Part shown: positions 1-64,000 of the stretch, piece by piece | Position numbering within the stretch: the first letter of the stretch is position 1 | Layout of the letters: each line of letters begins with the position of its first letter | Assembly: GCF_018771565.1 (NCBI RefSeq) | Contig: NZ_CP076326.1 | Coordinates: 2,356,001-2,420,000 of the forward strand | Reading direction: 5' to 3' | From: Thermoflexus hugenholtzii | GTDB taxonomy: Bacteria; Chloroflexota; Anaerolineae; Thermoflexales; Thermoflexaceae | Length of the DNA: 64,000 nt | Notes under the pieces: model-generated | Told to the model about the DNA's origin: nothing | Databases searched by the model: none | What the model saw: only the letters and a program-made list of their open reading frames with translations | Program-made: the position numbers and the translations under genes

Positions 1-1201
1 CGAAGGAGCGCGTGCTCACCCGGAAGGGCAGGCTCCAGGTCCGCCCGCCGTCCGGAGAGTAAGCATAGAAGGCATCGAAAAGCCGGTTCCGGGGATCCCC
101 GCGGCGGTCCAGCCAGAACAGATGCACCCATCCCCGCGCGTCCGTCCGCACGATGGGATGGGCGGCGTCTCCTGGGGCGGCGAAAGGCCGGCTCAGCGTC
201 CAGGTGCGACCGCCGTCCTCGCTGCGGGCGAAGGCCACCTCCGTGCCCATGGCCTCCTGAGGGGATCCCTCCGTCCAGGCCACATACAGCCGGGCCGGAT
301 CCCGGGGGTCCGCCGCGGCGCTGGGCAGCGTGTAAAGCCGCCACCGATCGTAAGCGCGGACAGGGCTGGGGGGCTGAAGGACCGGAGCGACATTCCGCGG
401 AGCGGAGAAGGAAGCCCCTCCATCAAAGGACGTGACCACCCGAATCCATCCGGGCGTGGTGGGCGACATCGGCTCCACGTAGAAAAGATGAACGGCCCCA
501 TCGGCCCCCACCACCGGCATGGCCCCCTGCACCCCCTCCCCCTCGGCCGCGGTCACCGGGCGGGACCATGAAAGGCCGCCGTCTTCGGAGCGGACCACCC
601 ACAGCACGTCGGCGTGCATGGGCCGCCAGGCCACATACAGGCGCCCGTAGTAGGGGCTGGTGGGATGGGCGTCGCGGGCCAACCAGGGCTTATCATCGAG
701 GATCGTCGATGGATCCGAGATGATCGTCACAGCGTCCCGCCAGGTGCGCCCCCCGTCATCGGACCAGGTCAGGAACAACCCGTGATGGCGGTAAGCGGGC
801 GTCCCGGCGCCCAGGGCCAGCACGTAGAAACGCCCTTCTTCTGTAGCCAGGGCGACCGGATCGCTCTGGCGGGTGATGGTGGGGGGCAGGCCGGGGAAGG
901 GGATCTGGATCGGCCAGGAGCGTCCTCCGTCAAAGGAAACGTAGATCCAGACCTCACGGGTGATGTCCTGGGTGCGGCGGAAGTCCTTGGCTGCCACCAC
1001 CAGATTTCGGAGGTCGCGGGGGTGGATGGCCAGGCTGGGTTCCTGCTGGGCGAAGCCGCTCCGATCGGTGTTGGCCACCGTGTTGGGACCCCACAGGGGC
1101 GGCGGGAGCATCGTGGCCTCCCCCTCCGCCCGGCGCATCGCGAGAAGCAGGCCCAGAAACAGAACAGCTCCCCCCAGCCCGGCCTTCAGCCATCGAAGCA
1201 C
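1..1201 (-). CDS. Secreted Asp-box (BNR/sialidase-like) repeat protein, partial
   Basis: The reading frame runs off the left edge, so the C-terminus is missing; about 400 codons are visible. The GTG start at 1201 has a GGAGG ribosome site 7 nt upstream. It opens with a hydrophobic signal sequence (VLRWLKAGLGGAVLFLG...). At least five Asp-box motifs are visible: SFDGGRSW, SDDGGRTW, SEDGGLSW, SEDGGRTW and SPDGGRTW. Asp boxes mark blades of six-bladed beta-propellers of the sialidase/BNR type. The substrate is unknown, and many such proteins in environmental bacteria are not sialidases. Transcribed divergently from the acyl-CoA dehydrogenase gene. Confidence 0.8.
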   Translation of the reverse strand, partial: MLRWLKAGLGGAVLFLGLLLAMRRAEGEATMLPPPLWGPNTVANTDRSGFAQQEPSLAIHPRDLRNLVVAAKDFRRTQDITREVWIYVSFDGGRSWPIQIPFPGLPPTITRQSDPVALATEEGRFYVLALGAGTPAYRHHGLFLTWSDDGGRTWRDAVTIISDPSTILDDKPWLARDAHPTSPYYGRLYVAWRPMHADVLWVVRSEDGGLSWSRPVTAAEGEGVQGAMPVVGADGAVHLFYVEPMSPTTPGWIRVVTSFDGGASFSAPRNVAPVLQPPSPVRAYDRWRLYTLPSAAADPRDPARLYVAWTEGSPQEAMGTEVAFARSEDGGRTWTLSRPFAAPGDAAHPIVRTDARGWVHLFWLDRRGDPRNRLFDAFYAYSPDGGRTWSLPFRVSTRSF

Positions 1202-1349
1202 GCGTCATCCTCCCTTCGAGGTCATCCATCATTCCCCAATTTCATCATACGACGGATCTTTTCGGATCCCGGAGGCCGAAGGGACATCCTCCGGCGCGTC
1301 CCTTCGCGAGGGCTTATCATGGAGGTGGATCTTCCACAGGGGGATCGGC

Positions 1350-2819
1350 ATGGCTGAGATCGAGCTCATGGAAGCCCTGCCTTCGCCCACGCGGTTCCTT
1401 CAGGCAATAGGGGTTCCGCTTCCCATCCGGGCTGAGCTCGAGGAGCTGGAGGCTTGGTGGGAGGCGGAGGGGAAGGCCATCTCCGCGATGATCGATCGCA
1501 TGGGCACGCCGTGGCTGCGCGCTTACGACCGCTTCGGCCACCGCATCGATGAGATCCTCTACCCGCCGGATTACCGGCGGATGCTCCTGCAGGGCTACCG
1601 GGCCGGCGCGGTCTGGCGGGCCTTCGAAGGGGAAGGGCTCGCCGCGACGTTCCTCATCGGATATGTAACAGCCTTCTATGACGCAGGCCTTTACTGCCCC
1701 TACACCGTCTCTCTGGCCACCGCCCTGGCCCTGCGCAAATACGGCGATCCCGCGCTTCAGGCGCGCTTCCTCCCACCTCTGCTCCGGCGGGACGGCGAGG
1801 TCTGGCAGGGCGCCACCTGGATGACCGAGGCCGGCGGCGGCTCGGATCTGGGGGCAACCGTGGAGACCGTCGCCCGGTCTGAAGGCGGACACTGGCGGCT
1901 GACGGGGGAGAAGTATTTCGCCAGCAACGCCGGGGCGGAGCTGGCCGTGGTCGCCGCCCGGCCTGAGGGCGCCCCCCGCACCGTCCGCGGCCTCGCCCTC
2001 TTCCTGCTCCCCCGCTACCGGGAGGACGGCGGCCTGAACTATCTCATTCGGCGTCTGAAGGATAAAATCGGCACCCGCTCGGTGCCCACGGGCGAGGTGG
2101 AGCTGCAGGAGAGCGAGGCTTACCTGCTGGGGCGCCCGGAGACCGGCATCTACGAGATCCTGGAGGTCCTCAATGTCTCCCGGGTCGCCAACAGCGTCGG
2201 CAGCGTCGCCCTGATGCAACGGGCCATCGCCGAGGCGCTGGCCTTCGCCGAGCGCCGCGTCGCCTTCGGCCGCCCCGTTCTCCACCACCCGCTGATGCGC
2301 CGCCAGTTCGCCGAGCGCATCCGCGAGCTCCAGGCCGCCTTCGCCCTGGTCTGGACGACGGTCCGTCTGCTGGAGGAAGTCTGGCCGGAACATCCTCCCT
2401 ACTCGGAGCGCTATCACCTCTTCCGGCTGCTCACCCATCTGGCCAAATACTGGACGGCGGAGCAGGCGGTGCAGACGGCGAAGTGGGCGATGGAGGTCCA
2501 CGGCGGGATGGGGGTGCTGGGGGAGTATCCGGTGGAGCGCTGGCTGCGGGAGGCCATGATCCTGCCCATCTGGGAGGGGACGCCCCACCGCCAGATCCTG
2601 GACGGGCTGGAGGCGATGGCGCGGAAAGGCGCCCACCGCGCGCTCTTCGCGTGGCTCGCCCCCCGGGCGGATCCTCAGGCGCTGGAGGAGATGGCCAGCC
2701 GGGTGGAAGCCCACCTCCAGCTCCCTTCCGAGGAGCAGGAAGCGCAGGCCGAGGCGCTGTTCCGGGATCTGGCCCGTTTCACGGCGGACACGCTCAGCCG
2801 GAGCTTTCCGGGCGGATGA
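1350..2819 (+). CDS. Acyl-CoA dehydrogenase family flavoprotein
   Basis: A 489-residue flavoprotein expected to oxidise acyl-CoA thioesters at the alpha-beta bond. The FAD-binding signature WMTEAGGGSDLG is near residue 156. A GEKYFASN stretch follows. The C-terminal helical domain has VHGGMGVLGEYPVERW and then WEGTPHRQ near residue 408, where the catalytic Glu of the family usually sits. The sequence resembles the AidB/long-chain side of the family rather than short-chain enzymes. The ATG at 1350 was chosen because AGGGGG lies 6 nt upstream; an upstream extension of the frame has no plausible site. No electron-transfer flavoprotein or thiolase gene is nearby, so the pathway cannot be named. 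Confidence 0.9.
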   Translation: MAEIELMEALPSPTRFLQAIGVPLPIRAELEELEAWWEAEGKAISAMIDRMGTPWLRAYDRFGHRIDEILYPPDYRRMLLQGYRAGAVWRAFEGEGLAATFLIGYVTAFYDAGLYCPYTVSLATALALRKYGDPALQARFLPPLLRRDGEVWQGATWMTEAGGGSDLGATVETVARSEGGHWRLTGEKYFASNAGAELAVVAARPEGAPRTVRGLALFLLPRYREDGGLNYLIRRLKDKIGTRSVPTGEVELQESEAYLLGRPETGIYEILEVLNVSRVANSVGSVALMQRAIAEALAFAERRVAFGRPVLHHPLMRRQFAERIRELQAAFALVWTTVRLLEEVWPEHPPYSERYHLFRLLTHLAKYWTAEQAVQTAKWAMEVHGGMGVLGEYPVERWLREAMILPIWEGTPHRQILDGLEAMARKGAHRALFAWLAPRADPQALEEMASRVEAHLQLPSEEQEAQAEALFRDLARFTADTLSRSFPGG

Positions 2820-2825
2820 AGCGGA

Positions 2826-3509
2826 TTATGCCTTTACAATACGGCCGTCCCGCAGCCGCACCACGCGGTCCGACCAGGCGACGATCTCCAGGTTATGCGT
2901 GGTCACGATCACGGTCAGCCCCTGCTCCCGGTTTAAGCGCCGCAGCAGCTCTATGATCTCCTTCCCGGTCTGCGAATCGAGATTGCCTGTCGGCTCATCC
3001 GCCAGCAACAGCTTGGGATTCCCGATCAAGGCCCGGGCGATCGCCACCCGTTGTTGCTCTCCACCTGACAGCTGTCCGGGCAGGTGGCGCATTCGATTCT
3101 CCAATCCAACTGCCTCCAGCAGCGCCCGGGCACGCTGCTCCAGATTGAACTTCAACTGACGCCGGTAGGGGATCAGCGGCAGCATCACGTTCTCCAGTGC
3201 GGTCAGGTCCGGGACCAGATGGAACAGCTGAAAGACAAATCCAATTCGCTCTCGCCGGAAATCCGCCAGCTGGTCTCCCCGAAGTGCCCCCAGATCGATC
3301 CCGTCCACCACCACTCGTCCCCGGGTCGGGCGATCGAGCGCCCCGATCAGGTTGAGCAGAGTGGTCTTGCCTGATCCGGAAGGACCTACGATGGCCAGGA
3401 ACTCCCCCCGCTCCACCGTGAGAGAGATCTCCTGGAGGGCGGTCACCCGGATCGCGCCAGCGATATACTCCTTGGAGACGTCCTCTATCTGCACAAGCAG
3501 CTCCGCCAT
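2826..3509 (-). CDS. ABC transporter ATP-binding protein, LolD/MacB type
   Basis: A 227-residue ATPase with Walker [10 protein letters not shown] (42-50), Q-loop Q94, signature LSGGEQQR (147-154) and Walker B LLLADE (167-172), followed by PTGNLDS, typical of LolD/MacB/FtsE-class ATPases. These energise FtsX-fold permeases that work by mechanotransmission on substrates outside the membrane. It starts 6 nt after the stop of the permease at 3516-6125, so the two are translationally close and almost certainly form one exporter. The ATG at 3509 is preceded by GGGGAG. Confidence 0.95.
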
Positions 3510-3515
3510 AGCTTT

Positions 3516-6125
3516 TCACTCCCCACGCATCACTTCCGCCGGTGGTATCCTGGCGGCCTGGATCGCCGGGTGCACGGCTGCGAAGATACCGATCCCGATC
3601 GCCAGCCAGGCCACCACAGGTCCCACCGCAAGCCAGATGGGAGGCAAAGCGCGATAGAGGGCCCAGAACGCCAGAGCGCCCCCCAGAACGCCCAGGGCCC
3701 CCCCTACCCCTCCCACGAGAAGGGCTTCCCGCAGGATCGCCTGGAACACGGTCCCATCACGCCAGCCAACGGCCTTCAACAGTCCGATCTCCCGGCGACG
3801 CTCCGCCACCCCCGCTCGCATGACCTCTGCGATCAAGAGCCCACTGAGCAGGAAGCCGATCCCAACCATTCCATAATGGAACCCGCGTATGTGAGTGTAT
3901 ACATATTCCCCGAGCAGGATTCCGTAGAGCTCTCCCCGGGTCGCAGAGCGAACAGCCAGGAGAAGCGCAGCCAGAGCCGCTGATACCGCCAGCGCCGTCA
4001 GAACCATGGCTGTTCGTACTGGCCGCCGCAGCAGGTGGCGCAACCCATAGCTCCAGAGGGACAGTGAACCGAGGGCCAGCCCCCGGCCGCTGATCTCCCC
4101 CAGCTGCATCACGGTAACAGGAGGCAGACGGGCGGCCCGCCAGGCCGGATACAGTCCCCCACTCAGATAAAGCACGAGGCCCAGCAACAGCGCCAGCCCG
4201 CTGCGTTCTACAGGCACGTCCATTCGCATGGCCTTCACAGCCAGCGCTGTAAGCCCCAATCCCAGCACCCCTGCCAGCATGCCTTGCAGGATGGCGGTCC
4301 CCAGCATCACCCGGAACACCGTGCGGGTCCGCCAGCCCACCGCCTTCAGGATCCCTAGCTCCCGTGTGCGTCCCAGGACTGCAAGCATCTGGCTGTTCAG
4401 GAGGAACAGCCAGGCCACCAGGAACACGACCCCCGACAGGATCAGATCCGCTCGACGGAATCCCCGGGAGACCCTCGTGGTGACGCCCTTCTGCACCCAG
4501 AGCTCCTCAGCCCATCCGATCCCGGGGAGATGCACAAACACTCGACGAGGCGAGGCCCCCACCATAATATCCACCTCCAGACCGGTGCGCCGCACGATCT
4601 CCTCCGCCACCCGCTGAATACGAGCCTGGGCCTGAGGGTCTAGTCCCTGCACGTCCACCACCACTCGAATGGCGCTGATGCAATCCTCGCGTCCGAGCAG
4701 AAAGCAGGCCCCCTCCAGCGTGGTCAGGGCCGTGGGTGGGGTGGTGAGATAGCCCCGCCAGTTGAAGCTCGGCCGAAGCATTTGGGGAGGATGGATTGGA
4801 ACCCCATCCTCCCGATATTTCAGGATCACAGGAGGCAAAAAGTAGGTCTCAAAGGGAAGACGGTTCAGGGTGGAGCGAACATGCTCCTCCAGCTCCTGCG
4901 GGGAAAGAGGATAAGTGGTGCCGATAGGGATGTTCCGGAGGATACGGGGTGTTGCGTAGAAAAGCTCCTCGCTGTTGAATTCCCCTACGGGGACCAGATA
5001 CATCTCGTTGAACTCCGGCCGCGTGCAGTATGGCGTGGTGTGCTTCAGAGAATCCCGGAAGACCAGCTCCCCTCCCCGGGTCCCGATCGGAACAGCCTCA
5101 ACGGCAATGGTCCCTTCAGGCAGGAAAGGAGGGAGCGGAACCTCTCGATAACGGATCGGAGCTGGCAGGTCAAAGGAACATGGTTCCGGGTTGGGCGCAT
5201 ACACAAGCTGCGTGGCCCCACCCGGGCTGATCACCTCCAGAAAATGATTGGGAAGCAAATCCGGATCCTGGGCCCGGAAGATGCGCGCCCACACCTGCTC
5301 GTTTGTCCCCTCCCGGTAGATCTCAACAGTATGGGTGATGACGAAGGCAGAGTGACGGTTAAGCAGCATCGGGAAAGCGATCACGGTGCCCTTCTGGAGA
5401 CCCTCGGAGTAATACTCCCGCCGCTGGGGAACATGCGAGAGGAGCTTTGAGATGGCCGCCGTGTTCTCCAAATAGCTGCTGCCTCGCCTCAGTGCCGCAT
5501 TAAGGCCGGTCAGGCTGGCTTCCGCCTCCGGATCTATCCCCGCCAGGAAAAGAATCCAGGTTTCCCTGGGAGCGATCGGGAAGGAAAATGAATATGCTAG
5601 CCGGAAATCCGCCCACATCTCTGGATCTGGACGGACTTCCCCAACAAGGGTATCGGTATAGACGTGCTCTTGAATCCCATCGAACAGGCGCTGAGTTCGC
5701 TCGATGCGATATCGCCCCAGGTATTGCTCCGGGTGATAGCGCGGCTGGCTCATGTAGAGCATGTCGATGACCAGCGGGGTGGTGGCCCGATAACCCACCA
5801 TGGCCACCGGTGCTGCGAGGACCACACCGGGGATCGAGCGGATGGCCTCCAGCTGAGCCCGGGTGATGCCCCCCACCGCTCCGCTGAGAAAGTTGGCATG
5901 AACGAGGTTGTATTTCTCTTCGAGGATCGAACGGGATCCCCGAGGGCGAACCAGGATATCATAAGAGGACCGCCAGTAATAAGCCAGGATGCGATCGCTG
6001 GTGACCTGCAAAGTGTTGGAGGCGGAGAGAAAGAGAACCAGGCCAGCAGCGATCGACAGCAGTCCCAGAACGCTCGAACCCCGAGGGGTCCCCCACCGCC
6101 GGAAGCGAATCCAGAGCCATCCCAT
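3516..6125 (-). CDS. ABC transporter permease with two FtsX domains and a large extracytoplasmic domain
   Basis: An 869-residue membrane protein. After a first transmembrane helix (about 18-36) comes an extracytoplasmic region of roughly 500 residues, then two blocks of FtsX-type helices. Each block carries the typical elbow sequence: [13 protein letters not shown] in the first and [14 protein letters not shown] in the second. The extracytoplasmic part has a few isolated Cys residues. ATG 6125 is preceded by GGAAAGGG; longer frames upstream run into the neighbouring gene. It lies 58 bp downstream of the Cys-rich DCC-leader protein and 6 bp upstream of the cognate ATPase, which suggests a three-gene operon. 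The substrate is unknown; the upstream Cys-rich protein is the obvious candidate (inference). Confidence 0.9.
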
Positions 6126-6183
6126 GCACCCTTTCCTCTCGGATCGGAAGCTCCACAACCCCTGATCTCCCCAGGAAGGATCG

Positions 6184-6801
6184 TCAACAGGGGATGCCCG
6201 TTCGACGCCAGTTTCCACACCCGCAGATATTTCCCCACCAGCAGTTGTTCCCGCTACAGCACCACTGACGAAGAAGATCCCCGATCCACAGCACCTGCCC
6301 ACCGCTGGGATCCGGGCGGCATTCTGAGCATGCGTTGCTCTGGTAGACTGCGCAATCGCAAACCGCAGTGGGTTGGGGGGGCATTGTAGAGGCATGGGCC
6401 TTGGATTTGGATGGAAGCCGGAAGGGTGAAACCAGGAAGGCAACCAGGATCCCACTCCCGAGCTTCCGGAGCATCTCCCGCCGTCCCCAATCCACGTCCA
6501 GCACTGGTCCACCGAAGCGGGCCACGGCCTGGGCCACCCGCCACGCCCGCGCCGGGCCCAGGACCTGCACCAGGCGCCAGCGCATCGCCAGACCCGTGAA
6601 GACCCGTATCTGCTCCCCTTCGATCTCCAGGAGCATCGGCTCCCAGCGCCAGTTGGGGTGAGCCTGGTTCAGCAGGGCCTGGACCTCGGGCTCCCGTAGC
6701 GATCGCACCCCCAGCCGCCCGCCGCTCAAGGCCTCCACCTCCCGGGCCAGGGCGGTGCACACCGCACACCCGCTGTCAAAGAGAAGATATCGTTCGGTCA
6801 T
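6184..6801 (-). CDS. DCC-type thiol oxidoreductase leader fused to a Cys-rich domain (locus A)
   Basis: A 205-residue protein. Residues 1-95 match the DCC/DUF393 family: LLFDSGCAVC gives the CxxC pair at 12/15, followed by GGRLGVRSLREPEVQALL, WRWEPMLLEIEGE and LGPARAWRVAQAV. A twin-arginine-like segment follows (DWGRREMLRKL near 101-111) with a hydrophobic stretch. The tail of about 80 residues is Cys-rich (CDC, CSEC, WCCSGNNCWWGNICGCG). This is the only copy in the window with an undamaged leader; related leaders occur at 36865-46019. SD AGGGAGG precedes ATG 6801. Predicted orientation: leader in the cytoplasm, Cys-rich tail outside. It is followed by a dedicated-looking ABC exporter. Function unknown. 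Confidence 0.75.
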   Translation of the reverse strand: MTERYLLFDSGCAVCTALAREVEALSGGRLGVRSLREPEVQALLNQAHPNWRWEPMLLEIEGEQIRVFTGLAMRWRLVQVLGPARAWRVAQAVARFGGPVLDVDWGRREMLRKLGSGILVAFLVSPFRLPSKSKAHASTMPPQPTAVCDCAVYQSNACSECRPDPSGGQVLWIGDLLRQWCCSGNNCWWGNICGCGNWRRTGIPC

Positions 6802-7352
6802 GGCCTTGCCTCCCTGGAAGGGGTTCCACTTCTCATCTTATCCCCTTTGCCCTCGGCGCGCTTCCTCATTTTTGGAGGAACCCCTTCGGCGGCGATCCAT
6901 CCTCCCAGATGCCCCATGCGCTGGCCGCAGGCCGTCTCCTGGCCCGGAAAGGCATTTGGGTATGCTGGGTGCCAGGGAAGTGGTGGAAGCAGCCCGCGCC
7001 GCAGGCCTCACGCGTATTCGGGTAGGGAATGCCTTTCTTCTGGATCTGCCTGCCTCGGGGGTCATGTAGCGCCTGAGCCCGGTGAAAAAGGCCAGATTCA
7101 CAGCGGGAAGAGAAGAAACCACTGGCGATGCTTGTCAGGGCATTGGCCTTTTTTTGACGGTAAGACGCTCCAGAGCCAGAATGGCAACACCTTCCGCGGC
7201 TTGGACCGTGGCCTCCACACCCCTCACTATCCCGAGAGGGTGGGGTTCCGCCAGGCGCTCGATTCGCTCAGGAAGGGGGCGGATCGCTCCCGTTATCTGC
7301 CAGAGTGAGACACGGGCGTTTCGAAAATGGCCTTGAGGAAAGGAGCCTGACT
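6802..7352 (+). other. Gene-poor region with conserved leader hairpin and a possible gene remnant
   Basis: No confident gene. 6802-6882 closely resembles the sequence upstream of the DCC leader at 46019, including the 19-bp hairpin TTCCTCATTTTTGGAGGAA at 6862-6880, and is probably the 5' leader of the gene at 6801. A frame around 6961-7069 on the plus strand (AREVVEAARAAGLTRIRVGN...) resembles the C-terminal part of a radical-SAM protein, but it has no start or Cys motif and may be chance or a remnant. Confidence 0.4.
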
Positions 7353-8750
7353 GTGGATGAGCGCATCCTTCAGTTCATCCGCGCCCTTCGCGCCACCGGC
7401 GTTCGGGTCTCGGTCGCGGAGTCGGCCGACGCGCTGCGGGCGGTGGAGCAGGTGGGGGTGATGGATCGGGAGACCTTTAAAGCTGCCCTTCGCACGGCCC
7501 TGGTGAAGGAGGCCCGGGCGATCCCCATCTTCGAGGAGCTCTTCCCCCTGTTCTTCGGGCTGGGCGAGCCCCCCATGATGCCCGCGACGGGCGGTCTCTC
7601 CCCCCGGGATCAGCGGCTGCTGCAACAGGCGCTGCAGGCCCTGGCCCGTTTGTTCGGGCCCCAGATGGCGGAGCTGCTGCGCCGGCTGCTGGAAGGTCAG
7701 CCCTTCACGCCGGAGGAGCTCCAGGCCCTGGCCCGCTATGCCGGAAGCCGTCACATCCGGGAGTGGGCGGACCGCCAGGCCCTCGCCCGCTGGATGCAGC
7801 GAGGGGCGGGGCTGGACGAACGGCTGGAGGAAATGCTGCGGGCCCTCCTGCGGATGCTGGCGGAAGCCGGGATGGATGCGAACACGCTCCGGCAGCTGGA
7901 GGAACGGATGCGGGCCAACCGGGCCGCCCTGGTCCGCCAGATCCAGCAGGCGGCGGGGATGTCTGCCCTGGAACGCCTGGCCGAGCGCCCCCCGGAGCCC
8001 AGCGAGGCGGAGCTCCTGGAGCGCCCGTTCCACGCCCTGACCCCCACCGATCTCCACCGCATGCGCCAGATGGTCGCCCGCCTGGCCGCCCGTCTGCGCA
8101 CCCGGGCCGCCCTGCGTATGAAGCGAGGGGATGGCCGCCGGCTGGACGCCAAGGCCACGCTGCGGGCTAACCTGCGCCACGCCGGCGTCCCCTTCGACCT
8201 GCGCTTCCGCCGGCGCCACCTCAAGCCCCGACTGGTGGTGCTATGCGACCTCAGCACCTCCGTGCGGCACTGTTCCGAGTTCTTCCTCCATTTGATCTAT
8301 CTGCTTCAGGATCAGATCAGCCGCACGCGCAGCTTTGTGTTTATCGATGACCTGCGTGAGATCACGCCCATTTTCGCCGAGGAGCGGCCGGAGGAGGCCG
8401 TGCGCCGGGTGCTCCGGGAGAACCCGCCGGGGTATTACAACACGGACCTGGGGACCAGCCTGGCCACCTTCTGCCGCAGCCACCTGGACGCCCTGGACCG
8501 GAAGACCACGGTGATCATCGTGGGAGACGGGCGGAACAATTACAACGATCCCCGCCTGGATTGCTTCGAGGTCATCCGTCGTCGAGCGAAACGCATCCTC
8601 TGGTTCAATCCAGAGCCCCGAGCGCTCTGGGGCACCGGCGACAGCGACATGCTCCTCTACGCCCCGCTCTGCGCGGCGGTCCACCAGGTCCAGAACCTGG
8701 CGGAGCTGACGGAAGCCATCGACCACCTGTTCGAGCGGGGCGGCGCGTAG
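7353..8750 (+). CDS. VWA-domain protein, CoxE-like
   Basis: A 465-residue protein. The C-terminal half is a von Willebrand A domain with the metal-binding motif CDLSTS near residue 299 (DxSxS) and later LGTSLATF and IIVGDGRNNYND. The N-terminal half is helical and Arg/Glu-rich. CoxE-like proteins normally work with a MoxR/CoxD AAA ATPase to insert metals or activate enzymes, including CO-dehydrogenase-type hydroxylases; no MoxR gene is adjacent here. The GTG at 7353 was chosen because AAGGAG lies 7 nt upstream; a GTG at 7305 is possible but has no good site. A functional link with the molybdenum hydroxylase at 21470-25742 is only a guess. Confidence 0.85.
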   Translation: MDERILQFIRALRATGVRVSVAESADALRAVEQVGVMDRETFKAALRTALVKEARAIPIFEELFPLFFGLGEPPMMPATGGLSPRDQRLLQQALQALARLFGPQMAELLRRLLEGQPFTPEELQALARYAGSRHIREWADRQALARWMQRGAGLDERLEEMLRALLRMLAEAGMDANTLRQLEERMRANRAALVRQIQQAAGMSALERLAERPPEPSEAELLERPFHALTPTDLHRMRQMVARLAARLRTRAALRMKRGDGRRLDAKATLRANLRHAGVPFDLRFRRRHLKPRLVVLCDLSTSVRHCSEFFLHLIYLLQDQISRTRSFVFIDDLREITPIFAEERPEEAVRRVLRENPPGYYNTDLGTSLATFCRSHLDALDRKTTVIIVGDGRNNYNDPRLDCFEVIRRRAKRILWFNPEPRALWGTGDSDMLLYAPLCAAVHQVQNLAELTEAIDHLFERGGA

Positions 8751-8771
8751 CGGCCGCGACGCGACCCTCCC

Positions 8772-9005
8772 TCAGATCCCCGTGACCAGCGAGGTCAGCG
8801 TGCGCTCCACCCCCTCGATGGTCTGGATCTTCTCGGTGATCACCCGGCCTAAGGCCTGCAGGTCGGGCGCCTCGATCAGGGCGATCACGTCGTAAGGTCC
8901 GGTGACCACCACCGCGGATTTCACCTCGGGAAGCCCGCGCAGGGCCTCCGCCACCGCGCTGGGCTTGCCCATCGCCGCCTGGATGAACACATAGGCCTGG
9001 ACCAT
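8772..9005 (-). CDS. Stand-alone Lrp/AsnC ligand-binding (RAM) domain protein
   Basis: A 77-residue protein matching only the C-terminal effector-binding domain of Lrp/AsnC regulators, without a DNA-binding helix-turn-helix. Motifs include AYVFIQAAMGK, VVVTGPYDVIALIEA and GVERTLTSLV. Such stand-alone RAM domains form oligomers that bind amino acids and may modulate full-length Lrp proteins. ATG 9005 is preceded by AGGGGGG. It is convergent with the VWA gene, 21 bp away. Confidence 0.9.
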   Translation of the reverse strand: MVQAYVFIQAAMGKPSAVAEALRGLPEVKSAVVVTGPYDVIALIEAPDLQALGRVITEKIQTIEGVERTLTSLVTGI

Positions 9006-9039
9006 GGAAGCCCCCCTTCTCCCGAGATACCGATCCCTC

Positions 9040-9702
9040 TTAAAGCCCCGAGAGCCACACTTCGACCGTCCCGCCCACCGTCAGCCAGGAATCCTCGATC
9101 AGCAGGACCCGGAGGGTGGCGTTCAGGTGGGCCATGGGATGCACCTGCCCGGTCCAGAGGATCGAATCCCCGATGTTCCGGTAGGGGTAACCGGGAAGGC
9201 CTTCCAGGCGCGCCCGCCCATCCTCCTTCCCCCGATAAACGATCGAGGTCCCGGGGATCACGCCGTCCCGGGGCACGCGATAAGTGACCGGGGCGGTGAA
9301 GCGCACCGCCGCCTTCTCCGGCAGCGGTCCCATCCGCGGCTGCGCCTCCCGGATCTCAACATGGACGGTGCCGATGGCATGGAGGGCGCGTTCATCATAG
9401 GAGTAGATCCGGAGGTTGTAGCGCACCGCCAGCGCAGGATGCGGCTGGGCCTCCGCTTCCAGGGAATCCCCCGCCAGACGGATCGCCTCCTGGCCCTCGA
9501 TGCGCACGCGCGCTCCCTGCGCCCCCACCCCCAGGTAACGGACATCCGTCCCGGGCAACCGCTCGCCCACAGCCAGGTCGACCCGGTAAGGCCCTTCATA
9601 AATCAGGGGGCCGGGACGGGAGGGCCTCAGGAGACAGGCGCTCCCGATCAGGAACACCAGCCCGAGGATCCAGCGCATCCCGGATCGGACGTGCCGCTCC
9701 AC
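9040..9702 (-). CDS. Putative lipoprotein with two internal repeats
   Basis: A 220-residue protein of unknown function. The start is a GTG with GAGGAGG 7 nt upstream. A signal sequence ends in a lipobox-like LIGSAC. The mature part consists of two similar blocks of about 85 residues: each has a PGT-V/I-Y-G segment (LPGTDVRYLG; IPGTSIVYRG), then GDS, a hP segment (QPHPAL; QVHPMA) and a closing GTVxVx strand (GTVHVEI; GTVEVWL). The duplication suggests two copies of a small beta domain, probably exposed outside the membrane. No family was recognised. Confidence 0.75.
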   Translation of the reverse strand: MERHVRSGMRWILGLVFLIGSACLLRPSRPGPLIYEGPYRVDLAVGERLPGTDVRYLGVGAQGARVRIEGQEAIRLAGDSLEAEAQPHPALAVRYNLRIYSYDERALHAIGTVHVEIREAQPRMGPLPEKAAVRFTAPVTYRVPRDGVIPGTSIVYRGKEDGRARLEGLPGYPYRNIGDSILWTGQVHPMAHLNATLRVLLIEDSWLTVGGTVEVWLSGL

Positions 9703-9748
9703 CGCAGAACCTCCTCGACTTGTGAGGGAAGAACCTTCAGGTCGGGCC

Positions 9749-11065
9749 TCAACGGCGGCTGCGCTCGAAAAGGGTCATCAGCGCCCGGGCCAGCTTCTCC
9801 GGATCATGGCGCCAGGGCATCCGCTCATCGATCACATCCATCGCCACCACCGTGTAGGGCGGGATCGGCTGCCCATCCCAGCGCACCAGCTCGCCCACCT
9901 CCTCAGGGATCTCTTCCCATGGCACGTCCACCCGGCTGTTCACCAGGACCAGATCAAAAAGCCCCACCCCCACATGCCGCTCGATGGCCCGGACGTGATC
10001 CGCCACGGTATAGCCGTCCGTCTCCCCGATTTGAGTGGCCACATTGCACACGTAGACCTTAAGGGCCCGGCTGGCCCGGATGGCCGGGACGATGCCCTCC
10101 ACCAGCAAGTTGGGCAGCACGCTGGTGTAGAGGCTCCCCGGCCCCAGGACGATGAGGTCCGCCTCCAGGATGGCCCGGATGGTCTCCGGATACGCCCGGG
10201 CGTGCTCCGGGATCAGCCACACCCGTTCGATGCGGCCCCGGACCTCGGGGATCGCCGACTCCCCATCCACGCGATGGATGCGGCCTTCCGCATCCCGGAT
10301 CTCCGCGGCCAGGATGACGTGCTCCACGGTGCACGGCAACACCTGTCCGCGGACAGCCAGGACGCGGCTGGATTCGGCGACCGCCCGTTCGAAGCTGCCG
10401 GTGATCTCCGCCATGGCGGCGATGAAAAGGTTCCCGAAGGCGTGGCCGTTGAGGCCGGTCCCTCGTCCGAACCGGTATTGGAAGAGGGCGGTCATCAGCG
10501 GCTCGGCCTCCGCCAGGGCAGCCAGGCAGTTCCGGAAGTCCCCAGGCGGCAACAGGCCCATCTCCCGACGCAGCCGGCCGGAACTGCCCCCATCGTCCGC
10601 CACGGTGACCACCGCGGTCAGCCGCGCGCTCACCCCCTTTAAACCGCGGAGCAGAGTGGATTGACCCGTCCCTCCGCCGATGACCACAATGCGCGGGCCC
10701 CGCTCCCGCTGCCGGTGACGATGGAGGATCTCCGCCACATCCCGCCCCGGCTGGAGGAAAGGGGAAAGCAGCGTGCGGTTCAACCGGAGCAGGGCGAAAC
10801 CGGTGGTGACGAAGCCCAGCAGCCCGAAGAGCGCCGCCCGGCCCAGCCGGGGGATGAACTGCAGGGTGATGTAATAGAAGACCGGCGGAAGGGGCTGCTC
10901 CCGGTAGATGGTGACCAGCACATAGGCCAAGGCCAGCGCCAGCTCCGTGATCCCCACCAGCAGCAGGACCAGCCACCGCTTGACCCCCATCCCGGGAAGC
11001 AGCCAGTAACGGAGGGAGCGAACAACCCTCTCCCATCCCGGACCGGTCCATCGTCTCAGGGTCAT
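9749..11065 (-). CDS. YvcK/CofD-like protein with N-terminal membrane segment
   Basis: A 438-residue protein. Residues about 25-110 hold two or three transmembrane helices. The rest matches the YvcK (gluconeogenesis factor)/CofD-like fold: IVVIGGGTGQSTLLRGL at its start, then VADDGGSSGRLRREMG, PGDFRNCLAAL, GLNGHAFGNLF and LGPGSLYTSVLPNLL. YvcK proteins bind UDP-sugars and influence cell-wall metabolism and growth on gluconeogenic substrates. The membrane extension is common in Chloroflexota and actinobacterial relatives, as far as I recall. ATG 11065 follows GGAGGGAG. Confidence 0.9.
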   Translation of the reverse strand: MTLRRWTGPGWERVVRSLRYWLLPGMGVKRWLVLLLVGITELALALAYVLVTIYREQPLPPVFYYITLQFIPRLGRAALFGLLGFVTTGFALLRLNRTLLSPFLQPGRDVAEILHRHRQRERGPRIVVIGGGTGQSTLLRGLKGVSARLTAVVTVADDGGSSGRLRREMGLLPPGDFRNCLAALAEAEPLMTALFQYRFGRGTGLNGHAFGNLFIAAMAEITGSFERAVAESSRVLAVRGQVLPCTVEHVILAAEIRDAEGRIHRVDGESAIPEVRGRIERVWLIPEHARAYPETIRAILEADLIVLGPGSLYTSVLPNLLVEGIVPAIRASRALKVYVCNVATQIGETDGYTVADHVRAIERHVGVGLFDLVLVNSRVDVPWEEIPEEVGELVRWDGQPIPPYTVVAMDVIDERMPWRHDPEKLARALMTLFERSRR

Positions 11066-11233
11066 GGTGGATCTCCCTCCTTCGTTTCCCGAGCGCCTAT
11101 GAACGAGGGCCTGGGGTTACAATCCTCTAATCTCTTTTTCGCCACAGCCGGCGGGTCCTCAACGTTCCATCCTTCCCGTCCTAATCCTACCGCAAAATCG
11201 GCCATGGGGAGCAGGCGGCCACACCGCCTCTCG

Positions 11234-11262
11234 TTGCGCGCCCGGCACCCGTGTCTTAGACT
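11234..11262 (+). promoter_or_regulatory. Candidate sigma-70-type promoter for the site-2 protease gene
   Basis: TTGCGC (11234-11239), 17-bp spacer and TAGACT (11257-11262), placing transcription start near 11269 and leaving an untranslated leader of about 140 nt. The 344-bp gap between the two divergent genes shows no other gene. Confidence 0.4.
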
Positions 11263-11409
11263 GAAGAGAAGGGGTAGACGTTGCGGAGCGCCCCGGGAGC
11301 CGGCCAAAGGCTCCGCGGGACGGTTCAAACGGGGCGGGTTCCCTCCGCCCTTCGAGATGCCAGGGAGAACCCGATCCCCCATCCTCACGCTCGATCAGGC
11401 ACGGATCCG

Positions 11410-12510
11410 ATGGAAACCGTATGGTATGAGACGGAATGGACCCCCTCCACGCTGGACCGGCTGGCGGCGGCGTTGCGGGGGCTTTTCGTGATCACGGAGA
11501 CCCGGGTGCTGTATCCCCCGGATCAGGTGATCGCTTTCGAGGGTTATCTGCAGACCGACGCCGAGGCGGCTTTTGAGGTCCTGCGCGATCGCTTCGAGGC
11601 CCTGGGTTATACCCCGATCCTGCGTCGTCATGGGAGCACCGATCAGATCATCGCCCAGGCGGGGGTGTTCCGGCCCTCTCGGGCTCGTCCCTGGATCAAC
11701 CTGCTTCTCTTCCTGGCCACGGTGGCGACCACCATCTGGGCCGGGGCGCTTTACGGGAGCGAGGGTGGCCTCAACCTCTCCCAGGGGGTCACTTTCGCCG
11801 GGGCGCTCCTGCTGATCCTGGGGATCCACGAGATGGGGCATTACGTCGCCGCGCGGCTACACCGCAGCGAAGTCACCCTGCCGTATTTCATCCCTGTCCC
11901 TCCGTGGATCGGGACCCTGGGGACCTTCGGGGCGTTCATCCAGATCCGCTCGCCCATCCGCAACCGCAAGGCCCTCTTCGACATCGGGGTGGCCGGCCCT
12001 CTGGCCGGGCTGGCCGTCGCCCTCCCGATCCTGATCTACGGCCTCTACACCTCTCCGGTGGTCCCCCTGCGGGGTGTGGTGGCCCTGGAGGGCAACTCCC
12101 TCCTTTACTGGGGGCTGAAGGTGTTGATCTTCGGACGACCTCTTCCGAGCGATGGCTATGATGTGCAGCTGAACGTCCTGGCGTGGGCGGGATGGATTGG
12201 GCTGCTGGTGACGGCCTTCAACCTGTTGCCCCTGGGCCAGCTGGACGGCGGACACATCATGTATGCGATGCTGGGCCGCGCCGCGTGGCGGATCTCGGAG
12301 ATCGGCGTGTTCGCCCTTTTGCTGCTGGGCCTGCGCTGGCCGGGATGGTTCCTCTGGGCCTTCATGCCGATGCTGACCGGCCTGCGCCATCCGCCGCCGC
12401 TGAACGACATCACACCCCTGAACCCGATGCGCCAGGCCATCGGCTGGCTCACCTGGATCCTGTTCCTGCTGATCTTCGTCCCCGTTCCCTTCTCGCTGGT
12501 GGAGTTTTGA
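11410..12510 (+). CDS. Site-2 protease family (M50) membrane metalloprotease
   Basis: A 366-residue intramembrane zinc protease. HEMGH at residues 140-144 supplies the zinc ligands and catalytic Glu; NLLPLGQLDGGH near 271-282 supplies the third ligand Asp. There are about six to seven hydrophobic segments. The soluble N-terminal 90 residues resemble the regulatory extension of plant/cyanobacterial EGY-type proteases. ATG 11410 was chosen because conserved sequence begins there; the upstream frame is Arg/Pro-rich and unlike protein. The ribosome site is weak. Substrates are unknown. Confidence 0.9.
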   Translation: METVWYETEWTPSTLDRLAAALRGLFVITETRVLYPPDQVIAFEGYLQTDAEAAFEVLRDRFEALGYTPILRRHGSTDQIIAQAGVFRPSRARPWINLLLFLATVATTIWAGALYGSEGGLNLSQGVTFAGALLLILGIHEMGHYVAARLHRSEVTLPYFIPVPPWIGTLGTFGAFIQIRSPIRNRKALFDIGVAGPLAGLAVALPILIYGLYTSPVVPLRGVVALEGNSLLYWGLKVLIFGRPLPSDGYDVQLNVLAWAGWIGLLVTAFNLLPLGQLDGGHIMYAMLGRAAWRISEIGVFALLLLGLRWPGWFLWAFMPMLTGLRHPPPLNDITPLNPMRQAIGWLTWILFLLIFVPVPFSLVEF

Positions 12511-12538
12511 AAAAGGGTGCCCCGGGAGAGGTTGGGCC

Positions 12539-15010
12539 ATGGGCGCACATCAGGAGCGCAGGCGGCGCAGGAGGGCCCTCCTTTTCCTGGTTCTCGGGTT
12601 CGCCGGGATCGGGGGGCTGTTGCGGCTCTGGATCGGCCCGCTCCCGGATCCCGAAGGGCTCCTCGGGCGCGCCCCTGCGCCCGGGGTGCGGATCCTCGAT
12701 CGCCACGGCCGGCTCCTGTATGAGATCGCCCCACCCCATCAGGGACGCCACACCTGGGTTCCCCTCTCCCGCATCCCCCGGGCCTGTGTGCAGGCCACGC
12801 TGGCGACGGAGGACGCCCGTTTCTATGAGCACCCCGGGGTGGATCCCATCGCCATCCTGCGCGCCCTTTGGATGAACCTGCGGGGGGAGGGCTCCCCGAG
12901 CGGGGCCAGCACCATTCCCCAGCAGATCGCCCGCGCGCTGCTCCTGGAACCGGACGAGCGAACCGCGCGCACCCTGCGGCGGAAAGTCCGGGAAGCTCTG
13001 CTGGCCCTGGAGCTCAGCCGACGCTACGGAAAGGATGAACTGCTGGAGATTTACCTGAACACGGTTTTCTACGGACACTTCGCCTACGGCCTGGAGGCTG
13101 CAGCCCGAACTTACTTCGGCAAGCACGCGGGGGAGCTGGACACCGCGGAGTGCGCATTGCTGGCCGGCCTGCCGCAAGCGCCCAGCCGGTATGATCCCCT
13201 CACCCGGCCGGAGGCCGCAGAGGAGCGCCGGCAGCAGGTGCTCCGCCTGATGGTTCGGCATGGCTTCCTCTCCCCGGAGGAGGCGGCCATCGCCGCCGCG
13301 GAGCGTTTGCGCTTCGCCAGCGTCCCTTTCCCCATCCACGCCCCTCATTTCGTGATGGCGATCCGCGAAGCGCTGGTGGCGCAGTTCGGCGAAGAGGCCA
13401 TGTTCCAAGAGGGCCTGGTCGTCACCACCACCCTGGATCTGGCGTGGAACGAGGCCATCACCGGGATCCTGCGCCATCATCTCGCGGAGATCAACCGCCC
13501 CCGTCCGGATCGCCCGGGCGCGGGGGCCCGCAACGGGGCCGTTGTGGTTCTGGACCCGCAGACCGGGGAGGTCCTGGCCTGGGTGGGCAGCCCGGACTAT
13601 TTCGATGCGACGATCAGCGGGGCGGTGGATGGCGTCCGAATCCCCCGTCAGCCCGGCTCCGCCCTCAAGCCCTTCACTTACGCCCTGGCCTTTGATCCGC
13701 GCAGCGGCCCTCTGCTTACCCCTGCTTCTCTTCTCTGGGATCTGCCGCAGACCTTCATCACCGCCGAGGGCGAAGGCTACCAGCCGATCAATTACGACCG
13801 GCGCTACCATGGGCCGGTCTCCGCCCGGGTCGCCCTGGCCTCCTCCCTGAACGTGCCCGCCGTCGCCGTGCTGGAGCAGGTCGGGGTTCCCCGCCTCCTG
13901 GATCTTCTGGATCGTCTGGGGGTTCAGCTCCCCGGCCCTCCCACCCGCTATGGGCTCTCCCTGACCCTGGGAGGCGGGGAGGTGCGATTGCTGGATCTTA
14001 CGGCGGCGTATGCCGCGCTGGCCAGCGGCGGACGCCGGGTGACGCCCATCCTGATCCGCGAGATCCGGGATCGCCATGGGCGGTTGCGCGCTCGCGCGGA
14101 GCCGAGCCCAGGCCCCCAGGTCCTGGATCCACGAGTTGCTTTCCTGATCACGGATATCCTGAAAGACCCGGATGCGCGGACGCTGGGGTTCGGGGCCTGG
14201 AGCCCCCTGCGGCTGGACCGGCCGGCCGCCGTGAAGACGGGAACCAGCAGCGACTGGCGGGACAACTGGACCATCGGCTACACCCCGGACTGGGCGGTGG
14301 GTGTCTGGATCGGGAACGTGGATCGGACGCCCTTGCGGGAGGTTTCGGGGGTGACAGGCGCCGCTCCCATCTGGCACGCCGTGATGGAGCTCCTCCATCG
14401 CGGCCGGCCGGCTCGGGATTTCCCCGTCCCGGAGGGGGTGCACCGGATGACCGTTTGCGCCCTTTCCGGCAAGCTTCCGACACCGGATTGTCCCCAGACC
14501 CGGGAGGAATGGTTCATCGAGGGCACCGAGCCGAAGGAGGCCGATGATCTGTATCGCCGGTGGCGGATCGATCGTCGGACCGGGGGCCTGGCGGGCCCGG
14601 ACACGCCTCCCGAGGCGGTGGAGGAGCGGGTGATGATCATGTGGCCGCCACGGGCCTGGAAATGGGCTCAGGAAAACGGGTTTCCGCTACCTCCTCAGGC
14701 GGAGCAGGGAGAAGCGAAGGGGGCAGGCGGCTTGCGCTGGGTCTCCCCGCCTGCGGGGGCGATCTATCGACGGGCTCCCTCCTTGCCTCCGGAGGCTCAG
14801 CGCCTCCTGGTGGAGCTCCACTGGACCGGAGGGAGGGTCCCCCGATCCGTGCGAGTGGAGATCGACGGGCAGCCGTGGATGGAGTGGACGAGCCCGCCCT
14901 ATCGGGCTTGGTGGCTCCTCATCCCCGGAGCCCACGTCTTTCAAGCGACGGCTGAGCTGGAGGAAGGGGAGGTCATCCCGGCGCCTCCCCTGCGGATCGA
15001 AGTCCGCTAA
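12539..15010 (+). CDS. pbpC: Penicillin-binding protein 1C
   Basis: An 823-residue bifunctional peptidoglycan synthase. A signal anchor lies at 13-32. The glycosyltransferase-51 domain (about 65-240) has EDARFYEHPGVD, GASTIPQQIAR and ELSRRYGKDELLEIYLNTV. The transpeptidase domain has the SxxK serine in GSALKPF near residue 373, SSLN near 435 and KTGTS near 566. The C-terminal region with Cys residues (CALSGKLPTPDCP) and a closing beta domain fits the PBP1C-specific tail. It starts 28 bp after the protease gene, so the two may be co-transcribed. Confidence 0.95.
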   Translation: MGAHQERRRRRRALLFLVLGFAGIGGLLRLWIGPLPDPEGLLGRAPAPGVRILDRHGRLLYEIAPPHQGRHTWVPLSRIPRACVQATLATEDARFYEHPGVDPIAILRALWMNLRGEGSPSGASTIPQQIARALLLEPDERTARTLRRKVREALLALELSRRYGKDELLEIYLNTVFYGHFAYGLEAAARTYFGKHAGELDTAECALLAGLPQAPSRYDPLTRPEAAEERRQQVLRLMVRHGFLSPEEAAIAAAERLRFASVPFPIHAPHFVMAIREALVAQFGEEAMFQEGLVVTTTLDLAWNEAITGILRHHLAEINRPRPDRPGAGARNGAVVVLDPQTGEVLAWVGSPDYFDATISGAVDGVRIPRQPGSALKPFTYALAFDPRSGPLLTPASLLWDLPQTFITAEGEGYQPINYDRRYHGPVSARVALASSLNVPAVAVLEQVGVPRLLDLLDRLGVQLPGPPTRYGLSLTLGGGEVRLLDLTAAYAALASGGRRVTPILIREIRDRHGRLRARAEPSPGPQVLDPRVAFLITDILKDPDARTLGFGAWSPLRLDRPAAVKTGTSSDWRDNWTIGYTPDWAVGVWIGNVDRTPLREVSGVTGAAPIWHAVMELLHRGRPARDFPVPEGVHRMTVCALSGKLPTPDCPQTREEWFIEGTEPKEADDLYRRWRIDRRTGGLAGPDTPPEAVEERVMIMWPPRAWKWAQENGFPLPPQAEQGEAKGAGGLRWVSPPAGAIYRRAPSLPPEAQRLLVELHWTGGRVPRSVRVEIDGQPWMEWTSPPYRAWWLLIPGAHVFQATAELEEGEVIPAPPLRIEVR

Positions 15011-15025
15011 GCCGGGGGCTTCCGT

Positions 15026-15955
15026 TCAAGAGGGCCACTCGATGCCGCCGTCCTGGGCGACCACGATGGCCTGGCCTTCCTCGCGGATCTGCTGGAGGAG
15101 CTCGCGGGCCCCTTCGGTCAGACGGCTGCCGGCTACTGCGGGCCAGGTCTCCCCCAGGAGGGCCTGAAGGATCCGCGCACGCCGCACCGCGCGCTCCACA
15201 TCCCTGCGATCGATCGTCCAGGAAGTCTCCAGGGCCAGGTGGAGCGTGCGGCCCTCCCATTCGCCACGAACCACCAGATCGATACGACGGGCTTCCTCGA
15301 AGTCCTCCCGTTCGATTTTCCCCTCGTCCAGCGCGGCCAACAGCCGGTTGACCAGCTCAGAGGGGGTGAGCACGTGGACTTTGCGGAAGTTCGGGCCGCC
15401 GAAGTAAGAGGGCGCGAGCTCCGCATAGCGCCGGCGCAGGTCATGGTCTTTAAGCGTCCCAACATCCTGTTCGATCCGATCCACGCGCTCCACCAGGCGC
15501 CGCAGGGCCTCTGCCAGCTCGGCGAACCGGCGTTCTGTCTCCGCGCGATGGGCGGCCAGGCTTTCCTCTGTCCGCCGCTGGGCCTCTGCCAGCTCGGCGA
15601 ACCGGCGTTCTGTCTCCGCCCGATGGGCCGCCAGGCTTTCCTCCGTCCGCCGCTGGGCCTCTGCCAGCTCGGCAAACCGGCGATCGGCCTCGGCGCGTGC
15701 CTCCGCAACCTCCTTGCGCAACTTCGTCAGAGCGGTGGCGTGGCGCCGCTGGTCCTGCGCCATCTTCCGGACCGTCTCGGCCAGCGCCGCCAGGGCCTTC
15801 TCGATCCGACCCATGCGGACGGAGAGCCGCCGGTGCGCCCGAGGCAGCTGTTCCAGCTCCTCCAGGAGGATGCGCCGGCGCAACTCCTCCCGCCAGTGGG
15901 GGTAGCGATCCAGGATGCGCAGCAGATCTTCAAAATCCTTTACCGTAAAGGCCAT
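15026..15955 (-). CDS. Coiled-coil protein with C-terminal nuclease-like domain
   Basis: A 309-residue protein. Residues 40-175 form a long coiled coil containing two near-perfect copies of a 25-residue unit (AELAEAQRRTEESLAAHRAE) and a third partial copy; the DNA shows this as a 75-bp tandem repeat at 15511-15670. The C-terminal 120 residues resemble the PD-(D/E)xK-like domain seen in DUF3782-type proteins, with RIDLVVRGEW and LHLALETSWTI as the likely active-site strands. Function unknown; DNA cleavage is not shown. ATG 15955 follows AGGTGAA. Convergent with pbpC. Confidence 0.75.
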   Translation of the reverse strand: MAFTVKDFEDLLRILDRYPHWREELRRRILLEELEQLPRAHRRLSVRMGRIEKALAALAETVRKMAQDQRRHATALTKLRKEVAEARAEADRRFAELAEAQRRTEESLAAHRAETERRFAELAEAQRRTEESLAAHRAETERRFAELAEALRRLVERVDRIEQDVGTLKDHDLRRRYAELAPSYFGGPNFRKVHVLTPSELVNRLLAALDEGKIEREDFEEARRIDLVVRGEWEGRTLHLALETSWTIDRRDVERAVRRARILQALLGETWPAVAGSRLTEGARELLQQIREEGQAIVVAQDGGIEWPS

Positions 15956-16066
15956 CGTTCACCTGCCCAGACGGCCGGGATGGTCCCAGGGCCCGGATTC
16001 TGTCCCAGCGCCTCACTTCCATGCTTTCACATGTCCGGGAGCCCTTCAAGAAAAGGGGAGGGCGGA

Positions 16067-16705
16067 TCACTCGCTGAAGCGCAGGTCGATCCGTTGCAGC
16101 GCCATCTGGAGGAGGTGTTCCCGCAGGCTCAGGGTGAGCTCCCCACGGGTTCGCTCCAGCGTTCCCCGCACTACATCTGTGGCCCGGCGCAGATTTCCCG
16201 TAAGGGCATCCGGGTAATCCATCGTGATCAGCACCTCATAGATCTCATCCATCGCCTGAAGCAGGCGTTCCGCCTCCTCGAAGCGATCCGTCCGGATCAA
16301 ATCCAGGATACGACGGCGGAGCTCCGTAGCCGCCTCCGCCAGGCCGTTCAGATAAGCCGCTTCAGGGACGTTCAGCTCCCGCGGCCCCGGGAGGGGTTGT
16401 CCGGTGACGATGGCGTAGACTACTGAGGCCTCGACCCACTCCTTCAGCGCGTCCTGCGTATATCCGGCATACAGGAGGTCGGGGAAGGGGGCGAGATCCG
16501 TCTGCAGGACAAAGGCGGCCTGCTGGGCCTCACGAAGCAGGCGCTGGCCCTCCGCGTATTCCTCTCGATGGACGGCCCGGATGCACAGCGCGCACAGGCG
16601 GGTCAGCTCCCGGCAACGCATGAGAGCCGCGTCCCGGGCTGCGTTCTTCGCCTCCAGGACCGCGTGGATCTCGCGGGCGATCCCTTCCAGTTCCTTGAGG
16701 CGCAT
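16067..16705 (-). CDS. Translin-family protein
   Basis: A 212-residue all-helical protein resembling the translin family of nucleic-acid-binding proteins, which in eukaryotes form octameric rings with TRAX that bind and cut RNA. Diagnostic stretches are CRELTRLCALCIRAVHREE, FPDLLYAGYTQDALKEWVE, and near the C-terminus MDYPDALTGNLRRATDVVRG followed by TRGELT. Bacterial and archaeal homologues exist but their role is largely unstudied. Start ATG 16705 with GGAG upstream. No partner gene is adjacent. Confidence 0.85.
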   Translation of the reverse strand: MRLKELEGIAREIHAVLEAKNAARDAALMRCRELTRLCALCIRAVHREEYAEGQRLLREAQQAAFVLQTDLAPFPDLLYAGYTQDALKEWVEASVVYAIVTGQPLPGPRELNVPEAAYLNGLAEAATELRRRILDLIRTDRFEEAERLLQAMDEIYEVLITMDYPDALTGNLRRATDVVRGTLERTRGELTLSLREHLLQMALQRIDLRFSE

Positions 16706-16897
16706 CGACGCGCTCCATTGGGAGGGTACTCCGCGGATGATTCGTGTGGCGCCTGTTCTATCGTGCGGGTTCGCAGGCCGGACAGGTCGCCCCTCCTCGG
16801 ATCCCGGTTGTGCGGCTTGGGTCTCACCGCTCCCGGGCGCCCCGAAATAAGGGCGGCTGCTGCGGTCAACCCCGCCCGGCCTGCGTCCTTCCCGCTT

Positions 16898-17329
16898 TTA
16901 GAACGGGATCTCCTCCTCTTCAATCGAGCCGGGCTCCTCCAGGACCGGCTCCTCAGCCTCCACCGCCGGCGGCGCTTCCGCCGGCCGCGGCCCGATGAAC
17001 ACGATGCGGTCCGCCCGCACCTCGTAGACCGCCCCTGCCGTCCCGTCGGAGCGCCGGAAGATCCGCGGGTTCCCGGTCTGTGGGTCCGGCCGCAGGCGGC
17101 CCTCCACCAGCACCGGGCGTCCCTTCTGCAGGTATTGATTGGCGATCTCCGCCTGCCGCCCGAAGACCGACACCCGGAACCAGATTGTCTCCTCCCGCTG
17201 CTCCCCGCTGGCGTCCCGATAGCGGATGTTGCTGGCCATCCGGAACGAGGTCACGGGCGTTCCCTCCGGCGTGTAGCGCATCTCGGGGTCCGTTCCCAGA
17301 TGCCCGGCGATGATCAGCTTGTGATACAT
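16898..17329 (-). CDS. ssb: Single-stranded DNA-binding protein
   Basis: A 143-residue OB-fold protein. It begins MYHKLIIAGHLGTDPEMRYT, followed by PVTSFRMASN, ETIWFRVSVFGRQAE and QKGRPVLVEGRL. The acidic tail ends EEEEIPF, the tip that recruits replication and repair partners. ATG 17329 was chosen because of a strong AAGGAGGGTG site; a longer frame overlaps dnaN. It lies 29 bp downstream of dnaN, so the two are probably co-transcribed from the dnaN promoter. Confidence 0.95.
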   Translation of the reverse strand: MYHKLIIAGHLGTDPEMRYTPEGTPVTSFRMASNIRYRDASGEQREETIWFRVSVFGRQAEIANQYLQKGRPVLVEGRLRPDPQTGNPRIFRRSDGTAGAVYEVRADRIVFIGPRPAEAPPAVEAEEPVLEEPGSIEEEEIPF

Positions 17330-17358
17330 CGCTTCACCCTCCTTACCGCAGGCTTTCC

Positions 17359-18516
17359 TCACAGGAACATCGGCATCACCACGTGAACGAAGGAAGGATC
17401 GCTGACCGGGAGCACCTTCACCGGCGATTGCGGAGTGGTCATCTCGAAGGCCACCCGGTCGTCCTCGATGGCCTCCAGCACATCCATCAGGAAGCGGACG
17501 TTGAAGGCGATCTCCAGCCGGTTGCCCTCCACCAAAGCGTCGATGGCCACCTTGGTCTCCCCTTTCTCAGGGGAGCGGGATTGCAACAGGACCTGCCCCG
17601 GGCGTCCCTCCTCCCCCGGCGTGAGGACCAGCCGGACCGCGTTCGAGGTCTCCCGGGCGAACACGCTGAGGGCCTTGCACGCTTTCAGCAACGCATCCCG
17701 GGGGGCCTCCATCCGGGTCTCCCAGCGCTTCGGAATGATGGCCTGGAAGTCCGGGAACTGGCCTTCGATGAGCTGGGAGAGCACCGCCGCCCGGCGGAGC
17801 CGGAAGCCCACCTGATTGCGCCCCCGCAGCGCCATCATGGACACCGGCTCGGTCTCTCCCTTCAGCAGCCGGCCTACCTCCTCGAGGGCGCTGGCCGGGA
17901 CGATCACCGAGAAGGCGCCCTCAGGCGCCCGCAGGGCCGGGAGGGTCTTGACGGAGAGCCGGTAGCCATCGGCAGCCGCCATGGTGAGGAAGGTCGCCAC
18001 CCCCGCGGGCTGCCCGACCGGTCGCCCTTCCTCCCGGCGGATCAGAACCCCGGTCAGGATCGGTCGGGTCTCGTCCGTCGCCGCGGCGAAGGTCACCTGA
18101 TCGATCGCCAGTCGGAAATCCTCCGGGTCCAGGGCGAAGCCGTCTCCCTCCAGCTCCGGGAGGATCGGATACTCCTCCGGATCCAGCCCCTTCATCGCCG
18201 TCTCATAGGCTCCGCACACGATTTGGAGGGTCCATGTCTCCCGGTCCACCTGGAGATGGATCGGCTCATCCGGAAGAGCTCCGATGAACTCCGTGAGGGG
18301 CTTCGCCGGGACCGTGATGCCGCCGGGCTCGGAGACGAGCGCCTCTTCCCATGTAATGATAGCCAGATTGAGATCCGTGCCGGCGACTTTCAACCGCCCG
18401 GGCTCGGCCTGCAACAGCACGTGCGTGAGGGTTGGCAAAGTGGCCCGGGAGGGAACCGCCCGGCCCGCCACCGACAGGGCACGCTCGAACGCTGACTGGG
18501 CGATGGTCACGTTCAT
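17359..18516 (-). CDS. dnaN: DNA polymerase III sliding clamp (beta subunit)
   Basis: A 385-residue protein with the three-domain clamp pattern: LPTLTHVLLQAE in domain 1, FRLAIDQVTFAAATDETRPI in domain 2, and a C-terminal SFVHVVMPMFL close to the classical clamp ending. The clamp encircles DNA and tethers polymerase III and repair enzymes. ATG 18516 follows GGAGG at a somewhat long distance and aligns with the usual clamp N-terminus; a 17-codon longer frame is possible but would start at or before the predicted transcript start. dnaA is not adjacent, so this is not the classical dnaA-dnaN origin arrangement. Confidence 0.95.
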   Translation of the reverse strand: MNVTIAQSAFERALSVAGRAVPSRATLPTLTHVLLQAEPGRLKVAGTDLNLAIITWEEALVSEPGGITVPAKPLTEFIGALPDEPIHLQVDRETWTLQIVCGAYETAMKGLDPEEYPILPELEGDGFALDPEDFRLAIDQVTFAAATDETRPILTGVLIRREEGRPVGQPAGVATFLTMAAADGYRLSVKTLPALRAPEGAFSVIVPASALEEVGRLLKGETEPVSMMALRGRNQVGFRLRRAAVLSQLIEGQFPDFQAIIPKRWETRMEAPRDALLKACKALSVFARETSNAVRLVLTPGEEGRPGQVLLQSRSPEKGETKVAIDALVEGNRLEIAFNVRFLMDVLEAIEDDRVAFEMTTPQSPVKVLPVSDPSFVHVVMPMFL

Positions 18517-18575
18517 GAAGGAGATCCTCCGCGCGAGTGGATCCACGGTCAAGTTGCGGAAGAACATCTGTTTCG

Positions 18576-18603
18576 ATTATAGCCGAGAAGGACAAGCAAG
18601 CAA
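18576..18603 (-). promoter_or_regulatory. Sigma-70-type promoter of dnaN-ssb
   Basis: On the minus strand TTGCTT (18603-18598), a 16-bp spacer and TATAAT (18581-18576) give a near-consensus promoter. Transcription would start near 18568, about 50 nt before the dnaN ATG. This also argues against the longer dnaN start at 18567. Confidence 0.65.
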
Positions 18604-19093
18604 TGGCTTCTCCTTTATGTGTCGAGGAAGGCGGGGAGCCCCTGATGGTGCCCGAAATCAGGGGGGCGGTGCCTCTCAACGGCAGAGCTGCCCGCTCCGC
18701 GTGAACGCCTTCGGCAACGGATTCACACTCCTCCAATTGAACCCCAACCCCACACTCCTACCCACCGGAATCATCCCGTCCCAGGACGCATTGCTCCCCT
18801 GCACCCGCGTCCCATCCTGTGGGCTGCGGGTGGGAGAGCAACGGAGGGATTTTCTGGATGGGCTGCCGGGGATAGGGCGGAAGGGGAGATGAGCGTGGGA
18901 CTCCGGTTTGTTTGTCTCGCTGAATGCGGAAGGGGTCGGTTTCGAGGCGGGAGTGGCGGGCCCTCGTGGGCGCGGCGCGGGCCGCCTTCTACGCCCTCCT
19001 CTCCCCCTGTCCCCACTGGGGTCTGAGCCCCAGGAAAGCCGAAAGCCCTGGGGGCTTGCGCGTTTGGACGATCCTGACCTAAAATAAAAGTAG
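18604..19093. other. Gene-free stretch upstream of dnaN
   Basis: No frame here looks like protein on either strand; the available frames are Pro/Arg-rich and lack ribosome sites. It separates the dnaN promoter from the candidate structured RNA at 19094. Confidence 0.5.
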
Positions 19094-19285
19094 CCCGGCC
19101 ATGTGCGTGCGGCTGTGTGCAGCGGCTGGCGCCAACACCTGAAAGGAAGGGGGCCGGACTCTGGACCGGGGACGCGTTAGACGGCCTGCGCGCGGGGCAC
19201 GTCAAGGCGGCAACCGGCAGGAGGCCCCCACCTGAGCGAGCGGGTGCATCAGCCCGGCGGCCCACGGCATGGCGGGGTTTTTGTT
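19094..19285 (+). ncRNA. Candidate structured non-coding RNA with terminator-like end
   Basis: No protein frame explains this stretch, but it can fold extensively. CCCGGCCATG (19094-19103) pairs with CATGGCGGGG (19268-19277); GGCTG (19111-19115) with CAGCC (19250-19254); TGCA (19118-19121) with TGCA (19245-19248); GGGGGCC (19149-19155) with GGCCCCC (19223-19229). The closing stem is followed directly by TTTTTGTTT, as in an intrinsic terminator, which sets the strand as plus. I checked it by eye against the hallmark sequences of RNase P, SRP, tmRNA and 6S RNA and did not recognise any. Class unknown. Confidence 0.5.
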
Positions 19286-19325
19286 TGGGCAACGAGCCTC
19301 CCGTCCCCGGGAATCCGGGGGCGGT

Positions 19326-19697
19326 TTACTCCTCTTTCTGAGGGGCGTGGCGCTCCAGCCAGGCGGACAGGGCCCAGCGCCGCTCGGTGATCTCATCCAG
19401 CTGGCGGGCCAGGGTCAGGGCCCGGACGCGCAGGCCCTGGGCTTCCGCGCTCCCGCCCAGCGCGTCCACCGTTAGGGACCACCAGCCCAGGATGGCTCGG
19501 GCCAGCAACCGCATCGCCTCATAGGAGGGCTGAGGCTGGGTTTCCTCCAAGTGGCTTAAGGCCGCCTCCGCTGTGGCCTGAACGAAGGGGCCTTCCGGCC
19601 CGGCCGCTCGCGCCTGCGCCCAGGCGTTGAAGACATCCAGCCAGCTCAGCAGCCCTTGAGAGGATCGGATCTCTTTCAGCGCCTCCAGGAGCTCCAT
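19326..19697 (-). CDS. Hypothetical helical protein
   Basis: A 123-residue protein of unknown function, predicted all-helical with an Ala/Leu-rich composition. No signal peptide, membrane helix or metal motif is visible. ATG 19697 is well placed after GGAGGAACC. It is part of a minus-strand group of small genes (19808-20592) but separated by about 110 bp from the next. No family recognised. Confidence 0.7.
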   Translation of the reverse strand: MELLEALKEIRSSQGLLSWLDVFNAWAQARAAGPEGPFVQATAEAALSHLEETQPQPSYEAMRLLARAILGWWSLTVDALGGSAEAQGLRVRALTLARQLDEITERRWALSAWLERHAPQKEE

Positions 19698-19807
19698 GGT
19701 TCCTCCATCGATGCGGAGGGCTTCCCGAAGGGCTCACCGCCCGGCGCGCAGGCTCCGGAGAGAGGAGAGCGGCACCGCCCGAGGGGATACGCCGTTCCGC
19801 CGGGATC

Positions 19808-20050
19808 TCACGCTTTCTTCGAGGGCTGCGCCTCGGATCCAGCCTCTTCTTCCTCGTCCTCCCAGCTGATGATCCACACGCACAGGCCAGCCAGGATGAT
19901 GGTGGCCACCACGAGGGCCAGCATCTGGGAGGGGGTGAGCCCCACATCCCGGGCCGACCAGAGCAGGATGGCCACCATCCCGATGGCCAGGGCGATCCAT
20001 GCGGTCAGGCGTGGATGTCGCTCCGCGAACCCTCGGATCGTCGCCCACAT
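19808..20050 (-). CDS. Small membrane protein with two transmembrane helices
   Basis: An 80-residue protein with helices at about 14-31 and 43-61, and a strongly acidic then basic C-terminal tail (EDEEEEAGSEAQPSKK). ATG 20050 follows GAGGAGGTAAG. No family recognised. Located 47 bp downstream of the GNAT acetyltransferase gene, which may share its transcript. Confidence 0.75.
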   Translation of the reverse strand: MWATIRGFAERHPRLTAWIALAIGMVAILLWSARDVGLTPSQMLALVVATIILAGLCVWIISWEDEEEEAGSEAQPSKKA

Positions 20051-20097
20051 CGGATCTTACCTCCTCTCTCGGGATTCTCCTGGGGATATGCAACCCC

Positions 20098-20592
20098 TCA
20101 GATGGGTTGGGTCACCCGTTCGGCGCGGATCTGCTTGATGAGGGCCACGCGCCCGAAGGCGTCGAATTCGTGCGCCGCCTCGCGCCACGGCTCCGACAGG
20201 CTCTCCTCCGGCCAGCGGGTATACCCCAGCCCGATGTAAAAGGCAAGGGCCTCGGAGGACATCTCGGGGGAGACATAGAGGACGCAGGCCTCGCATTCCA
20301 GACGGCGGGCTTCCTCCTCGACGGCCTCCACCAGCTGGCGCCCCACCGTGGGCCGCAGGTCGAGGGGATGGACCAGGAAGTCCAGGATACGGGCCACCAG
20401 GTTCTCCACCCGCCAGCTGATCAGCCCGACCAGCTCGCGCGCCGGGCTGAAGGCCAGCAACATCCCCCGCTCCGCCATCCGGTCGAACACCTCGTCCCGG
20501 GAGGGCGCCAAGCGCCCCCGGGTGGCCCGGCGGACCAGCTCGCAGATCTCGTCCACATCCGCCGGCCGAGCCCGACGGATCGTGACCTTCAT
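20098..20592 (-). CDS. GNAT-family N-acetyltransferase
   Basis: A 164-residue protein with the GNAT fold: VTIRRARPADVDEICELV at the start, then VHPLDLRPTVGRQLVEAVEE as the acetyl-CoA-binding motif A (R/Q-x-x-G-x-G/A variant), and YVSPEMSSEALAFYIGLGYTR as motif B. The acceptor substrate is unknown. ATG 20592 follows GGAGAGGG. It lies between coaE and a small membrane protein gene, all on the same strand. Confidence 0.85.
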   Translation of the reverse strand: MKVTIRRARPADVDEICELVRRATRGRLAPSRDEVFDRMAERGMLLAFSPARELVGLISWRVENLVARILDFLVHPLDLRPTVGRQLVEAVEEEARRLECEACVLYVSPEMSSEALAFYIGLGYTRWPEESLSEPWREAAHEFDAFGRVALIKQIRAERVTQPI

Positions 20593-20623
20593 CGTCCCTC
20601 TCCTCCGGCGCAGAATCCCGCCT

Positions 20624-21253
20624 TCAGGAGGCCTCCTCCGGAGCGGATGACCGCTCCTGCACCCATCGCCGCCATGCGGCCTCCACCTGCCGGCGCGTGG
20701 CCTCCAGGTCCCCGCTGTTGTCGATGACCACGTCGGCCTGACGGACCTTTTCTTCTTGAGGGGGCTGGGCCCGGATCCGCATCCGGGCTTCCTCCTCGGT
20801 GAGCCCCCGATCCTCCATAAGCCGGCGGACCTGCTCGGGCTCCGGGCAGGTGACCACCCACAGGCTGTCGCAGGCCCGGGCGAACCCGGACTCGATCAAC
20901 TTGATGGCCTCGATGACGATGGCCGGGGCGTCCGGGCAGGCGAGGACGCGCTGCTGGATCTCCGCGAGCACCGCCGGGTGGACGATGGCCTCCAGATCCC
21001 GCAGCGCCGCCGGATCGCGGAAGACGATCTCCCCCAGACGCCGGCGGTCGATCTCTCCATCCGCCCTTAGGATCCCCGGCCCGAACCGGCGCAGGATGGC
21101 CTCGTAGGCGGGGGTGCCCTTGCGGATCACCTCGTGGGCGATGGCGTCGGCGTCGATGACATACGCCCCCATCTCCGCCAGCATGCGGGCCACCGTGCTC
21201 TTCCCGCAGGCGATGTTCCCCGTGAGGCCGATCCAGAGCGGACGCTTCCCCAT
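20624..21253 (-). CDS. coaE: Dephospho-CoA kinase
   Basis: A 209-residue kinase that phosphorylates dephospho-CoA in the last step of coenzyme A synthesis. The P-loop is [11 protein letters not shown] (9-19). [20 protein letters not shown] and [22 protein letters not shown] are typical CoaE signatures, as is IVHPAV. A longer frame exists upstream, but family alignment favours ATG 21253, which has AGGGGGT just before it. The upstream side carries a large palindrome. Confidence 0.93.
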
Positions 21254-21305
21254 ACCCCCTATGATAAGCGAGCCTCCTGCTGTATGGAAGGCTCCCCGGC
21301 CCTGG

Positions 21306-21381
21306 GTGTGTCCCAAATTTGTCGGGCCTGGCCGCTTTGTAGGACAACTGCGAGCAGTTGTCCTACGATTCTGGGACACAC
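21306..21381. repeat. Nested palindrome (dispersed repeat copy 1)
   Basis: Inner arms GTAGGACAACTGC (21339-21351) and GCAGTTGTCCTAC (21354-21366) are a perfect 13-bp inverted repeat with a 2-nt centre. Outer arms GTGTGTCCCA (21306-21315) and TGGGACACAC (21372-21381) are also perfect. A close relative with a base-pair change in both arms is at 55245-55272. It lies between coaE and the hydroxylase operon, which are divergent. Confidence 0.85.
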
Positions 21382-21469
21382 CCCCAGCCCTCTTCGAACC
21401 GGAGCCGGGAGCCCGTATGGGTTAAACTTAGTAAGGATGGCAAGGCGCAGCCCAAGGAGGGGAAACCCC

Positions 21470-22933
21470 ATGTGGAAAGCCTACTACACCCCGACGTCTA
21501 CGGAGGAAGCCCTGGGCCTGCTGGCCGAGCACGGGAGCCGGGCGCGGATCATCGCCGGAGGCACGGACCTGATCCTGGAGCTGGAGCGCCGGCAACGCCC
21601 GGGCGTGGAGGTCCTCATCGACATCACCCGCATCCCCGGCCTGGACACCATCGCCATCGGAGCGGATGGCCGCATCCATCTGGGCCCGCTGGTCACCCAT
21701 AGTCAGGTCCTGGCCTCGGCCCTTTGTCGGGAGCGGGCTTTTCCCCTGGCCCGAGCCTGCTGGGAGGTGGGCTCTCCTCAGATCCGGAACCGGGGGACAG
21801 TGGCCGGCAACCTGATCACCGCCTCGCCGGCCAACGACACCATCGTGCCCCTCTGGGCCATGGACGCCACGGTGACCCTCCGGAGCGCCCGGGGCCAGCG
21901 CACCCTCTCGTTCGACGAGTTCTACCTGGGCGTCCGGAAGACGGCGATGGCCCCCGATGAGATGCTGGTGGACATCACCTTTGAGCCGTTGCAGCCGAAC
22001 GAACGGGGGACGTTCCTTAAGCTGGGATTGCGGCGCGCCCAGGCGATCTCGGTGGTCAGCGTGGCGGCGGTAGTGGCCTTCGAAGGGGAGCGGGTGGCCC
22101 GCGCCCGCATCGCCCTGGGAGCGGTGGCGCCCACCATCGTCCGGGCTCGGGAGGCGGAGGCTTTCCTGCAGGGCCAGCGCCTGACGGAGGAAGTGATCGC
22201 CCGGGCCGGGGAGCTGGCTCAGGCCGCTGCCCGCCCCATCGATGACATCCGGGGACCGGCCTGGTATCGCGCGGAGATGGTGCGGGTGCTCACCATGCGG
22301 GCCCTGCGCCAGCTGCGGGACGGAACCGAGCGTCGGGGTTTCCCGGAACGCCCGGTGCGGCTCCAGCGGCCGCGCGAGGGGCGTTCCCCCTTCTGGACCC
22401 AGGTGCCCCCCGGGCTGGCCACGTGGGATGGACGGGTGCGCCATCGGGAGGACGGGCCCGAGCCGATCCTCACCACCGTCAACGGCCGCACGGTGGCGGT
22501 CCACGGGGCGGCCGATAAGACCCTCCTGCGGATGCTCCGGGAGGATCTGCATCTGATGGGCACCAAGGAGGGCTGCGCGGAGGGCGAGTGTGGCGCGTGC
22601 ACGGTGATCCTGGATGGCATGGCGGTGATGTCGTGTCTGGTGCCGGCGCCTCGGGCTCACGGGGCGGAGATCATCACCGTAGAGGGCGTGGCCACGGAGG
22701 GGTCGCTCCACCCGCTGCAGTCCGCCTTCATCCGCCAGGGGGCTGTGCAATGCGGCTACTGCACCCCAGGCTTTATCATGTCCGGGGTCGTCCTGCTCGA
22801 GGAGGTCCCGCAGCCGACCCTGGAGGAGATCCAGCAGGCCTTCGCCGGCAACCTCTGCCGGTGCACCGGCTATTACAGCATCATCCGGGCGGTGGAGGAG
22901 GCGGCCCGCGAGCGGGTTCGGCATGCCGGATGA
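21470..22933 (+). CDS. Molybdenum hydroxylase FAD subunit fused to [2Fe-2S] subunit (CoxM-CoxS type)
   Basis: A 487-residue fusion. Residues 1-290 are the FAD-binding medium subunit ([17 protein letters not shown], then [20 protein letters not shown]). Residues from about 330 carry the small iron-sulfur subunit: [11 protein letters not shown] near 369 for the plant-type cluster, then CGYCTPGF and NLCRCTGY for the second cluster. In the xanthine-oxidase family these transfer electrons from the molybdenum centre to FAD. The two subunits are usually separate genes in bacterial CO-dehydrogenase-like enzymes. ATG 21470 follows AAGGAGGGG. The large subunit follows after a 583-bp repeat-filled gap. 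Confidence 0.92.
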
Positions 22934-22980
22934 TCCGTCGAAGGAATTCGACCGAGAGGGGCCTTCGGCCGATGGTTGGT

Positions 22981-23438
22981 CTGTGTGCCGAATGAATTCG
23001 GCCTCCAAAGGCCTTCGGCCAACGGTCGGCCTGCGCCGACCGAAGGATTGTCTCTTGCATCGGCGGAGGCCGACGCCCGGCGCGCAGCGCCCGAGAAGGC
23101 CGATTTCAATCGGCGCGAAGGCCTCCGGCCGACGATCGGCCTGTGTGCCGAATGAATTCGGCCTCCAAAGGCCTTCGGCCAACGGTCGGCCTGCGCCGAC
23201 CGAAGGATTGTCTCTTGCATCGGCGGAGGCCGACGCCCGGCGCGCAGCGCCCGAGAAGGCCGATTTCAATCGGCATGAAGGCCTCCGGCCGACGATCGGC
23301 CTGTGTGCCGAATGAATTCGGCCTCCAAAGGCCTTCGGCCAACGGTCGGCCTGCGCCGACCAAAGGATTGTCTCTTGCGTCGGCGAAGGCCGACGCCCGG
23401 CGCGCAGCGCCCGAGAAGGCCGATTTCAATCGGCGTGA
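22981..23438. repeat. 160-bp tandem repeat, about three copies
   Basis: Units begin at 22981, 23141 and 23301 with the same words (CTGTGTGCCGAATGAATTCG) and are nearly identical; the third stops after about 138 bp. A partial related end lies at 22961-22980. Each unit holds palindromes such as GCCGAATGAATTCGGC and GCCGATTTCAATCGGC, both with a TGAA/TTCA loop, plus GGCCTCCAAAGGCC. The unit length is not a multiple of three and open frames exist in several phases, so it is not coding. It fills the gap between the two hydroxylase genes. Confidence 0.95.
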
Positions 23439-23516
23439 ACAGGCGGCCTGCGCGGCCTGAACGCGATCCTCAGGCCGATGCGCAACACGGAATGCGATCA
23501 CCGGAGGTGTTCATCC

Positions 23517-25742
<2,226 letters not shown>

Positions 25743-25778
25743 GGAGGCAAGGTCCCGGGCGCGACGTGAGCAGCGGGG

Positions 25779-28370
25779 ATGAGCCTGGAGATCGCGGTGC
25801 TGGCCGCCGGCGCCGCCTACGCCGGCGGCGTTTTCCTGTATGAGGAGCCGGAGGGCCTGAACGGCCGCCTCCGGCCCGGGCATCTGGTGCTGGTCCCTTT
25901 CGGTCGGGGCGAGCGGCCGGAGCCCGGTGTGGTGTGGCGCCGCCTTGCGGGGAAGCCCTCGGAAGGGCGCGGGCCGGATGAGGAGGAGCGAGGCGCCCGC
26001 TCCCGCCGGCGGGTGATCCGTTTGCTTGACGAGGAGCCGGTCCTGGATCCCATGCGCCTGGAGTGGGCGGCATGGCTCAGCCGGACCTACCTGGCCCCGC
26101 TGAGCGAATGCCTGCGCCTGATGATCCCCTCCGGCCTGATCCCCCGCCGGGAGCCCGTCTACGAGCGGTGCGCCCCGGAGGGCACCCGCGGGGGGCTGGA
26201 GCGCGCGGTGGCCGTCTCCTTCGCCGAGCAGGTCCTGCTGGCCGCCCTGGCGGAAGGCCCCCTCGCCCACAGCGAGGTCCACGCCGTCCTCCGGGATTTC
26301 CCCCTGGCCGAGCGACAGCGGGCGCTGCGCCGGCTGCTGGAGCGAGGCTGGATCCGGCGGAGCTGGCGGATCCGAGAGGGCCGCCCCCCCACCCTTCGTA
26401 TGATCCGGTTGAAGGAGGAGGGGATCCTGCAAGCGCTGCGGGAAGGAGGGATCCGGCTGGGGCGGCGGGAGGAGATCGTCGCGCGGCGCCAACGCCTGCT
26501 GGAGCGGCTGCAGGAGGCGGGCCGTCCGCTCCCGGCGGACTGGCTGCAAGCGGAAACCGGCTGCACGCCCGCGGACCTGCTCCAGCTGACCCGCTGGGGG
26601 ATCATCGAGCCGGTGGAGCGGCCGATCTGGGAGGCCGCGGATCCCTATCCGGTGCCGGAGGAGCCGCCGCCCCTCACCCCGGATCAGGCCCTGGTCTGGC
26701 GGGCCATCGAGCGGGCGTTGAAGGCCGGCCGCTTCCACGCCTTCCTGCTCCACGGGATCACCGGCAGCGGCAAGACCGAGCTCTACCTCCAGGCCGTGGC
26801 GGAAACCCTCGGGCGGGGGAAGGGCGCCCTCATTCTGGTGCCGGAGCTGGCCCTCACGCCCCAAACCGCCCGTCGCTTCGAGGCGCGGTTTCCCGGTCAG
26901 GTGGCGGTATGGACCGGCGGGATGAGCCCGGCCCAGGAGCGGGCCATATGGGAGCGGATCCGACGCCGTCAGGCCCGCGTGGTGGTCGGGACCCGTTCCG
27001 CCCTCTTCGTGCCGGTGCCGGATTTGGGGCTGATCGTCATCGACGAAGCCCACGATCCGAGCTACAAGCAGGACCTGCGGCCCGAGATCCCTTACCGGAT
27101 CCCGGCCTATCATGCAGTAGACGCGGCGATGGCCCTGGCCCGCGCCCTGGAGGCGGTGGTGATCCTGGGCACAGCCACCCCCAGCATCGAGCTGCGATAT
27201 CAGGCCGAGCACGGCCTCCTGGAGGAGCTGCGTCTCCCCCGCCGCTTCCTGGGCTATCGCCCGCGCCTGGCCGCCCAGGCCCGCCATTTCGGGGCCTCTC
27301 TGGAAGGCTTCGTTGAGACGGAGGCGGAGGCCCTGACCAGCGGCCTGCCGCCCGTTGAAGTGGTGGACATGCGCCAGGAACTGAAAGCGGGCAACACCGG
27401 GATCTTCAGCCGGGCCCTGGAGCGGGCGCTGGATCAGGTGTTGCGCCGGGGGCAGCAGGCCATCCTGTTCCTGAACCGCCGGGGGGCTGCGCCCTTCGTG
27501 TTCTGCCGGGATTGCGGGCACCTGATGCGGTGTTCCCGATGCGACCTCCCGCTGGCCGAACACCTCCATCCGACCCGATGGGTGTGCCACCACTGCGGGG
27601 CCGTGGAGCCGCCCGTGGCGCGCTGCCCGCGTTGCGGCTCCCGGCGGTTGAAGGGCATGGGGATCGGCACCCAGGCGGTGGAGGAAGCGGTGCGGCGGCG
27701 CTGGCCAGCCGCCCGCATCCTCCGCTGGGATCTGGACACAGCCCCCACTCGCGCTGCGCACGCCCTGATCTGGCAGCGCTTCGCCGACGGCGAGGCGGAC
27801 GTCCTGATCGGCACCCAGGTCCTCACCAAAGGACTGGATCTCCCCCTGGTGACCCTGGTCGGGGTGATCCTCGCCGATGTGGGGTTGGGGCTGCCCGATT
27901 TCCGGGCTGCGGAGCGGACCTTCCAGCTGCTGATCCAGGTGGCGGGCCGGGCGGGGCGGGGGCTCTTCGGCGGGCGGGTGATCCTCCAGACGTATCGGCC
28001 CGATCACCCGGCCATCGCCGCGGCCGCCCGCTACGATCTCGATGGCTTCTACCGGGGCGAGGTGGCTTTCCGAAAAGCTCACGGGTATCCGCCCTTCGCC
28101 CGTCTGGTCCGGCTGCTTTACTGGCACGCGGAGGCCGAGCGGGCCCGCGAGGCCGCCGAGCGGCTGGGGGAGGCGCTGCGGCATCATCTGATGACCAAAG
28201 GGGCGCCACCATCGGCCATGATCGGCCCGGCTCCGTGCTACTTCAGCCGCCTGCGAGGCCTTTACCGCTGGCATATCCTCCTGCGCGGGCCGGACCCGGT
28301 GGCCTGGCTGCGGGATTTCCCGTTGCCGCCGGAGTGGCGGGTCGATGTGGATCCCCTGGAGGTCCTGTAA
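25779..28370 (+). CDS. priA: Primosomal replication restart helicase PriA
   Basis: An 863-residue superfamily-2 helicase. The N-terminal 250 residues are the DNA-binding domain. Walker A HGITGSGKTE is near 326, DEAH (VIDEAHDPSYKQ) near 422. Eight zinc-binding cysteines lie near 576-622 in CRDCGHLMRCSRC and CHHCG...CPRCGS. FLNRRGAAPF and GTQVLTKGLDLP are family motifs. PriA reloads the replisome at collapsed forks. It starts 36 bp after the hydroxylase large subunit and just before lipB. Confidence 0.96.
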   Translation: MSLEIAVLAAGAAYAGGVFLYEEPEGLNGRLRPGHLVLVPFGRGERPEPGVVWRRLAGKPSEGRGPDEEERGARSRRRVIRLLDEEPVLDPMRLEWAAWLSRTYLAPLSECLRLMIPSGLIPRREPVYERCAPEGTRGGLERAVAVSFAEQVLLAALAEGPLAHSEVHAVLRDFPLAERQRALRRLLERGWIRRSWRIREGRPPTLRMIRLKEEGILQALREGGIRLGRREEIVARRQRLLERLQEAGRPLPADWLQAETGCTPADLLQLTRWGIIEPVERPIWEAADPYPVPEEPPPLTPDQALVWRAIERALKAGRFHAFLLHGITGSGKTELYLQAVAETLGRGKGALILVPELALTPQTARRFEARFPGQVAVWTGGMSPAQERAIWERIRRRQARVVVGTRSALFVPVPDLGLIVIDEAHDPSYKQDLRPEIPYRIPAYHAVDAAMALARALEAVVILGTATPSIELRYQAEHGLLEELRLPRRFLGYRPRLAAQARHFGASLEGFVETEAEALTSGLPPVEVVDMRQELKAGNTGIFSRALERALDQVLRRGQQAILFLNRRGAAPFVFCRDCGHLMRCSRCDLPLAEHLHPTRWVCHHCGAVEPPVARCPRCGSRRLKGMGIGTQAVEEAVRRRWPAARILRWDLDTAPTRAAHALIWQRFADGEADVLIGTQVLTKGLDLPLVTLVGVILADVGLGLPDFRAAERTFQLLIQVAGRAGRGLFGGRVILQTYRPDHPAIAAAARYDLDGFYRGEVAFRKAHGYPPFARLVRLLYWHAEAERAREAAERLGEALRHHLMTKGAPPSAMIGPAPCYFSRLRGLYRWHILLRGPDPVAWLRDFPLPPEWRVDVDPLEVL

Positions 28371-28399
28371 GGCATCTGCGATCCCGCGGAGGGGCTCGG

Positions 28400-29206
28400 A
28401 TGGAACGCGGATGGTGGTCGGTCCTCGGAACCGTTTCGTATGAGGTGGCGTGGGCGCTGCAGCGGGCCCTGGCGGAGGCCCGGGCCGCCCGGGCGATCCC
28501 GGACACCCTGCTTTTGCTGGAGCATCCCCACGTGTTCACCCTGGGGCGCTCCGCCCGGCCCGAGCACGTCCTGTGGGACGAGGCCGAGCGCGCCCGTCGG
28601 GGCGTCGCCCTGGTCGTCACCGATCGAGGAGGGGATGTCACCTACCACGGCCCCGGCCAGGTGGTGGGCTACCTGATCCTGGACCTCCACGCCCGGGGCC
28701 TGGACAAAGTGGCCTTCGTCCGGCGGATTGAGCAGATGCTGATCGAGACCCTGGCCCGCTTCGGGATCGCCGCCGGGACCCTCCCGGGGGCGCCCGGGGT
28801 GTGGGTGCAGCCGGACGCCATGAGCCGGTGCGCCTGGTGTCCGCCCGCCCTGCGACGGGCTCCGGCCAAGATCGCCGCCATCGGGGCCCGGGTGGACGCC
28901 CGGGGCATCACCACTCATGGCTTCGCCCTGAACGTGTGCCCGGACCTCACGTATTTCACGGGGATCATCCCCTGCGGGATCGCGGACAAAGGGGTGGTCT
29001 CCATGGCCATGTTCCTGGGAGAGCCGGAAGATGAGGCGGCCCGATCCCGGCTGATGGCTTCGGTCCAGGAGGAGCTCGCCCGGCGGTTCGGAGAGGTCTT
29101 CGCCCTCGAACCGGAGCGTGTGGACCCGGCCCGGCTCTGGTCCCTCGCCGATCTATCCGCAGAACCACCTCGCAACGCGAAATTCATTTCGGCATCCATG
29201 TCGTAG
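28400..29206 (+). CDS. lipB: Octanoyl-[acyl carrier protein]:protein octanoyltransferase
   Basis: A 268-residue enzyme that moves octanoate from acyl-carrier protein to lipoyl domains. Motifs: LLLEHPHVFTLGRS, DRGGDVTYHGPGQVVGYLI, the catalytic Lys in PAKIAAIGAR and the catalytic Cys in GIIPCGIADKG. There is an unusual insertion (about 136-154, including CAWC) between GVWV and KIAAIG. The last residues and the TAG stop lie in a palindromic repeat (the TAG of GTAGGAGCGG), so the end of the gene was probably reshaped by it. ATG 28400 follows GGAGGGG. lipA is not in the window. Confidence 0.93.
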   Translation: MERGWWSVLGTVSYEVAWALQRALAEARAARAIPDTLLLLEHPHVFTLGRSARPEHVLWDEAERARRGVALVVTDRGGDVTYHGPGQVVGYLILDLHARGLDKVAFVRRIEQMLIETLARFGIAAGTLPGAPGVWVQPDAMSRCAWCPPALRRAPAKIAAIGARVDARGITTHGFALNVCPDLTYFTGIIPCGIADKGVVSMAMFLGEPEDEAARSRLMASVQEELARRFGEVFALEPERVDPARLWSLADLSAEPPRNAKFISASMS

Positions 29207-29412
29207 GAGCGGCTTTCGCCGCGACCTTTGCGTCATCGAAGACGCAGGTTCAGGGTTGCAGGGACGGCCTTCACCAGGACCCTTTGCGGCCTCGAAGACG
29301 GGTTCGGGGCTAAAGCCCCTCCTACAAAAATCGTCTTTTTGTAGGAGCGGCTTCCGCCGCGACCTTTTGCGGTTGTGGTCTCGAAGGATAGTTCGGGGCT
29401 AAATCCCCTTTC
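29200..29412. repeat. REP-like palindromic repeat cluster
   Basis: Two copies of GTAGGAGCGGCTTnCGCCGC (about 29204-29225 and 29341-29362) each contain a GCGGC...GCCGC hairpin, followed by GACC and TTGCG. Between and after them TTCGGGGCTAAAGCCCC (near 29309) and TTCGGGGCTAAATCCCC (near 29391) repeat. The combination of head-to-head short palindromes resembles REP elements. The rest of the gap up to 29597 holds no gene. Confidence 0.8.
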
Positions 29413-29597
29413 TCCAAAACCCATCGCGCCCGGATGTGATCCACCTGAGAGTGCCTCAGCCAGCTATTCTCAGGCACTTTCCCAGGCCCGAAGACGCGCC
29501 CGTGGAGCCCTTCACGAAGCCTGCCGTAAAATGATAAGGACTGTCCACCCAGCTGGCTCTACGCGAACCCAACCCGCTCGCCCTGTTCAGGCCAGGG

Positions 29598-32500
29598 ATG
29601 GCGCTTTTAAGCGGTTTGCTCTCTCTGCTCGAAGACGAACCGGCCCTGCAGGAGGCCCGCCGCGCGCTGGCGGCAGGCCATTCCGCGGGGATCTCCCTCC
29701 CCCGGGCGGCGTGGCCCTTCTGGATCGCGGCGCTGCTACAGGAAGCGCCGCGGCCGACGCTGATCGTGGCCGGGACGGCGGAACGCGCCCAGCGGATGGC
29801 CCAGGACCTGGCCCTCTATCTGGGGCCGGAGCGCACCCATCTGCTACCCGAGCCGCCGGTCCTCCCCTATGAGCGCGCCCCATGGCCCCCCGAGATCCGC
29901 GCGGAGCGGCTGACGGCCCTGGCCGCCCTCGCCGGGCTGAACGGCGACCCCGCCCCGGTGGGCGTGGCCTCCGCCCGCGCCCTGCGGCTCCGGACGCTGC
30001 CGCCCCGCCTGTTCCACCGCCTGCGCCGGATCATCCGGACCGGCCAGGAGCTGCCCCTGGAGGGCTTCGTCCGCTACCTGCTGGAGGCCGGCTACGAGCC
30101 GGTCACCATGGTGACTCACCCCGGCCAGTTCGCCCGGCGCGGGGGCATCCTGGACCTCTTCCCCTCGACCGCGCCGGAGCCGGTGCGGATCGAATGGGAG
30201 GCCGATCGCATCCTCAGCATGCGCGCCTTCGATCCATCCACCCAGCGGACCCTGCGACCGGTGGAGCAGGTGCGCATCTTCCCGGCCCGGGAGGCGCTGC
30301 CCGGCTATGGGCCCGCGGCGGCCGCCCGGCTGGCGACCTGGGAGCCGGCGGCCGAGGCCGCGACGGAACGGGAAGCTCTGGAGCGGGAGCGCCAGGCCCT
30401 GGCCCAGGGCGCGCCCTTCCCGACCCTCGAGTTCTACCTCCCTTACTTCTATGGGGATGCGACCACCCCTCTCGCGTATCTGCCCGAGGATGGATGGGTG
30501 ATCCTCCTGGACGAGACGGAGATCCGGGAGGCGTGGGAGGAGGTGGATGAGGAAGCCCGGGCCTTGCGGGCCCGCGGGGAGAGCGCCGGGTTCCTCCCCC
30601 CCGATTATCCGGACCCCCTGGTGGATCGCGTGCAATGGGAGAGCGCCCTGCGCCGGCGCCCCGCCCTTCGGATCACCGCCCTGCCGGAGGAAGGAGGATC
30701 TCCGGCGTTGCCCTTCGAGGCCCCGCCGCGTTTCGGCGGGCAGATCCAGCGCATGATCGAGGATTTCGCCCGGCGCCTGCAGCTCCGGGAGGCGGTGGTG
30801 ATCGTGAGCCGGCAGGCGGGCCGCCTGGCGGCAGTATGGGCCGACCACGCCCCGGGCCTGCGGGAGGCCACCCAGGCCGTCTCCTCCCTGGAAACGCCCC
30901 CGCTCCCGCAGCGGATCTACTTTCTGAGCGGGGCGCTGAGCAGCGGCTTCCTCTTCCGCTCCAAAGACAGCCGCCGCCTCGCCCTGCTCACCGACGCGGA
31001 GCTCTTCGGGGTGCTCCGTCCCCTCCCCTGGCGCCGCCGCGCCCGACGGGGCCCGCCCCCCGAATGGATCCGGGAGCTGCGGGAGGGCGACTACGTGGTC
31101 CACGAGGATTTCGGGATCGGGATCTTCGAGGGCCTGGTCCGCCTCAACCTGGATGGGGTGGAGCGGGAGTATCTGGTGGTGCGCTACGCCGGCAACGACC
31201 GGCTGTATGTGCCGGTGGATCAGGCGGACCGGGTCAGCCGGTATGTGGGGCCGACGGATCAGCCGCCCGAGATCCATCCCCTGGGGGGCGGGGAGTGGGC
31301 CCAGGCGCGGGCGCGGGCACGGCAGGCGGCGGCCGAGGTGGCCCGGGAGCTGCTGGAGCTTTACGCCCGGCGGGAGGTGGCCCGGGGCCACGCCTTCTCG
31401 CCGGACACGCCCTGGCAACGGGAGCTGGAGGCCTCCTTCCCCTTCGTCGAGACGGAGGACCAGCTGCGGGCCATCGAGGAGGTCAAGGCGGACATGGAGC
31501 GGCCGCGGCCCATGGATCGCCTGCTCTGCGGGGACGCCGGCTTCGGGAAGACGGAGGTGGCCCTGCGGGCGGCCTTCAAGGCGGTGATGGACGGCAAGCA
31601 GGTGGCCCTGCTGGCGCCGACCACCATCCTGGCTCACCAGCACTATGAGACCTTCCGCGCCCGCCTGGCCCCCTTCCCGGTGGTGGTGGAGGTCCTCACC
31701 CGGCTGCGCTCCCCCCGGGAGCAGGCAGAGATCCTGCGCCGGCTCCGGGAGGGGGAGATCGACATCGTCATCGGCACCCATCGTCTGCTCCAGCCGGACG
31801 TGGTGTTCAGGGACCTGGGGTTGGTGATCATCGACGAGGAGCAGCGCTTCGGGGTGATGCATAAGGAGCATTTCAAGCGCTTGCGAGCGGAAGTGGACGT
31901 GCTCACGCTCACGGCCACGCCCATCCCCCGCACCCTCTATCTGGCCCTGAGCGGCCTGCGGGACATCAGCCTGATCCAGACGCCCCCCGAGGAGCGACTG
32001 CCCGTCCAGGTCTACGTGGGGCCTTACGACGACCGGCTGGTGCGCTCCGCCATCATGCGGGAGCTGGACCGCGGGGGACAGGTTTTCGTGGTTTACAACC
32101 GGGTGCACGGCCTGGAGGCCTGGAAGGAGCGGCTCCAGGCCCTGGTGCCGGGGGCCCGCTTCGGCATGGCTCACGGCCAGATGCCGCCCCGGCAGCTGGA
32201 GAAGACGATGATGGCCTTCACCCGGGGAGAGATCGACGTGCTGGTGGCCACGGACATCATCAGCAGCGGCCTGGACATCCCCAACGCCAACACGATGATC
32301 GTGATCCGGGCGGACCTCTTCGGCCTGGCCCAGCTCTACCAGCTGCGGGGGCGGGTGGGCCGCAGCGTGCTGCAGGGCTACGCCTACTTCCTGTATGATC
32401 CGAAGGTCCCCCTCACCGCGGAGGCTCGGGAGCGCCTGATGGCCATCTACGAGATCCCCGGGCTGGGCGGCGGGTTCCAGCTGGCCATGCGGGACCTGGA

Positions 32501-33068
32501 GGTGCGGGGCGCAGGGGAGATCCTGGGCACCCGTCAGCACGGCCACATCGCCGCCGTCGGCTTCGATCTCTACATGAAGATGCTGAACCGGGCCATCGTC
32601 GAGCTGCGGGCGGAGCGGGAGGGCGAGCCGCCGCCGCCGGCCCCGGAGGGCGTGACCCTCAACCTCCCCTGGCCCATCGGCCTGCCGGAGGATTACATCC
32701 CTGACCCCGCCCTGCGGCTGCAGCTCTACCGCCGCATGGCGGCGATCCAGACCCTGGAAGGCGTGGCGGAGATGGCCCGGGAGCTGGAGGATCGGTTCGG
32801 CCCGCTCCCGGAGGAGGCCCGCAACCTGCTCCAGCAGCTGCGCTTCAAGATCCTGGCCGCCCGGGCGGGGATCGAGCGGATCCACGTGGAGGGGCGAACC
32901 CTGGTCCTGCGGCCGGCCCCGGCCGGGGCCGATGGGATCGCGCGGGAGCTGGGCGGCTGGATCGCCGACGGCGCCCTCCGCATCCCCCGCCGCCCCACCT
33001 GGCCCCAGGATCTGGAACGGGCCCTCCGACGCTGGGCCGGGCTGCCCGAAGCTGCCGGAGGCCGTTGA
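29598..33068 (+). CDS. mfd: Transcription-repair coupling factor
   Basis: An 1156-residue ATP-dependent translocase that removes stalled RNA polymerase and recruits UvrA. The N-terminal UvrB-like region includes YEPVTMVTHPGQFARRGGIL. The RNA-polymerase-interacting CarD-like domain is around 495 (EGDYVVHEDFGIGIFEG). Walker A GDAGFGKTE is near 647, Walker B IDEEQRFG near 745. ATDIISSGLDIPNANTM and QLYQLRGRVGRS are helicase motifs V and VI. The C-terminal 150 residues are the inhibitory D7-type domain. The ATG has only a weak ribosome site (CAGG). Confidence 0.96.
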   Translation: MALLSGLLSLLEDEPALQEARRALAAGHSAGISLPRAAWPFWIAALLQEAPRPTLIVAGTAERAQRMAQDLALYLGPERTHLLPEPPVLPYERAPWPPEIRAERLTALAALAGLNGDPAPVGVASARALRLRTLPPRLFHRLRRIIRTGQELPLEGFVRYLLEAGYEPVTMVTHPGQFARRGGILDLFPSTAPEPVRIEWEADRILSMRAFDPSTQRTLRPVEQVRIFPAREALPGYGPAAAARLATWEPAAEAATEREALERERQALAQGAPFPTLEFYLPYFYGDATTPLAYLPEDGWVILLDETEIREAWEEVDEEARALRARGESAGFLPPDYPDPLVDRVQWESALRRRPALRITALPEEGGSPALPFEAPPRFGGQIQRMIEDFARRLQLREAVVIVSRQAGRLAAVWADHAPGLREATQAVSSLETPPLPQRIYFLSGALSSGFLFRSKDSRRLALLTDAELFGVLRPLPWRRRARRGPPPEWIRELREGDYVVHEDFGIGIFEGLVRLNLDGVEREYLVVRYAGNDRLYVPVDQADRVSRYVGPTDQPPEIHPLGGGEWAQARARARQAAAEVARELLELYARREVARGHAFSPDTPWQRELEASFPFVETEDQLRAIEEVKADMERPRPMDRLLCGDAGFGKTEVALRAAFKAVMDGKQVALLAPTTILAHQHYETFRARLAPFPVVVEVLTRLRSPREQAEILRRLREGEIDIVIGTHRLLQPDVVFRDLGLVIIDEEQRFGVMHKEHFKRLRAEVDVLTLTATPIPRTLYLALSGLRDISLIQTPPEERLPVQVYVGPYDDRLVRSAIMRELDRGGQVFVVYNRVHGLEAWKERLQALVPGARFGMAHGQMPPRQLEKTMMAFTRGEIDVLVATDIISSGLDIPNANTMIVIRADLFGLAQLYQLRGRVGRSVLQGYAYFLYDPKVPLTAEARERLMAIYEIPGLGGGFQLAMRDLEVRGAGEILGTRQHGHIAAVGFDLYMKMLNRAIVELRAEREGEPPPPAPEGVTLNLPWPIGLPEDYIPDPALRLQLYRRMAAIQTLEGVAEMARELEDRFGPLPEEARNLLQQLRFKILAARAGIERIHVEGRTLVLRPAPAGADGIARELGGWIADGALRIPRRPTWPQDLERALRRWAGLPEAAGGR

Positions 33069-33240
33069 AGAAGCCGCGGGCTCGGATCCTCCGGCTCTCG
33101 TCCATCCCGATCTCGGCTGGGAACCGGATCCCCGAGCGGAGATCGAAGATCCGGCCCCGCCGGTGCGGCCATCGAGGCCTAACTGGGTGGGAGCGCCGCC
33201 ACCGTTGCAGGGAGCGGAGGCGGAGGGCTCCCCCTTCCGA

Positions 33241-34899
33241 TCAGGGGGTAGGAAGCCATTCCATCAGGGTGTTACGACAACCCTCCCCTCCTCGCTCCTC
33301 CACCACCAGGACCATCGCCTCCCCCGCATCCCAGCCTCCCCACACGCGGGCGGATCCGGAAAGCGTCACCACTTCGCGCGTCCGTCCCGTCCGATCCACC
33401 GCCATCACCTGCGCCGGGTTGACCTCCCTGGCCCCCCACACCTCCGCTCCTCGGATCCCAATCGAGCCAGGGATCAGGCCGGACAGGGGTCGCACTCCTT
33501 CGGCATCCGGCGGCAGCGGCAGCCAGCCCACCTCCCAGACGGCTGGTCCTTCCCGCGCCACCACGACAAACCCGTTTCCCCCCGGCGCCCAGCCTGGCCG
33601 CCAGAGTTCGGTCCAGCCCGGGAACCGCCATCCTTTCCCCGAATCCAACTCCGCGGCCGGGGCCACCCACACCCCGGTGATCCGCCCCGCGGTCCGGTCG
33701 AAGATCGCCGCCCCGATCCACTGTCCATCCCAAGACACCTCCCAATTCACCGGGACCTCCTCCGGCCCCCACCCCAGGGCCGTCCCATCCAGAACCCGCC
33801 CGCTGCGGATCTCCACCACCTGCCCCAGGGAGGCCAGACGGATGCTGCCGTCCGGCCCCTGCTCCAAAATGACCGGCGCGCCCTCCAGCACCCAGCGTCC
33901 CCTCCCCACCACCATCGCCCCATACGGCAGCAACGCGTCCGTCCCGACCACCACCCGTCGGTAGTGAACTGGCCCTGCCGCCGGCGTCCCCCATTCCAGG
34001 GGGATCCGCCAGATCCGCACCTCGTCAAAAGCCTCCGGCACCTCGGGAACCGGGGTGGGAGGCTGCCTCCGGGGAGGCGGCGAGGGCTCGGCCCGGGGCG
34101 GTCGGGGCGTGGGCGTGGGAAGCCGCACCACCGTCTCCGCTTGCAAGGCCACCGCCCACGGGCTCTCCGCCCCCACCGCCAGCCACCCCGCCCGGAGAGG
34201 CGTCCCCTGCGGGTCCCTCACCGGCTCCCATCGTCCTCCTCCCAGCGATCCCCGCCATACCCCGCCATCGGCATCCAGGGCCACCACCACCCCGCCACCG
34301 GCGTAGCCGGCCCAGACCATCGACGCCGGCGCGTTCAGGTTCATCAGGTCCTCGCCTGCGCGCCACGTCACCACCGATCCCTCCGCCGTCGCCGCCACCC
34401 ACCGCCCATCCGGAGCCCGCGTGGGCCGATCGCGCGGCCCGATCCATCGGACGTCCGGGATGAAGCAGAAGGGGAAAACCGCGGGGCTGCGCCGATGGGC
34501 ATCTCCCTTCCGATCCAGGATCATCCGCATCGATGCGCACCCCTGGCCGATCCAGCGGACAGCCCAGACATCCAGGAAGCGGCCGTCCGGGGAGCGGTCA
34601 AAGGGAAGCAGGTAAAGAGGCGCCGGGGCCCCCGGCGTCAGCCGGCGCAGGACCCCTCCGGCCCGCCTCTCCGTCTGCCAGGACCAGCCGGCCGGATCAG
34701 GGAATGAGGGCGCGGCGGACGCCTCGGCCCCGCTCGGACAGGTTGGCGTCGGGGAGGGCCAGGGAGTCCACGTCGGGGAAGGCGGGAGGGGAGCACGAAG
34801 GGTGGGGGGACCCGATGGGATCGGCATAGGGGCTCCCGCCCTACACCCCAGGATCAGCATCCATCCGATCCCGATGACCCAACGCCCTATCCGTCGCAT
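33241..34899 (-). CDS. Secreted lipoprotein, probable beta-propeller
   Basis: A 552-residue protein. The start at 34899 (MRRIGRWVIGIGW) follows GGGAGGTGG and gives a signal sequence ending in the lipobox ILGC. A Pro-rich linker follows, then blocks with repeated SPDGR/APDGRW and SWDGQW motifs and regularly spaced Trp, as in beta-propellers. A second Pro-rich linker lies at about 270-300. Function unknown. The upstream gene (35044-36786) has the same architecture and is probably a paralogue. Confidence 0.75.
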   Translation of the reverse strand: MRRIGRWVIGIGWMLILGCRAGAPMPIPSGPPTLRAPLPPSPTWTPWPSPTPTCPSGAEASAAPSFPDPAGWSWQTERRAGGVLRRLTPGAPAPLYLLPFDRSPDGRFLDVWAVRWIGQGCASMRMILDRKGDAHRRSPAVFPFCFIPDVRWIGPRDRPTRAPDGRWVAATAEGSVVTWRAGEDLMNLNAPASMVWAGYAGGGVVVALDADGGVWRGSLGGGRWEPVRDPQGTPLRAGWLAVGAESPWAVALQAETVVRLPTPTPRPPRAEPSPPPRRQPPTPVPEVPEAFDEVRIWRIPLEWGTPAAGPVHYRRVVVGTDALLPYGAMVVGRGRWVLEGAPVILEQGPDGSIRLASLGQVVEIRSGRVLDGTALGWGPEEVPVNWEVSWDGQWIGAAIFDRTAGRITGVWVAPAAELDSGKGWRFPGWTELWRPGWAPGGNGFVVVAREGPAVWEVGWLPLPPDAEGVRPLSGLIPGSIGIRGAEVWGAREVNPAQVMAVDRTGRTREVVTLSGSARVWGGWDAGEAMVLVVEERGGEGCRNTLMEWLPTP

Positions 34900-35043
34900 C
34901 ACCACCTCCCGGATCGGCGGGTTCGATCGAGCGCCGGAAGGACCGGATGGGGAGCACGCTGCGCGATGACGGGATCCCCCGCTCCGGCCTCGATCCATCG
35001 CCCTCCATCCCCACCTCAAATGCCGAAAGGCCCAGCGGGCCCC

Positions 35044-36786
35044 TCACGGGGTATCGACGAGGGATCCTGCCAGCGGCAGCTCCAGGAGCGCGAAGCGACA
35101 GGGCGTCCCCGATGCCACCCGCTCGAAGGCCCCGATCCACACCCGTTCCCCCTCCCCCAGCAGGCCATAGATCCGCTCCACCACCGCGGAGAGGTCCCAC
35201 TCCCCTTGCAGGTGCCCGGCCTTATCCCAGAGCTGCAGCGCCGCCGGGTTCATCCGGGATAGGGTCACCAATCCCCCTTCCAGAAACGCCAGAGGTCCGG
35301 CGGTCGCCGCCTCCGCTAAGGACACTGGCTCCCCGTTGGGATCCGGAGGCAGCCGCAGCCACTCCAGCTGATCCTCCCCCACGTCCCACAGCACCACCCC
35401 ACCCCCTGCCGGATCCCGGGCTACCCAGGTCCGACCCGGCCACCGGCGCACCCATCCCGGCTGCGCCCCATCCAGCAAATACAGGCTCCGCGCTCCCCGC
35501 CAGCCGCCCTCCGGCCCCACCTCCGCGAACTCCACCGCCAGCCACCGTCCATCGGGGGAAAGGTAAAAGCTCGGCCCCATCACCCCGCCCTTTGGCAGAT
35601 CCACCAGCGGATCCCTCAATCCCAGGTCCTCTGGACCCTCCACCCGCCCGGTAGCCCCATCGATGGTCAACCCAAATTGCACAACCGGCTTGCCTTCGGG
35701 CCGCAGGATCGCCACCCGGCACCACAACAGCCACCGGCCCGAGGTCCCCACAGGGAACAGGTCACACACGGACTCGGGGCCATCACCTGGAATCCGGGAG
35801 ATGGGGAGAGGCGGAAAGGACTGAAGCGGAGCTCCAGGATGAGCCGGGATGCGCCAGGAGGGACTGTGGGCCGGCTCAAGGCCGTTGACGCCGCCGATCG
35901 CCAGCCACATCCACTCGGAGCGATCCCACGCCCAGCTCCGAAAGACCCAGTCCCCGGGATGGTCCTCTGGGATCTCCCCCAACCGCTCCCACTGTCCCGT
36001 GGCGGCGTCCCCCCGCCACCACATCGACCGATTCCGTTCCCGCGCCAGCACGATGGTCCCGGTCATCACCAACGCCTCCCCCATCGGCGCCGGCGCCCCC
36101 AGATCCCGAGAAACGCCGCGAGCCGGATCCTCCAGCCTCACCCGCCCATCCGGCGTCACCCGCAGCGCTTGGGATCCTATCCGGTCCGAGGGGAAGGTCT
36201 CCTGCCGCGCCCGCAGCTGGGCCGCGGCCCGCGGCAACCAGAGCTCCCAGGCCGCTCCCCGCACGTGGGGCTGGAAGATCAGCTCCGGGCTTAGAAAGAT
36301 ATCCCAGGCCTTCTCCGGATGCAACCGCCGATGGGCCTCCCTCCGCAGGTCCACTGCCACCTGAATGGCCCGGGCGTTCCGGTTCAGCAACAACCGCACC
36401 TCCAGCGCCGCCCCTCCCGACAGAACCCGCCAGGGCAGAGGGGGTTGGATCAGACCACGGATCCCGCGTAGGGGTTGCCCGCCCGCCGATGCCGGCTCCC
36501 ACCGCCAGTGGGAAGGATCCGGCAGCAAGGCACGATCGGCCGGCGTGGGGTTCTCCGGATCCGGGACCTCCTGAAACACACAGGCCGGAGGGGCGGGGGA
36601 TGGGGTCCTTGCGGCGGCCCGGGTAGGGGTGGTCCCTCCCGAGGGACGCGTGGGAATCGATAGAGGGGTGGCTGGCGTGGGAGCCGGTGAAGGGGCGGGT
36701 GGCCACAAGGGTTGGCAAGCCTCCCAGATCCCTGCTGCCAGGACCCCCCAAACAATGACCCAGCGAAGGACCGTCCCGGCTTGCAT
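35044..36786 (-). CDS. Secreted beta-propeller-like protein, probable paralogue of the next gene
   Basis: A 580-residue protein with an N-terminal hydrophobic signal (VLRWVIVWGVLAAGIWEAC), which may be a lipobox at the Cys, followed by a long Pro/Thr linker. PDPSHWRWEPAS resembles PDPAGWSWQTER of the downstream protein. Blades are suggested by SPDGRWLAVEF, TPDGRVRL and repeated W-containing strands; the last strand (GTPCRFALLELP) parallels GEGCRNTLMEWL of its neighbour. ATG 36786 follows GAGGAGGGG. Function unknown. Confidence 0.75.
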   Translation of the reverse strand: MQAGTVLRWVIVWGVLAAGIWEACQPLWPPAPSPAPTPATPLSIPTRPSGGTTPTRAAARTPSPAPPACVFQEVPDPENPTPADRALLPDPSHWRWEPASAGGQPLRGIRGLIQPPLPWRVLSGGAALEVRLLLNRNARAIQVAVDLRREAHRRLHPEKAWDIFLSPELIFQPHVRGAAWELWLPRAAAQLRARQETFPSDRIGSQALRVTPDGRVRLEDPARGVSRDLGAPAPMGEALVMTGTIVLARERNRSMWWRGDAATGQWERLGEIPEDHPGDWVFRSWAWDRSEWMWLAIGGVNGLEPAHSPSWRIPAHPGAPLQSFPPLPISRIPGDGPESVCDLFPVGTSGRWLLWCRVAILRPEGKPVVQFGLTIDGATGRVEGPEDLGLRDPLVDLPKGGVMGPSFYLSPDGRWLAVEFAEVGPEGGWRGARSLYLLDGAQPGWVRRWPGRTWVARDPAGGGVVLWDVGEDQLEWLRLPPDPNGEPVSLAEAATAGPLAFLEGGLVTLSRMNPAALQLWDKAGHLQGEWDLSAVVERIYGLLGEGERVWIGAFERVASGTPCRFALLELPLAGSLVDTP

Positions 36787-36864
36787 CGGTGCCCCTCCTC
36801 AGCATGAATAAACTTGAAAGAGTAAAGCAGTGTGGTTCCCTCACTAACAGTTTGCCAGCATGCC

Positions 36865-36995
36865 AGGGTGCCGCCCTGCTGCAACAGCCGCCGCCTTCCC
36901 CAATCCACCCCCAGCACCGGCCCGCCGTGCCGGGCCACCGCTTGAATCACCCGCCACGCCCGCAACGGGCCCCGCACTCGAAGCAGCCGCGCCCC
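36865..36995 (-). pseudogene. DCC-leader remnant (locus B)
   Basis: Only the end of the leader survives: RGPLRAWRVIQAVARHGG followed by GVDWGRRRLLQQGG, the twin-arginine-like segment. Upstream, no CxxC module or start codon is found. The frame continues some 40 residues without recognisable cargo before running into the next gene. It is a truncated copy of the leader seen at 6184-6801. Confidence 0.7.
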
Positions 36996-37111
36996 GTGAT
37001 CGCCTCTTCCGCAAGAAGAAATTCTTCAGGCGTGAAGATGCTGGCATTCCGCGCCTCCCGAAAGGATCCAGCCTTGCCTCGTGACCTTCTCCCTGTGGGG
37101 ACCAGAGGGTC

Positions 37112-37771
37112 TTATGGCAAGCGCAGCGCCCGGATCTGGGCCTCCAGCTCCTCCCAGCGTAGCGGCTGTCGCTCCTCCGGTGGCCCATCGAAGACCTCCT
37201 CTCCCCATCGCCCATCCGGGCGCGCCTTCAGATACGAGGCAGCCGGGAAACCTATAAACATCCACACGGATCGCCTGCCCCCCTCCCACACCAGATCCCT
37301 CCGGCTCAGAAAGGCTACAATGGAATCCCCCACGTGGAGCTGGTGCTCCGCAGGCACTTTCACCCATCGCTGGTGAGCCGGAGGCGCTTCCAGGGGGCTG
37401 TTCCCTATGACGACGACTTCGATCGAATCCGGGAGTGACTCGCGCGCGGCCAGCGTTTGGATCACCCGCAAGGTGACCGTGTGGATGGGCACGGGAACCG
37501 GGCGATCCGGGATTTCAGGGGGGAGTGGGGTCCAGGGCTGGCCGCTGTCCGAGTTCCAGCGGGTGGGGGAGATGGCCTGCACCTCGGCCCGCACGATGGC
37601 ATCCGCCTGCTGAATCCGTTCCCGGCGGGACAGCGCCGCGTATACCGGATGCGCTGAAACGAAGGGGGAGGGGGGAGGGGTGTTGAGAAGACCCGGCTGG
37701 CATCCCAGCCCGCTCAACACGCTCAGCACGAGAAGAAACCTTCGATTTTTCGAAATGATATACGAAAACAT
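37112..37771 (-). CDS. Lipoprotein partner of a matrixin protease (pair 1)
   Basis: A 219-residue protein starting at ATG 37771 (AAGGAGGATTTCCT upstream) with lipobox LSGLGC. The mature part shows ADAIVRAEV, HTVTLRVIQTL, SIEVVVIGN and HVGDSIVAFLSRRD, and ends with LEAQIRAL. The same series of motifs is found at 42511-43089, behind another matrixin gene. Small secreted proteins with an ADxIVxGxV opening are, as far as I know, common neighbours of matrixin genes in several phyla; their function is unestablished. Confidence 0.7.
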   Translation of the reverse strand: MFSYIISKNRRFLLVLSVLSGLGCQPGLLNTPPPSPFVSAHPVYAALSRRERIQQADAIVRAEVQAISPTRWNSDSGQPWTPLPPEIPDRPVPVPIHTVTLRVIQTLAARESLPDSIEVVVIGNSPLEAPPAHQRWVKVPAEHQLHVGDSIVAFLSRRDLVWEGGRRSVWMFIGFPAASYLKARPDGRWGEEVFDGPPEERQPLRWEELEAQIRALRLP

Positions 37772-37871
37772 AGGAAATCCTCCTTCGCAAACGTAGTAAG
37801 AACTATGGACAATTCCATGTTGGGAGGCTGAGATATTGTCTTCAAAGGTCCTGGCTCCCTTAACGTGTCCA

Positions 37872-38684
37872 TTACCGCGGATACAAATACAAAGCTCCAT
37901 TTTGGTCATCGGCCTCTAAACTTCGAAACCATGTAGTTCCTCGAAAGATTTGACCACACATTGTGGCATCCGTGGCATTTCCAGGGCAGTAAATGGACTG
38001 GGTATCACGCAAGCCCAGTGCGTGACCGAACTCATGGGTGATCACTGACCAGGCATCATATTGGTTGCTTGCAGGAGTTCCCGTTCCTGTATACCAGTTT
38101 TCATTTTTATCATATCGAATCCAGAACGATTGGATCGTGTATCCGTATCCCGAGAGGACTGTGACTGCGAGAACATTTCCTGGCCCATCCCACCCTCCCC
38201 ACTCGATGGAATTGGGTGATCCGCTATATTTGATATAGCGCCAGCTCGTGGTGGGGACGCTGCTCCAAGCCGATGCGCCACGATCAGTGGGATCCCAGAA
38301 GGCCATTGGAAGGTAGCCATAGCGATACGTGGCGTAATTCGTGGACCACTTGCAACACACCGAATATGCGAATGCGTTATGGAAAAAGAGCAACATAGTG
38401 AGGAGGATCAGAAAGCTAAGAAGGAGAGGTTGCATACGTGACGGGCTCGCTATCTGAGCGCCACAGGTCACCGCCTGGGCCACCCGCAGGGCCCGCGCCG
38501 GGCCCAGGATCTGGAGCAATCGCATCCGCATCGCCAGCCCCGCCAAGACCCGCACCCGCTCCCCCTCGACCTCAACGAGCATCGGCCCCCACCGCCAGTT
38601 GGGATGAGCCTGGTTCCGCATCGCCTGGACCCCGGGCTCCCGTAGCGACCGCACCCCCAGCCGCCCGCCGCTGAGGGTTTCCAC
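37872..38684 (-). CDS. Matrixin-type metalloprotease in frame behind a damaged DCC leader (locus C)
   Basis: A 270-codon frame. Residues 1-80 are DCC leader (GGRLGVRSLREPGVQAM, LGPARALRVAQAV) without the CxxC. From ATG 38435 there is an independent secretion signal (MQPLLLSFLILLTMLLFFHN, then AFA) and a metzincin: THEFGHALGLRD supplies two His and an Asp as third zinc ligand, as in snapalysins, and TMCGQI may be the Met-turn. The mature protease probably starts at 38435, though no good ribosome site is there; the leader may be translated or vestigial. The cargo is much AT-richer (25 of 60 G/C at 38101-38160) than the leader (43 of 60 at 38581-38640). Confidence 0.65.
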   Translation of the reverse strand: METLSGGRLGVRSLREPGVQAMRNQAHPNWRWGPMLVEVEGERVRVLAGLAMRMRLLQILGPARALRVAQAVTCGAQIASPSRMQPLLLSFLILLTMLLFFHNAFAYSVCCKWSTNYATYRYGYLPMAFWDPTDRGASAWSSVPTTSWRYIKYSGSPNSIEWGGWDGPGNVLAVTVLSGYGYTIQSFWIRYDKNENWYTGTGTPASNQYDAWSVITHEFGHALGLRDTQSIYCPGNATDATMCGQIFRGTTWFRSLEADDQNGALYLYPR

Positions 38685-38747
38685 CTCCCGCGCCAGGGCG
38701 GCGCATATGGAACGTCCCGCATCCTACAGCAGCCATCGTTCGGTCCT
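38685..38747 (-). pseudogene. Broken N-terminus of the DCC leader at locus C
   Basis: Same frame as the downstream CDS. Aligned to locus A the start codon ATG is AGG (38747-38745), the Phe of LLFD is a TAG stop (38726-38724), and the first Cys of CxxC is Arg. Locus D has exactly the same three defects. Confidence 0.75.
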
Positions 38748-38966
38748 CGCTTCCCCTCCGCTCGGATCAGCCTTCGGTTTTCATTCGATCCAGCCGGCAG
38801 GAGCCGTGGTCCTCCAAAAAGGAGGACACAGAGTGGCCATCCGGGTTCCCGGCCACCCGGGGCCGGGAACCCGGCGACCTCCCTCTCCGCCTTTCCGCCC
38901 GCCATCCGCACAACGCCGCCATTCGGGTAGGCTCAGCGCAGGGACCAGAGGCGCACGGTTCCATCC
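38698..38966. repeat. 269-bp duplication, copy 1
   Basis: Nearly identical to 42045-42313 (I saw two mismatches). It spans the damaged start of the DCC leader, hairpins GTCCTCCAAAAAGGAGGAC (38809-38827) and CCGGGTTCCCGGCC/GGCCGGGAACCCGG (38841-38874), and the last codons of the WD40 gene. Confidence 0.9.
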
Positions 38967-40912
38967 AGAGATCCAGAGGCCAGCGTTCGGCCATCGGGGG
39001 AGGTCTTGAGGGCGAGGATGGCGTCCGTGTGGCCTTCCAGGATCTGGAGCAGCGCCCCATCGGGCACCCGCCAGATTTTCACGGTTCCCTCTCCACCGCC
39101 TGAGGCCAGCCAGGCTCCTCCCGGCCCGAAGGCCAGGCGGAGCACCGCCGCGGTGTCCGCCGCCCAGCGCGCGAGGAGCCGTCCGGTAGCCACGGAATAC
39201 AGGGCGATCCAGGGGCCGTCGAGGCCGCCCTCCGCGACGGCCAGCCACTCGCCCGCCTCCGAGAGGGCCAGCGCTTCGATCGGCTTTCCAGTTCCCGGCT
39301 TCACGCGCTGCCTCAGGGCGCCATCCGGGACCTGCCATACCCCGATTTCCCGGCCGTCGGAGGCGGCCACCCAATTGCCATCCGGCGAGAAGGTCACCAG
39401 CGGGAGGATCTTCCCGGAAAGTCCATCCAGCCGGCGCAGGGCTTGCCCATCCGCGCGGCGGAGGATCCGAAGACCACCTGTCGGATCGCTCAGAGCAAGG
39501 GCTTCACCATCGGGGGAGAAAACAGCCGTGCCACCTCCCGGCATCCGGAGCACGCGCTCTCCATCCATCGTCCGCCAGATCCCCCACCCGCCCTCTCCGA
39601 GCTCACCAGGATCGGGAGCCAGCAGCCAGCGTCCATCGGGGGAAAGCGCGAGGGCTCCCAGCGGCTCCGCCGGCAGGGTCAGGCGCTGCACCCGCCGGGC
39701 CGTGGGGCCGATGGCCTCCCAGAGCGACACGATCCACTGAGGGGCGTTGAGGGGTCGCTGGCTGTAGGTCGCGATCCACAGGCGATCTTCTCCGAAGGCC
39801 AGGTCCAGCACCGGCTCCAGATATCCCTCCCAGCGGCCTTCCTGCGTCCCTTCCGGGAGACGCCGGATCTCCAGGATGCCGCCGGCGTGGGCAATGGCCA
39901 GCTGCAAGTCCTTGGGGGCAAAGGCCAGTCCCACCACGGCGCCCTCTCCCATCTCGTGCCTCCATCGGAGGCGCTCCCCGGCTCCTTCCCAGACGGCCAC
40001 CGTCCCTCCTTCGGTGCCGGCTGCCAACCATTGCCCATCCGGCGAGAAGGCCAGACGACGGATAATCCCCCGGCCGCCGATGAGAAGCCTCCTGCGGAGT
40101 TGTCCATCGCGCCCGGAATACAGATGCACCTCCCCTCCGATCCCGATCGCCAGCCACGCGCCATCCGGGGAGAGGGCGAAGGTCCTGGCCCTCTCCCCCG
40201 GTGGGAGGGCCCATGCCACCCGGCGGATCCCCACTCCGTCTGCGATCCGTCGCCATTCCCCCTCCGATGGACCTGCCAGAATCAGCGTCTCCCCATCGGG
40301 GGCGAAGGCGGCCCATCCGGCCCCGGGCGCAAAGATTTTCCCCAGCTCGTCACCTTCGGGGACGCGGATCCGACGCACGGCGTTCGAAACGGTCCAGGCC
40401 AGCTGACGGCCATCCGGGGAGAAAGCCAGGGTGGGGGATTCCAAAGCGGGATCGATGGCGTCGGGGAGGACCCGAATTCGCTCGATTCCCTGACCCCTAT
40501 GGGCCCACAGCCACAGGTCCCGGCCCACCAGGGCGGCCAGCCAGCGGCCATCCGAGGAGAGGGCCATGGCTTTCAGCCGGGCCGGAAGAGGTTGCTGCCA
40601 CACCCCTTCGCCGGTCTTCGGCGCGAGGCCCTCCAGGCCCTTCGCAGTCCCAACAATCAGCCGGGGCCCCTCCGGGCTCCAGGCGATCTCCTGCAGGATG
40701 CCCTTGCCGATCACCCGCTCCAGCCGGAACCCTGGAAAGGCTCGCAGGGTCTCCCGGGTTGGCAGAGGAGAAGACGGAGCTACGGGGCTCTCCTCGCGCC
40801 CAGGAGATTGGAAATTTTCAGAAGGAGGAGCAGAAGGTGAGGCTGAAGATACGCAGGCAAGCATTCCGCTTAAACAGATCCAGCAAAGAATCAAAAGGAT
40901 TTTCCAGCGCAT
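38933..40912 (-). CDS. WD40-repeat lipoprotein
   Basis: A 659-residue protein starting at ATG 40912 (AAGGAGAG upstream). The signal sequence ends with lipobox GMLAC, followed by a Ser/Pro-rich linker. The rest is made of about a dozen WD40-like units, each with SPDGRWLA-type turns (SSDGRWLAALVG, SPDGAWLAIG, SPDGQWLAAGTEGG, SPDGRTLASGSLDG) ending in GTVRLWSLR. This predicts one or two beta-propellers outside the membrane, probably for protein binding. Function unknown. The last codons are included in the 269-bp duplication. Confidence 0.88.
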   Translation of the reverse strand: MRWKILLILCWICLSGMLACVSSASPSAPPSENFQSPGREESPVAPSSPLPTRETLRAFPGFRLERVIGKGILQEIAWSPEGPRLIVGTAKGLEGLAPKTGEGVWQQPLPARLKAMALSSDGRWLAALVGRDLWLWAHRGQGIERIRVLPDAIDPALESPTLAFSPDGRQLAWTVSNAVRRIRVPEGDELGKIFAPGAGWAAFAPDGETLILAGPSEGEWRRIADGVGIRRVAWALPPGERARTFALSPDGAWLAIGIGGEVHLYSGRDGQLRRRLLIGGRGIIRRLAFSPDGQWLAAGTEGGTVAVWEGAGERLRWRHEMGEGAVVGLAFAPKDLQLAIAHAGGILEIRRLPEGTQEGRWEGYLEPVLDLAFGEDRLWIATYSQRPLNAPQWIVSLWEAIGPTARRVQRLTLPAEPLGALALSPDGRWLLAPDPGELGEGGWGIWRTMDGERVLRMPGGGTAVFSPDGEALALSDPTGGLRILRRADGQALRRLDGLSGKILPLVTFSPDGNWVAASDGREIGVWQVPDGALRQRVKPGTGKPIEALALSEAGEWLAVAEGGLDGPWIALYSVATGRLLARWAADTAAVLRLAFGPGGAWLASGGGEGTVKIWRVPDGALLQILEGHTDAILALKTSPDGRTLASGSLDGTVRLWSLR

Positions 40913-40926
40913 TTCTATATCTCTCC

Positions 40927-41292
40927 TTATGGGGCGGTTTTTGTGGGACATGGTATAGAATAATCAAATCGATAAATAGGTGTCGTGCCTCCAGTAACTA
41001 TTTGCCCGCAGTATAGAGAAACACGAGTTCCTCCCGTCCTTTCCATGTGCGTGTGAGGGTCTGTATAGCAGCAACCGGACGAGCAACCACAAGGAGCACA
41101 ACATGATCCTTGAGATGTTTGACCGAGGAGTAACGGGCCACTCACGACATGCCATCCATCGGGAGCCTCTTTAGATTTATCCGGATCATTGTAAGGAATA
41201 TAATCCACATACCCAAACCAAACAGAACCCACATAACAACCTTCAGAAGACCTTCTCCGGAAAGATCGGCTCCTCGGGCCGATCCGGCGCAT
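40927..41292 (-). CDS. Cys-rich secreted-type domain, probably frameshifted cargo of locus D
   Basis: A frame of 121 codons; only the part after about residue 18 looks like protein (CYVGSVWFGYVDYIPYN, then CCAPCGCSSGCCYTDPHTH and TRVSLYCGQ). The first residues are a frame-shifted reading of the end of the preceding CDS (41243-41929), and no good start or ribosome site is seen. A frameshift that cut the Cys-rich end off that protein is the simplest explanation. Cys-rich tails follow the leaders at loci A and F as well. The alternative is a short gene with a non-canonical start. Confidence 0.45.
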   Translation of the reverse strand: MRRIGPRSRSFRRRSSEGCYVGSVWFGYVDYIPYNDPDKSKEAPDGWHVVSGPLLLGQTSQGSCCAPCGCSSGCCYTDPHTHMERTGGTRVSLYCGQIVTGGTTPIYRFDYSIPCPTKTAP

Positions 41293-41929
41293 ACACCGGC
41301 CACACCGGATAGGGGGACGGATACATCGGCTGGGCGATCACCCGGAGCCGCGGCACCCCCTCCCCATCCCCAAAGTTCAAGGACACCGAAAACACCTCCC
41401 CCGAACGCGCAAATCGGGTGACGGCCACGCCCTGCCACACGATCCCCGGCGGCAGCCGGGAGGGCCCATACAAGGGGAACCGGATGAGGGAACGCAACGG
41501 CGCCAGTTCCGTAAATGTGAGGGTCTCCCCGCGCAGGGCCTCGGCCTCCGGGCGGCCATCGGTCTGGCACAGAATCGGGGTGGGAACCTGGCGAACAAAG
41601 GGAGGAATCGGGGCGCCTTCCGGAAGCAGCACGAAGCCCTCCCAGAGCTCGCCCGCTCCGGTGGCGGGCGGGGTGGGCGGGTCCTTCTCGGGCCTGGCCA
41701 TTGGGGAGCCTCCGGGGAGGCGACGGAGGAGGGCCAGGGCAGCCAGGGCGCCGCCCTGCTGCAGCAACCGCCGCCTCCCCCAATCCACGCCGAGCACCGG
41801 GCCTCCCATCCGGGTCACCGCCTGGGCCACCCGCAAGGCCCGCGCCGGGCCCAGGATCTGCACCAGGCGCGCCCGCATCGCCAGCCCCGCCAAGACCCGC
41901 ACCCGCTCCCCCTCGACCTCCAGGAGCAT
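41243..41929 (-). CDS. DCC-leader protein with secreted beta domain (locus D)
   Basis: A 228-codon frame starting at the ATG of the leader motif EPMLLEVEGERVRV. It includes LGPARALRVAQAVTRMGG and the twin-arginine-like GVDWGRRRLLQQGGALAALA, which is a good candidate Tat or anchor segment. The cargo of about 150 residues is beta-rich with few Cys (VLLPEGAPIPPF, GIVWQGVAVTRFARSGEVFS) and not recognised. It ends at PEEPIFPEKVF, exactly where a Cys-rich frame takes over in another phase. The leader upstream of 41929 contains two in-frame stops. Confidence 0.55.
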   Translation of the reverse strand: MLLEVEGERVRVLAGLAMRARLVQILGPARALRVAQAVTRMGGPVLGVDWGRRRLLQQGGALAALALLRRLPGGSPMARPEKDPPTPPATGAGELWEGFVLLPEGAPIPPFVRQVPTPILCQTDGRPEAEALRGETLTFTELAPLRSLIRFPLYGPSRLPPGIVWQGVAVTRFARSGEVFSVSLNFGDGEGVPRLRVIAQPMYPSPYPVWPVYAPDRPEEPIFPEKVF

Positions 41930-42094
41930 CGGCTCTTAGCGCCAGCCGGGGCGGGCGCGGTCCAGCAGGGCCCGGACCTCGGGCTCCCGTAGCGATCGCA
42001 CCCCCAGCCGCCCGCCGCTCCAGGCCTTCACCTTCCGGACCAGAGCGGCGCATATGGAACGTCCCGCATCCTACAGCAGCCATTGTTCGGTCCT
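41930..42094 (-). pseudogene. Broken N-terminus of the DCC leader at locus D
   Basis: In frame with the CDS at 41243-41929. Start codon lost (AGG at 42094-42092), TAG stop at 42073-42071, CxxC reduced to one Cys, and a TAA stop at 41938-41936 in place of the Trp before EPM. GGRLGVRSLREPEVRALLD is still readable between. Confidence 0.75.
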
Positions 42095-42313
42095 CGCTTC
42101 CCCTCCGCTCGGATCAGCCTTCGGTTTTCATTCGATCCAGCCGGCAGGAGCCGTGGTCCTCCAAAAAGGAGGACACAGAGTGACCATCCGGGTTCCCGGC
42201 CACCCGGGGCCGGGAACCCGGCGACCTCCCTCTCCGCCTTTCCGCCCGCCATCCGCACAACGCCGCCATTCGGGTAGGCTCAGCGCAGGGACCAGAGGCG
42301 CACGGTTCCATCC
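42045..42313. repeat. 269-bp duplication, copy 2
   Basis: Matches 38698-38966. It carries an orphan end of the WD40 gene (GTVRLWSLR and stop, near 42287-42313) although no WD40 gene precedes it here, so this copy is the derived one. The hairpins are at 42156-42174 and 42188-42221. The following 200 bp (42314-42510) contain no recognisable gene. Confidence 0.9.
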
Positions 42314-42510
42314 CGACCTTCCCGACCTTCGGAAAGAAGTTCGGACACCCGCCCAAATGGGGCTAGGTCAACCCCGAATTGAAGCCCCGCGAGCGGCTTG
42401 AAGTCACTATCGGAAGCCAGCTGAGGCAGGCTGTAACGGGTCCCAATAATCGCGGTGTCCGAACTGCATTCCGAATCTCAGGCATCAAGGCAAATTCCTT
42501 AAGGCCTCTT

Positions 42511-43089
42511 TCAGCGTGAAGCGGCCTTTATCCGTTCTCGGATATCCGTTATGTCCATACCGACCCACGTTGAGAACCCATAAGCCCCTGTTGCAATCAC
42601 CTGCCCTCGATCATTCAGTGCCAGGATCCCCTGGGAGTGCCCCACGACGGCCCATATCCCCGGCTTCGCCGATGCGGTCAGGAACAAGAGATATTCCCCC
42701 GGGGGCAAGGGTCCTGAGAAACCTCCCTCCTCCTCTGCGATCCGAAAGCCCTGAGCCCGTGCTTCCGGTGTCACGCTCAAGCGAAGGATCCGCAAGTGAG
42801 GGATCGGGGTAGGGCCTTTCAGGACCTCAAGCACTTGAACGGTCTGGACGAGCGAAACCAGCCGTCCGTCCGAGGAATACGCGATCGGTTCCGGAGATCC
42901 AAGAGGGCGAGCCCGAACGATCCACTCCGCTTCACGTATCATGGTCTGTTCATCCGGAGCGTAGTCTATATCCAAAACAACCCACCCCCGCAGGTCATGG
43001 GGAGGCGCTCCACGGGTCAATCGATCCCTTGCGCTAATCGCGAGGGCCAGCAAAATTGCAATCCCCATTCCAATAACTCGAAATCGCAT
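42511..43089 (-). CDS. Secreted partner of a matrixin protease (pair 2)
   Basis: A 192-residue protein with an N-terminal hydrophobic signal (FRVIGMGIAILLALAIS). Motifs AEWIVRARP, LVQTVQVLEVLKGP, HLRILRLSV, PPGEYLLFLTAS and the C-terminal ITDIRERIKA match, in order, those of the protein at 37112-37771. It follows the matrixin gene at 43103-43870 by 13 bp, as that one follows another matrixin gene. ATG 43089 follows GGAGGTTGAC. A chaperone, inhibitor or adhesion role would fit but nothing shows it. Confidence 0.75.
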   Translation of the reverse strand: MRFRVIGMGIAILLALAISARDRLTRGAPPHDLRGWVVLDIDYAPDEQTMIREAEWIVRARPLGSPEPIAYSSDGRLVSLVQTVQVLEVLKGPTPIPHLRILRLSVTPEARAQGFRIAEEEGGFSGPLPPGEYLLFLTASAKPGIWAVVGHSQGILALNDRGQVIATGAYGFSTWVGMDITDIRERIKAASR

Positions 43090-43102
43090 GTCAACCTCCG
43101 TC

Positions 43103-43870
43103 TCAATACCTATTGTTGATATCTTGATAATCGTGACTTTGTAAATTGGTGATTAGCCAATTGTGGCAGCGCTGTCCGTGATCAGCATAAAGGATGCTAT
43201 AGAGAGAATTGTGAGCGAACCCGGCTCCGTGACCGAGTTCGTGAATCGCGGTGCATATTTTCTGGTCAACTGTATGAGGAATTACATTAAAATGAGGAAA
43301 ATTGAAGTAAAAAGATCCGGCTTGTATGATATGGGTGGTGCGATTAACATAAATCGATGTAGCGCCCGCGACATTTATGTCAGGGTAATTAAGGTCACCC
43401 CATAGCATTAATGCGGAAGTTCGTTGAGCCCAATAGTAGTCAAAATCTGAAGCATTGAAATTCCTCGCTGCTTGCTGTATGGCAATCTGATAGGAAGAAT
43501 CCCATGAAGTAGGCCACCAGTGACTGGTGGAGGTTCCATACCACCGAACAGGAATCCCATCACCACAAATATTCCAGTCATGAGCCGCAGCTTTGAGAGT
43601 ATTAAAAACAAAACTTAACAAGAAAATGTAAAACAAGTAAAACAAAAATTGCAATCGTCCACTGTTACTCTTAGAGATAAAGCTCCCGAAGCGAGCCACG
43701 GCCTGGGCCACCCGTAGCGCCCGCAGCGAAAGGCCCGCCAAGACCCGCACCCGCTCCCCTTCGATCTCGACAAGCATCGGCTCCCAGCGCCAGCCGGGAC
43801 GGGCACGGTCCAGCAGGGCCTGGACCTCGGGGTCCCGCAAACTTCGCACCCCCAGCCGCCCGCCGCCCAA
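43103..43870 (-). CDS. Matrixin-type metalloprotease in frame behind a truncated DCC leader (locus E)
   Basis: The frame begins inside the leader (GGGRLGVRSLRDPEVQALL, WRWEPMLVEIEGERVRV), which also lacks about 11 residues between VLAGL and ALRVAQAV. A very hydrophobic segment (LQFLFYLFYIFLLSFVFNTL) acts as signal; a TTG at 43654 could be the true start. The cargo is a metzincin with AIHELGHGAGFAH, the complete HExxHxxGxxH zinc site. Cargo DNA is AT-rich (20 of 60 G/C at 43261-43320) against 42 of 60 in the leader at 43741-43800, so the two parts have different histories. Confidence 0.65.
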   Translation of the reverse strand: MGGGRLGVRSLRDPEVQALLDRARPGWRWEPMLVEIEGERVRVLAGLSLRALRVAQAVARFGSFISKSNSGRLQFLFYLFYIFLLSFVFNTLKAAAHDWNICGDGIPVRWYGTSTSHWWPTSWDSSYQIAIQQAARNFNASDFDYYWAQRTSALMLWGDLNYPDINVAGATSIYVNRTTHIIQAGSFYFNFPHFNVIPHTVDQKICTAIHELGHGAGFAHNSLYSILYADHGQRCHNWLITNLQSHDYQDINNRY

Positions 43871-43894
43871 ACGGCGAAAGCCCCCCGTTCCCCC

Positions 43895-44575
43895 TCACGG
43901 ATAAACCCACCAGATCAACCAGTGACCCTGCCGCCGGATCAGGAAGAAATGGGCATTCAGGGCAGGGGCCGCCTGGAGCGCCTCCGCACACGGCCCTGCG
44001 CATACTACCACCCACCATGAACGGGCCAGCACCTCCCGCCCGCACATATTGGCGATCAATTCCCCATACGGAGATTCACCCGCCGGCCGGGGATCGGTCA
44101 CCCGTTCCGAGGGGATCCGTGCCTCCGCCGGCAGGGCAGGCGTGGCCGGGGTCGCCAGCCGGGCCCAGTCGATCTGTGCCCAATGGGAGGGATCGTAGGC
44201 CTGCCGCACCGTCTCCGGGTCGCCGGAGGTGGCAGCCCGGAGCACGGCCAGGGCTTCCTCCTTGGAGAGAGGGGTGGTTTCCAGGCCCTGGGGATTGGGG
44301 CATCCCTGGACGCCGGGGACGATCACCCCAGGCCGCAGGGGGAGGGGAGAGGGATAGATCTCGGGGGGCAAGGTCGGCCCGGGGGTGGGAGCGGACGTAG
44401 GGAAAGGGGAGGGCGAAGGCGAAGCGGACGGGATAGGTGTGGGGAGCGGGGAAGGCGAAAGGGACCCCAGAGAGGAGGGGGTCGGGTGGGCTCCCCCGCA
44501 TCCCGCGCCGAGGATCGCCAGGCCAATGGCCCACGCCCGCATCATCCCTCGAAGTCGATGAACCCCTCCGATCAT
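43895..44575 (-). CDS. Lipoprotein of unknown function
   Basis: A protein of about 226 residues with signal sequence ending in lipobox ILGAGC, followed by a 50-residue Ser/Pro linker. The globular part includes VQGCPNPQGLETTPLSKEEAL, GDPETVRQAYDPSHWAQIDW, CGREVLARSWWVVVCAGPC and ends with GHWLIWWVYP. The final part resembles the NTF2-like or DUF4878-like pattern of small secreted domains, but no family is assigned. Start 44575 chosen for GGAGGGGACG just upstream; 44545 is also possible. It lies between loci E and F. Confidence 0.7.
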   Translation of the reverse strand: MIGGVHRLRGMMRAWAIGLAILGAGCGGAHPTPSSLGSLSPSPLPTPIPSASPSPSPFPTSAPTPGPTLPPEIYPSPLPLRPGVIVPGVQGCPNPQGLETTPLSKEEALAVLRAATSGDPETVRQAYDPSHWAQIDWARLATPATPALPAEARIPSERVTDPRPAGESPYGELIANMCGREVLARSWWVVVCAGPCAEALQAAPALNAHFFLIRRQGHWLIWWVYP

Positions 44576-44597
44576 CGTCCCCTCCATTCTTACGATC

Positions 44598-45854
44598 TCA
44601 CGATGGGCATTGCGCCAGCACCCGCACCTCGCAGGAGAAGCACCCTCGCCGAACAGGATCGTAGAAGTAGGCGAAGGTGGGCTTGGTCAGATCAATGATG
44701 GCCGCTCGACCTCCCCGGCAGTCTGCGCAGGACCGATTACACAGATCCGTGTCCGGATGATTGGGAACACAATCTGGAATACAATTGGCGCGCTGGCAAG
44801 GTCCACAGCTGGCAATATAGACGGTCCTCACCTTGGTGCTGCATTGGTCATAGACCACCACATCCTTGCCGCAAGCGAGGTAAATCTGGTTTTTACAGTT
44901 CCGAGAGCAATCGCAGCAGTTCCAGGTGCAACAGCCACAGGTATCCATCGCAGGCCAGGCGGCCTGATCACTGCGAGCGAGGTTGCATGTCCCACAGCGG
45001 CCTGCGCCGGTCGGGCAATCAAACCAGCCCGCATACCCCGTGTAGATATACCAGCACAAGCCATTCGGGCCGACCTCGATACGATCCGCCGCAGGTGGGG
45101 AATCGGCGGGGGAAGAGAGCCTCTCGACTTGACGGGCTGAATGCACCCAGATACGAGTGCCCCGGATCCCCTCCGGGATCCGCTCTCCAATGACATCCAC
45201 GAAATCCCCTTCCTCCAGTCGAAGGGGAGATGCATCCCGCGGGCGTTCAGTAAGCCAATCGGCCACCGACACCTCTTCCCCAGGTTCTAACCGGAGAGTC
45301 CTCGGTGCGTTGTACAGACCGCCCGTCCGCAGCTCATAGCCTCCCGGAATCACTCGCGTCACCACCCCCTGCACCCGAGTCAAATTGGCCCATAGCCGGA
45401 GGGCCGTTCCTGAAGGAACGTGGAGACGGATCATCAGCTCGTCTCCCCTTGTGAGGGTGGAAAGGGGACGCTCGCCGCCTTTCCAAACCGATATCCCGTT
45501 GGGGATGCGGATCTTACGCAGACCAGTAGGGGTCTCGATCTCTACCTCATCGTCAGTGAACGCACGAAGGGAACCCGCCAGGACTTCGATCTCCCCCAGG
45601 GATGACGGAGAGGGATGGAGGGGGGAGATAACAGAGCGGAGACGTGGTCCGATCGCGAAGGCACCGAAAGCGCCCAGGGCCCGTCCGAGGAACCGCCGCC
45701 TTCCCCAATCCACGCCCAGCACAGGGCCTCCCATCCGGGCCACCGCCTGGGCCACCCGCAAGGCCCGCGCCGGGCCCAGGATCTGGAGCAACCGCATCCG
45801 CATCGCCAGGCCCGCGAAGACCCGCACTTGCTCCCCATCGATTTCGACGAGCAT
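44598..45854 (-). CDS. DCC-leader protein with Cys-rich double-psi-barrel-like domain (locus F)
   Basis: A 418-codon frame beginning at the leader ATG in EPMLVEIDGEQ. The twin-arginine segment GVDWGRRRFLGRALGAFGAF is the best Tat-like motif of the family. Then comes a beta-rich region of about 180 residues (VEIETPTGLRKIRIPNG, ELMIRLHVPSG, GDFVDVIGERIPEG). The C-terminal 150 residues have some 25 Cys (CGCCTWNCCDCSRNC) in a pattern like the RlpA/expansin double-psi barrel: LACGKDVVVYD, VYIASCGPC and AAIIDLTKPTFAYFYDP. The leader upstream is intact except for one TAG. Possibly expressed by reinitiation at 45854. Confidence 0.65.
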   Translation of the reverse strand: MLVEIDGEQVRVFAGLAMRMRLLQILGPARALRVAQAVARMGGPVLGVDWGRRRFLGRALGAFGAFAIGPRLRSVISPLHPSPSSLGEIEVLAGSLRAFTDDEVEIETPTGLRKIRIPNGISVWKGGERPLSTLTRGDELMIRLHVPSGTALRLWANLTRVQGVVTRVIPGGYELRTGGLYNAPRTLRLEPGEEVSVADWLTERPRDASPLRLEEGDFVDVIGERIPEGIRGTRIWVHSARQVERLSSPADSPPAADRIEVGPNGLCWYIYTGYAGWFDCPTGAGRCGTCNLARSDQAAWPAMDTCGCCTWNCCDCSRNCKNQIYLACGKDVVVYDQCSTKVRTVYIASCGPCQRANCIPDCVPNHPDTDLCNRSCADCRGGRAAIIDLTKPTFAYFYDPVRRGCFSCEVRVLAQCPS

Positions 45855-45863
45855 CGGCTCCCA

Positions 45864-46019
45864 CTACCAGCCGGGGCGGGCCCGGTTCAGCAGGACCTGG
45901 ATCTCGGGATCCCGCAAATTCCGCACCCCCAGCCGCCCGCCGCTGAGGGCCTCCACCTCCCGCGCCAGGGCGGCACATACGGAACACCCACCGTCAAAGA
46001 GAAGATACCGCTCGCTCAT
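45864..46019 (-). pseudogene. N-terminal DCC module of locus F, ended by an in-frame TAG
   Basis: In frame with the CDS at 44598-45854. It starts MSERYLLFDGGCSVCAALAR with an intact CxxC (12/15) and ribosome site, and reads on to RARPGW, then TAG at 45866-45864 in place of the Arg codon of GWRWEPM. The next in-frame ATG is only 9 nt beyond. It could be a decaying gene, a sequencing difference, or a short ORF translationally coupled to the next. Confidence 0.65.
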
Positions 46020-46066
46020 GGCCTCGCCCCCCTAAAAGGGATTCCACTTCTCCGCCCTCGGCACGC

Positions 46067-46118
46067 TTCCTCATTTTTGGAGGAAAGAGCGGCCTGGCCT
46101 TCCTCATTTTTGGAGGAA
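46067..46118. repeat. Tandem copies of the conserved hairpin
   Basis: TTCCTCATTTTTGGAGGAA occurs at 46067-46085 and again at 46100-46118, 33 bp apart; a third copy is upstream of locus A (6862-6880). The second copy contains the stop codon of the LuxR-type gene. The stem includes a GGAGG on one strand. Confidence 0.85.
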
Positions 46119-46805
46119 CCCCGCCTCGAGGCGATCCTCCCCGAGCCAGGGGGGGTCTTCGAGGTCCAGGAGGGGGGCGATGTAGGGATCATCAAGGCAG
46201 CCGCTGCGGACCCACTGGCGGAGGGCGACGCGGTCGGGGAGCCCCAGGCGGTGCAGGAGCCAGCGGAGGTGGGTGCGGATGGAGGTGGGGCGCCGGCGGA
46301 GGGCCTGGGCGATCTCCTTGTCGCTCCAGCCACGGGCGACCCCCAGGGCCACGGCCCGCTGGCGGGGGGAGAGGGCCGCCCAGGGCTCCCCGAAGCGAAC
46401 CCACCAGGCCTGGGCCCGGCGCCGGTCGGCGGGGTGCCAGGAGAGGGTGCCCTGGAGGGCGGCACGGAGGCGAACGCGGAGGAGAGGGAGGGGCAGGGTG
46501 GTGAAGAGGACGGCGCAGGCGCCGGCCTTCCAGGCGAGAGCGAGGCCGGCCGGATAGGGATCCGCGAGGAGGAGGAAGCCGTCGAGGGCGATCCCCTCCT
46601 GGCGGAGGGCGTGGAGGAGGCGCGGGCCGGAGCCATCGGGGAGGGCGAAGTCGATGAGGAGAACGGCGGGGGGCTGGCGGCGGACGCGGCCAAGGGCCTC
46701 CGCCACGGTGGGGGCGATCCAGGCCACGGGGAAGCCCTCCGCTTCAGCCAGGGCCTGGAGGCCGAGGGCCCGGAGGGGGCATCCGCTCACCACGCCGATC
46801 GCCAT
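46104..46805 (-). CDS. LuxR-family response-regulator-like transcription factor
   Basis: A 233-residue protein. Residues 1-115 form a degenerate receiver domain: LLIDFALPDGSG has the acceptor-type Asp near 51, but the usual DD pair near the N-terminus is absent (GVVSGCPLRALG), so phosphorylation is doubtful. The C-terminal helix-turn-helix is LSPRQRAVALGVARGWSDKE then IAQALRRRPTSIRTHLRWLL. No histidine kinase is adjacent. It is the first gene of the co-directional accessory block and may control locus F or more of the block (inference). ATG 46805 follows GGAGGGAACG. Confidence 0.85.
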   Translation of the reverse strand: MAIGVVSGCPLRALGLQALAEAEGFPVAWIAPTVAEALGRVRRQPPAVLLIDFALPDGSGPRLLHALRQEGIALDGFLLLADPYPAGLALAWKAGACAVLFTTLPLPLLRVRLRAALQGTLSWHPADRRRAQAWWVRFGEPWAALSPRQRAVALGVARGWSDKEIAQALRRRPTSIRTHLRWLLHRLGLPDRVALRQWVRSGCLDDPYIAPLLDLEDPPWLGEDRLEAGFLQK

Positions 46806-46834
46806 GGCGTTCCCTCCGCCCGAATTCTATCTCT

Positions 46835-46863
46835 ATCTTAGGATTCTCACACATTCGGATCAA
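46835..46863 (-). promoter_or_regulatory. Candidate sigma-70-type promoter of the LuxR-family gene
   Basis: On the minus strand TTGATC (46863-46858), 17-bp spacer and TAAGAT (46840-46835). Transcription would start near 46829, about 24 nt before the ATG. Confidence 0.5.
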
Positions 46864-47370
46864 GGGGTGGACCGGGAGGATCGGATTCGGATTCGGCTTG
46901 AACGCCCGGGAATAGGCCTTGCTGAGGGATCCATGGCAGATGGATAAGCTTTGGGATACGGCGCCAATCCCGGATTGGGCTCCGCGATCCCGATGACCAT
47001 CCGATCCTCCTCGCTGTTGCTTCCCATGTGAAATACCCGGTGAGCCGTCTTATGGTGGGGGGTCTTTCTTCGGATTCTCCATGCCAATCGTGACAAGAGC
47101 GTGACAAAACCGGGCCCCGATGGGTTAGAATTCCGCAGCGGATCGCGAGCGGGAGGGACGATCCGGCGGGTTGTTCGGCTCCTCCGGGGGACTTGCGGCT
47201 GGGCCTGGGCGGGCGACCCGCGCACGGGTTTCAAGCGGAGGGATCAGGGGACTTCCCCGTAAAGGCGGGGAGGGCCGCAGGCCAACCGGGTTTTCCCCGG
47301 CTCGGTCCGGCCCTCCCCGCAGCGCGCGCGAATCCAATCCTCCACGGTTGTCGACTCTATGCCCTCCGGA
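46864..47370. other. Gene-free stretch with a large hairpin
   Basis: No gene is supported. The most distinct structure is a perfect 13-bp stem, GCGGGGAGGGCCG (47265-47277) with CGGCCCTCCCCGC (47308-47320), enclosing a second hairpin CCGGG-TTTT-CCCGG (about 47286-47300). It could be a terminator for the YceI-like gene, a repeat or part of an RNA. Confidence 0.5.
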
Positions 47371-48111
47371 TCACGGCTGCCGCTGAAGCACTGCGTCCAC
47401 CTCGAGCCGGATGGTCTCATCCACGCTCAGCACCACGGGCACGCGAGGCGGCTCCAGCCCGAAGTCAGCGAAGGTGAACTGGGTGCGCGCCCGGGCGATG
47501 ATGCGATCCCCCTCCACCCGCGCCGTCACCTCCCAGGTCACCGGACGGGTGGCTTCCCGGATCGTCAGATCCCCGATCAGCCGGAAGGTGTGCTCACCTG
47601 AGGTGGGAAGGGGCGAGGGCAGCCCCTGGATCTCGCGAGGGACGAAGACGGCATACGGATAGCGGTCGGCCTGCAAGGTGTTGCGCCGGATGAAGTTGTC
47701 CCGCCGCGCCTGATCGCTGGTCAGCGTGCGCAGGTCCACCTGGAAGCGCGAGGCCTCGGGGACGATACGGTCCCCCTCCATGACCAGCACTCCGGTGATG
47801 GCCCGCGTGGTCCCCACGGCATCGCTGGGCAGATTCACCCCTACCAGCTGTTCCCGCACCCGGTAGCGGGCCTCGCTTTCCGCCGGGACGACCTCATAGG
47901 CGATGCGAGCCCCTGCGGCCGCATCGGAGGGGGCTGCGGTGGGGGTGGGCGCGGGCGCAGCCGGAGGCGTGCCCTCCCCGCCCGGAGCGGGCGTGGGGAT
48001 GGCGGGGGTCGTCGGAGGCGCCCCGGGCGGGGCCGGGGCCGCGCAGGCGGCCATCAGGCCGCCGATCAGGAGCAGCAGAAGCGCGCTCGGCAGGAGACGT
48101 GCAGGAGCCAT
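47371..48111 (-). CDS. YceI-like lipoprotein
   Basis: A 246-residue protein. The signal sequence ends with lipobox GLMAAC and is followed by a Pro/Ala-rich linker of about 60 residues. The remaining 180 residues match the YceI lipid-binding barrel: ESEARYRVREQL, FQVDLRTLTSDQARRDNFIR, TFRLIGDLTIREATRPVTWE and RTQFTFADFGLEPP. YceI proteins bind isoprenoid or amphiphilic molecules outside the cytoplasm. Last gene of the minus-strand block running from 55430. Confidence 0.9.
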   Translation of the reverse strand: MAPARLLPSALLLLLIGGLMAACAAPAPPGAPPTTPAIPTPAPGGEGTPPAAPAPTPTAAPSDAAAGARIAYEVVPAESEARYRVREQLVGVNLPSDAVGTTRAITGVLVMEGDRIVPEASRFQVDLRTLTSDQARRDNFIRRNTLQADRYPYAVFVPREIQGLPSPLPTSGEHTFRLIGDLTIREATRPVTWEVTARVEGDRIIARARTQFTFADFGLEPPRVPVVLSVDETIRLEVDAVLQRQP

Positions 48112-48154
48112 CTTTTCTCACCTCCCGGATGAGATGTTCGAACGGACGAGGGGC

Positions 48155-48742
48155 TCAAGCCTGAAGGGGCCGGAGCGCCCGGATCAGATAGGCGTCCTCA
48201 TGCTGCCAGTCCGTGGGGAGGATATGGAAGCCGGCAGCCTCCAGGGCCTGACGGACGATCTCCGGAGGCAGCCGGTGATCCCGCGGCGGACCCTCTTCGT
48301 GAACCGCGTCCGGCCGCCAGTCCAGCAACCCGACCCGCCCGCCGGGCCGCAGGACCCGATGGAGCTCCCGCATCAGCGCGTCGAGGGGCTCCACCTCGTG
48401 GACGATGAAAGCTCCCCACACAGCGTCCACGGAGGCGTCCGGCAGCTCGATGCGCGGGAGCTCCGAGCGCAAGAGGCGCACCCAGGGCGGGGGCTGTCGA
48501 TCGGCCAGGGCCTCCAGCATCTCCGGGCTCGCATCCAGGGCCCAGACGATCCCATCCGGGCCCACGAGCTCCGCCAGGGGGAGGGTCCAGAACCCGGGTC
48601 CACACCCCAGATCCACCACCGTCTCGCCGGGCTGCAGGTGGAGGACGGCGAGCAAGCGGGGCGGATCCCACTTCGCCCAGCGGGCGGGATCCAGCAACAG
48701 CGCCCGCTTTCGGGGATCAAAGCGCCGTTCGTGAGCAGCCAT
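48155..48742 (-). CDS. SAM-dependent class I methyltransferase
   Basis: A 195-residue enzyme of the UbiE/COQ5-like type. SAM motif I is [10 protein letters not shown] (41-50), the acidic loop is [10 protein letters not shown], and motif II includes [19 protein letters not shown]. The early [11 protein letters not shown] segment is frequent in small methyltransferases of this kind. The substrate is unknown; it sits between the ABC exporter genes and the YceI-like gene, with an 11-bp gap to the ATPase. Confidence 0.9.
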
Positions 48743-48752
48743 GGCGGCCTCC

Positions 48753-49469
<717 letters not shown>

Positions 49470-49564
49470 CCCTCCTCCTCCCATGGCGTGTGCGAGGGTT
49501 TCGGACCTCCGTTCATTCTGCCTTCGGCCGGCCCGGAGCGCCACAAGACGGGATCCCGCCTGCC

Positions 49565-50812
49565 TCATTCATATCGAAGGGCTTCGATGGGATTCAGGGC
49601 GGCGGCCCGGGCGGCCGGGTAGATGCCGAAGAACACGCCCACGGCCACGGCGAAGGTCAGGGCCAGGGCGATCACATCTCCGCTCACCACCGGGCGCAGC
49701 GTCCCGGTCCCGACCGGGATGCCGCGGATGAGGTTGGCTACGCCGATCCCCAGCCCCACCCCGATCAGCCCGCCCAGGCCGCTCAGGGTGACGGCCTCGG
49801 TGAGGAACTGGAGCAGGATGTCCCGCCGCCGCGCCCCCACGGCTTTGCGCAGGCCGATCTCCCGCGTCCGCTCCGTCACCGAGACCAGCATGATGTTCAT
49901 GATCCCAATGCCCCCCACGATCAGGGAGATGGCGGCGATGGCCCCCAGGAAGACCGTAAGGGTCCCCGTGATCTGGGCCGAGGTCTGGATCAGGTCCTGC
50001 TGGCTGATGAGGGTGAAATCGTCGTCGTCGCCATCCAGGAGGCGGTGGCGCTCCCGCAGGGTGGAGCGGGCGGCCTCCATCACCGCCGGCATCGCGGCCG
50101 TGCTCTCCGCCTGGATCAGGATCTGGGAGACCACCTCGCTGCCCCGGAACTGGCCGCCCCGGGCCAGCCGCTGCAGGGCGGTGGACAGCGGGACGAAGAT
50201 CTGGTTGTCGGGGCTGCCGAACCCGGTTCCACCCACCGGGGCGAGGACGCCGATCACGCGGAAGGGGATGTTGTTGAGCCGGACGAACCCCCCGATGGGA
50301 TCCCCGTCGGGGAAGAGCTGGGCGGCCACGTTCGCCCCCAGGACCGCCACGGGGGCCCCGGTCTCCACATGGGCGGGGGCGAGGAGGTCGCCGCTGGCCA
50401 CCTGGAGGTTGCGGACGGCGAAGAACTCCGGCGTCACGCCCTGGACGGAGACCCTCAGATTGCTCCGCCCGAGGATCACCTGGGCGTTCGTCTGGAAGAC
50501 CGGGGCCACCGCCGTCACCCCGGGCAGCTCCGCCAGGGCCCGGGCGTCGGCCGCGGTCAGCGTGGAGGCGGAGCCGGGCGCCTGGGCGATCCCGCCCACC
50601 CGCAGGCTGCCCGGCGTCACGAAGATCAGGTTGGTCCCAACCCGCTCGATCTGGGCGCGGACCGCCTCCTGAGTTCCCCGGCCGATGCTCATCAGGGCGA
50701 TCACCGAGGCCACCCCGATGATCACCCCCAGCATCGTCAGGAAGGAACGCATCTTGTTGGCCATCAGGCTCGCCATCGCCGTTCGAAATCCCTCCAGAAG
50801 GCTCATTCCCAC
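49565..50812 (-). CDS. MacB-type ABC exporter permease
   Basis: A 415-residue permease with one N-terminal helix ([20 protein letters not shown]), an extracytoplasmic MacB_PCD domain (about 45-270) containing [15 protein letters not shown] and [18 protein letters not shown], and three C-terminal FtsX helices, the first followed by [20 protein letters not shown]. Such permeases drive export of peptides, antibiotics or lipoproteins by mechanotransmission. It lies 66 bp downstream of the adaptor gene and 95 bp upstream of the ATPase gene. Confidence 0.94.
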
Positions 50813-50878
50813 CTCCCCTTCGTCATCCCGGCGGATGAAGCGGGCGCCAAGTCGCCTCGTCGATAGGGGCCGACGGGC

Positions 50879-52282
50879 TCACCGGAAGACCCCGGGGCCG
50901 AAGAAGCCGGGTCCCGGGACGCGGGTGCCGGAGGCCCCCGACTGGGCGGCCGGCACCACCACGACATCCCCCTCCTGCAGCCCCTCCAGGACCTCCGCCA
51001 TCGTGTCCCCACGCATCCCGATCCGCACCGGGACGGTCTCCGTCTGGTCGCCGCGCATGACGGTGACGAAGGTCTGCCCGCCCCGAGCGATCAGCGCCCG
51101 CCGCGGGACGAGCAGCGCGTTCTCCCGGCGGGCGACGGCGATCTGGACCTGCACGGTCATCCCCGCCCGCACGGACGGCGCGTTCTCCTCCAGGGCGATG
51201 GTCACCGGGAAGTTCACCACCCCCTGGATCTGGGAGCCCATCGGCGCCACCGAGACGACCTTCCCCTTGAGGCGGGTGTCGGGCGTGGCCTCGGGGATGA
51301 TGACCGCCTCCTGCCCCGGAGCCACCTGGGCGACGTCCACCTCAGGGAGGTTCACCACCACCTCCAGGTGGTTCAGATCCCCGAGGGTGATGGCTGGCAT
51401 TCCGGTGGGGGCAGGGCTTCCTTCCACCAGGTTCACCGCCGTCACCACTCCGTCGATGGGAGCCACCAGCCGGGCCTGCTCCAGGCGCAGCTCCAGCTGG
51501 CGCACCGCGATCTCCGCCTGCTGCACCTGATACTGCGCCAGCTGCACGTCCAGGCTGGGGTCCTGCACCTGCAGGCGGGTCAGATTCGCCCGGGCCTGAG
51601 CCAGAGCGGCCTCGGCCGCTTTCAGTTGCTGCTCCGTGGGTCCGGATTGGGCCTTCTCGTATTGCAGGCGGGAGACCTCGGCCTGCAGCTCCGCCTGCCC
51701 CACCCGCGCCTGGGCCAGCTCCAGATCCACTGAGGAAGCGCCGGGCGAGCCGGCCGTCTTATCCCGGCTGAGCTGGGCCTGCCACAGGGCGTTCTTGGCC
51801 ACCTCATAGTTCAGCCGGGCGATCTCCCGATCGCGGGGATCCGGGCCGGACTTCAGGGCCTCCAGGCTGGCCTGGGCGTTGGCCAGGGCCGCCTGCGCCG
51901 CCGCCAGGTCGGCCGGGCGGGCCCGGGCGGTCGCCTGGGCCTGGGCCAGCCGGATGCGGGCGATCTCCAGGTTGATGCGAGCGTTCTGCAGCTGGAGCTC
52001 CAGATCCCGCGTGTCCAGCTCCGCCAGCACCTGGCCGGCTTTCACCGTGTCCCCCACCCCGACGTAAACCTTGCGCACGATGCCGGATTGGGGGAAGGCC
52101 AGGTTCACCAGGGTGTGGGGCTGAAGATTGCCGGACCCGCTGACGGTGACCTCCAGGGTGCCCCGGCGCACCCGGACCACCGTGTTCTGACCCTGCGGGG
52201 ACTGGGCCGTCGAAGCCCCCGCGCAGGCGACGGCCAGGGTCAGGATCAGCGAGACGAGGACCCCCCATCGTCCTTTCCGCAT
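50879..52282 (-). CDS. MacA-like efflux adaptor (HlyD/RND-type), lipoprotein
   Basis: A 467-residue adaptor. The start at 52282 follows GGAGGAACCG and gives a lipobox LAVACA. Barrel-sandwich and lipoyl half motifs (VRKVYVGVGDTVKAGQVLAEL, LVAPIDGVVTAVNLVEGSPA) flank a 200-residue coiled-coil hairpin rich in Ala, Gln and Leu. The beta-barrel and membrane-proximal domains follow (DTRLKGKVVSVAP, NALLVPRRALIARGG). It connects the permease to the cell surface. Together with the next two genes it forms a tripartite-like exporter without an outer-membrane partner in the window. Confidence 0.92.
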   Translation of the reverse strand: MRKGRWGVLVSLILTLAVACAGASTAQSPQGQNTVVRVRRGTLEVTVSGSGNLQPHTLVNLAFPQSGIVRKVYVGVGDTVKAGQVLAELDTRDLELQLQNARINLEIARIRLAQAQATARARPADLAAAQAALANAQASLEALKSGPDPRDREIARLNYEVAKNALWQAQLSRDKTAGSPGASSVDLELAQARVGQAELQAEVSRLQYEKAQSGPTEQQLKAAEAALAQARANLTRLQVQDPSLDVQLAQYQVQQAEIAVRQLELRLEQARLVAPIDGVVTAVNLVEGSPAPTGMPAITLGDLNHLEVVVNLPEVDVAQVAPGQEAVIIPEATPDTRLKGKVVSVAPMGSQIQGVVNFPVTIALEENAPSVRAGMTVQVQIAVARRENALLVPRRALIARGGQTFVTVMRGDQTETVPVRIGMRGDTMAEVLEGLQEGDVVVVPAAQSGASGTRVPGPGFFGPGVFR

Positions 52283-52303
52283 CGGTTCCTCCGTTTCCAA
52301 GAG

Positions 52304-53605
52304 CTAACGGGAGAGGGTTTCCTGCAAGCCCTGAATGAGCAGCTCCTTCTCCAGATCCGTGAGGCGCGCCTCCGGATGGGTGAGCAGGTAATCCGCCGGC
52401 GGCATGCTTCCGTTACGGATCACCTGAGCGATCTCCTCCACCAAGCGGGCTTTGCGGGCCGGCGACAGCGCCGCCGGATCCAGCTCGGAGAGGTTGAGGG
52501 CCTGCCGGCCCTCGCTCACGTGCAGGACGGTCAGCCAGGAGGCCGGCGCGACCGCGGTATACCAGGGCCAGCGCGTCTCGTTGCTGTGGCAGTCCGTGCA
52601 CGCCCGCTGCCAGAGGGCCTGGGTCTGGGGAGAGTCCCATGAGATAGTCGTCCGAACCGGCGGGTTGGCGCGCGGGACCGGGATCAGCTGGGCGATCAGC
52701 AAGGCGGCCAGGCTCAGCATGGCCCCGGCGCCCAGGGCCCGAAGGCCCTCTCGTGGCCGATCCCCTTCGATCTCCACAGCGGGGGCGGCCTCGGCGCCCC
52801 ATCGGCGTCGGCTCCAGCCCACCGCCCCCAGCGCGAGGAGCGCCAGGGCGCTCAGGATGCCGGCTCCGACGGCCATCGTGGACGGAGCCACCCGCACCCG
52901 TGCCAGCCCCTCCGGCGGCCTCCCCGGGAAGGGCCCTGCGAACGGCTCTCCACGGAATCGCTCCCCCGGCGCGCCGAAAGGCGGCACGGCGCGGGCGCCT
53001 TCGCCCATGGTCTCTGGAGGGCCCAGGAAGCCCGGTGCCCCACCGGGCCCGAAGCTCCCCCGAGGCCCTGCAAAGGCCGGAGCCGGCCCCCGGGCCATCG
53101 CCAGCAGGAAGGCCAGAAGGAGCGAGAGGCCTGCGACCAGCCCGCTGATCCCTCCCAGCCCCAGCAGGGCCTGAACCCACCCGCGGATCCGAGACGGGAG
53201 CTCCATCCGCAGGCCCGCGACGGTGACCGCGATGAGCAACAGCACCGCGCTACCCACGGTCCAGAGGGCAGCGAACGGCCCCACCGTGCCGATCTGAAGG
53301 AGGAACATCAGGAGCCCCAGGAGCGTCAGGAACAGCAACCAGGCGGGCAGGACCAGCAGAATCTTCCGGGGCCACGGGGCGGGCCGGAGGGCGGCGATCC
53401 CGGCCACGAGGGCGGCGACCCCCAGAGCCGATAAGACGCTCACCCCGATGGCCCAGCGGGAGATTTGCTGCAGGGCCGTGAACCCGGTCACGTTCCGATA
53501 AAGGAAGCCGAAGCGGGCCCCCAGGACCATCAGGGCGCCGTAAAGCAGGGTTCCCAGCGCGATCCCCCAGAGCGGGATCAGGAAGCCAAGCCCTCGTCGA
53601 CCCAT
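52304..53605 (-). CDS. Membrane protein with C-terminal haem-binding (CxxCH) domain
   Basis: A 433-residue protein. The first 230 residues contain at least five hydrophobic segments, one before and one after a Gly/Pro-rich loop (FAGPRGSFGPGGAPGFLG). The C-terminal 110 residues match the haem-binding domain of PF14376 type: CTDCHSNETRWPWYT (haem c attachment near 336-340), APASWLTVLHVSEGRQALNL and SMPPADYLLTHPEARL. This predicts one covalent haem outside the membrane. Located between kinase and exporter genes; role may be redox sensing or electron transfer (inference). Confidence 0.85.
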   Translation of the reverse strand: MGRRGLGFLIPLWGIALGTLLYGALMVLGARFGFLYRNVTGFTALQQISRWAIGVSVLSALGVAALVAGIAALRPAPWPRKILLVLPAWLLFLTLLGLLMFLLQIGTVGPFAALWTVGSAVLLLIAVTVAGLRMELPSRIRGWVQALLGLGGISGLVAGLSLLLAFLLAMARGPAPAFAGPRGSFGPGGAPGFLGPPETMGEGARAVPPFGAPGERFRGEPFAGPFPGRPPEGLARVRVAPSTMAVGAGILSALALLALGAVGWSRRRWGAEAAPAVEIEGDRPREGLRALGAGAMLSLAALLIAQLIPVPRANPPVRTTISWDSPQTQALWQRACTDCHSNETRWPWYTAVAPASWLTVLHVSEGRQALNLSELDPAALSPARKARLVEEIAQVIRNGSMPPADYLLTHPEARLTDLEKELLIQGLQETLSR

Positions 53606-53629
53606 GGGTTCCTCCGGATGTAGAGGATG

Positions 53630-55222
53630 TCAGAAGGCCGTCCTCTCGCCGCGCAGCGGGAGGATCAGCTCAAAGCGACTGCCCTGACCCGGTTGGCTGT
53701 GCACCTCCACCTGTCCGCCATGGGCCTCCACGATCCAGCGCACGATGGCCAGGCCCAGACCGCTTCCCTCCGCCGGGGCGTTCCGCCCCCGATAGAAGCG
53801 CTCGAAGATATGGGGAAGGTCCTCCGGATCGATCCCCGACCCGGTGTCCTCCACCCAGATGCGGACGCGCTCCCCTTCCCGCCGGGCGCCCACCGTGATC
53901 CGCCCCCCGGGTGGCGTGAACTTGACCGCGTTGTCCAGCAGGTTGGCCAGGGCCATCTCCAGGCGCCACCGATCCCAGATCCCCTCGATGGGCTCCGGCG
54001 GGAGCTCGAGGGAGAGGGCGATCCCCTTCCGGGCTGCTCCTTCCCGGAACAGGGAGAGCGCGGCCCGGAGGACATCCTCCAGGGCATGGGGGGCGAGGTC
54101 CAGGGAGATCAGGCCGGCCTCCAGACGGGAGAGATCCAGGAGGTTGTGGGTGATCCAGGCCAGTCGATCCACCTGAGCCTGACTCTCGGCGAGGAAGGCG
54201 GCCCGGGCCTCCGGATCCTCCGCCGCCGGCCCCTGCAGGAGCTCCAGGAAGGTGCGGAGGGCAGTCAGCGGCGTGCGGAGCTGATGGGAGGCGTCGGCGA
54301 TGAAGTGACGCAGGGCGTCCCGCTCCCGGGCGAGGGCTGTGAAGCTGGCCTGCAGGCGCTCGGCCATCCGGTTGAGCTCGGCAGCGAGATGCCGCAGCTC
54401 CACCGGCCCGGCCTCCGGCGCGCGGACGTGGAGGTTTCCCTCGCCCATCTGCACCGCCGCGTGGGCCAGCCGCCGGATGGGGCGGCTCAGCGCCTCGCTC
54501 ACCCCCAGGCCCAGCAGCCCGGCCAGCAGGGCGGCGACGAGGCCGGCCAGGGCGAAGGCGCGGGTGGTGGCGGCGATCACCTCCAGGCTGGGCTCCACCC
54601 CGGCCTGCAGCTCCACATACCCGATGGGTGCCTGGGGATCCCCGATGGGCGCCCGCGCCATTAGCGGGAGCGAGGGCGCGGTGACCTCCTCTCCCGCCTC
54701 CGCGGACCCGGGGAGCGTCTCAAAGTGGAAGCGGCTGCCCCACGGACTGCGGAACTGGCGGATCCGCATCCAGCGCATCCCGGGGGGGCTATAGGCGGGC
54801 CAGCCCTCCCGGCCCCGCAGATAGAGGGAGCTCCACGGAGGGACCTCCGTTCCCCCCGCGCCAGGAGTGGGCGCAGGGGCGGCCCAGAAAGCCTCCCCCG
54901 CAGGGCCGGTGGGGAAGCCCGAATCGGCCAGCACCCGGCCCTGGGCGTCCAGGATGCGCACCCGGGCGTTCCCCAGGAAGGCGGTGGCGTAGGCCAGGCG
55001 GGTCAACCCCTCCGGCCAGGGCTCCGGCTCCATGAACATCCGGGCCTGCCGGGCCACAGCCTCCGCGTTCGCCCGCAGCACCGCCTGCTCCTGCCGGATC
55101 CCATACGCCCGCAGCAGGCTCACCGTCAGCACCCCGGTGATCCCCACCGCCACGATGCTGAGGAGCAGATAGCTTCCGATCAGCCACCCGCGAATGGAGC
55201 GGATCCGCCCGAACGTCCGCAT
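53630..55222 (-). CDS. Sensor histidine kinase
   Basis: A 530-residue kinase. TM1 (about 13-34), an extracytoplasmic sensor region to about 205, TM2 (TRAFALAGLVAALLAGLLGL), HAMP (SRPIRRLAHAAVQMGEGNL), H-box HFIADASHQLRTPLTALRTF near 305 with the phospho-His, then N-box NLLDNAVKFTPPGG, G1 DTGSGIDPEDLPHIFERFY and G2 GSGLGLAIV. The likely partner is the OmpR-type regulator at 56721-57419, separated from it by a toxin-antitoxin pair. ATG 55222 follows GAGGAGG. Confidence 0.94.
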   Translation of the reverse strand: MRTFGRIRSIRGWLIGSYLLLSIVAVGITGVLTVSLLRAYGIRQEQAVLRANAEAVARQARMFMEPEPWPEGLTRLAYATAFLGNARVRILDAQGRVLADSGFPTGPAGEAFWAAPAPTPGAGGTEVPPWSSLYLRGREGWPAYSPPGMRWMRIRQFRSPWGSRFHFETLPGSAEAGEEVTAPSLPLMARAPIGDPQAPIGYVELQAGVEPSLEVIAATTRAFALAGLVAALLAGLLGLGVSEALSRPIRRLAHAAVQMGEGNLHVRAPEAGPVELRHLAAELNRMAERLQASFTALARERDALRHFIADASHQLRTPLTALRTFLELLQGPAAEDPEARAAFLAESQAQVDRLAWITHNLLDLSRLEAGLISLDLAPHALEDVLRAALSLFREGAARKGIALSLELPPEPIEGIWDRWRLEMALANLLDNAVKFTPPGGRITVGARREGERVRIWVEDTGSGIDPEDLPHIFERFYRGRNAPAEGSGLGLAIVRWIVEAHGGQVEVHSQPGQGSRFELILPLRGERTAF

Positions 55223-55244
55223 GGTGCCTCCTCAAAGACCAGAC

Positions 55245-55272
55245 GTAGGGCAACTGCAAGCAGTTGCCCTAC
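55245..55272. repeat. Palindrome (dispersed repeat copy 2)
   Basis: GTAGGGCAACTGC (55245-55257) and GCAGTTGCCCTAC (55260-55272) form a perfect 13-bp inverted repeat. It matches the palindrome at 21339-21366 except for one base pair changed in both arms. The element supplies the TAG stop of the small membrane protein gene next to it. Confidence 0.88.
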
Positions 55273-55430
55273 TCAGTGGGGACCGGCATCGGAGAGGCGG
55301 CGGGAGCCGGAGCGGCCATAACTCGGGAGAGCACACCTCCGCGGGCGAGCAGGAACAGCGCCCCCACGACGACGCCGATCAGCCCTGCCATTCCCAAAAC
55401 CCCCGGACTGATCCATACCCACCGGCGCAT
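55269..55430 (-). CDS. Small single-helix membrane protein
   Basis: A 53-residue protein (MRRWVWISPGVLGMAGLIGV...) with one transmembrane helix and a Pro/Ala-rich external tail. The ATG at 55430 follows GAGGGAGG; longer frames upstream look non-coding. Its stop codon lies inside a palindromic repeat, 46 bp before the kinase start. It may be co-transcribed with the kinase. No family recognised. Confidence 0.6.
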   Translation of the reverse strand: MRRWVWISPGVLGMAGLIGVVVGALFLLARGGVLSRVMAAPAPAASPMPVPTE

Positions 55431-55668
55431 CGATTCGCCTCCCTCTCCACAAGGCCTGTCCGTAATGATCATGCTACGCCCGGAGCATTGCGCCCCTGTT
55501 GTCCCTCCGTTAAGGCTCCTTAACAGGATGGCTGGATTTGCCATTGGGCCTTGAACCATGGGGGGAAGCCTGGACGGGGCTTGCGGAGGGATTTTTCCTT
55601 AGCTTCTCCCGCAGGCGGCGGATAACGAAGAACCGGGGATGCTGGCTCTCCAGGCGAAGCGTATGCCT

Positions 55669-56181
55669 CTAAGGCAGAGGGGCATTGGCGATCCAGTGGC
55701 GCTGTATGCCCGGCACACGATCGAAATCCCGGTCGTCAGAGGCAATCGCGGGGACGTTCAGGCGCTCCATGATGGCGACGTGGAGAGCGTCTCGAGGCAA
55801 CAGTCCGTATCGGGAGGCGTGGTGCAGGAAACGATATGCATCCTCCGTTTCCACACCGACCAGATGCACGTTAGGCAAACGAAGTAGCATCTCAATAGCC
55901 TTGCGAATTGGCGGCGCGTGACGTCTTACCAGCCCTGCAGGATCCTGGCGTAACCCTGTGAGAGGATGCTGGCCTTCCTGTTCGCGAATGCGTGCTAACA
56001 GCAAGCGGTAAAACAGTTCATCCAGGACAGGAACTCCTACCAGGGCGACAATCTCTCCCTTAACGACGCGCTCCAGGAAAGAACGAACAACCGTCAGATA
56101 TTGTCGGTCGGAACGGAGATACATGTACCACACATTGGTGTCCACATAGACAGGGCCGGGAGGGACCTCATCGAGCCTCAT
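55669..56181 (-). CDS. PIN-domain toxin (VapC-like ribonuclease)
   Basis: A 170-residue PIN protein with the first catalytic Asp in VYVDTNVWYMYL (about 14), an acidic DELFYRLL, and the later RDALHVAIME and ASDDRDFDRVPG, which complete the metal site. PIN toxins cut tRNA or rRNA when free of antitoxin. ATG 56181 follows GGAGGCTTTT and overlaps the antitoxin stop by 14 bp, typical of a translationally coupled pair. GC is lower than in the surroundings. Confidence 0.88.
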   Translation of the reverse strand: MRLDEVPPGPVYVDTNVWYMYLRSDRQYLTVVRSFLERVVKGEIVALVGVPVLDELFYRLLLARIREQEGQHPLTGLRQDPAGLVRRHAPPIRKAIEMLLRLPNVHLVGVETEDAYRFLHHASRYGLLPRDALHVAIMERLNVPAIASDDRDFDRVPGIQRHWIANAPLP

Positions 56182-56413
56182 AAAAGCCTCCAACTTCCAG
56201 GTCGAAGTCATAAAACTCAAAAGGTTCCTCCCCCAGGCATCCAGCCAGTTCATCCAGCGTCCGATAAGGATCAGTCGGCTCTTCTGGAAGGATGGAGATC
56301 TCCCCCTTCCGCACAACAAGACGTACCCGTTTGCCCAGGAGGGCTTCGTCCAGCAACTCTCGAGGCAATATAAGCGCCCCTTCCGCCTCCACCGTCATCT
56401 CCCGCTCCGTCAT
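56168..56413 (-). CDS. AbrB-like antitoxin
   Basis: An 81-residue protein. The N-terminal half resembles a SpoVT/AbrB swapped-hairpin DNA-binding domain (LILPRELLDEALLGKRVRLV, then VRKGEISILP). The C-terminal tail (CLGEEPFEFYDFDLEVGGFY) likely wraps the toxin. Such antitoxins bind both toxin and their own promoter. ATG 56413 with GGGAGGTG upstream; a GTG 9 nt earlier is possible. Confidence 0.82.
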   Translation of the reverse strand: MTEREMTVEAEGALILPRELLDEALLGKRVRLVVRKGEISILPEEPTDPYRTLDELAGCLGEEPFEFYDFDLEVGGFYEAR

Positions 56414-56720
56414 GGGAATCACCTCCCGGCCCGTTTCCGCCTACATAGTTTTCTGATTTCGACGTTTCCCTCATCAAGCCCGCATGATAGTTTTTACCAC
56501 GGATGCTCAAGCCTCACAATCCCCACCCATCATCTCCGCTGCACACGCCTCGTCCGAATAGAGTCCTCCTCGGACTGCGCCCCAGTCAGGCCGCCAGCGC
56601 CCTGCGCACCACCGACGTCAGCCGCAACCATCGATATCGCCCGTGCTTCCCCTGTCCTGGAAGCCCCATCCTGTAAGCACACCGACTGCCCGCACCCCCT
56701 TACCGGGAGACTGCCCTCTT
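56414..56720. other. Gene-free stretch upstream of the toxin-antitoxin pair
   Basis: No supported gene. The first 100 bp are AT-richer and probably hold the antitoxin promoter on the minus strand. The remainder resembles neither neighbour and may be a remnant left by insertion of the pair. Confidence 0.4.
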
Positions 56721-57419
56721 CTACGGCTGGAATTTATAGCCCACCCCGCGCACCGTGACGATCCAGCGGGGGGCGGAGGGGTTCTCCTCCAGCTTCTCTC
56801 GCAGGTGCCGGATGTGGACGTCCACCGTGCGGTCGTCCAGGACCTCGCGGTCGTAGCCCCAGACGGCCTCCAGGAGCTCCTCGCGGGAGAAGGGGCGGTT
56901 CGGGTGGGTGACCAGGAATCGGAGGAGGCGGAACTCGGTAGGGGTGAGGGGGACAGGCCGGCCTCCCCGGGTCACCTGGAGCCGCTCCAGATCCACCTCG
57001 ATGTCCCCGAAGCGGATCCGCTCCCCCGGGGCGGCCATGGCCAGCTCGCCGTAGGCCCGGCGCAGCAGGGCCCGCACCCGGGCGATCAGCTCCCGCAGCC
57101 GATAGGGTTTCACCACATAGTCGTCCGCCCCCACCTCCAGGCCCACCACGCGATCCACCTCCTCGTCCAGGGCCGTGAGCATGAGGATGGGCTGCCGCAG
57201 GCCCTCGCCGCGCATCCGCCGGCAGACCTCGAATCCGTTGAGATCCGGGAGCCGGATGTCCAGGATGATCAGATGGGGATCGCGCTGGCGGGCCAGCGTC
57301 AGGGCCTTCTCCCCGGTGTCCGCCCACAGGACCTCATAGCCCTCCTTCTTCAGGGCGTATTCCAGCCCGCGGGCCACGGCGGGCTCATCTTCCACGATCA
57401 GGATCCGCTCCCCGGCCAT
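56721..57419 (-). CDS. OmpR/PhoB-family response regulator
   Basis: A 232-residue regulator. The receiver domain has the acidic pair ED near 10, the phosphoacceptor Asp in LIILDIRLPDLNG, the Thr switch in MLTALDEE and the Lys in YVVKPYRL. The winged helix contains LTPTEFRLLRFLVTHPNRP and ends DVHIRHLREKLEENP...TVRGVGYKF. The MAGERIL start at 57419 follows GGGGAGG; ATG 57440, overlapping the permease stop, is a possible alternative. Probable partner: the kinase at 53630-55222. Confidence 0.93.
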   Translation of the reverse strand: MAGERILIVEDEPAVARGLEYALKKEGYEVLWADTGEKALTLARQRDPHLIILDIRLPDLNGFEVCRRMRGEGLRQPILMLTALDEEVDRVVGLEVGADDYVVKPYRLRELIARVRALLRRAYGELAMAAPGERIRFGDIEVDLERLQVTRGGRPVPLTPTEFRLLRFLVTHPNRPFSREELLEAVWGYDREVLDDRTVDVHIRHLREKLEENPSAPRWIVTVRGVGYKFQP

Positions 57420-57436
57420 CCGAATCCTCCCCGGGT

Positions 57437-58282
57437 TCATCCGGAGGCTCCCCGTCCGTTGTGGGCCAGGCGGACGATGAGGAACAGCGCGGTGGCGGTG
57501 AGGACGATGGCCGCCCCCGAGGCGACGCCGGCGTAATACGAGGCATACAGCCCCACCACCGCCGACAGCACGGCCAAAAGGACGGCAAGGGCCATCATGG
57601 CCGGCAGCCGCCGGGTCATCAGATACGCCGTCGCCGCCGGGGTCACCAGCATCGCCACCATCAGGGCCACGCCCACCGTCTGCAGCGCCACCACCACCGT
57701 GACAGCGATCAGAACCCGCAGCAGGTGGTCGAAGAAAGCAGCCGGCAGCCGAAGGGTGACCGCCAGGACGGGATCAAAAGAGACAACCAAGAATTCTTTG
57801 TAGAAGAAAAAGATCAGGGCGACCACGAGGGCGGCGAAGATCGCCAGGCGGATGAGATCCCCTTCCCCCACCCCCAGCACATCCCCGAACAGGAGGTGGG
57901 TGAGGTCCACGGCGTAGCTGCGGGAGGTGGAGATCAGGACCACCCCCAGGGCCATGGCGCCGGCGAACAGGATCCCGATGGCGGTGTCCTCTTTGAGCCG
58001 CCCTCCTCGGCTGAGGGCGCCGATGACCAGGGCGGCCAGGAGGGCGGTCCCCAGCCCCCACCAGAACAGGTGGGCGCGGGAGCCGCCGCTGAGCAGATAG
58101 CCGAGGGCTAGGCCGGGCAGGATGGAATGGGCCAGGGCGTCCCCGAAGAAGGCCATCCCGCGGAGCACCACATAGGTGCCCACCAGCGCGCAGAGCCCGC
58201 CCGCCACCACCGCCGCGATCAGGCCCCGCACCATGAACGCATAGCGCAACGGGTCCAGGAGGAGCCCCAGGATCTCACCCAC
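57437..58282 (-). CDS. znuB: Zinc/manganese ABC transporter permease
   Basis: A 281-residue permease of the ABC-3 family with eight or so hydrophobic helices: FMVRGLIAAVVAGGLCALVG, LRGMAFFGDALAHSILPGLA, QTVGVALMVAMLVTPAATAY and others. It overlaps the ATPase gene by 8 bp. It imports Zn(II) or Mn(II) delivered by the binding protein at 59152. The metal cannot be decided from this subunit; the His-rich binding protein and the linked Fur-type gene favour zinc. Confidence 0.9.
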   Translation of the reverse strand: MGEILGLLLDPLRYAFMVRGLIAAVVAGGLCALVGTYVVLRGMAFFGDALAHSILPGLALGYLLSGGSRAHLFWWGLGTALLAALVIGALSRGGRLKEDTAIGILFAGAMALGVVLISTSRSYAVDLTHLLFGDVLGVGEGDLIRLAIFAALVVALIFFFYKEFLVVSFDPVLAVTLRLPAAFFDHLLRVLIAVTVVVALQTVGVALMVAMLVTPAATAYLMTRRLPAMMALAVLLAVLSAVVGLYASYYAGVASGAAIVLTATALFLIVRLAHNGRGASG

Positions 58283-59132
58283 CGCCTCCGCCTCCTTCGC
58301 AACAGGTATCCCCGACCGCGATCAGCTCGTCCCCCACGCGGATCAGGCGCAGGTGGCCGCCGTAGGCGGCCTGCAGGGCCTGCGGGGTGAACACCTCCTC
58401 AGGGGGGCCGAAGGCGATCCGCCGTCGGTTCAGCAACAGCACGCGATCGAAATAAGACGCCGCCTGGTCGAGATCGTGGGTGGTGAGCAGGACGGTGACC
58501 CCCTGCCGGCGCAGGCGCTCCAGGATCTCCAGGATCCCCTGCTGGGCGGGCAGGTCCAGCCCGGTGAAGGGCTCATCCATCAGCAGCAGCTCGGCCTCCT
58601 GGGCCAGGGCCCGGGCGAGGAACATGCGCTGCTGCTGGCCCCCGGAGAGGGCCCGGATGGGACGGTCGGCCAGCTCCGCGATGCCCACCTCCTCCAGCGC
58701 GCGGCGGACGATCTCCCAATCCCGCGGCCCGGGATGGCGGAACAACCCCATCTTCCCTACCCGCCCCATCATCACCACGTCGGCCACGGTGAGGGGGAAG
58801 TTCCAATCCACCTGGTTCCGCTGTGGGATGTAGGCGATGCACAGATGGCCGCGGGGGCCGTGGCCGTAGATCCGCACGGATCCGGCGGTGGGGGTCAGCA
58901 CTCCGGCGATGATCTTCAGCAGCGTGCTCTTGCCCGCGCCGTTGGGACCTACGATGGCGATCCGCTCGCCCGCCTCCACCGTGAAGGAGACGTCCTCCAG
59001 AGCCACCACGCCATCATAGCGCATGGAAACCCCGGAGACCTCCAGGATGGGCAGGCCGGGGGAATGCCACGCCTCCCATCCCGGCCGGGTGACCTTCCGC
59101 CACAGGTTCGCCAGCGCCATCGCTCCCTCCAT
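58275..59132 (-). CDS. znuC: Zinc/manganese ABC transporter ATP-binding protein
   Basis: A 285-residue ATPase: Walker A GPNGAGKST, signature LSGGQQQR, Walker B LLLMDEPFTGLD. CIAYIPQRNQVDWNFPLTV is the Q-loop region typical of metal importers of this class (MntB/ZnuC). The C-terminal residues contain two Cys (DTCCEGGGGGG). ATG 59132 lies 19 bp after the binding-protein gene. Confidence 0.93.
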   Translation of the reverse strand: MEGAMALANLWRKVTRPGWEAWHSPGLPILEVSGVSMRYDGVVALEDVSFTVEAGERIAIVGPNGAGKSTLLKIIAGVLTPTAGSVRIYGHGPRGHLCIAYIPQRNQVDWNFPLTVADVVMMGRVGKMGLFRHPGPRDWEIVRRALEEVGIAELADRPIRALSGGQQQRMFLARALAQEAELLLMDEPFTGLDLPAQQGILEILERLRRQGVTVLLTTHDLDQAASYFDRVLLLNRRRIAFGPPEEVFTPQALQAAYGGHLRLIRVGDELIAVGDTCCEGGGGGG

Positions 59133-59151
59133 CCGGGGAATGCCAGCCGGC

Positions 59152-60114
59152 TCAGCGCAACGCCTCGACGATGCGACGGACGTTGGTGCGCATCATCCCG
59201 ATGTAAGAATCCGCCTCGCTCCCCGGCTCGCCCAGGGAGTCCACATAGAGCCGCACCAGGCGCGTCCCGGTGTCCTCCGCCACCCGCCGGGCCAGGATGG
59301 GGTCCACCGTGCTGCTGACGAAGATGGCCTTCACGCCCAGGGCCCGGATGGCCTCCTCCAGGGCGGCCAGCTCCTGGGGGGAGGGCTGGGCGGTGGTGGT
59401 GACCCCCGGGAGGATCGTCCCCACCTGCTCGAAGCCGTAGCGGTGGGCGAAGTATCCGAAGACCTGGTGCTCCGTGACCAGCTTGCGGTTCTCCGGCGGG
59501 ATCTGCGCCACCTGCTCCCGGATCCATGCGTCCAGCTCCCGCAGCTGCGCCCGATAGGCCTCCGCGTTGCGGCGATATCGATCCGACCGCGCCGGATCCA
59601 GCCGGCTCAGCGTCGCCTCAATGGTGTGGGTCCAGATGATCACGTTGAGGGGATCCAGCCAGACGTGCGGATCCCACGGCCCTTCATGCGCGTGGCCGTG
59701 ATCGGATCCCTCTCCCTCTTCCTGGTGAGAGCCGGCGATCGCCTCGAAGGGCCGCAACGGGATCCCTTCCGCCAGCTCCACATGCAGGGCCTTCCCCCCC
59801 GCGTTCTTCAGGAGAGGCTCCAGAAAGACCTCCAGGCCGGCCCCGACGGCGAAGATCACGTCGGCCTCCGCCACCCGGGCGACATCCTGCGGGCTGGGTT
59901 CAAAGGCGTGGGGGTCCGCCCCCACGGGCAACAGGACCGTCACCTGAACCCCCTCGCCGCCGATCTGGCGCACCACATCCCCCACGATGGAGGTGGTGGC
60001 CACCACCGCAAGGGGACGGGCGCCGGGAGCCGCGGAAGGCGCCCTTCCGCCCGGGGCGCAGGCCGCCAGCCACACCATCACAGGCAGGAAAACCCGCCAT
60101 CCTCGAAGCGCCAT
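59152..60114 (-). CDS. znuA: Zinc/manganese ABC transporter substrate-binding lipoprotein
   Basis: A 320-residue cluster-9 binding protein with lipobox LAAC. Metal-binding residues: His in GADPHAFEPSPQD, His in WDPHVWLDPLN, His in VTEHQVFGYFAHRYG, and Asp in STVDPILA. A short His-rich loop (DHGHAHEG) before the second ligand is typical of zinc-specific proteins. ATG 60114 follows AGAAGG; a longer frame overlaps the fur-type gene and is rejected. Confidence 0.93.
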   Translation of the reverse strand: MALRGWRVFLPVMVWLAACAPGGRAPSAAPGARPLAVVATTSIVGDVVRQIGGEGVQVTVLLPVGADPHAFEPSPQDVARVAEADVIFAVGAGLEVFLEPLLKNAGGKALHVELAEGIPLRPFEAIAGSHQEEGEGSDHGHAHEGPWDPHVWLDPLNVIIWTHTIEATLSRLDPARSDRYRRNAEAYRAQLRELDAWIREQVAQIPPENRKLVTEHQVFGYFAHRYGFEQVGTILPGVTTTAQPSPQELAALEEAIRALGVKAIFVSSTVDPILARRVAEDTGTRLVRLYVDSLGEPGSEADSYIGMMRTNVRRIVEALR

Positions 60115-60131
60115 CGCTTTTCCTTCTGAGA

Positions 60132-60548
60132 TCAAAGATCCCGACATGGCCCACAGAGGCCAACGAGCTGGAGCAGGTGATCCTCCACCCGGAAGCCGGT
60201 CCATTGCTCCACCTGGGCGATCAGGCCGCTCAGGTCCTCCGCGCCGGGGAACTCCACGGCGCGGCCGCAGCGACGGCAAACCAGGAGATGGTGGTGGCCC
60301 GGCGAGGCCAGGACGTAGCCGTCGCACCGATCCTCCCGATGGACGCGGCGCACCAGCCCGGCCCGCTCGAGGACCATGAGGGCCCGATACACGCTCACCA
60401 GCCCCAGGGAGCGGTGGAGCCGGCGCCCCCGGGCATGGATCTCCTGCGGGGAGAGGGGGCGCGCGGCCCGCTCCAGGACCCGCATCACCACCCGCCGGGG
60501 CATCGTGATCCGCCATCCGGCCCGGCTCAGCTGCTCCTCCCAGCCCAT
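60132..60548 (-). CDS. Fur-family metal-responsive regulator, probably Zur
   Basis: A 138-residue repressor. The winged helix includes LSPQEIHARGRRLHRSLGLV and SVYRALMVLERAGLVRR. The metal-sensing His run is PGHHHLLVCRRCG and the structural zinc site is CRRCG with CGPC near the C-terminus. It precedes the metal importer genes by 17 bp and a perfect palindrome lies just upstream, so it most likely represses the whole operon when zinc is plentiful. Confidence 0.9.
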   Translation of the reverse strand: MGWEEQLSRAGWRITMPRRVVMRVLERAARPLSPQEIHARGRRLHRSLGLVSVYRALMVLERAGLVRRVHREDRCDGYVLASPGHHHLLVCRRCGRAVEFPGAEDLSGLIAQVEQWTGFRVEDHLLQLVGLCGPCRDL

Positions 60549-60562
60549 GGGTTTCCCCGCTA

Positions 60563-60579
60563 TTGAAAAATTTTTTCAA
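60563..60579. promoter_or_regulatory. Palindromic operator for the Fur-family regulator
   Basis: TTGAAAAATTTTTTCAA is a perfect 8-1-8 inverted repeat 15 bp before the regulator ATG. Its size and symmetry fit Fur/Zur boxes, and its AT content stands out sharply in this GC-rich DNA. Confidence 0.7.
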
Positions 60580-60703
60580 AAAACAGTTTAGCGGAGGAGC
60601 CCTGCCTTGTCAAATCCTCGAGAGGCTGAGAGAGGGGGGCGCGGGGCCGAATGGAGGGGAGCGGCCCTCGTGGAGGAGGCAAGGGCGCGGATCAGGGGGC
60701 ATC

Positions 60704-62464
60704 TTACCGACGGCGGGAGAGCATCCGGGCCTCCTCCCCGGCCTTCACGCGGGCTACGTATTCCAGGATCTCTCGGGCGCTCTGCACCGCCGCCCGACCG
60801 GTCCCGCCCAGCATCTGGGCCAGCTCCGCCACCCGGGCCTCCCCTTCCAGGCGCTGAACCCGGGCGACGGTCCGCTCCCCGGCCACCTGTTTCTCGACCT
60901 TGAAATGGGCGTCCCCGAAGCCGGCCAGCTGGGGCAGATGGGTCACGCACAGCACCTGGTGATGGCGCGCCAGGCGCCACAGCTTCTCTCCCACCACGGC
61001 CCCCACCCGGCCGCCGATCCCCTGGTCGATCTCATCGAAGATCAGCGTGGGCACCGGGTCCGCCCGGGCCAGGGCCACTTTGAGGGCCAGCATCAGGCGG
61101 GAGGTCTCCCCGCCCGAGGCGATGCGGGCCAGGGGCCGCAGCCCCTCGCCGACGTTGGGGGCGATGAGAAAGGTCACCCGGTCCAGTCCGGTGGCGTCGA
61201 AGGCCCAGCGCGCGCCGTTCGCGTAGGCCCCCTCCTCGTCCGGCGTCCGCTCCAGGGCCACGGCGAACCGCGCCCCGGCCATCCGGAGATCCGCCAGCTG
61301 GGCCTCCACCTCCCGGGCCAGCCGGTCCGCGGCCTCCTGACGCCGCCGGGAGAGCGCCTCCCCCAGCTCGCCGATCTCCCGCAGCAACCGCTCCGCCTCC
61401 TCCTCCAGGGCAGCCAGCCGCTCCTCCGCGTGGGTCAGGGTCTCCAGCTCCTGCCGGGCCCGCCGGGCGTAGGCCAGGATCTCCGCCACGGTGTCCCCGT
61501 ATTTGCGCTGCAGGCGCCGGATCAGATCCAGGCGCTCCTCGATCTGAACCAGCCGCCGCGGGTTGAACTCGATCCGCTCCCGATAATCCCGGACCGTGCG
61601 GGCGAGATCTTCCACCTGAGCGCTCAGGCCCTCCATCGCCTCGAGATAGGGCTGGAAGAGGGGATCGATGCGGGCGAGGGCTTGCAGGGCCCGCGCGGCC
61701 TCGCTCAGGCGGTCCAGGGCGGAGGGGGCTTCGTCCTCTCCCTCGTAGAGGGCCCGGTAGACGGCGTCGGCCAGATGGGCCAGCTGCTCGGCGTTGGCCA
61801 GGCGGTTGCGCTCCTGGAGCAGCGCCTCCTCCTCCCCCTCCCGCAGCCGCGCGGCCTCGATCTCCTCAATCTGGAACCGCAGCAGGTCCATGCGCCGCGC
61901 CTTCTCCCGCTCATCCTGACGCAGCTGTTCGATCTCGCGGCGCACCGCGCGCCAGCGGGCCACCCGCTCCGCCAGGGCGGCCCGCAGCTCGCCCACCCCT
62001 GCGTAGCGATCCAGGAGCTCCAGCTGCTCCCGGGCCCGCAGCAGCGAGAGGTGCTCCGTCTGCCCGTGGATGTCCACCAGGACCTGGCCGATCTCCTTCA
62101 GCACATGCAGGGGCACCAGCCGCCCGTTCACCCGAGCCACGTGGCGCCCGCCCTGCCGGATCTCCCGGCTCAGGACCAGCTCCGAAGTTGCTTCCTCCTC
62201 CCGCAACCCGTATTCGTCCAGGATGGGGGCCAGCAGCGCGGCGGTCGCCTCATTGACCTGGAAGAGGCCTTCGATGAGGGCTCGCTCCGCCCCGGCACGG
62301 ATCATCTCCACGTCCGCCCGGCCCCCCACCAGCACCGCCACCGCGTCGACCAGGAGGGACTTGCCCGCCCCCGTCTCCCCGGTGAGGACGTTCAGGCCCG
62401 GCTCCAGCCGCAACATCACCTCATCGATGATGGCGAAATCCCGCACGTGAAGCTCCACCAGCAT
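60704..62464 (-). CDS. recN: DNA repair protein RecN
   Basis: A 586-residue SMC-like protein. The N-terminus MLVELHVRDFAIIDEVMLRL is followed by Walker A GETGAGKSLLVDAV. A coiled-coil arm fills about 170-380. The C-terminal half has RIASGGETSRLMLALKVAL (signature) and PTLIFDEIDQGIGG (Walker B), then VLCVTHLPQLAGFGD. RecN tethers broken DNA during recombinational repair. The ATG at 62464 has no strong ribosome site but matches the family N-terminus. Confidence 0.95.
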   Translation of the reverse strand: MLVELHVRDFAIIDEVMLRLEPGLNVLTGETGAGKSLLVDAVAVLVGGRADVEMIRAGAERALIEGLFQVNEATAALLAPILDEYGLREEEATSELVLSREIRQGGRHVARVNGRLVPLHVLKEIGQVLVDIHGQTEHLSLLRAREQLELLDRYAGVGELRAALAERVARWRAVRREIEQLRQDEREKARRMDLLRFQIEEIEAARLREGEEEALLQERNRLANAEQLAHLADAVYRALYEGEDEAPSALDRLSEAARALQALARIDPLFQPYLEAMEGLSAQVEDLARTVRDYRERIEFNPRRLVQIEERLDLIRRLQRKYGDTVAEILAYARRARQELETLTHAEERLAALEEEAERLLREIGELGEALSRRRQEAADRLAREVEAQLADLRMAGARFAVALERTPDEEGAYANGARWAFDATGLDRVTFLIAPNVGEGLRPLARIASGGETSRLMLALKVALARADPVPTLIFDEIDQGIGGRVGAVVGEKLWRLARHHQVLCVTHLPQLAGFGDAHFKVEKQVAGERTVARVQRLEGEARVAELAQMLGGTGRAAVQSAREILEYVARVKAGEEARMLSRRR

Positions 62465-62485
62465 CCCATCCTCCGCCCCGAAGCC

Positions 62486-62983
62486 TTACCGCCAGAACCG
62501 CAGGTAACCGATCACCGTGCTGATGGCCATGGCCAGATACACGCCATCCCAGAGGGCGCGTGTGAGGAGAAACGGAGAGGCCAGCCAGAGAGGCAGGCGC
62601 CACAGGAGCAGGCCGGCGGCCAGCCCGCCGCTGGCCACCAGCCAGATCCAGCGCCCGCGGCGCCGTCCGATCAGGCGGTGCACCGCCTCCGCCGTCAGGC
62701 TGCCGACCAGCGGCCCGATGAAGATGACCCAGAAGCCCAGGGCGGCGACCAGCGGGGCGGCGATCAGGCCGAGGACCAGGGCGGCCGCGGCCGCGATCCC
62801 GTAATCCAGCGGGCGGGCGTTGAAGAAGAGAGCCTGCTGACCGGCCACGCACTCCCGGCAACGATAGCCCACCGGCGTCTGCACCGCGCAACGGACGCAG
62901 ATCGGCCGCCCGCAGCGGTTGCACCGCAGGGTCGTGGGAACGTTCGGATGAAAGGCGCAGAACAGCGTCTCCCCCTCCGACAT
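62486..62983 (-). CDS. Membrane protein with N-terminal B-box-type zinc finger
   Basis: A 165-residue protein. Residues 8-45 carry FCAFHPNVPTTLRCNRCGRP, CVRCA and YRCRECV, a Cys/His arrangement like the B-box zinc finger often placed before rhomboid or other membrane domains in bacteria. Four hydrophobic segments follow. ATG 62983 follows GGGAGGCGG. Function unknown; 21 bp upstream of recN, so perhaps co-transcribed. Confidence 0.8.
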   Translation of the reverse strand: MSEGETLFCAFHPNVPTTLRCNRCGRPICVRCAVQTPVGYRCRECVAGQQALFFNARPLDYGIAAAAALVLGLIAAPLVAALGFWVIFIGPLVGSLTAEAVHRLIGRRRGRWIWLVASGGLAAGLLLWRLPLWLASPFLLTRALWDGVYLAMAISTVIGYLRFWR

Positions 62984-63079
62984 CTCCCGCCTCCCACGCG
63001 GAGATCGCTCCCCCGCGTGCGGAACCATTCCCTTCAATATATGATAGAAGAGCGAGCCGAGCGAGCGATCCGGGCCGCC

Positions 63080-63889
63080 TCAGCCGATCCACGCCGCCCC
63101 GATCCCGGCCAGGAGGGCGCCGGCCAGGGCGGCCAGGGCGTTCACCCCATCGTTGGTCAGCCACGGCCACCCCCGCAACCATCGGGTTCGCTGACCGCAG
63201 CCGTGCACCGGGCGCTCGGTCTCCTTGCCGCAGCGATCGCACCAGTAGATCCCCTGGACCGTGGCCCCCAGCAGGCTGTCGAACAGAGCGGCGAGGAGAC
63301 CGGCCATGCCCACGAGGAGCGCATCCCCTATGGATCCCCCAACCGGGCTTCCCAGCAGGGCGAGGAGCCCGATCCCCAGCGCTCCGATCCCCGCCGCGGC
63401 CGTCCCTTCCGGAGAGATCGCCCCGGAGGTGCCGGGTGGAACCGGCCGACCGTCCCGGATCCGTCGGGGCGGCCGGGGGCTGAGCAGCCCGATTTCGGTG
63501 GCCCAGGTGTCCGCGGTGACCGCGGCGAGGCTCCCGGCGAAGGCCCACCAGAGGGCCGGGTGAGGGGAAAGCGCCCAGAGCAGCGCGAGGAGGGCGCCGA
63601 CGCCGCCGTTGGCCAGGGCCTGGCCCAGATCCCGGCGCCCCCCTTTGGCGAACTCCCGCGCCACCCCCGCCTTCCGGCCTGCTCGATAATGGGTGAGGGC
63701 GGAGGAAGAGATGAAAAAGACGAGCACCAGGAAGGCCCACGGCCAGCCCCCGAAGCCGAACACCGCTGTGCCCACCAGGACGGCGCCCAGCCATCCGCTG
63801 CGATCCAGGGCTTCCAGCCGATAGGCCACCCCGCCGATCCCGAAGCTCAGCACCAGGCCCAGGGCCAGCCGCAGGGGAACCTCCCCCAC
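63080..63889 (-). CDS. DUF92-family integral membrane protein
   Basis: A 269-residue protein of the TIGR00297/DUF92 family, which includes the plant phytyl-phosphate kinase VTE6. Motifs: RDLGQALANGGVGALLALLW, AAVTADTWATEIGLLS, FDSLLGATVQGIYWC, CDRCGKETERPVHGCG and LTNDGVNALAALAGALLAG. About six transmembrane helices. A role in isoprenoid-alcohol metabolism is possible but not shown for bacteria. Confidence 0.85.
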   Translation of the reverse strand: MGEVPLRLALGLVLSFGIGGVAYRLEALDRSGWLGAVLVGTAVFGFGGWPWAFLVLVFFISSSALTHYRAGRKAGVAREFAKGGRRDLGQALANGGVGALLALLWALSPHPALWWAFAGSLAAVTADTWATEIGLLSPRPPRRIRDGRPVPPGTSGAISPEGTAAAGIGALGIGLLALLGSPVGGSIGDALLVGMAGLLAALFDSLLGATVQGIYWCDRCGKETERPVHGCGQRTRWLRGWPWLTNDGVNALAALAGALLAGIGAAWIG

Positions 63890-64000
63890 GCTTCCCTCCC
63901 TCGTTCCGCGCTCTCCATCCCCTCATGCCAGTGTAAGCCGGATCCCCATCCCCGCCATGGGGAGCGCGGACGGAGGGCGGGGGCCGTCGCCTCGTTCCTT

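Follow-up and report, generated by a model that had tools for sequence, protein, structure and literature searches.

The window analysed here, a stretch of 64,000 nucleotides, is part of the 3.3 Mb, single-contig genome of Thermoflexus hugenholtzii. Several of its loci begin with the same leader and continue into unlike cargo. An earlier note on this DNA had described a common module of about 110 residues at locus A and at loci B to F and had proposed that it is the common leader, with interchangeable cargo, of a sorting or folding system. A search of the whole genome gave 11 leader matches in four regions, with E-values from 2.4e-70 to 1.6e-5, and the repeat is therefore not due to chance. 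Copies beyond the window lie at about 603-614 kb and about 2,559-2,568 kb of the genome. Among nine genomes of the genus, the present one counted, eight are positive, with 1-19 leader copies.

All window features given here with coordinates are on the reverse strand. Locus A is the sole uninterrupted full-length leader fusion of the window. Its leader, residues 1-104 (6490..6801), is assigned from the sequence and an AF2 model to a thioredoxin (Trx)-like domain and has the motif CAVC. It is followed by a Tat-type signal (6391..6489), read as GRREMLR (residue 106, hydropathy 1.92), a hydrophobic stretch and AHA, and by a short cargo with 10 cysteines (6184..6390), which is kept in three other Thermoflexus genomes and forms a cargo class of its own. 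The leader of locus F (45705..46019) has kept CSVC, so that the CxxC motif is confirmed in both A and F, and carries TAG at leader codon 52 (45864-45866). Its Tat-type signal (GRRRFLG) and its cargo, a beta region and then a Cys-rich double-psi-like region, occupy segment 44598..45704. The leaders of loci C (38466..38744) and D (41774..42091) have a common TAG (38724-38726 and 42071-42073, respectively) and have lost the first cysteine (RSIC), and that of D has a further TAA at the W53 codon (41936-41938). Locus D continues with a Tat-type signal (GRRRLLQ) and a C-terminally truncated cargo of the WEGF type (41243..41773); its Cys-rich partner, with an M23-like HxH, is also truncated and has no signal peptide (40927..41292). 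In locus C, the leader runs into a Sec-like hydrophobic stretch in place of the RR segment, and the cargo is a matrixin metzincin (37872..38465; PF00413, 36.2 bits, cut-off 24). The leader remnant of locus E (43652..43870), without CxxC and without RR, lacks the first 23 or so residues, starts at about residue 24, and also runs into a Sec-like stretch. Its cargo (43103..43651) is metzincin-like: the motif HELGH is present, and PF00413 gives 13.2 bits, below the same cut-off. The genes after metzincins C and E (37112..37909 and 42511..43089) are each conserved with their metzincin in genome G001. At locus B (36882..36989), a 36-residue remnant of the leader, its tail with GVDWGRRRLL, is fused to the final part of a Cys-rich cargo partner.

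The cargo thus differs from locus to locus, as had been noticed. The RR segment, at first placed as GVDWGRRRxL at every locus, is found in A, B, D and F and is missing from C and E. The metzincins, seen as cargo in Thermoflexus only and behind a Sec-like stretch, are not supported as Tat cargo. Nor is there support for working fusions at all window loci, C, D and F having stops and E and B being truncated. Many Thermoflexus leaders have stop codons in the leader and an open cargo frame; six or more loci have a recurrent stop at leader codons 52-53, shortly ahead of ATG-56. Several copies in the genus are decaying, and most of the window copies are among them.

Leader positions D9, C12, C15, P55 and L57 are invariant or nearly so. 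A set of 28 leader proteins from outside the genus, all of them in-frame fusions (Chloroflexota, Thermomicrobium, Rubrobacter and Streptomyces; 9,755 residues), has CxxC in 27 members, with varying residues between the cysteines, and a cis-Pro-like P-x-L in all 28. The leader of G023 lacks the second cysteine, yet its cargo is Cys-rich, and its fold and Tat signal are kept. AF2 models of the leader (pLDDT 78.7 and 83.0) have the order strand-helix-strand-helix-strand-strand-helix, and the second of them, based on a 38-row alignment, has a helix that begins at CxxC. Foldseek and VIA returned matches to the Trx superfamily only, namely Trx, PDI, Grx, GST and KaiB/SasA. With a TM of about 0.4 and Z ≤6.5, the similarity is weak, so that the modelled thioredoxin-like fold is plausible and not proven. 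A sequence search of the leader against the PDB gave no match.

The DCC-like reading of the leader stands for fold and distant homology and falls for family membership. PF04134 (DCC1-like) matches 12 of 22 leaders at E≤0.1 (best 9.3e-5), and hhalign against two bona fide DCC proteins gives a probability of 75.5% (E 2.4e-5). The leader resembles DCC1-like oxidoreductases in the position of CxxC after the first strand. However, every PF04134 score printed, 15.4-22.5 bits, is below the gathering cut-off of 27.8, and a plain PF04134 membership was rejected. Moreover, the leader has P-x-L, which both DCC proteins compared lack, and it serves before a Tat signal. The leader is a thioredoxin-like domain without an earlier model.

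The segment that follows the leader is best read, from its sequence, as a predicted Tat signal, as had been suggested for GRRRxL. An RR motif with a hydrophobic stretch is located at residues 100-113 in 22 of the 28 proteins from outside the genus, and the same pattern occurs nowhere else in their 9,755 residues. Five of the other six are fusions in which a MauD-like redoxin (MauD model, E=1.7e-20) takes the place of Tat signal and cargo, without any signal. Rubrobacter has RG instead of RR. In one protein, L068, the Tat model TIGR01409 scores 17.3 bits, above its cut-off of 16.7. A leaderless homologue begins with a bare Tat signal, and TatC is present in the Thermoflexus genome. The anatomy of leader fusion plus Tat signal is strongly supported. 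Tat signals insert with the N-terminus inside, and the Trx-like part would therefore be expected to remain in the cytosol.

The leader profile (A1) was used to search genomes of the class and the phylum, and it found the leader in 18 of 396 and 13 of 400 genomes, respectively. A protein search of plasmid records added Streptomyces, Rubrobacter, Hoyosella and Thermomicrobium. Nearly all the relatives read out are in-frame fusions without stops, the exceptions being three short fragments (L147, L169 and L181). Leader, Tat signal and cargo are joined in frame in several Chloroflexota classes, in Thermomicrobium, in Rubrobacter and in Streptomyces. With such fusions across phyla, the leader is not confined to stand-alone genes, local decay is refuted as the source of the fusions, and the central idea of a common leader with interchangeable cargo is supported. 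In two Streptomyces records (NCBI) the annotated gene start is downstream of the leader, while in S. goshikiensis and S. anulatus the leader is inside the annotated gene. Fulvocin-type cargo lacking the leader is seen in three S. clavuligerus records, which represent one truncated fragment. Leader dN/dS is 0.10-0.17 outside the genus and 0.17-0.44 within Thermoflexus, and these codon comparisons show purifying selection on the leader. A LuxR-type regulator upstream and a small membrane protein downstream can be seen at several leader loci, and an S8 peptidase is encoded near leader genes in T. roseum and Rubrobacter.

The cargo is mostly Cys-rich, with only 0-2 cysteines in WEGF, PsbP-like and some other types. 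Three Streptomyces cargoes match NF033852 (bacteriocin fulvocin C-related) with 100.8, 93.9 and 128.8 bits, the cut-off being 35, and fulvocin-type cargo would likely be antagonistic. A layout of pro-region and C-terminal Cys-rich peptide is found in G023, G128, G528, G561, G737, G549, RI_153 and T. roseum. No model matched these pro-region cargoes except for a weak hit of TIGR04449 (halocin C8) in L068, which at 10.9 bits is the best score of that model and is below its cut-off of 24. TIGR04449 matched in none of 301 Chloroflexota genomes, and no Thermoflexus or window cargo exceeded 35 bits with NF033852. The fulvocin model had no match in Chloroflexota, an absence that is weak since control genomes were also silent. 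With no match to either model, assignment of Chloroflexota cargo to the halocin C8 or fulvocin family was rejected; antagonism there rests on analogy, and for Thermoflexus cargo it is unproven. Other cargoes include TPR with a Cys-rich end (G077 and G206) and DPBB-like cargo. The double-psi-like domain proposed for locus F is backed solely through a relative, the HRbin08 cargo, which matches DPBB_1 at E=0.0048, below cut-off. In G077 and G206, the gene of the leader-MauD fusion adjoins a Tat-leader gene, and such signal-less fusions beside Tat-leader genes point to a disulfide role in the cytosol.

Each locus with WEGF cargo was checked for a neighbouring partner; the surroundings of other loci were judged by eye on lists of ORFs. 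A Cys-rich, signal-less partner gene or its remnant follows the WEGF gene, at 0-250 bp, in all 15 loci examined, from four genera, and several of these partners are broken. The partners have an invariant H-x-H and a GH as in M23 enzymes; the first Zn ligand is absent by eye, and Pfam gave no M23 match. In G002_C184, leader, Tat signal, the start of WEGF and the partner form one fusion. In G096, which has no leader, the WEGF cargo opens with the bare Tat signal MLSRRRFLKVAGALGVVLL, and its frame is broken downstream. Two genomes with WEGF but no leader show that some cargo can do without it. From this gene arrangement, the WEGF partner is likely a Tat hitchhiker, exported with the WEGF protein as its carrier. 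The pairs resemble Tat hitchhiker export in that a signal-less partner is encoded beside a protein with a Tat signal. To our knowledge, no Tat hitchhiker pair of a WEGF-like carrier and a Cys-rich M23-like partner has been described.

DNA comparisons reveal mosaics of leader and cargo. When locus A is compared with its syntenic copy in G001, the flanks and the cargo are mostly 95-100% identical, whereas leader bases 60-300 are only 85-88% identical; dS is 0.29 for the leader and 0 for the cargo. Between G002 copies, the leader has a dS of 0.14 and the cargo 1.46. Loci C and D have the leader and upstream DNA in common but not the cargo: along the 240 bp upstream of leader C (38745..38984), identity to the corresponding stretch before leader D (42092-42331) is mostly 98-100%. 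Locus C and its G001 counterpart have the cargo in common but not the upstream DNA. The LuxR-type regulator directly upstream of F (46104..46805) and the F leader recur as a block in G001 (G001_C13) with another cargo. The nearest relatives of a leader tend to come from its own genome or clade, regardless of cargo, with a mean distance of 0.171 for same genome and different cargo and of 0.203 for different genome and same cargo. These sequence patterns fit recombination or gene conversion among leaders of loci with different cargo, although a mutation hot spot may be an alternative.

Based on these observations, a mechanism can be proposed, to which we lean with modest confidence. The N-terminal composite leader would consist of a thioredoxin-fold domain, with CxxC and P-x-L, and a Tat signal. 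The precursor would be made in the cytosol, where the tethered domain may aid folding or Cys pairing of the Cys-rich cargo, or of the partner next door. The folded product would then leave through Tat, the signal would be cut, and the leader would be left behind in the cytosol; redox activity, its direction, cleavage, export and antagonism are all predicted properties. Many cargoes would be bacteriocin-like, consisting of a pro-region and a Cys-rich peptide at the C-terminus. In Thermoflexus, the genes would have multiplied, exchanged leaders by recombination and in several copies decayed. The chances of the cis-acting folding or oxidation role itself are about even. This role best accounts for the conserved CxxC and P-x-L, for cargo or partners rich in cysteine, for the fusions to MauD and for the preference of Tat for folded substrates.

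The Trx-like domain might instead be a holdase or proof-reading chaperone, or a docking domain for the Tat signal, in effect a REMP of the HyaE kind built into the precursor, its CxxC being structural or regulatory. A precedent exists in HyaE, a chaperone with a Trx fold that attends a Tat signal, and the domain directly precedes the RR motif, G023 manages without CxxC, and some cargo is Cys-poor. However, CxxC and P-x-L are retained outside the genus despite the variable residues between the cysteines, and a redoxin replaces Tat signal and cargo in five proteins, and we regard this role as unlikely. Less probable still is that the leader holds a toxic cargo in a reduced, inactive state while in the cytosol, as a cis-acting immunity, with oxidation only outside; the predicted cytosolic location and the bacteriocin-like cargo would suit it, but Tat prefers folded substrates, and the small membrane proteins of adjacent genes are more likely to provide immunity. 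That leader DNA in Thermoflexus is mainly an expression or recombination cassette, with translation starting downstream and the Trx part as passenger DNA, is very improbable: the stops before ATG-56 and those in C, D and F, the downstream starts in some Streptomyces annotations and the roughly 200 bp of near-identical DNA upstream of C and D agree with it, but no stops interrupt the leader outside the genus, dN/dS is low in both groups, and the two Streptomyces genes annotated with their leader argue against it.

The preferred mechanism, folding or oxidation by the leader before Tat export, can be placed among known systems. REMPs (HyaE/HupG) give folding help in the cytosol before Tat export. 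The engineered combination of CyDisCo and Tat likewise provides cytosolic disulfide help before export (PMC6350376). Unlike in these systems, which act in trans, the helper here would be a covalent part of the leader. The halocin C8 precursor ProC8 of haloarchaea is Tat-exported and combines a pro/immunity part with a C-terminal peptide that is set free by cleavage (PMC11509114); the N-terminal cleavage frees the active C-terminal fragment (PMC12893001). Leader proteins are like ProC8 in being Tat-type precursors with pro-region and C-terminal peptide, but ProC8 has no described N-terminal Trx-like domain, and TIGR04449 was not matched above cut-off here. Among fulvocin C-related proteins, Streptomyces members carry exactly leader, Tat signal, pro-region and Cys-rich end; however, the NF033852 model spans the pro-region and peptide only, several records leave the leader out of the annotated gene, and the window cargoes are unmatched. 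A literature search on DUF393 leaders, on Trx plus Tat leaders and on fulvocin, confined mostly to papers outside subscription, did not find the leader architecture.

More tentatively, the leader may belong to a general cis-acting export-folding system of at least two phyla. In the cytosol, a swappable oxidoreductase-Tat leader would oxidise the Cys-rich passenger to which it is joined, or a partner lacking a signal, and proof-read it for Tat; the leader would then be cut off and stay behind. Such a system would serve secreted proteins with many disulfides, of the bacteriocin type and others. For bacteria in which no cytosolic oxidation pathway is known, a leader that contains a Trx domain opens to direct testing the way in which disulfide-rich proteins become oxidised ahead of Tat export. 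The leader is also a sequence handle for Cys-rich bacteriocin-like precursors whose peptides vary too much for homology. The architecture suggests that bacteria make folding helper and export tag as one removable piece, which would be a natural design for making disulfide proteins via Tat.

In T. japonica, the locus syntenic with A retains the Tat signal and the cargo, but the first ~69 residues of its leader have given way to about 1.2 kb of different DNA (stretch L075 of genome G008, 3758-5007, versus window 6594-6971). The leader also carries recurrent stops. Codon 52 or 53 is TAA or TAG in at least six loci from three genomes, immediately 5' of an in-frame ATG (M56) of the leader. In the window, these stops are found on the minus strand in locus F (45864-45866) and locus D (41936-41938); further ones lie in stretches L053 (~3660), L056, L072 and L073. 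Dissemination through leader recombination is possible, as is reinitiation. Apart from the leader family, the source genome has one ordinary stand-alone DCC1-like gene (G000:C1:2619768-2620094, in L008; PF04134, 76.6 bits).

Between the leader loci of the window are large lipoprotein-like and WD40/β-propeller-like genes (33241-35019, 35044-36786 and 38933-40951), and leader loci of other genomes are likewise flanked by genes of this kind. LuxR-type regulators are found near leader genes, as beside leader F (46104-46805, minus strand), and an S8 peptidase, a candidate maturation protease, is found near those of T. roseum and Rubrobacter plasmids (regulator and peptidase sites: L182 1-1663 and 3229-3864; L178 534-1931).

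Close to the leader-MauD fusions, a radical SAM/SPASM-like protein was recognized by eye from its CxxxCxxC motif; L139 and L143 additionally have a methyltransferase-like gene near the fusion (sites of both neighbours: L139 748-1947 and 7021-7740; L142 9571-10809; L143 2706-3968). These neighbours suggest an additional peptide-modification context.

Follow-up and report, generated by a model that had tools for sequence, protein, structure and literature searches.

The halocin C8-like family (TIGR04449) comprises Tat-exported, Cys-rich bacteriocins, and several relatives of the proteins considered here are similar in joining a predicted Tat-like export signal to a Cys-rich C-terminus, the five Thermoflexus examples compared having been picked for such tails. 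A halocin C8 identity of the Cys-rich cargos was discarded, the best TIGR04449 score being 10.9 bits (L075) against a threshold of 24 bits. This profile gave no match in 400 Chloroflexota genomes at E ≤ 0.01, with the Haloferax volcanii control positive, and Pfam and NCBIfam returned no match for several cargos. The leader of these proteins resembles another described system, the DCC1-like thiol-disulfide oxidoreductase domain (PF04134), in its CxxC near the N-terminus, a weak profile match over residues 6–100 (E 0.0031) and a thioredoxin-like predicted fold, with scores of 17.0–19.4 bits in the four proteins with a reported match, below the gathering cut-off of 27.8. Unlike PF04134 as such, the leader domain precedes a Tat-like segment and a cargo, and the single G023 copy lacks the CxxC that is present in the aligned intact Thermoflexus copies. 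The predicted fold (strand 3–8, helix 13–25, strand 31–34, helix 38–47, strands 56–61 and 64–69) finds thioredoxin and PDI matches in Foldseek, at E values of only about 0.01 to 0.1 (best 0.012). The Tat profile TIGR01409 exceeds its cut-off for G023 only (17.3 bits). According to PMC8129789, T. hugenholtzii has TatAC. A literature search of limited depth, in sources seen in part, brought to notice no account of a thioredoxin-like domain, Tat-like segment and cargo in this arrangement.

The window, by which we mean the whole 64,000-nucleotide stretch that was analysed, belongs to a Thermoflexus genome in which the leader, made up of a thioredoxin-like (DCC1-like) domain and then a Tat-like segment, is found in 11 places. 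It precedes varied cargos and occurs in many copies across Thermoflexus. Two of the copies in the window, at loci F and D, carry in-frame stops at neighbouring codons and are the subject of this analysis; further copies and fragments in the window include the following.

6184..6801, minus strand: intact leader copy with a short Cys-rich cargo, 205 aa
36858..36992, minus strand: leader tail fragment, codons ~75–119
38466..38744, minus strand: leader copy, AGG in place of the start and TAG as codon 8, together with the matrixin-like protease frame (37872–38684) to which it is joined
43709..43866, minus strand: leader fragment preceding another HExxH protein (protein frame 43103–43870)

A leader match was obtained in 9 of 60 relatives. 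Nine genomes outside Thermoflexus gave one match each, without internal stop. Within the genus 53 copies were classed, of which 13 are intact and 29 partial; of the full-length remainder, 7 carry a stop or frameshift and 4 have a codon other than ATG at the start position. Classing was cut at codon 112, and frameshifts at codons 118–121 were ignored as products of aligning the gapped Tat region. The family in Thermoflexus has mosaic leaders and exchanged cargo: at corresponding sites G000 and G001 agree as far as codon ~108 and carry different cargos beyond, and the dS of the N-half and of the C-half differs widely within the same copy pairs.

The bases reported by the initial annotation, TAG at 45866–45864 (F) and TAA at 41938–41936 (D), were confirmed on the minus strand, as was the long frame that restarts at a Met within 9 nt of each stop. 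F reads GGC TGG TAG TGG GAG CCG ATG, its ATG (45854–45852) lying 9 nt past the TAG and opening a frame of 418 codons that runs to 44598. D reads GGC TGG CGC TAA GAG CCG ATG, its ATG (41929–41927) lying 6 nt past the TAA and opening a frame of 228 codons that runs to 41243. The features of both loci are listed below.

45864..46019, minus strand: F leader, upstream half, with ATG, CxxC (CSVC) and 51 codons, closed by the TAG that is codon 52
45864..45866, minus strand: in-frame TAG of F, at codon 52, where relatives have CAG or a codon for Arg or His
44598..45854, minus strand: downstream frame of F, opening at ATG56, 418 aa, with leader C-half, Tat-like segment, spacer and Cys-rich domain
45648..45704, minus strand: F Tat-like segment GRRRFLGRALGAFGAFAIG, a motif assigned by eye and not reported by TIGR01409
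44601..45059, minus strand: F Cys-rich cargo domain, with a leaderless relative in G002 (dN/dS 0.19, dS near saturation)
41936..42094, minus strand: D leader, upstream part, with AGG at the start position, TAG at codon 8 (42073–42071), Arg replacing the first CxxC cysteine and TAA at codon 53
41936..41938, minus strand: in-frame TAA of D, at codon 53, where most copies have TGG
41243..41929, minus strand: downstream frame of D, opening at ATG56, 228 aa, cargo1 without its last ~51 residues
40927..41292, minus strand: D cargo2 remnant after the truncated cargo1; the best match to a cargo2 relative starts at that relative's residue 95

Both stops fall in a loop that the fold prediction places between helix 2 and strand 3, so that the CxxC would stay with the upstream piece, from which the later strands would be missing, and be absent from the downstream one.

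We think that these stops are, in all likelihood, damage in copies of a much-copied, recombining leader, and not the signature of a protein that evolved into two pieces. F and D would then be two members of a multicopy family that combines a thioredoxin-like (DCC1-like) domain, a Tat-like segment and one of several cargos, and both stops would be loss-of-function changes in the thioredoxin-like domain.

The comparison of codons 52, 53 and 56 used the alignment of the 43 Thermoflexus copies that cover the site, codon 56 being read by eye, and left out rows whose alignment at the codon is non-homologous (L049:1889, L065:2124, L066:6398). Codon 53 is TAA in five copies and TAG in one, codon 52 is a stop in one, and the nine outside genomes, eight of which have Trp53, show no stop at either codon; the arrangement of a stop followed by ATG is not conserved. 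Codon 56, on the other hand, is ATG in 43/43 genus copies (Met in one of nine outside), which is why a usable ATG follows each stop. That both stops precede the same ATG is no signal, since a codon common to every genus copy does not point to adaptation. By eye, broken copies showed no association with a later Met (codon 96).

The initial annotation also called the two stops independent, and this stands for F's TAG, which no other copy has. Among the 43 copies, four have CAG at codon 52, including all three others with F's downstream CTC-GTC haplotype, and the leader C-half nearest to F (in G006) carries CAG; from these alignments, the TAG is best read as one C>T change in the CAG that goes with F's haplotype, presumably in that direction, the remainder of F's frames being open. 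Independence does not stand for D's TAA, an allele found also in four other copies, five in all from three species. Every one of these five carries CGC52 together with CTG-GAG at codons 58–59, as compared with 5 of 38 other copies (Fisher p = 0.0003; the G023 copy was excluded from genus counts in the haplotype, flank-identity and chance tests). Being tied to one short haplotype, TAA53 resembles one old allele spread by recombination, and probably it moved between copies by short-tract recombination, presumably by conversion; at D it lies in a gene that is also broken in other ways. Independent TAA mutations at codon 53 were considered and set aside in favour of a single origin on the local haplotype test. 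The flanks of the TAA copies, on the other hand, had a mean identity not clearly higher than that of random sets (p 0.05 to 0.92) and did not point clearly to a common origin, so that short-tract spread from one origin is short of proof and the TAA may instead have arisen by repeated mutation. Breakpoint mapping near codon 53 gave four asymmetric pairs, with fitted breakpoints not clustered at that codon.

Disabling lesions beside intact homologues are the mark of a pseudogene, and with 13 of 53 copies intact, D has at least five such lesions and F one. The D gene appears to be a pseudogene for several reasons other than TAA53: AGG at the start, TAG8, C12R, a truncated cargo1 and a cargo2 remnant without its first half. 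The AGG start and the TAG8 are common to D, the window copy at 38591 (38466..38744) and L072 of G006, that is, to three copies in two genomes. The D relative L063 (G004), whose homology begins 237 nt ahead of codon 53 and runs through cargo1, has TGG at that codon and an open frame of 328 aa. The N-half of D evolves at dN/dS 0.53–0.77 (three pairs) against 0.0–0.50 in nine pairs that are stop-free in the segment, a comparison with few sites and subject to gene conversion. Downstream of the TAA shared by D and L051_3661, dN/dS is 0.37 in the leader C-half and 0.27 in the cargo; the downstream frame was therefore constrained for much of that time. The earlier proposal of a decaying DCC part with the Tat-like segment and cargo kept agrees with F and with the family at large, but not with D, where cargo1 is truncated and half of cargo2 is gone.

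A counterpoint to decay is that F and L051_3661 (G001) each retain the start codon, the CxxC and both open frames, with a single lesion, which is also how a maintained split is expected to look. Under selected coupling, ribosomes would stop at codon 52 or 53 and reinitiate at ATG56, delivering at a fixed ratio an N-half with the CxxC and a C-half with the Tat segment and cargo; we regard this as improbable. The stop-to-start distances of 9 and 6 nt are indeed very short, within the range of −8 to +10 nt treated as predictive of termination-reinitiation in PMC10666635, and the break lies in a loop between predicted fold halves. Stops at codons 52 and 53 are also in mild excess: three of seven separate events (codon 8 TAG; 52 TAG; 53 TAA; 53 TAG; 79 TAG; 88 TGA; 105 TAG) fall on codons that account for 11.9% of the weighted one-step stop-creating changes in 41 copies, P about 0.04, a weak, post hoc count of our own on a list made by hand after the data were seen, the exclusions being L060, which is degenerate along its whole length, a TAG at 88 in L013_14855 that lies outside the homologous part, a TGA at 53 in L059_5400 that follows a frameshift, and a stop inside L065. 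However, F has a start codon for its upstream frame but D has AGG at the start position, and then TAG8, and in four of the five TAA copies the family start position is a non-start codon (AGG, GCC, ATT) or missing, though L054 has a second ATG in frame farther upstream, and D and L071 have GTGs in frame. The frames after the stop measure 230, 281, 62, 61 and 35 codons, so three of the five copies lack a long one, and TGG>TAA turns the SD-like GGGAG before the ATG into the weaker AAGAG, creating no new ribosome site. With ATG56 in every genus copy as well, selection for splitting, one of the two readings first offered, finds no backing: adaptive splitting is very unlikely at D and unlikely at F. 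A narrower version, in which the stop at F and L051_3661 is an advantageous allele that frees a cytoplasmic thioredoxin-like domain from an exported cargo, the reinitiated halves perhaps reassembling, and in which TAA53 spread among copies and species for that uncoupling, seems to us scarcely credible.

An error of sequencing or assembly at either site or at both, or readthrough of the stop codon, might be invoked for F, whose TAG occurs in one copy alone while the nearest C-half has CAG; the recurrence of TAA53 in five copies of three genomes, and of TAG8 in three copies of two, makes this equally improbable. More tenable, although we hold it tentatively, is that at F and other startless copies the downstream frame is a working gene read from ATG56 or a later start without any need of upstream translation, the DCC half being a dispensable relic and the stop neutral. 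The Cys-rich domain of F shows dN/dS 0.19 (dS 1.98, near saturation) against its leaderless G002 relative, L064 and L070 keep the same cargo open behind differing leader lesions (dN/dS 0.39), and the open frames of L012_3695 and L051_12546 have no ATG ahead of ATG56. Against it, no good SD precedes ATG56 (at best 3–5 nt at spacing 3–5 in ten copies), the divergence measured may mostly be older than the lesions, and F's leaderless relatives (G002, G005) may be remnants themselves. This proposal is compatible with decay, as it concerns what remains afterwards. For decay itself, the best reading is that the leader decays while cargo is still constrained at some loci; because the Cys-rich domain appears constrained even where the relative has no leader, F's cargo may still be made, in which case any residual translation would begin at ATG56 or a later start.

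In our opinion, the picture is that of a Chloroflexota family with a thioredoxin-like domain, a Tat-like segment and often a Cys-rich tail, which in Thermoflexus is multicopy, mosaic and eroding, with cargo swapped behind one leader. It is like termination-reinitiation coupling in having a stop shortly before an ATG, and unlike it in that the upstream half is often startless, no ribosome site is matched to the ATG and the arrangement is not conserved. With bacterial pseudogenes in recombining multigene families we found no defining departure: stops, start loss, frameshifts and fragments affect most copies here, and, as in such families, lesions are common to several copies and the haplotypes are mosaic.

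Two leader genes on the minus strand, loci F and D, each carry an in-frame stop shortly before the same methionine codon. Direct reading of the sequence confirms this observation of the initial annotation, with the bases as reported there:

45866-45864, minus strand: TAG at leader codon 52 of locus F, with an ATG 9 nt on
41938-41936, minus strand: TAA at leader codon 53 of locus D, with an ATG 6 nt on

The leader consists of a thioredoxin-like domain, whose match to Pfam DCC1-like is under the cut-off, and a segment with the pattern GVDWGRRxFL; the cargo after it varies. The own genome belongs to Thermoflexus, and the analysis covered nine genomes of this genus, counting the own one. It occurs at 11 places in the own genome and was matched in 9 of 60 relatives: the own genome, seven others of the genus and G023, from another family of the same class. 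A profile search found matches in 11 of 400 Chloroflexota genomes; the nine of these outside Thermoflexus hold one match each with no internal stop, that of G389 being short in both match and frame. By frameshift-aware alignment, the 53 Thermoflexus copies classed comprise 13 intact ones, 7 of full length with a lesion, 29 partial ones and 4 full-length ones whose start position holds a codon other than ATG (GTG in one). Broken leaders are therefore the rule in Thermoflexus. In copies from outside Thermoflexus, a Cys-rich tail frequently closes the cargo. Proteins from the single-match genomes (L102, L103, L105, L106, L108, L109, L075) combine a thioredoxin-like domain, a Tat-like signal inside the chain, a spacer and often such a C-terminal tail, an architecture to which TIGR04449 gave no match. 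Membership of the Cys-rich cargos in the halocin C8 family was tested and rejected.

Judged from its sequence, locus D is a pseudogene. Besides TAA53, its leader has AGG at the start position, TAG at codon 8 (both common to D, the window copy at 38591 and L072 of G006) and Arg for the first Cys of the CxxC pair. Its first cargo ends after 228 residues versus 279 in a relative, and the 121-codon frame that follows matches a relative of the second cargo only from residue 95 on; therefore, a segment covering both ends appears to have been lost. The relative of D in G004, L063, is 84% homologous from a point 237 nt ahead of codon 53 up to and including the first cargo; it has TGG53 and an open frame of 328 aa. 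There (L063:229-1215), CxxC and the complete frame are retained, and another in-frame ATG lies close to where the start originally was. Locus F has a single lesion, with start, CxxC and 51 codons before the TAG and 418 codons after it, ending in a Cys-rich domain. The relative of this domain in G002 stands alone, without a leader, just downstream of a frame that by eye looks like a transposase (L059:353-1225). Their dN/dS of 0.19, at a dS near saturation, suggests that the cargo matters even without the leader, which does not imply translation of F itself. Locus F may be either a pseudogene of recent origin or a gene that starts at ATG56 or further on.

For D against L051_3661, dN/dS is 0.53 in the upstream half of the leader, 0.37 in its downstream half and 0.27 in the cargo. 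D's upstream half gives 0.77 against 38591 and 0.61 against L072, and nine pairs without a stop in that half give 0.0 to 0.50. With these small numbers, the values lean towards relaxed constraint on D's upstream half. All leader values are confounded by gene conversion: in the upstream and the downstream half, respectively, dS is 0.03 and 0.51 for 38591 vs L072, and 0.29 and 0.03 for F vs L069. L012_3695 (own genome) and L051_12546 (G001) occupy one genomic site in two species. Their sequences align at 85% over a stretch that begins 600 nt ahead of codon 53 and ends around codon 108, and the cargos that come after the common leader differ; thus, the leader provides common DNA, with the cargos being swapped downstream of it.

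Several neighbours were also observed. Two HExxH secreted-protease-like frames with hydrophobic Sec-like stretches directly follow leader fragments (37872-38684, matrixin match E 7e-9; 43103-43870, weak match), and GC falls to 0.567 at 42001-44000. In G001, a leader that has lost about codons 39-53 in frame is fused to the second of these protease types (L051:15326-16162, 278 aa open). The second cargo (L012:9765-10418, L051:11138-11701) is Cys-rich, with an HxHxE-like motif (HVHLER/HTHMER) that by eye resembles M23 peptidase ends, and gave no Pfam match. LuxR-type (GerE) regulators lie just upstream of leader genes at 46104-46805 and L012:14851-15549.

Codon 53 is covered by 43 Thermoflexus copies (36 TGG, 5 TAA, 1 TAG, 1 TCG), among which only F has TAG at codon 52. 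CAG52 occurs in four copies, including all three others that share F's following haplotype, CTC GTC; F's TAG is thus one C>T step away. TGG to TAA requires two base changes, and the five TAA copies (D and L013_14855 in the own genome, L051_3661 and L054_1735 in G001, L071_205 in G006) all carry CGC52 with CTG-GAG at 58-59, versus 5 of 38 others (Fisher p = 0.0003; 0.0015 restricted to five genomes). In our reading, TAA53 is probably a single old allele that short-tract recombination has carried between copies, or that has undergone erosion since. Separate mutations in several copies are possible, as the wider flanks of TAA copies are scarcely more alike than random sets and those of D are nearest to copies with TGG53, but the single local haplotype argues against them.

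As one of two readings, the initial annotation had proposed selection for splitting the protein by stop-restart coupling. Published data are compatible with reinitiation over such 9- and 6-nt distances (PMC10666635), and codons 52 and 53 hold 11.9% of one-step stop opportunities yet 3 of 7 events (P about 0.04, from a post-hoc count). We nevertheless consider splitting unlikely, since in four of the five TAA copies the position where the family starts holds no start codon (L054 has an in-frame ATG elsewhere upstream), three of the five have only 35 to 62 codons downstream, and TAA changes the Shine-Dalgarno-like GGGAG ahead of ATG56 into AAGAG.

The fold offers another account of the ATG. By eye, ATG56 is present in 43 of 43 Thermoflexus copies; outside the genus, residue 56 is Thr in seven of nine, Met in one and Val in one, and Trp53 is kept in eight of nine. 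A structure model (mean pLDDT 69.7; below 50 at residues 96-149) places strands at 3-8, 31-34, 56-61 and 64-69 and helices at 13-25 and 38-47, an order that appears to be that of thioredoxins. The solved structures matching it include thioredoxins and PDI domains, with weak E-values (best of all matches 0.012). Pro55 is presumably the cis-proline of the thioredoxin fold, and ATG56 would open its strand 3, so that a start will appear to follow any stop located just ahead of codon 56.
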